Origin: a virus
Virus record (IMG/VR): IMGVR_UViG_3300044951_000456
Coordinates: 1 to 21,508 of that record
Length of the DNA stretch: 21,508 bases
Strand: one strand, 5' to 3'
The notes under the pieces: model-generated
The model's input: only the letters and a program-made list of their open reading frames with translations
Databases searched by the model: none
What the model was told of the DNA's origin: nothing
Made by a program: the position numbers and the translations under genes
Part shown: in pieces, positions 1-21,508 of the stretch
Layout of the letters: each line of letters begins with the position of its first letter
Position numbering within the stretch: position 1 is the first letter of the stretch

Positions 1-236
1 GGTGCTTTAGCCGCAGGTGTAGGTGCTTTAGCCGCAGGTGCAGGTGCTTTAGCCGCAGGTGCTTTAGCCGCAGGTGCTGGTGCTTTAGCTACAGGTGCTG
101 GTGCTTTAGCTACAGGTGCTGGTGCTTTAGCCGCAGGTGCTTTAGCCGCAGGTGTAGGTGCTTTAGCCGCAGGTGTAGCTGTTTTAGCCGCAGGTGCTTT
201 AGCTACAGGTGCTGGTGCTTTAGCCGCAGGTGTAGC
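1..236. repeat. Coding tandem repeat (GGTGCTTTAGCCGCA units)
   Basis: This is a minisatellite-like array of the unit GGTGCTTTAGCCGCA and longer variants containing GGTGCTGGTGCTTTAGCTACA. Unit lengths are multiples of three, so the leftward frame is kept when units are gained or lost. The array continues past position 1. Copy number may vary between relatives through slippage or recombination. Confidence 0.9.
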
Positions 237-239
237 CAT
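1..239 (-). CDS. Ala/Lys/Pro repeat protein, H1-tail-like (C-terminus outside window)
   Basis: This is a leftward reading frame, open from an ATG at 239 to the window edge, giving 79 visible residues. After Met the visible part uses only Ala, Lys, Pro, Thr and Val, built from repeated units such as PAAKA and PAPVAKA. The DNA is a matching tandem repeat of 15-, 21- and 27-bp variants. The start overlaps the stop of the upstream gene (TAATG), so translation is probably coupled. Such Lys/Ala/Pro tails resemble the C-terminal tails of histone H1 and bacterial H1-like proteins (AlgP, HctB), which bind DNA without a fixed fold. A DNA-binding or virion-internal role is inference. The same composition could instead be a flexible linker leading to a domain outside the window. 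The frame is convincing because it stays open through all repeats and starts on a coupled ATG. Confidence 0.75.
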   Translation of the reverse strand, partial: MATPAAKAPAPVAKAPAAKTATPAAKAPTPAAKAPAAKAPAPVAKAPAPVAKAPAPAAKAPAAKAPAPAAKAPTPAAKA

Positions 240-517
240 TAGCGCATTGCTCCTTTTGTGTGCCCTTTAGTAGCACAACCATCACCACGTAATGACGCAG
301 AGCCGCCTTTAGCATAACCTTTACAAGACCCACCAGCTTTTTTACCTTTGTAGTAATCAGAGCCGCTAAAGTCTTTACTAGGTGAGTCGCCTAAACCAAA
401 CTTACCCGCTGTCGCTGACTCGTCCTTATTTCTCTTATCAATCATCGCTCTGTCAATATTAGCTTGACCAACATCAGGCTCTTCTTGTTTTTTTGACATT
501 TTTACTTTAGTAGCCAT
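239..517 (-). CDS. Small basic Gly/Lys-rich phage protein with YAKGGS tail
   Basis: A 92-aa protein of unknown function. The N-terminal half is charged and probably disordered. The C-terminal part reads CKGYAKGGSASLRGDGCATK and then GHTKG, a Gly/Lys signature with two cysteines. The next gene upstream ends in a related pattern (YAKGGS, a gap, then GxAxKGxTxG), so the two probably share a tail motif. I associate this RGDG...RGxTKG type of tail with small proteins in virion gene clusters of aquatic phages; that is recollection. The ATG at 517 overlaps the stop of the upstream gene as TAATG, and its own stop overlaps the ATG at 239 the same way. This indicates one translationally coupled string. 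Confidence 0.75.
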   Translation of the reverse strand: MATKVKMSKKQEEPDVGQANIDRAMIDKRNKDESATAGKFGLGDSPSKDFSGSDYYKGKKAGGSCKGYAKGGSASLRGDGCATKGHTKGAMR

Positions 518-789
518 TAGATTATCTTCCCACGAGTTTTGCCCTTTTTAGCAATCCCGTTAATAGAACCGCCTTTAGCATAGCACATGCCGCCTTTTTT
601 CATAGCTGGTGCCATCTTTCTCATAGCGCCTAATTGAGCCATGTCTGGAGTTGGAGCACGTTTAGTTACTTTAGCTTTAATTGTATCTTTTTTCTTTAGT
701 GGGAACATACCCGCTTTTAACTTAGCCATATTAGTTCTGCCTCTAGCTTTTTCTTGAATACCGGAAATACCACGTGAAGGGCGTGTCAT
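517..789 (-). CDS. Small basic phage protein with YAKGGS tail
   Basis: A 90-aa, strongly basic protein of unknown function. Lysines are spread throughout, and the C-terminus (MCYAKGGSINGIAKKGKTRG) repeats the tail signature of the neighbouring 92-aa protein. No enzyme motif or membrane segment is visible. The ATG at 789 has a good ribosome-binding site on the leftward strand (AGAGGG) and is the likely start; an internal ATG (MAKLKAG) 20 codons later is an alternative. It stops in a TAATG overlap with the next gene. Position downstream of head genes suggests a minor virion or assembly function, but nothing in the sequence proves this. Confidence 0.75.
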   Translation of the reverse strand: MTRPSRGISGIQEKARGRTNMAKLKAGMFPLKKKDTIKAKVTKRAPTPDMAQLGAMRKMAPAMKKGGMCYAKGGSINGIAKKGKTRGKII

Positions 790-809
790 ATTAATACCTA
801 CCCTCTAAT

Positions 810-1076
810 CTATTTACTACCACAATTCCACCTTTTTAGTGAGGCTGCTTTGCGTGTAGGTTTACCACTTTCGTCCTTCATAGGACCCGGCATACCTGAC
901 ATTCTAGCACAAAATGACTTCTTTCGTGGGCCGCCACTAGGTTGAGGAGCCTTTAAATTAGAGCCTGTAGCATTGTTATACTTAGCTCTACCCTTAGCTG
1001 TTAAGCCAGCGCCCTTAGACACAGGTAACTTTTCCCCTCTACCAACTGACAATACTGGAGCTTTTTTAGTAGCCAT
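810..1076 (-). CDS. Conserved small basic phage protein (DUF6321-like)
   Basis: An 88-aa basic protein. The central block (LPVSKGAGLTAKGRAKYN, then ATGSNLKAPQP and GPRKKSFCARM) looks like a conserved small domain that I recall from many aquatic phage genomes, probably catalogued as DUF6321. The identification is from memory. Cysteines sit in SFCARM and at the C-terminus (RWNCGSK). No catalytic motif is known for the family. The ATG at 1076 overlaps the stop of the upstream TM protein (TAATG), so it is co-translated with that gene. A 20-bp gap separates its stop from the next start. Confidence 0.75.
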   Translation of the reverse strand: MATKKAPVLSVGRGEKLPVSKGAGLTAKGRAKYNNATGSNLKAPQPSGGPRKKSFCARMSGMPGPMKDESGKPTRKAASLKRWNCGSK

Positions 1077-1333
1077 TAGTGTTTAAACATATCAAGGAGC
1101 CAAGACACTAATGTGCCCATAGCTGCACCAGCACCACCCACTAGTAAGAACATCTGCCACCCACCTTTAGCTTCTGATAAGGTTTTACTGATTTCTTTTA
1201 TGGTTTCTTTTATCTCATCCATATCTTTAATCATTTTATCCATGTCATTTTGCAAATGCTTTATATCTGCACTGTGGGTAGCAAGTTCCCTCACTGTTTG
1301 TATTACCGGATCATCTTCTCTACGATGTTCCAT
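1076..1333 (-). CDS. Small coiled-coil plus one-TM protein, holin/XhlA-like
   Basis: An 85-aa protein. Residues about 13-54 form a charged amphipathic helix with heptad-like spacing (LQNDMDKMIKDMDEIKETIK). This is followed by one hydrophobic segment at about 59-83 (MFLLVGGAGAAMGTLVSWLL) and a short basic tail. The arrangement matches haemolysin XhlA-type or other small holin-associated proteins: a coiled coil in the cytoplasm and one membrane span. A lysis role is plausible, but no endolysin is visible nearby, so it may instead be a virion or membrane accessory protein. It lies between the beta-rich structural gene and the small basic proteins, coupled to the latter by TAATG. Confidence 0.65.
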   Translation of the reverse strand: MEHRREDDPVIQTVRELATHSADIKHLQNDMDKMIKDMDEIKETIKEISKTLSEAKGGWQMFLLVGGAGAAMGTLVSWLLDMFKH

Positions 1334-1351
1334 AACCTATCTGCCCTTATA

Positions 1352-1810
1352 TTATGCAGAAACAGGGTCTTGAGCACCACTAGATGTTTTTTGTACGTAG
1401 TCCATAGTGATATAACCGGCACCTGCAACAGCAGTAGTACCCGCCATAGTTACAGTAACAGCTACATCAGAAGTGCCGATGTTATACATAGCAGTTAATT
1501 GAGCGCCTGAAAAAGTAATGGCTTGACGGCCCGCCGCTGCAGTAGTGATAGCAGTGACATATTTATCAACAGTAGTACCATCACCTACAGCAAGAGTAGA
1601 ACTAGTAGTAAAAGTGGTAGTGACATCAATATAGATATCCACTATTTGTGCGCCAGCTGGCAACACAAAAGAAACATTAGAAGTTAAGCCTAAAGCTGCA
1701 GATTGACTTAAGACAACAAGACCTGTGTTGTCGATAGTACCTAGAGTAGTACCAGTAGTATTTCTAACAGTACCTGAACGAACTGGACCAGTAAAAGTTG
1801 AGAATGCCAT
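1352..1810 (-). CDS. Small Thr/Ala-rich structural protein (putative)
   Basis: A 152-aa protein rich in Thr, Ala, Gly and Val, with alternating hydrophobic/polar stretches typical of beta-sandwich virion proteins (for example VSFVLPAGAQIVDIYIDVTT). No cysteines, enzyme motifs or signal peptide are seen. I do not recognise the family with certainty; head decoration, fibre or spike-like proteins have this composition. The ATG at 1810 is preceded on the leftward strand by AAGGAA at suitable spacing. It lies downstream of the capsid gene but separated from it by a terminator and the GIY-YIG endonuclease gene, so that gene probably entered a once-continuous structural operon. Confidence 0.65.
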   Translation of the reverse strand: MAFSTFTGPVRSGTVRNTTGTTLGTIDNTGLVVLSQSAALGLTSNVSFVLPAGAQIVDIYIDVTTTFTTSSTLAVGDGTTVDKYVTAITTAAAGRQAITFSGAQLTAMYNIGTSDVAVTVTMAGTTAVAGAGYITMDYVQKTSSGAQDPVSA

Positions 1811-1913
1811 ATTTAATTCCTTAGTGCACGTTTGCCTGTCGTTGTGTGCGAATCTGCTGGGGCAGTCGAGTAGGCAGTTAAATTAATTCCCAGATTTACA
1901 GTTCTTATAGCAT

Positions 1914-2678
1914 TTATTTTAGGGTGGTGTCAATTAATTTGTTGGGCTCTGCGTAAGATAATACCCACCCTGTTAAACCTCCAAATTTTATAGGTCCCCC
2001 CGATTTACATGCCCGTATGATAGTCCCTATGCTAACCCCTAAATTATCTCGCATATAGGTTAAGCTTATAAAAGTCTGAGTAGTTCTATCAGGCAACACT
2101 GCATGTATTTCTTTTTGTAAGTCATCGGCATTTGTTGGGCGTTTTCCATAGAAGTGTGATTCTTCCCCTCGTTTAACAGCGGCTGAAATATTAGCCTTAC
2201 TTTGTTCAGAATGGGTCTTGCCTTTCATTGGGTTTACCAAACCTTTACACTTCTCTGATATTTTAGCCTTTGTTTCGTCACTTCTGGGCACACCAAACAA
2301 TACCGACTCTTTACCTTTAGGGCATCTATACCCTGCGTCTGTGCATTTTTTTACGGACTCTTTGGTGTGTTTTTTGCCCCGCATAGGTGCACTTGCATCA
2401 GTAGCCCAATTATAACAGTATGGTTTTCCCGCATGTTCATCTAACCAGACCTGCTCTACACTAAGCAACTCATTAACGTCTTCGATGTGCATTAGAACTT
2501 CAAACTTAAAGCATTCCTCCCCATACTTGTTCCAAGCTGCTTGCATATGAGGGCTTTGGTGATTTCCTGCTCGTAAGCGCCTTCTGTGCTCCTCAAACCT
2601 ACGTTTAGTGTCTATAGTACTACCAACATAAAATTTGTTATTTACCACGTTGCGTATTCTATATATTACATTTTTCAT
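1914..2678 (-). CDS. Free-standing GIY-YIG homing endonuclease (I-TevI/Seg-like)
   Basis: A 254-aa GIY-YIG endonuclease. The N-terminal catalytic domain starts MKNVIYRIRN and has YVGS at 17-20. Residues Y6, Y17, G19, R27, E75 and N90 fall at the same numbers that I recall for the I-TevI active site. Three NUMOD3-type segments follow, with GK/GxxxS-E-K patterns near residues 98-112, 126-145 and 149-166. A C-terminal helix-turn-helix region (about 200-243, YMRDNLGVSIGTIIRAC) would give sequence-specific binding. The enzyme would cut related phage DNA and so spread its own gene. No intron boundaries are visible, so it is free-standing. It sits directly behind the capsid terminator. The leftward start at 2678 has a GAGG ribosome-binding site. 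Confidence 0.92.
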   Translation of the reverse strand: MKNVIYRIRNVVNNKFYVGSTIDTKRRFEEHRRRLRAGNHQSPHMQAAWNKYGEECFKFEVLMHIEDVNELLSVEQVWLDEHAGKPYCYNWATDASAPMRGKKHTKESVKKCTDAGYRCPKGKESVLFGVPRSDETKAKISEKCKGLVNPMKGKTHSEQSKANISAAVKRGEESHFYGKRPTNADDLQKEIHAVLPDRTTQTFISLTYMRDNLGVSIGTIIRACKSGGPIKFGGLTGWVLSYAEPNKLIDTTLK

Positions 2679-2723
2679 TGTATTATCCTCGTTATTAAGC
2701 TTACGAAGGTTAATATACTCGTT

Positions 2724-2740
2724 TTGCGGCGGCGCCGCAA
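2724..2740. other. GC-rich 7-bp hairpin upstream of the endonuclease gene
   Basis: TTGCGGC and GCCGCAA flank a 3-nt loop in otherwise AT-rich sequence between the capsid terminator and the GIY-YIG start. On the leftward strand it is not followed by a long T run, so it is a poor terminator. It could be a leader hairpin, a border of the inserted endonuclease cassette, or part of its recognition region. Confidence 0.5.
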
Positions 2741-2757
2741 GTTTTATTTTTGGGCAT

Positions 2758-2780
2758 AAAAAAGGCTCCCGAAGGAGCCC
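2758..2780 (-). terminator. Rho-independent terminator behind the capsid gene
   Basis: Read leftward, the RNA has a 6-bp GGCTCC/GGAGCC stem closed by a TTCG tetraloop, then six U residues. It lies 27 bp beyond the stop of the major capsid gene. It would cap the abundant head transcript and lower expression of the genes further left. Confidence 0.9.
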
Positions 2781-2806
2781 TTAATTAAAGCTAAGTTACT
2801 GATTTA

Positions 2807-3721
2807 TCAGGAAGAACCTGCAGAACCAAAGATACCTAAAGGATCACTAAACCCGAAAGAATATCTTTCACGGGCCTTGTATCTAGAGTTGCCCGTGTCA
2901 AAGTCACTGTCCATGGAAGTAGCTAATGGAGTTCTAACAAAATGCTTCAGACCGTTAGGAACGTCAGTCATCAAGAACCAAGCATTTGTATCAGTCAACC
3001 AAGGGTTGATAGTATAGCCGCCCGGAATTGCACCGTTGTTATTAAGAGCATTAACATCATTGTCATTTGTACCAACACGCAATTCAGTTTCTAACAAACG
3101 AGTTGCTACGAATTGAAGAGCAGGAGGAAGTATTAGCTTTTTAGGTTTAGCAGCAATCAATAAACCACGTTCATCAGTCCACAAAGAGATTTGAATAACC
3201 GCATTTTCCAATGAAGTTTCGTTCAAATCAGCAGGTGTTGCTGGTACGTTAGAGATTGTTGATCCATAAACTAGAGGATGCGCACTGTTACATAAAGATT
3301 TGCCGTCACCACCAGTATAGTTAGTGTTGAATGCATTGTTTAGTACAGCAGCACCTTTAACTTCTTTGGTGTAAGCCATAGCTCTAGCCAAAGCCTTTGT
3401 ATAACGAGCAGACAATGAGTCATACAAGTTATCTTCAATAGCTTCTTCAGTTAAAGAAAAGCCTAAAGCAATAGTTTCGTGGGTATAGCGAGTTGACCAA
3501 GCTTCTTGCGCATTGTCATACGTAATAGCAGAGCCTTCGTTTTTAACCGCAGCGGCACCAAAGCCAGACAGTTTTTGTTCTTCTTCAAATGAACGATCAG
3601 ACGATTCAGTTTCAAAGATTTCTTTATATTTCTCACCGTAACGCTCATATTCTAAACCGAATAAAGCGTTAAGACCGGGGAGAAGTTCTTTTAGTAGTTG
3701 CGCGCGTGAGATAGCAGCCAT
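2807..3721 (-). CDS. Major capsid protein (Mu gpT-like / HK97-type)
   Basis: A 304-aa major head subunit. The pattern fits gpT-like HK97-fold capsid proteins. The N-terminal helix is followed by a segment with RSFEEEQKLSGFGAAAVKNEG; then come SITYDNAQE, HETIALGFSLTEEAIEDNLYD, a long helix (ARYTKALARAMAYTKEV), GGDGKSLCNSAHPL, and a C-terminal part with ERYSFGFSDPLGIFGS. It would assemble into the icosahedral shell on the scaffold-like protein encoded upstream. A good ribosome-binding site (AAGGAG) precedes ATG 3721 on the leftward strand, and a strong terminator lies just past the stop. Both suit the most highly expressed late gene. No N-terminal prohead protease domain is visible. Confidence 0.9.
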   Translation of the reverse strand: MAAISRAQLLKELLPGLNALFGLEYERYGEKYKEIFETESSDRSFEEEQKLSGFGAAAVKNEGSAITYDNAQEAWSTRYTHETIALGFSLTEEAIEDNLYDSLSARYTKALARAMAYTKEVKGAAVLNNAFNTNYTGGDGKSLCNSAHPLVYGSTISNVPATPADLNETSLENAVIQISLWTDERGLLIAAKPKKLILPPALQFVATRLLETELRVGTNDNDVNALNNNGAIPGGYTINPWLTDTNAWFLMTDVPNGLKHFVRTPLATSMDSDFDTGNSRYKARERYSFGFSDPLGIFGSAGSS

Positions 3722-3733
3722 TAGTTAAACTCC

Positions 3734-4456
3734 TTAAATTCCAACAGGGTTGCGGTAAGCATGACCACCAACGACAGTAATAGCCACTGCTGAAACAGCA
3801 AATGGAGTAGTACCTGATTGAGTCACAGCCGCAGTCATAGTAGGTGCTGTATATGCCACGAAAGCTTCTACAAATGTACCATCAGATAATGCAGTTTCTT
3901 GAACCATGCTGATAATACGCAAAGGCAAAGTAGCAGTAACTGCTTTAGAAGCCAAATCAACTGAAGTGGCGCTATTACCAGTAGCTGTATTAACACCATC
4001 AACTATAGAACCTGTATTAGCTGTTACGAAATAACCTACGTTTTGACCAACATCAGCCGATGTAGCAGCACCAGAAGTGTATGCAGTACCAGCGTTAGTC
4101 AAGTTAACTTTAAATAAAACTAATGGGTCATCAGCAACAATAGCAATGGCGTCAGATGCAGAAGTACCTGTAGGCCAGTATTGAGAGAAAACTTTATATT
4201 TTAAAGTTGGGTCAGTGTAAGAACAACCAAGGAAAATACCGATAGGACGAATAGCCCATGCAGTTTTAGCACCAGTAGATGCATCAACACGTTGAACAGA
4301 ACCATCAGCAATCAATGATACTGCATCGCCATAACCAATGTTTTTTCCGTAGCCAGAAGCAATCGGTAAGTACCGAGTTGCACCAGCATAAACTCGTCCG
4401 CCTTCTAGGGTATTCGGAAGAAAACCGTAGGGACCAATATTAGCAGGATATGCCAT
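3734..4456 (-). CDS. Head structural/decoration protein (putative)
   Basis: A 240-aa protein between the 153-aa protein and the capsid gene. It starts MAYPANIGPYGFLPN and is rich in Ala, Thr, Val and Gly, with predicted beta strands and a C-terminal HAYRNPVGI. The composition and its place immediately before the capsid gene suggest a virion structural protein, probably a head decoration or cement protein. I do not recognise specific motifs. A strong ribosome-binding site (AGGAG) precedes ATG 4456, and the stop is 12 bp before the capsid start, consistent with co-expression at high level. Confidence 0.7.
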   Translation of the reverse strand: MAYPANIGPYGFLPNTLEGGRVYAGATRYLPIASGYGKNIGYGDAVSLIADGSVQRVDASTGAKTAWAIRPIGIFLGCSYTDPTLKYKVFSQYWPTGTSASDAIAIVADDPLVLFKVNLTNAGTAYTSGAATSADVGQNVGYFVTANTGSIVDGVNTATGNSATSVDLASKAVTATLPLRIISMVQETALSDGTFVEAFVAYTAPTMTAAVTQSGTTPFAVSAVAITVVGGHAYRNPVGI

Positions 4457-4492
4457 AAAAAACTCCTAATTTAATTTAAATAGTTCCTGTTA

Positions 4493-4954
4493 TCAGGAAC
4501 CACGACCAAAAGACACTTTAGATGACTTCTCAGAAAAGAGAGGCATCCGAGGATCATTTTCTCGGAGAAAGTTGTTATCAACTGATTCTACCGAAGCTCT
4601 AGACATATTTGCGTAGTACTCCTTACGAGCGTTTGAAGTCTCGACAGTCGTCTTACATAAAACAAGTCCACCAATTTCAATCAACCCTTGGGGTTTTAAA
4701 CCAAAAGCTGCAAAGTCAGCCATCATCTCAGGATGATCTTCAGCTTGACAAGGTACCCAACCCTCTCGTTTGGCCTTAGCCATATTAGCAGGATCAGCTT
4801 GACCCATCATAGACACTCTTTTCCAGTGGAACACATAACCGTCTTGTGGATCAGGGGAAGGTAAGTCATGAGCTGGCTTCCAAGATACCGGACGTACTTC
4901 TTTTTCACGTGTTTCTGTAGAGCGTGGGGCTCTGTCATTTTGTAGATTAGCCAT
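4493..4954 (-). CDS. Hypothetical head-module protein, 153 aa
   Basis: A 153-aa soluble protein of unknown function, with charged termini and a central part rich in Trp, His and Pro (DLPSPDPQDGYVFHWKRVSM). No known catalytic motif is seen. Its start overlaps the end of the scaffold-like gene by 8 bp (ATGGCTAA), implying translational coupling. The position between scaffold and capsid genes suggests a role in head assembly, maturation or completion. This is inferred from order only. Confidence 0.7.
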   Translation of the reverse strand: MANLQNDRAPRSTETREKEVRPVSWKPAHDLPSPDPQDGYVFHWKRVSMMGQADPANMAKAKREGWVPCQAEDHPEMMADFAAFGLKPQGLIEIGGLVLCKTTVETSNARKEYYANMSRASVESVDNNFLRENDPRMPLFSEKSSKVSFGRGS

Positions 4955-5840
4955 TGAGATTTTGCTCCTTTATTTTATACTTTGCATACAGTTCAGGTGT
5001 TATACCTAATCTTTTTGCGATTGCGATTTCAGAATTGTTTAGTGCGACTTTTCTTGGTGCAGTAGTTCTACCTACCGATGCCACAGGTGACGATTTCTTT
5101 CTGTCGAAGTTTTTTGGGAATATTTCCCTTATGCGGGAGTCTACTCGCTGATAATATTCATCAGAGGTAGGGTCTACACCGGATTTAACCAGTTTTTCGT
5201 GCAGTCCATAAGCGAAGGCGGTCATCTCTTCATCTTTACCAAACCACGGGTTCTTTCCAGCCCAATCTATGGCTTTATAATCCTGTGGTGGCGCTTCTGG
5301 TACTGATTGTTGAGGAATATATACATCATTATTTTGTTGTTGTAAAGCTTTTTGTGGTACAGGTGAAACTAGAGTTGATAATTGTCTCTTTTGGTTAGAC
5401 ACTTCATTCAGTTCATCTTGTGCTTCCAGCACTCCATCTGTGTCTCCAGTTTCAAAGGCCCGGCGATATTTCTCTTGTGCCGCCTTATGAGCGAAGTCAA
5501 GTCTACCTGCTGCTTCTTTGGTGTACTCTTGGTGTCCCCAGTTAAGTGTACTTTTTAACTGCTCGTTTTCTGCAAGAATAGTCTGGGCTATACGAATAGC
5601 TTCTGCGTTCTGCCTTTCTAAAGCATCTTTCTCACGCCTAACATCGTGGTACTTATGGTTTATCTGGTCTATACGTTTTTGTACTTTTTTAGAGTACGAC
5701 TCTAACTCTTCTTCGTTATCGTCATCGTTAGCTTCAAGTTTCGGACGATCTCTATCCTCTTCAGGGGTGTCATCAATAATTTCAACTTCTATGGAGTCAT
5801 CATCGAAGTCCGTACTATCATTTTCATATTCTTCAGACAT
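4947..5840 (-). CDS. Scaffolding-like head assembly protein
   Basis: A 297-aa protein with features of phage scaffolds. Residues 1-45 are extremely acidic (runs of D and E). A long charged coiled coil follows at about 47-155 (KKVQKRIDQINHKYHDVRREK). A Gln/Pro-rich linker then leads to a conserved-looking block (DWAGKNPWFGKDEEMTAFAY, followed by DPTSDEYYQRVD) and a basic C-terminal region. Scaffolds guide capsid subunits through a basic C-terminus and a coiled body. It lies between the co-chaperonin and the capsid genes, as expected. The ATG at 5840 overlaps the stop of the co-chaperonin gene (TAATG). Confidence 0.8.
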   Translation of the reverse strand: MSEEYENDSTDFDDDSIEVEIIDDTPEEDRDRPKLEANDDDNEEELESYSKKVQKRIDQINHKYHDVRREKDALERQNAEAIRIAQTILAENEQLKSTLNWGHQEYTKEAAGRLDFAHKAAQEKYRRAFETGDTDGVLEAQDELNEVSNQKRQLSTLVSPVPQKALQQQNNDVYIPQQSVPEAPPQDYKAIDWAGKNPWFGKDEEMTAFAYGLHEKLVKSGVDPTSDEYYQRVDSRIREIFPKNFDRKKSSPVASVGRTTAPRKVALNNSEIAIAKRLGITPELYAKYKIKEQNLNG

Positions 5841-6238
5841 TAGTAAACCCTCCCTATACCTCTAGGATCAGATACAGTACCTTCAATCATATCGTCATTA
5901 ACAAGGATAAACTCTTCCCCATCAACTGAAAAACGACTGCCTCTATAAGCACCAATTAGCACGAAGTCACCTTCTGTGCACCAAGGACCTGTAGGGAACT
6001 TTTCTGTATCCATGTAAGCCATAGGACCTACTTTAATGACCATACATACAACGGCACCTGCTTCTTCTTTCTTTTTGAAAGAGTCTGGCATCTCAATACC
6101 ACTGGCTGTTTTGTCTACTACTTTAGGCTTAATCAAGAGAAGTTTGTAACCTACTGGCTCAGGTAGTCTTTCTGCCAGTTTCTCACCTCTTTCAATAGTG
6201 GCCTCCGTATCTATATTTCCAATGTTTTCCGTACTCAT
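5840..6238 (-). CDS. groES: GroES/Cpn10-like co-chaperonin
   Basis: A 132-aa protein matching the Cpn10 fold. It has a strand P-V-GYKLLLIKPKVVDK, a mobile-loop motif TASGIEMPDSFKKKEE (compare TAGGIVLPGSAAEK in GroES), then VIKVGPMAY, TEGDFVLIGAYRGSRFSVDGEEF, and the closing VNDDMIEG. Co-chaperonins cap GroEL. Phage versions such as T4 gp31 adapt host GroEL to fold the phage capsid protein. The gene's place among the head genes fits that role, though no GroEL gene is visible. The ATG at 6238 overlaps the upstream stop (TGATG) and is a better start than the in-frame TTG one codon earlier. The extra N-terminal ~25 residues are longer than in host GroES. Confidence 0.9.
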   Translation of the reverse strand: MSTENIGNIDTEATIERGEKLAERLPEPVGYKLLLIKPKVVDKTASGIEMPDSFKKKEEAGAVVCMVIKVGPMAYMDTEKFPTGPWCTEGDFVLIGAYRGSRFSVDGEEFILVNDDMIEGTVSDPRGIGRVY

Positions 6239-6423
6239 CAATTATCGTCCTCATATTTCTGCAGGTCTTTTAATCTATTAAGTGCTAGGGACAGACCCGA
6301 TAAAGTCCCTACCAACTGCTTATAAGATGGATAGTCTTCTACCCGCCCTCTTGCGAGGGCATCAGTGTGAGCGGCTATTTCATCTTCAAGTTCTTTGCGC
6401 AGTACGTCTAATACTGTTGTCAT
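6238..6423 (-). CDS. Small helical protein between portal and co-chaperonin genes
   Basis: A 61-aa mostly helical protein (VLDVLRKELEDEIAAHTDAL, then YKQLVGTLSGLSLALNRLKD). I recall similar small proteins next to portal or scaffold genes in tailed phages, with the same ARGRxEDYxxYKxLVG pattern. Their function is unknown. It starts 3 bp after the portal stop and ends in a TGATG overlap with the co-chaperonin, so it belongs to the head operon. The tight spacing and the composition support a real gene despite its size. Confidence 0.75.
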   Translation of the reverse strand: MTTVLDVLRKELEDEIAAHTDALARGRVEDYPSYKQLVGTLSGLSLALNRLKDLQKYEDDN

Positions 6424-6426
6424 TTG

Positions 6427-8931
6427 TTATCCCATAGGTTGTGGTTGTGGTGGTGCTGGGGGCATAGATGGTGGTTGTTGAGGCGCTGGTGCAGGTGGTG
6501 CTCCCTGTGGTCCTGCTTGTGTTATTGGAGCCGCAGGAGGCGTAGCTTGCATGGCGTTTTGTGCGTTTATTTGTTGAGTAGCCATATCCAACCCTTTAAA
6601 CAAACCTTGGACCTTAGCGTCTTCGCCTTGAACCAGTAACTTAGCTTCATTGTTTAGCATAGCTATTTCTTTACTAGCGTCTATCTTCTTAAGCTCAATC
6701 TCTTTCTTATCATTAAGCTCTTGTTGTTTCAGCTGTAGTTCTTTTTGCTGCATCATCACTACAGGGTCTTGCGCTTGCTGTTGGGCAGTTTTTTGAGCTT
6801 GCTCAGCTTGGTTAGCTTGTATTAATTGTTTAGCAGCGTCAGCAGATAGTTTAGCTAGTTGTATCTCCATCTCTGGACTTAACTTAGCATCTTCTGGAGG
6901 AAGAGTAGTACCTAACTGAGTCTCTATACCACGGCGATATTGGAAGCCAACGTGTTCCATAATATGAGCCATTAACGCTTGTTTTATCACTGATGCTTGA
7001 GGATTTTGTCCCATAGCCGCTGCTATCTTAGGATCGTCCAACATGCTCTGGTGTACCGCTAAATGGGCGTCTTGGTCTTGTTCTATAAAGGCTTTGACAG
7101 GCTTAGCTTTAAGAATATTTACATTCTCTGTGACAGGGTCTGTCGGTACTTGGTCATCTTCAACAATAACAATCTTGTCTGCATCTTTAATACCCATAAC
7201 TTCTAACATTTGACGATGTAGTACAGGCAGGTTGTATATCTGTGGAGATTGTTGTGCTAACTGAATAGCCGCTTGGTACTGAATAATACGTTGCGCCATA
7301 GTACTGGCGTTAGGATCAGAGACTGGGATAATATCAACTTTATCATAATCTTCTTTCTTAGCTGTTGCAGGTGCATCAAAGTCCGGTAGGTAGTCATAAG
7401 CAGGAGCTGTATAGTCTCTTACCAACGCTGCAATCAACTTAAACTCTTGCTCCATTGACGCATGAACACGAGCTTGTACGGCTGACATTACTTTAAGAGT
7501 TCTTTCTAGGATAGCCAGTGTGGTGCCTACTGGTGCCTCACCGTTCATGTTCTCTAGTTTAACATCAGCAACTGCAGCTAATCTACGGCCTTCTTCTACT
7601 ACGTTTTGGAGCAGTTGGAAAAGAGTTGCACTTGGTTCCTTATATGGAAGCGGTAGAATATTGTCTTTAATGTTAGCAGATGGTACGTCAACATCTCTCC
7701 ACTCACCGGGCATAATGGGTGTGTCGTCACCTTTAATCCTAAGACCTCTAGACTTCAGACCACCGGGTAAATTAGATAAAGTCCCCGCATCAATTAACTG
7801 TCTTACTATAGAAGTCGCAGACTTAGCAAAGCCACCAATAAGGTGAATAAGCCCATAGCCATAAGCTCCGAAACCGGGGATATAAGTATACTGTACAAAG
7901 TGTTGCTTAGCTTGTTTAAGAGGGTCATGTTCATCCCAGTTGCGCCTAATAGAAAGAATCTCTTGAGTACTGCTCTCAATAGTAACGATGTACGGCAGGG
8001 CTATGCCCGTCTCTTCTTCAGTCTCGTCATCCATGTCTTCAAAGCCAGCTAGGTCTAACTCAACCTGCATCTCTAAAAGTTTGTATCGGTTGTCATAAGT
8101 TGCTTTGTAACCACTAGACTCATCTTTGCGCTGTTGCACATCGTCTAGGTCTTTAGATGGTTCGCCTAAGTCTACATCTCTGTAGAACTCAGCGTATTGT
8201 AGCTTCTTAATGTCGTTCTTGGTCTTACGCATCACATGGGTGAGGCGCTCTGCTGTACGTGCATCTGATGCACCGTAGGGGATATAAAGGTCTTCTGCAG
8301 GTACAAACATACTTACCTGACGGTTCATAGAAGGGTCAAAATACACTTTCTTAAAGGAAGCACCTGCTAAAGCTAGTGACCACAACATTTTCTCGTGTTC
8401 AGGTCTAAACTCTGTCATCTTCTCAGTTAACTGGTAATTCATGTCTTCTACAACACGTTTAGCCGCTTTCTGAGTATCAGGGTCGTCTTTACCAATTATC
8501 TTGGCTTTTACAGGTCCTTGTGCCGGAAATGTCTCGGAGATCATCTCTGATTGAAAACGTATCGCCGCTTCTGTTAGCATGGGGTGGTATACACCACAGG
8601 CACCTTGCCAAGGTTCAGAGCGTTCTTCAATCTTTAAACCGAGTAAATCTAACCCATCTATGTAGGTAGTTTCCCAGTCTTTTCGGGCGTTCTTGTCATT
8701 TTCAAAGTCATCTAGCAAATCAGAGACCAACGCTGTCATATCTGACTCATCCATGTACTCTGCAAGGTTTGCATAAAAACCCGGCTCTTGTTCCATCTCT
8801 ACTTCAACTTCAGTATCAATAGGGTCCATAGGATCACCTATATTAATCTCTACAGGAGCGTCATCATCTTCCGCTAAAAACGGACTCTGGGGTTGCATAG
8901 CTTTAAAAATGTTGTTTGGGACTGCAGACAT
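6427..8931 (-). CDS. Portal protein (P22 gp1-like)
   Basis: An 834-aa portal subunit, which would form the dodecameric ring at the packaging vertex and dock the terminase. It has an acidic N-terminus (EDDDAPVEINIGDPMDP), a segment WETTYIDGLDLLGLKIEERS, then PWQGACGVYHPMLTEAAIRF, and a long helical crown/clip region including SATSIVRQLIDAGTLSNLPG. From about residue 655 there is a Gln/Lys-rich coiled coil, then a Pro/Gln-rich tail. It is somewhat longer than P22 gp1 because of this tail. Residues about 453-468 (AVADVKLENMNGEAPV) are encoded by 50 bp that recur exactly in the early gene at 11526. It follows terL with AGGA as the ribosome-binding site. Confidence 0.92.
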   Translation of the reverse strand: MSAVPNNIFKAMQPQSPFLAEDDDAPVEINIGDPMDPIDTEVEVEMEQEPGFYANLAEYMDESDMTALVSDLLDDFENDKNARKDWETTYIDGLDLLGLKIEERSEPWQGACGVYHPMLTEAAIRFQSEMISETFPAQGPVKAKIIGKDDPDTQKAAKRVVEDMNYQLTEKMTEFRPEHEKMLWSLALAGASFKKVYFDPSMNRQVSMFVPAEDLYIPYGASDARTAERLTHVMRKTKNDIKKLQYAEFYRDVDLGEPSKDLDDVQQRKDESSGYKATYDNRYKLLEMQVELDLAGFEDMDDETEEETGIALPYIVTIESSTQEILSIRRNWDEHDPLKQAKQHFVQYTYIPGFGAYGYGLIHLIGGFAKSATSIVRQLIDAGTLSNLPGGLKSRGLRIKGDDTPIMPGEWRDVDVPSANIKDNILPLPYKEPSATLFQLLQNVVEEGRRLAAVADVKLENMNGEAPVGTTLAILERTLKVMSAVQARVHASMEQEFKLIAALVRDYTAPAYDYLPDFDAPATAKKEDYDKVDIIPVSDPNASTMAQRIIQYQAAIQLAQQSPQIYNLPVLHRQMLEVMGIKDADKIVIVEDDQVPTDPVTENVNILKAKPVKAFIEQDQDAHLAVHQSMLDDPKIAAAMGQNPQASVIKQALMAHIMEHVGFQYRRGIETQLGTTLPPEDAKLSPEMEIQLAKLSADAAKQLIQANQAEQAQKTAQQQAQDPVVMMQQKELQLKQQELNDKKEIELKKIDASKEIAMLNNEAKLLVQGEDAKVQGLFKGLDMATQQINAQNAMQATPPAAPITQAGPQGAPPAPAPQQPPSMPPAPPQPQPMG
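7527..7576 (-). repeat. 50-bp segment duplicated in inverted orientation at 11999-12048
   Basis: The leftward-strand sequence of these 50 bp is identical to the rightward strand at 11999-12048, with mismatches immediately on both sides. It encodes AVADVKLENMNGEAPV in the same frame in the portal gene and in the early gene. Codon choice is identical throughout, so this is copied DNA and not protein convergence. Confidence 0.97.
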
Positions 8932-8958
8932 GGGCCGATCCTTTAAGTTATTTGTTTG

Positions 8959-10449
8959 TTAGTAATAGTTAGCACGTTTCTTATACATCCAGTTGTCTTC
9001 GTCAATACTGTCTTTAGCGGAACCGATGAACCCTCCAGAACGAAATCTAGCAAGGGCTAGAGTCACGGCATCTACAAAGTCATCATTCCTACCAGAAGGG
9101 AAGGACGCAACCTCATCTATCACTTCTTCAGCCCAGCGAGTAGACGGAGCCCATACTTTACCAGAAGCAAACATATCAGACACAGCATTAAGTCGTGATA
9201 TCTTATCTTGTCCACGTGACGGTGTAAACTCTTGTACGGGTATGCCCATACGCCTTAACTCATATATCAGAGGCGCACCTGATGCCTTCTTCTCAATAAT
9301 AACACCATCGGGCTCCCACTCCTTGTAAAACTCTAGTGTTTTAGCCTTCAACTCTGGAAACTCTAGTCGCTCTCGCCAAGCCTCTAAAAGTATTAAGTTC
9401 GGCTGGTCTCCATCCTCCGGATTGCTCCAAACTCCAAATACCACTACCGCACTGTAGTCAGCACTGGTCTTTTTCTCAAACGCCGTATCCATTGACATCA
9501 ACAAGAAGTCGCATTTTGGAGGTTTCTTCTCCTCCCACTTCTGCCACCACTCTCTCTTAACTATCGCCGTAGACTCAGATGTGGGTTGTTGCTGGTACTG
9601 TGCTTGCCATTTGCCGCTGGGTATCTCAGCCTTTACCGCCATTAACTCTTCAAGAGGCCAAAACTCAGGCCAAAGCGGGTTGCCACTAGGCAAAATAGCA
9701 GGAAACTCAATAACGTCCCATTTATCCCCACCCATAGCAGCAGACTCTAATATCTGCCCTGTTAAGTCCCTAAGACTCCAGCGAGTCATAACTATTATGA
9801 TCGCCCCACCCGGTTGTAGACGTTGCCGAGGTCCAGATGAGTACCAACTAAACACCTTGTCGTACACTTCAGGGTTGTACTGAGCTATAACAGCATCGCC
9901 TTCACTATGAGGATCATCAATTATCAGTAGGTCAGCACCTTTACCCGTAACCGCTCCGTTAATACCAATAGCGAAATAGTCCCCTCCTGAGCTTGTGTTC
10001 CATCGTCCAGCTGCCTTTGAGTCAGTCTGTAGCCCTACACCCGGAAATATGGACTGGTATTCATCCGACCCAACTAAGTTCCTCACTTTACGTCCAAAAC
10101 CCACCGCAAGCTCTGCAGTGTGCGAACACTGGATGACCTTCTTCTCTGGAAAGCGCCCTAAGAACCAAGCAGGTAACAGATAAGACGAAAACTCACTCTT
10201 GGTATGCCGAGGCCCTAAGTTAATAATAAGTCGCTTACACTCGCCATTAGCCACCCTCTCGAACTCTTTTGCCATACGTGCATGGTGCCTCCCATAAATA
10301 AAGCCGGGCCACACTTCCTGCACAAACGATAAGAAGCTACCTTGTGCTTCCTCTCTAGACTTGCGTTTCTTTAATTCTTTTATTAGTTGCGCTAAGTGTA
10401 TCCGATCTGATTCTGGCAGGGTGGCAAGTCTTTTCTTCATCTCCTCCAT
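8959..10449 (-). CDS. terL: Terminase large subunit
   Basis: A 496-aa DNA-packaging motor and nuclease. The ATPase domain carries a variant Walker A (LGPRHTKSEF, around residues 78-87), Walker B LLIIDDPHSE (D178, D179) and a coupling motif IVMTRWSLRDL (about 219-229). The RNase H-like nuclease domain has acidic residues in MSMDTAFEKK (D321), VIIEKKASG (E386) and NDDFVDAVTLAL (D456, D457, D460). It cuts the concatemer and pumps DNA through the portal encoded next. The ATG at 10449 overlaps the stop of terS (TAATG). The Walker A lacks the usual second glycine, a common deviation among phage terminases. Confidence 0.95.
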   Translation of the reverse strand: MEEMKKRLATLPESDRIHLAQLIKELKKRKSREEAQGSFLSFVQEVWPGFIYGRHHARMAKEFERVANGECKRLIINLGPRHTKSEFSSYLLPAWFLGRFPEKKVIQCSHTAELAVGFGRKVRNLVGSDEYQSIFPGVGLQTDSKAAGRWNTSSGGDYFAIGINGAVTGKGADLLIIDDPHSEGDAVIAQYNPEVYDKVFSWYSSGPRQRLQPGGAIIIVMTRWSLRDLTGQILESAAMGGDKWDVIEFPAILPSGNPLWPEFWPLEELMAVKAEIPSGKWQAQYQQQPTSESTAIVKREWWQKWEEKKPPKCDFLLMSMDTAFEKKTSADYSAVVVFGVWSNPEDGDQPNLILLEAWRERLEFPELKAKTLEFYKEWEPDGVIIEKKASGAPLIYELRRMGIPVQEFTPSRGQDKISRLNAVSDMFASGKVWAPSTRWAEEVIDEVASFPSGRNDDFVDAVTLALARFRSGGFIGSAKDSIDEDNWMYKKRANYY

Positions 10450-11027
10450 TAGCGCCCACCTCGCAACTCTTCGTCAGTTAACTCCACACGGGTATCCCGC
10501 ACCTCTTTTACCCCTGCTAAATCCCCTAGAGAATATGTGGCTAATAGAGATGTTAGTTCTGATTCCAATTCAGTTGTAGGTTTGTCTGTTGTAGTTACTT
10601 CTATCTTGGTACTGAACAACCCAATCTCTGAAACCTTACCTAGCATCTCAAGGGCTTTTATAGCTAACTTAGGGTCTTCACTTTCTGCCAGCTCAAACAT
10701 CTTAAAAATGAGGTACTGACGCATTTTGTTTGTGGCATTGGGGAGATTGTAGTCAAACTTCTTTAAAAGCTTCTCAAGGGCCTTGGCGGCGCCAGAAGTG
10801 GTAGGTGCAAGTGGGGCGTCTGGTTGCTCTAAAAAGATACTCAGGGCCTCGGTCTTTTCTTGGTGGGTGTATTCGGGAGGGAGGTCTGCGTGTGCAACCC
10901 CATTATTCAATAAAAAGCTTCTATCAGCAAACACCTCTCGTGCCTGTAGATATGCACTGGCTGTATCCCTCTCTGAAGGAGCTAAGAGGGCCTCTAATTC
11001 TAGTACTAAGTCTAAGTCAGAATCCAT
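10449..11027 (-). CDS. terS: Terminase small subunit (likely)
   Basis: A 192-aa acidic, largely helical protein directly upstream of terL and coupled to it by TAATG. It would recognise the packaging site and load DNA onto TerL. Helical stretches (KMRQYLIFKMFELAESEDPK, then LAIKALEMLGKVSEIGL) resemble the oligomerisation region of small terminases of this type. The assignment rests mainly on position and general character, since small terminases diverge fast. It is the first gene of the leftward operon, about 35 bp downstream of the predicted start site of the leftward promoter. Basic residues are few, so a DNA-binding HTH is not obvious. Confidence 0.75.
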   Translation of the reverse strand: MDSDLDLVLELEALLAPSERDTASAYLQAREVFADRSFLLNNGVAHADLPPEYTHQEKTEALSIFLEQPDAPLAPTTSGAAKALEKLLKKFDYNLPNATNKMRQYLIFKMFELAESEDPKLAIKALEMLGKVSEIGLFSTKIEVTTTDKPTTELESELTSLLATYSLGDLAGVKEVRDTRVELTDEELRGGR

Positions 11028-11069
11028 AATTTACCGTTATTCGCAGAACTAAAAGTTCAGATACCCTCT

Positions 11070-11099
11070 AGACTACCACTTAGTTTTTGGCATTGTCAA
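11070..11099 (-). promoter_or_regulatory. Leftward promoter candidate for the terS operon
   Basis: On the leftward strand, TTGACA (11099-11094) is followed after 18 bp by TAGTCT (11075-11070). The -35 is perfect and the -10 is weak, with 3 of 6 consensus bases. It is correctly placed before terS. A weak -10 could mean dependence on a phage activator for late expression. Confidence 0.45.
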
Positions 11100-11133
11100 G
11101 GTATTTTGGTGGGGCTTGGGGGGAATTTGGAGA

Positions 11134-11161
11134 TTTGATAAACTGCCCGCAGTTTATCAAA
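11134..11161. repeat. Perfect 13-bp inverted repeat, 2-bp spacer
   Basis: TTTGATAAACTGC and GCAGTTTATCAAA flank CC. On the + strand the hairpin is followed by A residues, and on the leftward strand the T run precedes it, so it is not an intrinsic terminator in either direction. It lies between the divergent promoters and suits a dimeric repressor/activator operator, or an element of an origin or packaging site. Confidence 0.8.
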
Positions 11162-11240
11162 AAAAGGGGAAAAGGTCAAATTTTTAATAAAAATTTTTAT
11201 GGGTTTTTGTTTTGAAAGGCTTGGGGGCCTTATAGGGTAA

Positions 11241-11259
11241 GGGGTGGGTGGGGTTTGGG
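11241..11259 (+). other. G-quadruplex motif with very short loops
   Basis: Four G runs (GGGG, GGG, GGGG, GGG) are separated by T, T and TTT. More G runs lie just upstream (11223-11227 and 11235-11237). This satisfies the standard G3+N1-7 pattern with loops short enough for a stable parallel quadruplex on the + strand. It is located in the divergent noncoding region. Confidence 0.7.
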
Positions 11260-11421
11260 ATTTTGAAAATTCTACTAATTGTTTGTGTGTAACACAGTAT
11301 TAGCGCAGTACGGGACTCCAAACGTAGAAGGGGGGCTCCACCCACCGTACCCTCAGCCTAGACGTTAGCCCACGTATCACAAGGGCTGGCGGAATCCTGT
11401 TCCACTGAGGTCGGACGTTAG

Positions 11422-11450
11422 TTGACATTGCCTGACAATAGGCGTAGAAT
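11422..11450 (+). promoter_or_regulatory. Early promoter P1
   Basis: TTGACA, 17-bp spacer, TAGAAT. It matches the sigma70 consensus at 11 of 12 positions and drives the first rightward gene. The predicted start near 11457 leaves a leader of about 70 nt that contains a B-type hairpin. Confidence 0.85.
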
Positions 11451-11458
11451 AGTAACCA

Positions 11459-11498
11459 GTCGAAGCAATACCGCTTAGACCGTAGTATCTGATACTAC
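11459..11498 (+). promoter_or_regulatory. Leader L1: A-like hairpin and B element
   Basis: An imperfect stem, GTCGAAGC/GCTTAGAC (11459-11466 and 11473-11480), is followed by the 17-bp dyad GTAGTATCTGATACTAC (11482-11498). The B element is the same as at 15107-15123 and, with one central change, at 14660-14676. There is no C hairpin; AT-rich sequence leads to the start codon. Confidence 0.75.
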
Positions 11499-11525
11499 AC
11501 TAATTAATTAATAGGACTATATAAC

Positions 11526-12206
11526 ATGAAAACAATTAAAACTGCTGTAAAAACTGCTGTAAAAACTGCTGTATTAGTAGCAACTGAAGCGCAGAATGTG
11601 GCTAGTATTAAGGTGTTAGATGATGCCATTAACGTATTTACCCGTATCGCGAATAACATAGATCATGATATATTTCATACTTATTGTGTAACCTTTCGTA
11701 GGGGACTGGTAGGCGTTGAAGTAGATAAAAATGGGTATTATGTTATCCCCAAAACTCAAAACGATTATATTGACTTGCTTATTGATAAAAATAAAACTGG
11801 TTATAGATCTACACGCCAAGCCGTTAAAGCCAGTATAGTTGCATGCTTCTATCTTGGCGTAAATGGCACTAATACCACAGCCTACCTAAATAGAGCAAGG
11901 CAAGGTAAAACGCACCTTGAAGCTTTAACCGAATGCGAGTGGGCAATAATCAAAAGAGATTGCAACAAGGCTAGAGACGCCAAGAAAAAGGCTAAAAATG
12001 CAGTTGCTGATGTTAAACTAGAGAACATGAACGGTGAGGCACCAGTAGCAGTTGAGACCGTAGCAGTTAAATCATCGGTATCGCCAAGCCAAGACCGTAT
12101 AAACAAGGCATACAATGATATTATAGCCAAACTGTCGGAAAATGACATGTTGGTACTTATCGAAATGTTAGAAACTCACTTATTAGAAGCTAGCCCCGAA
12201 GCATAA
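11526..12206 (+). CDS. Early protein of unknown function with a portal-derived insert
   Basis: A 226-aa protein with no family I recognise. The N-terminus has three KTAV repeats encoded by a 12-bp DNA repeat. A middle region (IDHDIFHTYCVTFRRGLVGV, then VIPKTQNDYIDLLID) precedes a basic segment (KRDCNKARDAKKKAKN). Then comes AVADVKLENMNGEAPV, encoded by 50 bp identical to the portal gene. The end is an acidic helix (LSENDMLVLIEMLETHLLE). It is the first rightward gene, with its own promoter P1, a B-type leader, AGGA before the ATG and a terminator behind it. It is therefore a single-gene early unit, probably abundant. A regulator or host-takeover protein is conceivable but unproven. Confidence 0.8.
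   Translation: MKTIKTAVKTAVKTAVLVATEAQNVASIKVLDDAINVFTRIANNIDHDIFHTYCVTFRRGLVGVEVDKNGYYVIPKTQNDYIDLLIDKNKTGYRSTRQAVKASIVACFYLGVNGTNTTAYLNRARQGKTHLEALTECEWAIIKRDCNKARDAKKKAKNAVADVKLENMNGEAPVAVETVAVKSSVSPSQDRINKAYNDIIAKLSENDMLVLIEMLETHLLEASPEA
11538..11572 (+). repeat. 12-bp tandem repeat encoding KTAV
   Basis: Three near-identical 12-bp units (AAAAACTGCTGT) at the start of the gene give KTAVKTAVKTAV. The repeat is in frame, so it can expand or contract without a frameshift. Confidence 0.9.
11999..12048 (+). repeat. 50-bp copy of the portal-gene segment
   Basis: Exact match, on the opposite strand, to 7527-7576. Both copies are read in the same frame (residues about 159-174 here, AVADVKLENMNGEAPV). 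The flanking bases differ immediately at both ends. The pair forms a 50-bp inverted repeat about 4.4 kb apart. Confidence 0.97.
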
Positions 12207-12212
12207 TTTACT

Positions 12213-12237
12213 AGCCCCCGAAAGGGGGCTTTTTTTT
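12213..12237 (+). terminator. Rho-independent terminator
   Basis: A 7-bp AGCCCCC/GGGGGCT stem with a GAAA tetraloop is followed by eight T residues, counting the last base of the stem. It lies 7 bp past the stop of the 226-aa early gene and ends that transcription unit. Confidence 0.95.
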
Positions 12238-12632
12238 GTCCAAAATTTATTTTGAAACCTGTTCTTGAAACCTGTTACGTCTAATACGTTGCGTAAATTA
12301 CGTTTGGTCTGGGCTGTCAGGCAATATAGGCGGTTTGGTTGTGGAGCTAACAACTTAAACATGGCGCGAGACCAGCAGGGTCGGGAGTTAAGAAAAAAAG
12401 GTCTCTATATATATATTATAATTATAATAATAATAATAAGAGAATAGTTTTTTATTTTTTCCTCTTTTACACCCTGTGGTAGGTGGTACGCTGAGATATA
12501 CATTTTCTTACACTCTCTCGCTCACAATTCCAAAACTTTAATTACAAACATTTACACCCACCCTATCCTTTAACAGAGCGTACTTCATGCGGGCTCCCAC
12601 CATGTTTGAATTGTTAGCACCACAACCTAACC
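12238..12632. other. AT-rich noncoding region with short repeats
   Basis: No convincing gene is seen. TTGAAACCTGTT occurs twice in tandem (12252-12263 and 12265-12276). GAGACC (12368-12373) and GGTCTC (12400-12405) form an inverted repeat. A stretch at about 12406-12446 is almost pure TA and TAA repeats, followed by T tracts. The AT-rich block could unwind easily, as at replication origins. A short frame that starts on TTG at 12265 and ends in a run of eight Ile is not credible as a gene. Confidence 0.55.
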
Positions 12633-12661
12633 TTGACTCTGTCCTGACAGGAATATACAAT
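12633..12661 (+). promoter_or_regulatory. Early promoter P2
   Basis: TTGACT, 17-bp spacer, TACAAT. The spacer contains CTGTC-CT-GACAG, a small inverted repeat that could be an operator. The predicted start is about 30 bp before the ATG at 12697, so this unit lacks the A-B-C leader of its neighbours. Confidence 0.75.
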
Positions 12662-12696
12662 AAAACCCTAAAAACAAGACACAACAGGAAAACACA

Positions 12697-13971
12697 ATGG
12701 AAACCCAATCCAACACCAAAAACTTGCCAATAACTACAAACCGATACAAAAATGCCTTAGAACTTGCTCACAGACTAAACAGGATATTTGCAAATGAGTA
12801 CGCTTGTTATAGATATGCAGTTAAGCACAACACAACCCAAAATAGGTTGGATAAGCAACAAAAGGCGCAAGCTGACCTAGCCAAGCAGATTGCAGATAAA
12901 GACAGACGCAACAAAGTAATAGATGCTTTATACGACCTTGCCAACTATACGTACATAAACAAGAGCACTGGTGTAACATCAACCCAACCCAAGTACACCA
13001 TTAAGAGAGCTGTGAAGTCGGCGTTAAGCCCTAAAAAAGCACCCGTAGTATGTGATACTACGCAAACCCAACAACCCCTATTAACCCAAGAACTACTGCA
13101 ACACCACCTGTATTACGACCAAGAGCTAGGCACGTTTGAATGGAATGAAGGATCACTGGCAGGTACTATAGTTAAGTTCACAGCTACCCTTGCTAAGCCG
13201 ATGAAGCCCCAGAACCCTTACACATTGCCAATTAAACCTCGTAATCACAGACCCTCACATGCAGGATACAGCGTAGTATCAATGGAAACCTACCTAACAG
13301 AGGTAGAGAGGGCTAAAAGCAGTAAAATAGGTGCTAAAAATGCTAGATTTGCCTATGCTAGGCAGTATCTTATAAGAAACCCAGACAAAACATCGGCACT
13401 AGCGACAATAAAGGTGACTTATTACGTGTTAAGTCATAAAGAATCGCAACAATACCCTAGTATTACCCTAAAAGTAGGCACAACAAGACGAAAATACCCA
13501 GCCCAGCACTTAGCATACCTATACATGGGTGCAGGAGGTGACTGGAACTACAATACAGGGCAACCAAACGGCTTAGATAACGCATACAGGGTAAATACAA
13601 CAACTGCTCCACAAGGACTAAGGCTGTACTGCCACAAGACGAACAAGCCCAAACGCATGCCGTGTAGAGACGGCAACCCGCTCAACTTAAAGTGGGATAA
13701 CATTAAACCTGACCCTATCAGTACTGCATCTATCACTAAAGACCCGACAGTGAAGAAACCACCTCGCATACTCACCTGCAAACGTGTGTACAGCTACAAG
13801 AGGAACATAAAGGTAATAAAAGGGCACTGGGTTGTGCATAACATAGGCACAGATGCGTTCTACGCATGGTCATTAGATGATGCGGAGCGTGAATTTAGTA
13901 GGAGGCTGGCGAGAGTTAAAGGAACTAAGCAGAAATTGAGAAACGGAGACATATTAGTTTACAAGACGTAA
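12697..13971 (+). CDS. 424-aa protein with expanded HNH/AP2-like architecture
   Basis: A basic protein of uncertain function. Residues 1-115 are helical and unlike anything I recognise. From about 133 it parallels the two HNH-AP2 proteins in this window. YYDQELGTFEW plus SLAG (139-155) matches YDQETGIFTW...SIAG. KYPAQHLAYLYMG (266-278) matches YLAHRLAWFFMYG. CHKTN...NPLNLKWDNI (312-336) matches DHIN...ICNLRLDSN, with extra residues between. KGHWVVHNI...AEREFSRRL (375-404) resembles the AP2-like GKWTAQI...AHAAYLRSK segment. It may be an active HNH nuclease or a domesticated DNA-binding relative. P2 drives it, with AGGA before the ATG. A B element lies inside the gene at 13045-13061. Confidence 0.75.
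   Translation: METQSNTKNLPITTNRYKNALELAHRLNRIFANEYACYRYAVKHNTTQNRLDKQQKAQADLAKQIADKDRRNKVIDALYDLANYTYINKSTGVTSTQPKYTIKRAVKSALSPKKAPVVCDTTQTQQPLLTQELLQHHLYYDQELGTFEWNEGSLAGTIVKFTATLAKPMKPQNPYTLPIKPRNHRPSHAGYSVVSMETYLTEVERAKSSKIGAKNARFAYARQYLIRNPDKTSALATIKVTYYVLSHKESQQYPSITLKVGTTRRKYPAQHLAYLYMGAGGDWNYNTGQPNGLDNAYRVNTTTAPQGLRLYCHKTNKPKRMPCRDGNPLNLKWDNIKPDPISTASITKDPTVKKPPRILTCKRVYSYKRNIKVIKGHWVVHNIGTDAFYAWSLDDAEREFSRRLARVKGTKQKLRNGDILVYKT
13045..13061 (+). repeat. B-type dyad inside a coding sequence
   Basis: GTAGTATGTGATACTAC is the leader B element with one change in its central triplet. Here it encodes VVCDTT (residues 117-122 of the 424-aa protein). The preceding CC and the C/A-rich following bases also resemble the leader context. 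It sits exactly between the unrecognised N-terminal part and the HNH-like part. Confidence 0.85.
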
Positions 13972-14078
13972 AGATTTTAGTATAGTTTGAGGTGTGCCTA
14001 GACTTAGCGGTTGAATAATGAATTGAGCGTTCATTGGCACATAACCTTTCAGCTCATAACCTACTCAGAGGTTGCACT

Positions 14079-14567
14079 ATGCAAAACATCAAAGACTTCC
14101 TATCATACGATCAAGAAACAGGTATCTTCACTTGGGTTAAAAAACCTAACCGCAATATAAAACTTGGGAGCATAGCTGGGCGTAAACGTAATGATGGGTA
14201 TGTGGAGGTAAAATACAACAAAAAACACTACTTAGCACATAGACTAGCATGGTTTTTTATGTACGGGGAAGTGCCTTTATATAACATAGACCACATCAAC
14301 GAGATTAAAATAGATAACCGTATATGCAATCTTAGATTAGATAGTAATGGGGAAAATACGCATAACATTAGTAAGCCTAGAGTAGACAATACATCAGGGT
14401 ATAGAGGAGCTTATTGGCATAAACAAAGGGGTAAATGGACAGCACAAATACGGGTAAAAGGAGTTCTTATACATTTAGGTATGTTTAACCTACCAGAGGA
14501 GGCACATGCGGCTTACCTACGTTCAAAGAGGGAGAACCACCCATTTTGGATAGAAAAAACTAATTAA
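14079..14567 (+). CDS. Free-standing HNH homing endonuclease with AP2-like domain (copy 1)
   Basis: A 162-aa HNH endonuclease. Its N-terminal motif is FLSYDQETGIFTW (7-19), followed by YLAHRLAW (51-58), the HNH core YNIDHINEIKIDNRICNLRL (H72, N80, N84), and a C-terminal AP2-like DNA-binding domain (about 107-150: GYRGAYWHKQRGKWTAQI). Such enzymes nick or cut cognate DNA to spread their own gene. I chose ATG 14079 over an upstream in-frame TTG at 14034 because it has an AGAGG site upstream and begins like copy 2 (MQNIKDFLSYD versus MLDIKDYLSYD). It lies between the 424-aa gene and promoter P3, with no sign of intron structure. Confidence 0.92.
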   Translation: MQNIKDFLSYDQETGIFTWVKKPNRNIKLGSIAGRKRNDGYVEVKYNKKHYLAHRLAWFFMYGEVPLYNIDHINEIKIDNRICNLRLDSNGENTHNISKPRVDNTSGYRGAYWHKQRGKWTAQIRVKGVLIHLGMFNLPEEAHAAYLRSKRENHPFWIEKTN

Positions 14568-14576
14568 ATCAAACAC

Positions 14577-14605
14577 TTGACAAACGCTTCAAAAGGGCGT
14601 ATAAT
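14577..14605 (+). promoter_or_regulatory. Early promoter P3
   Basis: A perfect sigma70 promoter: TTGACA, 17 bp, TATAAT. The -10 context GCGTATAATAT and the following CTGTAGTTT are shared with P4 and P5, so the promoter is part of a copied cassette. Confidence 0.93.
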
Positions 14606-14640
14606 ATGTACTGTAGTTTGAAGAAAGAGAAGAAAGATTC

Positions 14641-14711
14641 ACCGCCTCAAGCGGTAGCCGTAGTATCAGATACTACACCCAGATAGCTAAGTTAGAGCAA
14701 CCTAACTTAGC
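14641..14711 (+). promoter_or_regulatory. Leader L3: hairpins A, B and C complete
   Basis: Hairpin A is ACCGC-CTCAA-GCGGT (14641-14655). B is GTAGTATCAGATACTAC (14660-14676). C is GCTAAGTTAG with loop AGCAAC and CTAACTTAGC (14686-14711). The leader is about 130 nt long and ends at AGGA before the ATG at 14739. The same order and spacing recur at 16473-16541 and 17530-17604. Confidence 0.88.
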
Positions 14712-14738
14712 ACCAACAACCTTAATAGGAATACGACC

Positions 14739-15110
14739 ATGATGTTTAACCCACAAATTTATACCTCCTTAGTAGCATTAAGAGAAGCATCAATAGTAGG
14801 AGCACACAGCGACACCACCATCGACAATATAGATGTCTTTGGTTGGTTTGAAGGCAACGCTTACGCTTGTAAGTACATTTATGATTATGTATCTGAGGCT
14901 GAGTATGCAGTAGCAGGGGATTGCATTGATATAGTAGAAGAGGGAGAGGATCAGGAAGCTGTATCAGCATTAAGGAAGATCGTAAGGGATAACGATAAAG
15001 ACTGGGAGGTTATTCATATGGAAGCAGACCAACTGCTGTGTAGCCTACTTGAGGATAAGTATCCTCAGTTAGTAAAGGACTTTAAGTCCCTAAACAAATG
15101 GTATGCGTAG
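14739..15110 (+). CDS. Acidic early protein of unknown function, 123 aa
   Basis: A small acidic soluble protein (many D and E, for example IDIVEEGEDQEAVSALRKIV). I recognise no family. Two consecutive ATG codons open the frame, 14739 and 14742; AGGA at 14728-14731 fits either. It is the first gene behind promoter P3 and a full A-B-C leader. Its TAG stop lies inside the next B element (15107-15123), so stop and hairpin are physically merged. Acidic small early proteins often act as inhibitors or DNA mimics, but that is only a possibility here. Confidence 0.75.
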   Translation: MMFNPQIYTSLVALREASIVGAHSDTTIDNIDVFGWFEGNAYACKYIYDYVSEAEYAVAGDCIDIVEEGEDQEAVSALRKIVRDNDKDWEVIHMEADQLLCSLLEDKYPQLVKDFKSLNKWYA

Positions 15111-15163
15111 TATCTGATACTACACCCCAACCAAATAGCTAAGTTAGAGCAACCTAACTTAGC
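15107..15163 (+). promoter_or_regulatory. Intercistronic leader L3': B and C without promoter
   Basis: The B element GTAGTATCTGATACTAC (15107-15123) contains the TAG stop of the preceding gene. Hairpin C (15138-15163, loop AGCAAC) follows, then AATAGGAATAG before the ATG at 15194. No -35/-10 is seen, so the element works in the middle of a transcript. This argues for an RNA-level or translational role. Confidence 0.85.
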
Positions 15164-15193
15164 ACCAAAAACAACTTAATAGGAATAGACATC

Positions 15194-15799
15194 ATGCAAT
15201 ATAAAGAACTATCAGACGAAGCAAAAGAACACGCCTTTAGACGGCACGTAGAATATGCACAATCAAATGATTATTACTGGTGGGAGACAGTAATGGAGGA
15301 CTGGGTAGATAGACTAAGCGCAGTAGGTATATCAACATCATTAGAACAGATGCACTTCTCAGGCTTTGGTAGTCAAGGCGATGGTGCATGTTTCACTGGG
15401 TCAATAAACCTTAAAGAATTTCTTGAGGCACACCCTGATCTAAAGAAAGAACACGCCAAGTTATATATGGCTGTAATACCGTTTGATACAAGAGGTGCGG
15501 CTTGTGAATACTACGATCTGGAACTTACAAGACATGGGTCTACTAACTATAGTCACGAGAAATCAGTACATCTAGGGTCTTGGGACTTGAACATACTACC
15601 TGAGTATGACACAGAAGATGGTGAGGACTATGAGCGGCTAATTATAGATGCTGAAGCGGATATTGAGTGGCAGTGCCGTGAGTATATGAAAGAGATATAC
15701 CGTGATTTGGAGAAGGAGTATGAGTATATGCAGTCATTAGATTGTTTTTTAGATAGCGTGGATTACCAAGACTTCAATGAAGATGGAGAACTAGCATGA
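15194..15799 (+). CDS. Conserved phage protein of the LSDEAKE...FSGFGSQGDGA type
   Basis: A 201-aa acidic protein. The N-terminus YKELSDEAKEHAFRRHVEY is followed by YYWWETVMEDWVDRLSAVGI and the signature MHFSGFGSQGDGACFTGSI (about 54-72). I recall this pattern from a widespread phage family that is sometimes labelled as the antitoxin of a toxin-antitoxin stability system; that label is weakly founded. No toxin-like partner is obvious next to it. It is the second gene behind P3, preceded by its own B-C leader. Its TGA overlaps the ATG of the next small gene (ATGA). Confidence 0.75.
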   Translation: MQYKELSDEAKEHAFRRHVEYAQSNDYYWWETVMEDWVDRLSAVGISTSLEQMHFSGFGSQGDGACFTGSINLKEFLEAHPDLKKEHAKLYMAVIPFDTRGAACEYYDLELTRHGSTNYSHEKSVHLGSWDLNILPEYDTEDGEDYERLIIDAEADIEWQCREYMKEIYRDLEKEYEYMQSLDCFLDSVDYQDFNEDGELA

Positions 15800-15921
15800 T
15801 TTATTCAGCACAGATAAACAACCACGGTAATGTAATTGTATGTAAAGGGACAGATGTAAGGAATAGTTATCGTATAATAGCAACAGGCACGTATCAGGAG
15901 ATGCTTGCCTTAAAGAAGTAA
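15796..15921 (+). CDS. 41-aa small protein coupled to the upstream gene
   Basis: An ATGA overlap starts a short frame of 41 codons plus TAA. The product begins MIYSAQINNHGNVIVCKGTD and ends in a helical, basic tail (YQEMLALKK). The strand-like first half suggests a compact fold, but no family is recognised. The overlap with the upstream stop and the codon use similar to its neighbours support translation. It is too short for certainty. Confidence 0.55.
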   Translation: MIYSAQINNHGNVIVCKGTDVRNSYRIIATGTYQEMLALKK

Positions 15922-15935
15922 TTAAATGACCCTAG

Positions 15936-16017
15936 CTGGGAGGGAGCGCAAGCTATTCCCCAGACAGCCGTATATCGGAGTGTGGGCTGTGTCAACAACA
16001 CCCGAGGTAGTAGGTGT
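15936..16017 (+). other. Structured intergenic RNA candidate, three hairpins
   Basis: Three adjacent pairings are visible in a 188-bp gap. CTGGG/CCCAG (15936-15963) encloses AGC-GCAA-GCT with a GNRA loop. ACAGCC/GGCTGT spans 15964-15990. ACACC/GGTGT spans 15998-16017. An alternative pairing GTAGTAG (16007-16013)/CTACTAC (16061-16067) resembles a stretched B element, followed by the leader-like ACACCCAACCC. It may be a diverged leader or a small RNA. Confidence 0.4.
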
Positions 16018-16109
16018 GAATACCTTTTACAAGCAATAAGTGTATGATTCCATTTGCATGCTACTACACCCAACCCAACCCAACCTATAACACACAACAG
16101 GATAAGAAC

Positions 16110-16412
16110 ATGAGCATAACCAACGAACTAAGATTAGAAAGAGAACTAAAAGCTAGAAGCGATGCAATGAACAGAGTATTGCTAGGGCACGAGGAAGACA
16201 TCCAAGAACTGCATGATAAGGTGGAGTTTTACAGGAGAGTAGTTGCCAATCTAATGGCACTGATTATATTACTGGGTATCTTTGGTGGCTATGCGTACTA
16301 CTTAAAAGATACATCATTGCCTGTGCCTATGGCATGTGAGCAGGAGAAGTCTAAGTACAGTAAGAAAGGTGATGACAGCTATACCATTAAAGAATACACA
16401 TTAAGAAAATGA
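16110..16412 (+). CDS. Single-pass membrane protein with N-terminal coiled coil, 100 aa
   Basis: Residues 1-42 form a charged helix (LRLERELKARSDAMNRVLLG, then EEDIQELHDKVEFYRR). One hydrophobic span follows at about 44-65 (VVANLMALIILLGIFGGYAY), then a charged tail with one cysteine. I recognise no family; superinfection exclusion, membrane anchoring or lysis accessory roles are all possible. I chose ATG 16110 because AGGA lies 7-8 bp upstream. An in-frame upstream ATG at 16044 would add an unlikely Tyr/Pro/Gln stretch and has no ribosome-binding site. Confidence 0.7.
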   Translation: MSITNELRLERELKARSDAMNRVLLGHEEDIQELHDKVEFYRRVVANLMALIILLGIFGGYAYYLKDTSLPVPMACEQEKSKYSKKGDDSYTIKEYTLRK

Positions 16413-16421
16413 CGTAACCCC

Positions 16422-16450
16422 TTGACATATAAGGGAAAGTAGCGTATAAT
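16422..16450 (+). promoter_or_regulatory. Early promoter P4
   Basis: TTGACA, 17 bp, TATAAT, a perfect consensus. From GCGTATAATATACACTGTAG through TTTAAAGATTCACC it is identical to P5, far beyond what promoter function needs. It is a duplicated regulatory cassette. Confidence 0.93.
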
Positions 16451-16472
16451 ATACACTGTAGTTTAAAGATTC

Positions 16473-16541
16473 ACCCCCTTAAGGGGTTGGCAACCGTAGT
16501 ATCAATACTACACCGAGCTAAGTTAGAGCAACCTAACTTAG
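16473..16541 (+). promoter_or_regulatory. Leader L4: hairpins A, B and C
   Basis: Hairpin A is ACCCC-CTTAA-GGGGT (16473-16487). B is GTAGTATCAATACTAC (16496-16511), one base shorter at the centre. C is CTAAGTTAG with loop AGCAAC and CTAACTTAG (16518-16541). The changed pair in A relative to L3 and L5 is compensated on the other side of the stem. Confidence 0.88.
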
Positions 16542-16558
16542 GTAACAGGATTCATTTC

Positions 16559-16574
16559 GGGGTACACGTACCCC
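16559..16574 (+). other. Extra leader hairpin D
   Basis: GGGGTACACGTACCCC forms a stem of up to 7 bp with a very small loop (6 bp with loop CACG), 14 bp upstream of the GGAG ribosome-binding site of the DUF3150-like gene. It is present only in leader L4. Confidence 0.6.
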
Positions 16575-16597
16575 ACTTTTAAACTTTGGAGCACGAC

Positions 16598-17464
16598 ATG
16601 ACACAAACAAACGTAAAATCATTAGCATCATCAGCAATGTTAGTAAGCCTCAACATCAGCCTGTGGACAGCTCGTAAGCTGGATAAAAAGGTATCTAATG
16701 ATGTGGACATCAGCAACAGCACCATGACTAAGGCTGGTAATTACCACAAGAACTTGTTAGCAGGTGATGACTCACTTGCGGCAATCGGTAAGGTGGCAGG
16801 GGTTATTAGAACGTACCACATGACACAGACCTCACCTTGGAATGACAATGGCGATAGGTTGCTAACGACTGCTCAGTTCTTCATCTACAAGAAAGAGATG
16901 GCACGGCTTGAACAGCAATACTGGGACTTGGTTAGTACATTCATTGCAGGATACAGTATGCGTATTAGTGCCGCCGCATTTCAGTTAGGTTCGTTGTTTA
17001 ACAGGGACGAGTACCCTGACGTAGAGCAGGTGACGGATAAGTTCGGTTTTGTTGTGCGATACACACCAGTACCAGAGGTGGGTGATTGGAGAGTAGACAT
17101 AGGCAACGAGGGGCTTAAGGAAGTACAAGAGCAGTATGCCCTCATGTATGAGGCTAACATTGAGAAAGTACATGCTGATGCATACGACAGGCTGTACAAG
17201 ATACTGACTCAGCTTAGCTTTGGGTTGCGTACTAATGAAGACGGGTCAAAAGGTAAGGTGTTTGATAGTGTGCTTGATAACACTAAGGAGCTGTGTGGTT
17301 TGCTTAGTAGCTTCAACATCAAGGGCGACACACAGTTGGAGGCTATGCGTATCAAGTTAGAGGACAGCTTTACAGGCATTGATGCTCAGGATATTAAGAA
17401 GTCCGACTATATAAGGATCACGCTTAAGCGTGATGTGGATTCAATGTTAGATAAGTGGAACTAG
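16598..17464 (+). CDS. DUF3150-like protein (partner of MoxR/VWA module)
   Basis: A 288-aa helical protein that I recognise as DUF3150-like from its start (SSAMLVSLNISLWTARKLDK), the VSNDVD...KAGNYHKNLLAG segment (about 32-51) and the general length. Its family typically lies beside CobS-like/MoxR AAA+ ATPases and VWA proteins, as it does here. It has no visible catalytic motif and may be an adaptor, or the substrate of the ATPase. I chose ATG 16598 (GGAG 7 bp upstream) over an in-frame TTG at 16586, whose bases form part of that site. It has its own promoter P4 and a full A-B-C leader, separate from the ATPase unit. Confidence 0.8.
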   Translation: MTQTNVKSLASSAMLVSLNISLWTARKLDKKVSNDVDISNSTMTKAGNYHKNLLAGDDSLAAIGKVAGVIRTYHMTQTSPWNDNGDRLLTTAQFFIYKKEMARLEQQYWDLVSTFIAGYSMRISAAAFQLGSLFNRDEYPDVEQVTDKFGFVVRYTPVPEVGDWRVDIGNEGLKEVQEQYALMYEANIEKVHADAYDRLYKILTQLSFGLRTNEDGSKGKVFDSVLDNTKELCGLLSSFNIKGDTQLEAMRIKLEDSFTGIDAQDIKKSDYIRITLKRDVDSMLDKWN

Positions 17465-17478
17465 GAGTAGGCGAGAGC

Positions 17479-17507
17479 TTGACAAAGGAGGACAACTAGC
17501 GTATAAT
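17479..17507 (+). promoter_or_regulatory. Early promoter P5
   Basis: TTGACA, 17 bp, TATAAT, a perfect consensus. The spacer has GGAGG but no start codon follows it. Downstream it is identical to P4 through ATTCACC. Confidence 0.93.
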
Positions 17508-17529
17508 ATACACTGTAGTTTAAAGATTC

Positions 17530-17604
17530 ACCACCTCAAGTGGTCGGCAACCGTAGTATCAATACTACACCCAACCAAAGCTAAGTTAGATTAACCTAAC
17601 TTAG
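17530..17604 (+). promoter_or_regulatory. Leader L5: hairpins A, B and C
   Basis: Hairpin A is ACCAC-CTCAA-GTGGT (17530-17544). B is GTAGTATCAATACTAC (17553-17568). C has the invariant CTAAGTTAG/CTAACTTAG stem but loop ATTAAC (17581-17604). AGGA follows before the ATG at 17622. Confidence 0.88.
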
Positions 17605-17621
17605 TACAACAGGAAAAGACA

Positions 17622-18698
17622 ATGAAAAAACCATATAGTTCAATCAACATGCAAGAAACCATTAAGTTAATCAGCGCAGTAGGTGAGCGGCTAACCGTCC
17701 TTGTACAGGGTGAGATGGGGATTGGCAAGTCATCAATCCTTAAGGCTCTAGCAAAGAGCCACCCCAACCATATCCCATGCTACATAGACATAACAACAAA
17801 AGATGTGGGCGACTTCCTTGTACCACAGATACGTACCATAGACGGTACACCAGTATGCTCATTCATTCCCAATGAGGAGTTCGGCTTTCACTTAGGTAAG
17901 CCCTTGATCGTAATGCTTGACGAGGTAGGTAAGGCAGGTAAAGCGGTAATGAACGCTTGTCTACGGCTTATGCTAGAGCGTAAGCTAGGTATCCATGAAC
18001 TACCAGAGGGCAGTATAGTCTTTGCAACTACTAACCTAGCAGTTGAGGGTATAGGTGATAACTTGCCGCCCCATGCACGTAATAGGGTTTGTGTGGTTAA
18101 GATGTGCAAGCCTACTGCTGAGCAATGGCGTTGGGATTATGCACAGAACGCAGGTATCGACCCTGTAGTGATAGCGACAGCTATTGAGTATCCATCTATG
18201 TTAGCCAGCTTCGAGGACTATGAACGTCCTGACATGAATGAGTATATCAATGACCCTCGTGTACCTAGAGCGGCGTTCGTTACACCACGTTCGTTAGAGA
18301 AAGCAAGCGACATACTTAAGCTGTGCCGTGAGATGCCTGAAGAAGTGTTGACCCATGCGCTGTTCGGTGTGATAGGTGAGCGGGCTACTATGGATATGAT
18401 GAACATACTTAAGCTGGATAACACCATGCCAGCATGGTCAGAGATCATTAACAAGCCTGACACTACTATAGTACCACCCAACGGAGCGGCTATCTGTCTG
18501 GTAGTTAGCAAGGCGTTAAGTAATGTAGCTACTGATACGTTTGACAGTTGGATGACGTATTTAAATAGGTTGCCACGTGAGGCACAGGCTTTGTTTGCTA
18601 TGAGTGTGATGAGTGCCAATAGCCCTAAGCGTAACGTAGCAGTTACTAATAGGAAGTTCACTGAGTATGCCGTTTCGCAAGGTTACCTTTTCTCTTAG
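17622..18698 (+). CDS. MoxR/CobS-like AAA+ ATPase
   Basis: A 358-aa AAA+ protein. Walker A is GEMGIGKSS (30-38), Walker B is LIVMLDEVGKA (95-105, D100, E101), sensor 1 is FATTN (134-138) and the arginine finger region is HARNR (151-155). The pattern DITTKDVGDFLVPQ (56-69) after Walker A is typical of MoxR/CobS-type ATPases. The C-terminal third is helical. Such ATPases remodel partners together with VWA proteins, whose MIDAS contacts the client, as in cobalt and magnesium chelatases and MoxR chaperones. The VWA partner is encoded two genes on, with an HNH gene between. The gene is transcribed from P5 through a full A-B-C leader. Confidence 0.9.
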   Translation: MKKPYSSINMQETIKLISAVGERLTVLVQGEMGIGKSSILKALAKSHPNHIPCYIDITTKDVGDFLVPQIRTIDGTPVCSFIPNEEFGFHLGKPLIVMLDEVGKAGKAVMNACLRLMLERKLGIHELPEGSIVFATTNLAVEGIGDNLPPHARNRVCVVKMCKPTAEQWRWDYAQNAGIDPVVIATAIEYPSMLASFEDYERPDMNEYINDPRVPRAAFVTPRSLEKASDILKLCREMPEEVLTHALFGVIGERATMDMMNILKLDNTMPAWSEIINKPDTTIVPPNGAAICLVVSKALSNVATDTFDSWMTYLNRLPREAQALFAMSVMSANSPKRNVAVTNRKFTEYAVSQGYLFS

Positions 18699-18701
18699 TT
18701 A

Positions 18702-18710
18702 TGGTATAAT
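18702..18710 (+). promoter_or_regulatory. Extended -10 promoter candidate before HNH copy 2
   Basis: TGGTATAAT fits an extended -10 (TGnTATAAT). No clear -35 is seen 17 bp upstream. It lies right after the stop of the ATPase gene and could give the HNH gene its own transcript. Confidence 0.4.
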
Positions 18711-18716
18711 GGTTTT

Positions 18717-18764
18717 GTGGTCTAGGTATGCAAACCGAACACGCCTTCAGTAAGCGTTGACCAC
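18717..18764 (+). other. Possible stem-loop leader of HNH copy 2
   Basis: GTGGTC (18717-18722) pairs with GACCAC (18759-18764). Inside, ACGC (18741-18744) pairs with GCGT (18754-18757). This could fold into a small branched structure. It is not a recognisable tRNA. Confidence 0.35.
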
Positions 18765-18794
18765 CCATTTTCACTGACCTTAACTGGAGGTATC

Positions 18795-19256
18795 ATGTTA
18801 GACATCAAAGACTATTTATCCTATGACCCTGAGACTGGACTATTTACTTGGGTAAGGAATACAGGTAGGCAGAATAAACTAAATAAAATAGCAGGACATA
18901 TAGCTAAAAATGGGTACGTGTATATCCAATATAAAACTAAGAGGTATTTAGCTCATAGACTAGCATGGTACTTCTATCATGGAATACCACCCCTATATTC
19001 TATAGATCACATCAATGAAGTTAAAGACGACAATAGAATATGCAATCTTAGATTAGATACTAACAAGGAGAACGGACAAAACAATAGTACTTGTAAAGGA
19101 ATGAGCTGGAGTACGACTAGAGGTAAATGGCAAGCAGCCATATCAATAAAAGGTGTAAATAAGTTCTTAGGTTACTACGATACACCAGAGGAGGCACGAG
19201 ATGTATATCTATGTGCTAAGAGAGAACATCACCCATTCTGGGTAGAGAGTAAATAA
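18795..19256 (+). CDS. Free-standing HNH homing endonuclease with AP2-like domain (copy 2)
   Basis: A 153-aa paralogue of the protein at 14079. It has the same motif order: DYLSYDPETGLFTW, YLAHRLAWYF, the HNH core YSIDHINEVKDDNRICNLRL (H72, N80, N84), a shorter AP2-like segment (about 102-141, GMSWSTTRGKWQAAI) and the same ending (HHPFWVE versus NHPFWIE). The two genes share a stretch of 22 identical bases at the NLRLD motif, so they are recent relatives. GGAGG precedes ATG 18795. It lies between the AAA+ ATPase gene and its VWA partner, so it probably invaded that module. Confidence 0.92.
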   Translation: MLDIKDYLSYDPETGLFTWVRNTGRQNKLNKIAGHIAKNGYVYIQYKTKRYLAHRLAWYFYHGIPPLYSIDHINEVKDDNRICNLRLDTNKENGQNNSTCKGMSWSTTRGKWQAAISIKGVNKFLGYYDTPEEARDVYLCAKREHHPFWVESK

Positions 19257-19272
19257 GGAACAGTTATCAGGC

Positions 19273-19322
19273 GTAGTACCATCGTACTACATATAAGGCT
19301 TCGCCCCTGCCTTTACAGGGGC
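19273..19322 (+). promoter_or_regulatory. Leader L6: B variant and GC-rich hairpin before the VWA gene
   Basis: GTAGTAC-CATC-GTACTAC (19273-19290) is a B element with a compensated pair change (T-A to C-G). GCCCCTG/CAGGGGC with loop CCTTTA (19303-19322) follows; it lacks a T run and is not a typical terminator. GGAG then precedes ATG 19342. No promoter is seen, so expression probably depends on read-through from P5 or from the HNH unit. Confidence 0.7.
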
Positions 19323-19341
19323 TGTATATTGGAGAAATAAA

Positions 19342-20499
19342 ATGTCTAATTTAAGTGCGGAGGATAGGTTGACTCGTGCCCATATTTCATTGATGCAAGA
19401 TAAGCGTACACTAGCATACTCTGGGCTACTGATGGTGGGCAGTACAGAGGTAAGAGATGACTGTCCTACTGCGTCTACCAATGGTCGTGATGTTACTTAT
19501 GGTAGGGCTTTCGTTGAGAGTCTTACTGATGGGGAGCTAAGGTTCTTAGTATTGCATGAGACCAAGCACAAGCTGTATCAGCACTTGTTTGTGTGGCGTA
19601 AGTTGTATGAGGAAGATGCACAGCTTGCAAACCAAGCATGTGATTACGTTATCAACCTAGAGATCAAAGACCTTAACAAGTGGGGCGACTTCCTTGTGAT
19701 GCCAGAGGGTGGGCTGTGTGATGAGGAGTATAGAGGCTTAGATAGTGGCGAGGTGTTCGCTAGGTTGAAGGAGGACAAGGCGAGTGGTAAGGACGGTAAG
19801 GGTGAGCCTATGGATGGGCATGAGTGGGAGGAAGCTAAGGCGTTAGGTGAGTTGGAGAAAGAGCAGTTAGCTAAGGACATATCAGCGGCAGTACGTACTG
19901 GTGCTCTACTAGCAGGTAAGCAGGGTGGTGAGGTAGACCGTAGCTTTGATGCGATGATGCAGTCTAAGGTTGACTGGGCTGAACAGCTCAGAGAGTTCGT
20001 GTCTAGTGTCTGTGTTGGTAAGGGTGATAGCACATGGGCTAAGCCTAACAGAAGATGGTTGCAACATAACATGTACTTACCTAGTCAGATCAGTGAGAGC
20101 ATCGGTAGTATATGTGTAGCTATAGATACGTCAGGTAGTATATCAGGGGAGGATATAACAAAAGCATTGTCAGAGTTAGTTTCTATATGTGATAATACAA
20201 CTCCCGAAAAGATTGATCTGTTGTACTGGGATACAGCAGTTGCCGCTCACGAGCAATATCGTGAAGATAATTATGCTGGACTTGTATCGTCTACTAAGCC
20301 TAAAGGTGGTGGTGGTTCAAGTAGTGTATGTGTGTTTGACTACGTAGTTAAGCACAAGCTAGAGCCTCAGTGCATCATCTTAATTACTGACGGCTATGTG
20401 GAGTACCCACAACTAACCCCATCGTGCCCTGTTATATGGGTGATGGTCAATAACAAACATACAGTACCTCCATTTGGTTCTGTGATAAGGGTGGACTAA
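19342..20499 (+). CDS. VWA protein with N-terminal HExxH metallopeptidase-like domain
   Basis: A 385-aa protein of the DUF2201/VWA-like type. The N-terminal domain contains LHETKHKLYQHL with an HExxH zinc motif (H72, E73, H76). A charged Lys/Glu/Gly linker (about 143-200) follows. The C-terminal VWA domain has a MIDAS: VAIDTSGSISGED (D262, S264, S266), a glycine/serine loop near 322-328 and LITDGYVE (D350). It is the expected partner of the MoxR-like ATPase encoded at 17622 and of the DUF3150-like protein. Whether the HExxH site cleaves proteins or is structural is unknown. Its stop overlaps the next ATG (TAATG). Confidence 0.88.
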   Translation: MSNLSAEDRLTRAHISLMQDKRTLAYSGLLMVGSTEVRDDCPTASTNGRDVTYGRAFVESLTDGELRFLVLHETKHKLYQHLFVWRKLYEEDAQLANQACDYVINLEIKDLNKWGDFLVMPEGGLCDEEYRGLDSGEVFARLKEDKASGKDGKGEPMDGHEWEEAKALGELEKEQLAKDISAAVRTGALLAGKQGGEVDRSFDAMMQSKVDWAEQLREFVSSVCVGKGDSTWAKPNRRWLQHNMYLPSQISESIGSICVAIDTSGSISGEDITKALSELVSICDNTTPEKIDLLYWDTAVAAHEQYREDNYAGLVSSTKPKGGGGSSSVCVFDYVVKHKLEPQCIILITDGYVEYPQLTPSCPVIWVMVNNKHTVPPFGSVIRVD

Positions 20500-20714
20500 T
20501 GACAATAAGGGTAGACTTGAAGTCTAAGATAGCTACCTCTATGGATAACGTGGTGCAGAAGCAGGGGGATGTGGTTAAGTTTAGTGATGTGTCTGATCTT
20601 GACCCTCCTGTACCAGAGAGGATAGCGTTACTTAAACTATGTGCGATAGGTGATATTGTGCCTGATGTAGGTATGAAGTTAGATGAAGATGTATATGTAG
20701 TACAACAAATGTGA
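20499..20714 (+). CDS. 71-aa protein coupled to the VWA gene
   Basis: A small protein translated through a TAATG overlap with the VWA gene. It has an N-terminal basic strand-like part (MTIRVDLKSKIATSMDNVVQ) and an acidic middle (SDVSDLDPPVPERIALLKLC), ending DEDVYVVQQM. Strand-like patterns and a Gly/Asp turn (GDIVPDVGMKLDED) suggest a small beta fold. No family is recognised. The coupling suggests that it works with, or at the same stoichiometry as, the VWA protein. Confidence 0.65.
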   Translation: MTIRVDLKSKIATSMDNVVQKQGDVVKFSDVSDLDPPVPERIALLKLCAIGDIVPDVGMKLDEDVYVVQQM

Positions 20715-20720
20715 GGGTAT

Positions 20721-20810
20721 ATGAAAGATATTATGTGGTTTGTGTTAGGTGTAGTAGTGATAGTAGGGGTAATACTATCTGCACTGGTAGATGCAATTAA
20801 AGGGGTGTGA
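20721..20810 (+). CDS. 29-aa single-TM microprotein
   Basis: ATG AAA GAT opens a 29-codon frame ending in TGA. The product is almost entirely one hydrophobic helix (MWFVLGVVVIVGVILSALVD) with short charged ends (MKDI, AIKGV). GAGG lies just upstream, overlapping the stop of the preceding gene. Small one-span proteins of this kind are common and easily missed in phages. The strong hydrophobic pattern and the spacing support it. Confidence 0.55.
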   Translation: MKDIMWFVLGVVVIVGVILSALVDAIKGV

Positions 20811-20819
20811 TAAAAGAGT

Positions 20820-20844
20820 GGGGTTACATATGAACTGTAACCCC
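20820..20844 (+). other. 9-bp hairpin before the last gene
   Basis: GGGGTTACA and TGTAACCCC flank a 7-nt loop. The stem is perfect but has no T tract, so termination would be weak; it could be a processing site or a transcript stabiliser. It lies 36 bp upstream of the ATG at 20881. Confidence 0.6.
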
Positions 20845-20880
20845 TTATGAGCGCAAAACAGCACAACGAGGAGTAATACA

Positions 20881-21508
20881 ATGAAAACAAAATATATCAT
20901 GAGTGAGGAAGAGATAGCAAGAAAAAAAGAACAACGCAATGCTAAGGCTAGAGAAGTAAGGAAGACTTTAACAGAGGAGAGAAAGGCACAGATGGCTATT
21001 GTCTCTAACAAATGGTATGCCGCTAACAAGGTTAAGGCTAATAGGATAAGTAAAATTTCGTATCGTGAGAACAGAAAGAAAATATCTGAGGCTCAGAAAG
21101 TAAGGCGAGCAGAAGCTAAAAAAGAATTAGCACTAAGTAAACAAAAGTACGCTTTAACCCTACCCCCCTCGAAACCTGTACCCTACGCCAACGCACAAGC
21201 TTATGCGTTCAAAGACATAGCAAAACTTATTGGTGTGACTAGTACCCAACTGATTAGGGTTAGAGATACGTTGACATACAAGATGCCTCCTCACATGTAT
21301 ATACGCTTAGATGGTACTGTCATATACGATAAAAAGGCTATTGATGAATGGTCTCCCTATGTAAGAGAACTCTTAGCGTTTTATAATATAGATGCACGAG
21401 GCAAGAAGAGGAAGAAAGGTTTTACAATAACAGGCAATGCTCTCATGACAATTCTTTTAAGACGGAAGAACAAGAAAGTAACAGCCCATTGTGATAAAGA
21501 ACGTAGAG
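20881..21508 (+). CDS. Basic HTH protein (C-terminus outside window)
   Basis: The frame is open from ATG 20881 to the window end, 209 residues. GAGGAG precedes the start at 20868-20873. Residues 1-85 are a very charged, Lys/Arg/Glu-rich helix with NKWYAANKVKANR and YRENRKKISEAQK repeats. Residues about 109-157 fit a winged or MerR/excisionase-type HTH: FKDIAKLIGVTSTQLIRVRD, then a strand-turn-strand (MYIRLDGTVIYD) and KKAIDEW. The region after that is basic again (GKKRKKG). It is probably a DNA-binding protein, perhaps a regulator or a nuclease-associated specificity protein. The missing C-terminus could carry a catalytic domain. Confidence 0.7.
   Translation, partial: MKTKYIMSEEEIARKKEQRNAKAREVRKTLTEERKAQMAIVSNKWYAANKVKANRISKISYRENRKKISEAQKVRRAEAKKELALSKQKYALTLPPSKPVPYANAQAYAFKDIAKLIGVTSTQLIRVRDTLTYKMPPHMYIRLDGTVIYDKKAIDEWSPYVRELLAFYNIDARGKKRKKGFTITGNALMTILLRRKNKKVTAHCDKERR

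Follow-up and report, generated by a model that had tools for sequence, protein, structure and literature searches.

The window, as the whole 21,508-bp stretch of DNA analysed here is called, is linear and comes from an assembled virus record. It contains a 50-bp piece of its own portal protein gene inside an unrelated early gene. This in-frame copy is genuine and recent, and nothing like it was seen elsewhere in the 713 ORFs examined from related contigs. Most probably, it arose by a templated insertion that was guided by microhomology and that hit a tolerant linker of the early protein. The late genes of the window (capsid, portal, terminase) are located on the minus strand, and the early genes lie on the plus strand, beyond a divergent region at around 11.0 to 11.5 kb. 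The donor is the portal protein gene (6427-8931, minus strand, 834 amino acids), whose product matches the portal profile phrog_1216 over residues 83 to 758 and thus over most of its length (E = 6.4e-25). The acceptor is the first early gene past the divergent region (11526-12206, plus strand), which encodes a protein of 226 amino acids.

Positions 11999-12048 of the plus strand are identical to the reverse complement of positions 7527-7576 in all 50 bases, and both borders are mismatched, as the first-pass annotation had reported and as was confirmed base for base. Translation also confirmed that the same peptide, AVADVKLENMNGEAPV, is encoded in frame at both sites, corresponding to residues 159 to 174 of the 226-aa protein and residues 453 to 468 of the portal (frame +1). 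The pair is the sole long inverted repeat of the window. In 20 simulated windows generated with an order-2 Markov model, the longest distant inverted match measured 12 to 16 bp; a chance origin of the 50-bp match is ruled out by this maximum of about 16 bp.

That the portal gene is the donor and the early gene the recipient is supported by the position of AVADVKLENMNGEAPV, which is found at one and the same position in every portal compared; copying from the early gene to the portal gene is rejected on the same grounds. Among the viral contigs, the exact 50-mer is found only in the portal genes of L091 and L092, which both belong to the window's own portal lineage. The next portal clade (L003, L006 and L008) already differs from the insert at three positions, all of them synonymous, and the clade beyond that differs at six to seven. 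The restriction of the exact 50-mer to its own lineage and the synonymous differences of the next clade support a recent copy, which had been proposed before, and the 50 bases fit copying before or after the exchange of the early cassette equally well. Over positions 6392-11374, L091 differs from the window at only eight sites (about 99.8% identity). The nearest portals of isolates, such as those of Planktothrix and Pelagibacter HTVC023P-like phages, are about 44% identical, and the portal relatives are mostly uncultured. In a low-confidence structure model of the portal (mean pLDDT 53), the peptide is predicted to form a loop between two long helices comprising residues 433 to 454 and 468 to 507. 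In the portal gp8 of phage T7, a tunnel loop is followed by a helix of 39 residues (PMC6702177), and the portal peptide may correspond by its position to this loop.

Profile searches of Pfam and PHROG with the 226-aa protein gave no family match. Its codon bias equals that of the genome on either side of the insert, the insertion site lies in an Ala/Lys-rich linker, and the gene is flanked by a promoter and a terminator which are common to the relatives. In four close relatives, L088 to L091, the sequences on the promoter side and on the terminator side are the same, but the gene enclosed by them is a different one, coding for 273 to 289 amino acids; the swapped cassette spans positions 11439-12212, with blastn breakpoints at 11437-11439 and 12213-12225. 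When relatives of the 226-aa protein were sought among phages, viral contigs and genome contigs, either the portal piece or nothing was returned, and no relative with an empty site was found in these sets. Thus, the comparison with relatives suggested by the first-pass annotation revealed that the insert is unique to the window contig, but it yielded no orthologue of the 226-aa protein with or without the insert. In a sensitive search, the first early genes of L017 and L019 ranked at the top, apart from one chance-like ORF; since the E values range from 0.07 to 1.4, homology of the 226-aa protein to these positional counterparts is suggestive. Structure prediction gave a poor model of the protein (mean pLDDT 38). 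The 226-aa protein and its positional counterparts have a common layout, in which an N-terminal part is joined to a charged linker rich in Ala and Lys and, in many cases, to a helix at the C-terminus. The counterpart linkers vary in length; that of L017 contains a run of ADV repeats and that of L021 is Ala-rich.

The insert is bordered by a 7-bp direct repeat, GCAGTTG, the left copy of which is located at 12000-12006 and the right copy at 12048-12054 of the plus strand, the latter within a 9-bp repeat, GTAGCAGTT, at 12045 and 12060. The probability of finding this repeat at both borders is around 9e-4 at random positions, although this argument is weakened because GCAGTT is common in the Ala/Val-coding stretch, with a third copy at 12063. 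The junction microhomology comprises 7 bp at the entry side and only 1 to 4 bp at the exit side, in a repetitive Ala/Val-coding context. Given GCAGTTG at both borders, the simplest net event is the insertion of 48 bp or 16 codons, and a net gain of 48 bp keeps the reading frame. During genome copying or recombination, a DNA end within the linker-coding part of the 226-aa gene would have paired with the portal gene over GCAGTTG, and about 43 to 50 portal bases would have been copied onto it. The extended end would then have rejoined the early gene, thereby adding 16 codons between the GCAGTTG repeats. The frame-keeping insert probably survived because the linker tolerates additional Ala/Lys/Val-rich residues. 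Among the routes listed in the first-pass annotation, capture by template switching is the one best supported by the exact copy and the border repeat; such a switch would have acted on an empty ancestral site and would probably have been neutral. The location in a swapped cassette, the repeat-rich linkers of the counterparts and the coding-like sequence on both sides of the insert are all consistent with a templated insertion.

An alternative would be gene conversion, in which an AVADV-like stretch of the ancestral linker was partly overwritten by a patch of portal DNA. The (ADV)n linker of the L017 counterpart, the VADV with which the portal piece begins and the GCAGTT repeats around the insertion site could be explained in this way; however, VADV repeats are absent outside the insert and the direct-repeat geometry of 48 bp is simpler, which makes a replacement unlikely. 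An assembly or library artefact is very improbable. It is true that the window stems from an assembled virus record and that the insert is confined to one contig, but a chimaera gives one junction, whereas here the early gene continues beyond either end of the insert, the frame and the coding bias are preserved, the net length is 48 bp and the flanking promoter and terminator sequences are common to the relatives.

It was also speculated that the peptide mimics the portal or acts as a decoy, a claim which found no support. A selected mimic, in which the tunnel-loop peptide of the early protein binds the portal or a portal partner or blunts a portal-sensing defence, would be in line with the retention of the peptide in frame and with its origin from a conserved portal segment. 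Against this stands the single orphan occurrence. In addition, only two of the six frames of the 50-bp piece are free of stop codons, so that the portal frame is an outcome of about 1 in 2 given that the ORF must stay open, and the in-frame state is weak evidence for selection. Moreover, 16 residues that end in a loop and are cut out of a dodecamer would make a poor mimic. A selected mimic is therefore highly unlikely, and that a functional copy of the tunnel loop disturbs portal assembly, for instance that of a competing phage, or a portal-sensing defence is exceedingly doubtful. The proposal of a cross-hybridising RNA tag fails in the form in which it was made: both mRNAs contain the same strand of the repeat, and since they have the same sense, the portal and early mRNAs cannot pair through it. 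Recombination between the arms of the inverted repeat is possible, but inversion would yield only fusions of the early N-terminus with the portal C-terminus and vice versa. As no intact portal gene would be left, an inversion switch is implausible and was rejected.

The templated insertion from the portal gene looks ordinary in kind and unusually clean, rather than a new mechanism. Rickettsia palindromic elements are in-frame palindromic elements in protein genes, and they resemble the present case in that short DNA is inserted in frame into a tolerant protein region; the piece found here, however, is unique coding DNA and not part of a dispersed palindrome family. Diversity-generating retroelements consist of template and variable repeats with adenine-specific mismatches. 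They likewise involve two short copies, one of which lies in a protein gene, but the copies in the window lack any mismatch, and hence adenine-specific ones, and the donor is a structural gene in its own right. Of those window genes that were examined, none was identified as a reverse transcriptase. Closer parallels are template-switch events: phage T4 recombines at microhomologies of 6 to 10 bp (PMC9391042), and template switching in yeast alters coding DNA, several codons at once, without an adaptive cause or selection (PMC8604942). As in these events, a short stretch was copied exactly from another place in the genome, with putative microhomology at a junction, and its in-frame state does not need selection. 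In contrast to the T4 cases, which are segmental amplifications and deletions, and to the yeast cases, which occur between near-identical inverted repeats, a 50-bp gene piece was moved by 4.4 kb and to the opposite strand. A recurrent copying system was rejected, since no similar gene-to-gene copy was found in the 713 ORFs; the other long matches in the related contigs resemble paralogues, tandem or dispersed repeats, or palindromes.

Several repeats and gene pairs were noted beside the insert. The linkers of L088, L089, L090, L017 and L019 contain in-frame copies of their own leader palindrome, which is also present elsewhere in the early regions. Such copies within coding sequence, for the most part that of the first early gene, lie at L089:4330-4353, L088:3573-3596, L090:830-853, in the L017 early gene, at L019:6741-6758 and at 13045-13061 of the window. 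Dispersed early-region palindromes of the window are located at 14687-14710, 15139-15162, 16518-16541 and 17581-17604, and further ones at 11482-11498, 14660-14676 and 15107-15123; L039, L054, L068, L030 and L021 likewise have dispersed palindromes. Their sequence differs from phage to phage (AACTTCATACGTATGAAGTT seven times in L039, TTTTAGACCGTCTAAAA in L054, AAACTTATACCGTATAAGTTT in L068), and several directly follow promoter-like TTGACA/TATAAT sites. They look like lineage-specific operators, similar to stoperators, or leader hairpins. The left end of the window (1-250) is a tandem array of 15/21-bp units (GGTGCTTTAGCCGCAGGTG...). Two paralogous small genes at 14034-14567 and 18795-19256 (177 and 153 amino acids), HNH-like by eye, have around 70% DNA identity over long blocks, and 17622-18698 and 19342-20499 encode an AAA ATPase (phrog_1297) beside a DUF2201 metallopeptidase/VWA-like protein, a MoxR-VWA-like pair.

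The insertion provides a clean natural case in which a phage has extended one gene by 16 codons taken from another gene of its own, probably in one step, and it shows a route by which the hypervariable linkers of early proteins can gain new sequence. In this uncultured phage, it looks like a copying accident that hit the flexible linker encoded by an unrelated early gene and that the protein tolerates.

Follow-up and report, generated by a model that had tools for sequence, protein, structure and literature searches.

The early region of a 21.5-kb IMG/VR virus record (the whole analysed stretch of 21,508 nucleotides, here called the window) contains three leaders in which a promoter is followed by three hairpins, A, B and C, in the same order. 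The question raised by this locus is whether promoter and hairpins form one RNA element, as proposed in the initial annotation, or whether the hairpins have separate origins and roles. The left half of the window carries the terminase and portal genes on the minus strand, and the early module lies to the right on the plus strand. Megablast of the whole stretch against GenBank phages gave no match. The three leaders, with A, B and C in the order described, were all recovered behind perfect sigma-70 promoters (TTGACA-17-TATAAT, 12/12), of which exactly three are present in positions 10500-21508, one per leader (Table 1). Leaders 1-3 form more stable predicted folds than dinucleotide-shuffled sequences (z -4.8, -2.6 and -3.5, respectively). 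The label DUF3150, given earlier to the 288-aa protein encoded behind leader 2, was not confirmed: neither Pfam nor PHROGs gave a match to the protein at E <= 0.01.

Table 1. Positions of promoters, hairpins, palindromes and genes in the early region of the window.
Feature	Position	Strand	Remarks
Promoter	11422-11450		11/12 match; ahead of B palindrome 11482-11498
B palindrome	11482-11498	+	without A; downstream of promoter 11422-11450
424-aa ORF	12697-13971		contains B palindrome 13044-13062
B palindrome	13044-13062	+	inside 424-aa ORF; several relatives have their own palindrome at this place
Sigma-70 promoter, leader 1	14577-14605	+	12/12 match
A copy 1	14639-14657	+	stem 14641-14655 ACCGC-CTCAA-GCGGT; loop CUCAA; flanks UC..G; covariance model 39.5 bits
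B palindrome GTAGTATCAGATACTAC	14660-14676	+	leader 1
C palindrome GCTAAGTTAGAGCAACCTAACTTAGC	14686-14711	+	leader 1
Gene, 123 aa	14739-15110	+	after leader 1; relatives' versions likewise preceded by A
B palindrome	15107-15123	+	no accompanying promoter or A; lies between two genes
C palindrome	15138-15163	+	without promoter or A; accompanies B at 15107
Sigma-70 promoter, leader 2	16422-16450	+	12/12 match
A copy 2	16471-16489	+	stem 16473-16487 ACCCC-CTTAA-GGGGT; loop CUUAA; covariance model 45.7 bits
B palindrome GTAGTATCAATACTAC	16496-16511	+	leader 2; spacing one base shorter
C palindrome	16518-16541	+	leader 2
Palindrome GGGGTACACGTACCCC	16559-16574	+	family of relative G002
Gene, 288 aa	16598-17464	+	after leader 2; earlier DUF3150 label unconfirmed
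Sigma-70 promoter, leader 3	17479-17507	+	12/12 match
A copy 3	17528-17546	+	stem 17530-17544 ACCAC-CTCAA-GTGGT; loop CUCAA; covariance model 39.6 bits
B palindrome	17553-17568	+	leader 3
C palindrome	17581-17604	+	leader 3; loop ATTAAC
MoxR-like AAA ATPase gene	17622-18698	+	after leader 3; PHROG 1297
Compensated B variant	19273-19290	+	GTAGTAC-CATC-GTACTAC; upstream of VWA/DUF2201 gene; relative G003 has this form too

Relatives were gathered as 80 viral loci via the MoxR-like protein and ten via the C palindrome. The covariance model of hairpin A was built on an alignment of 19 sequences, in which 98.9% of the cells were paired; the final alignment included 30 rows, two of them helicase leaders added by hand, and 98.7% of its stem cells were paired. 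The 30 rows contained 29 double-changed cells, compared with a mean of 7.3 after shuffling and with 0-1 when the partners were slid, and both-side changes were present in four of the five stem pairs. The exchange of G-C, C-G and A-T pairs noticed initially in the window is part of this strong covariation across the relatives. Judged from the alignment, A is a genuine RNA element whose stem structure is under selection.

The consensus of A is 5'-GNNUC-[5-bp covarying stem around CWYAA]-NG-3', the loop occurring as CUUAA, CUCAA and CAUAA. The last variant is found on a new stem, GCUUC/GAAGC, in the helicase copy of G004 and on ACUCC/GGAGU in G016/G017. Outside the stem the positions G7, T10, C11, C17, A20, A21 and G28 are near-invariant in the 30 rows, and the flank positions among them (G7, U10, C11 and G28) show zero variation. 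Positions C11 and G28 could form an additional pair, the sixth, across a bulged base; both are invariant, so this pair gives no covariation signal. The 5' arm of A resembles the tail of 16S rRNA (TCACC.CCTTA), but this resemblance is missing from most relatives and was dropped.

The covariance model gave strong scores in 24 of the 27 close records, and in IMG/VR it produced 78 matches in 62 sources, with 28 distinct sequences and scores of 29-46 bits. Each record has one to four copies, on the sense strand and ahead of the same early genes. The model did not find A in eight more distant records, nor was A detected in distant MoxR relatives or among five phages from GenBank whose terminases are related. 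The bacterial genomes yielded 19 matches scattered across unrelated phyla, compared with approximately 30 expected by chance (our own estimate, based on a score of 34 bits and 514 Gb of sequence), and none was accepted. No family of Rfam 15 matched A, B or C of the window at E <= 5, and none matched in the relatives; for A this agrees with the initial annotation, in which the three-hairpin leader was taken to be undescribed.

An ATG with a Shine-Dalgarno (SD) sequence, opening a same-strand ORF, was found within 220 nt downstream of 72 of the 78 copies; for the remaining six, all promoter-linked, the script found no such combination within that distance. The promoter-linked copies end 41-147 nt upstream of the ATG. 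The promoterless copies (n = 34) end 11-15 nt upstream of it, most of them between the stop codon of a small gene and the SNF2 helicase gene, and in relative G011 A directly adjoins the SD of the 16598-type gene, again with no promoter. Since promoterless copies stand this close to the start of specific genes, A tracks particular genes and not promoters. A search with a combined promoter and A pattern gave 0 matches, the pattern being overly strict.

What follows A is less constant. In relatives with at least 72% identity a sigma-70 promoter is often followed by an A-type hairpin and then by a second hairpin which varies by genome; downstream of A the relatives have other palindromes or none. 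The window itself also has A-less copies of B and C; B+C at 15107-15163, B at 11482 and 13044 and GGGGTACACGTACCCC at 16559-16574 had been missed in the initial annotation. Because the hairpin following A differs by genome and A can be missing where B and C are present, the A-B-C leader is not one unit, and B and C lie outside the element of A, in a separate palindrome layer. The compensated B and the C loops (AGCAAC or ATTAAC) are present as first described; the reading that covariation reflects selection on RNA structure is supported for A, and the reading of A, B and C as one leader element is not supported. Covariation of one hairpin within a genome should thus not be extended to the neighbouring hairpins.

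Every relative carries a palindrome family of its own: GTAGGACnnnGTCCTAC in G004 and G006, AGGATATACnGTATATCCT in G018 and G012, TCCGTACnnnnGTACGGA in G010 and G013, GGGTACnnGTACCC in G002 and CTAAGTTATACnGTATAACTTAG in G008, with further families beyond these five. The copies number 4-11 per genome, their arms are letter-for-letter identical within one genome, and in most families the arms end AC..GT around a free centre. In all five near-complete genomes every copy lies within the early region. At least three copies of one family were found in 24 of the 59 more distant loci and in none of the shuffled loci. At orthologous loci with downstream proteins 76-98% identical, the palindrome is swapped for the sequence of the other genome. 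The palindrome in the 424-aa ORF likewise has counterparts: those of G002, G008, G004 and G018 fall, like that of the window, within a variable linker, and those of G001, G003 and G005 near the N-terminus. The palindrome GGGGTACACGTACCCC in the window probably arrived together with its downstream gene. An SD and start codon lie within 70 nt downstream of 80 of the 141 palindromes (57%, compared with 22% at random), and some other copies follow a stop codon and precede a terminator. These distributions fit a composite leader less well than sites of a putative genome-specific regulator, which is the most likely reading of B and C: copies of per-phage repeat families spread over the early region.

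Whether such a regulator would read DNA or RNA is less clear-cut, and DNA sites are favoured with modest confidence. Some distant families, such as that of L079, consist of fixed 16-17 bp dyads with random centres, and the asymmetric flanks in L039/L044 occur in both orientations. The alternative is that B and C are RNA hairpins with arms identical through recent copying within each genome and not through binding; we regard this as possible, on the tentative side. It is favoured by the centre length of B in the window clade, which varies from 2 to 4 bp and so fits RNA over a fixed DNA dyad, by three compensated families (19273, TCCGTGC/GCACGGA of G013 and AGGTTATAC of G018), by copies with G-U pairs on the sense strand, and by the single orientation to transcription that the copies hold in the window clade. 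The flanks bear on both sides: extra pairs are present in some copies at the first two positions (77 and 73 of 163, compared with 41 expected), but beyond these the excess stops, which together with the fixed dyads and the two flank orientations speaks for DNA. Two binder candidates were rejected. The HTH + Sigma70_r4 protein of G008 is 81% identical in G002, whose palindrome differs, and is absent from most relatives, so that this one tested HTH candidate did not track the palindrome sequence across genomes; the fast-evolving 424-aa ORF, tried as a universal binder, has no homologue in distant palindrome-bearing loci.

Among known systems, B and C resemble the Corndog dyads and, in changing from genome to genome, the stoperators, but they differ from either in one or more of its defining features. 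The 17-bp dyads of Cluster O (Corndog) have a 7-3-7 structure and more than 30 copies throughout the genome, with the same sequence in five phages (PMC4351075). B and C share with them the invariant arms, the free centre and the frequent position in short intergenic gaps (e.g. GTAGGACnnnGTCCTAC of G004/G006), but are restricted to a few early-region copies with a different sequence per relative. The Cluster A stoperators are dispersed asymmetric sites of a known repressor, whose sequence shifts with the genome-specific regulator (PMC6550527); the site sequence of B and C likewise changes genome by genome, but they are dyads, with asymmetric flanks only in L039/L044, and no repressor was found with the one HTH candidate tried. 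The SAS/ESAS of Cluster K, which are inverted repeats placed directly before the start codons of non-structural genes (PMC3203893), are alike in location, whereas B and C are perfect short dyads without the 13-bp start-associated sequence.

Taken together, we consider it fairly probable that two unrelated regulatory layers overlap in these leaders, RNA hairpin A and the genome-specific palindromes B and C. A would then be a cis-acting hairpin transcribed in the untranslated region of a few early genes and of the SNF2 helicase gene, with a putative RNA-binding protein, of phage or host origin, reading its conserved loop and flanks and bringing the translation or the decay of these mRNAs under common control in a small regulon. 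A fixed loop and fixed flanks on an interchangeable stem make a protein reading A the simplest account, and a binding hairpin for such a regulator of a small early regulon is the most likely role on the available sequences. The nearest analogue may be the translational operator of the T4 gp43 type, a hairpin ahead of the start codon, controlling one gene, whose conserved loop is recognised by a protein of the phage (PMC3014915). The promoterless copies resemble it in having a conserved loop near the ribosome-binding site; unlike it, A precedes several genes per genome and its binder is putative, and membership in this class hinges on that protein.

A more passive role was weighed for all three hairpins, namely that in 5'-untranslated and intercistronic regions they set or protect mRNA ends against decay of the RNase E type, or insulate the ribosome site, with no specific protein. 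Hairpins do stand directly before the SD in promoter-linked and intercistronic places alike, and in the leaders of L008 (4064) and L014 (5430) different hairpins occupy the place of A. Furthermore, the distance from promoter-linked A to the SD is too large for simple blocking of the ribosome, which keeps a passive part in mRNA stability in contention; A may act through protein binding, mRNA stabilisation or translation control. However, the loop CWYAA and the flanks UC..G are kept in 30 sequences, beyond the needs of stability, and the palindrome arms are identical within a genome, with some copies in ORFs or between stop codon and terminator. A purely passive explanation is rather doubtful.

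Still less probable is that A is a boxB-like or put-like signal loading RNA polymerase from the early promoters, as suggested in the initial annotation. A is promoter-proximal in most leaders, and a conserved intrinsic terminator lies approximately 3 kb beyond the helicase copy. The boxB hairpin of lambda nut also has a 5-bp stem and a 5-nt loop, the stem letters variable and the loop kept, but its loop is purine-rich, a class other than CWYAA. Against antitermination, boxA was not above chance in the window (seven matches at <=2 mismatches, compared with 8.4 expected, none of them at A), and no intrinsic terminator was found from the first A copy to the window end, in the operon downstream of A, nor from the first A to the distal terminator in relatives. 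With neither boxA nor intrinsic terminators between the copies, antitermination by A is unlikely, an argument that covers intrinsic terminators, Rho-dependent sites apart; the promoterless copies beside start codons speak against it as well. The putRNA of HK022 is approximately 70 nt long, forms two stem-loops and works on RNA polymerase in cis (PMC9378689); like A it is a structured RNA downstream of phage early promoters and repeated within the genome, but A is one 15-nt hairpin, the only one conserved across relatives. A is neither put nor nut. Chance or simple duplication of a leader, which could yield three copies in one window, is hardly credible and already contradicted by the relatives: some two dozen additional records match A at E values between 1e-6 and 1e-11, with covariation among them.

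By its sequence and predicted fold, A is a new motif among the structured RNAs of phages, though its general kind is known, and it is absent from Rfam. It would mark a small set of co-controlled genes in uncultured phages and offers a concrete bait for finding the putative RNA-binding regulator. The more surprising part may be the palindromes, which form a natural series of whole site sets switching sequence at conserved positions between close relatives and make the joint change of a regulator and all its sites testable. A further reading, speculative and rather improbable as it stands, is that this phage group uses two codes, the shared hairpin A, recognised by a conserved RNA-binding regulator, and an alphabet of palindromes that each lineage keeps private and replaces at all orthologous sites, even in coding sequence, together with its own regulator. 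If true, close phage relatives would be insulated from each other's control.

A 50-bp piece of the portal gene recurs inverted and with 100% identity within an early ORF. Each related genome matches the piece only once, and wherever the position of this match could be determined it was in the portal region. These single matches suggest that the early gene received its copy recently.

Two HNH_3 genes, one of them with AP2, sit between segments of the early operon and are 71-75% alike at the DNA level; they are likely homing endonucleases. The 424-aa ORF gave no Pfam hit, and its C-terminal part reads like a degenerate HNH-type sequence. In relatives its coding sequence contains a palindrome, the position of which differs between them.

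Locations of the features (window coordinates unless a locus is named)
Feature	Position	Remark
Tandem 15/21-bp repeats	1-253	left end; encode a low-complexity AAKAPAP-type protein on the minus strand
Portal-gene piece	7527-7576	50 bp
Early ORF	11526-12206	
Inverted portal copy	11999-12048	within early ORF
424-aa ORF	12697-13971	
HNH_3 gene	14079-14567	
HNH_3 gene	18795-19256	
Proteo-phage-1 RNA-like segment	15930-16009	Rfam, 37.7 bits (gathering 42), E 0.0011
Cro/C1-type HTH joined to Sigma70 region 4	L141:13143-13835	230 aa; relative G008

The Rfam match to Proteo-phage-1 RNA was weak. Four close relatives conserve the DNA of this segment at 94-99%, and none of them matched the family at E ≤ 0.5. 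The protein combining HTH and Sigma70 region 4 was found only in the related genomes G008, G009 and G002, while three others included weak partial matches.

Upstream of the MoxR-like ATPase gene, the related loci L018 and L019 have the leader GATTC-ACTCTC-GCCTTTGACT-GAGAGT-TGG. In comparison to hairpin A, the flanks are kept, but the stem is longer and the loop has 10 nt; this leader is perhaps a diverged A. Most palindrome families of loci L036-L080 and genomes G002-G027 have in common an inner AC-n(1-4)-GT, while their outer arms differ. On the basis of this shared core, the putative binding proteins of the palindrome families could be homologous.
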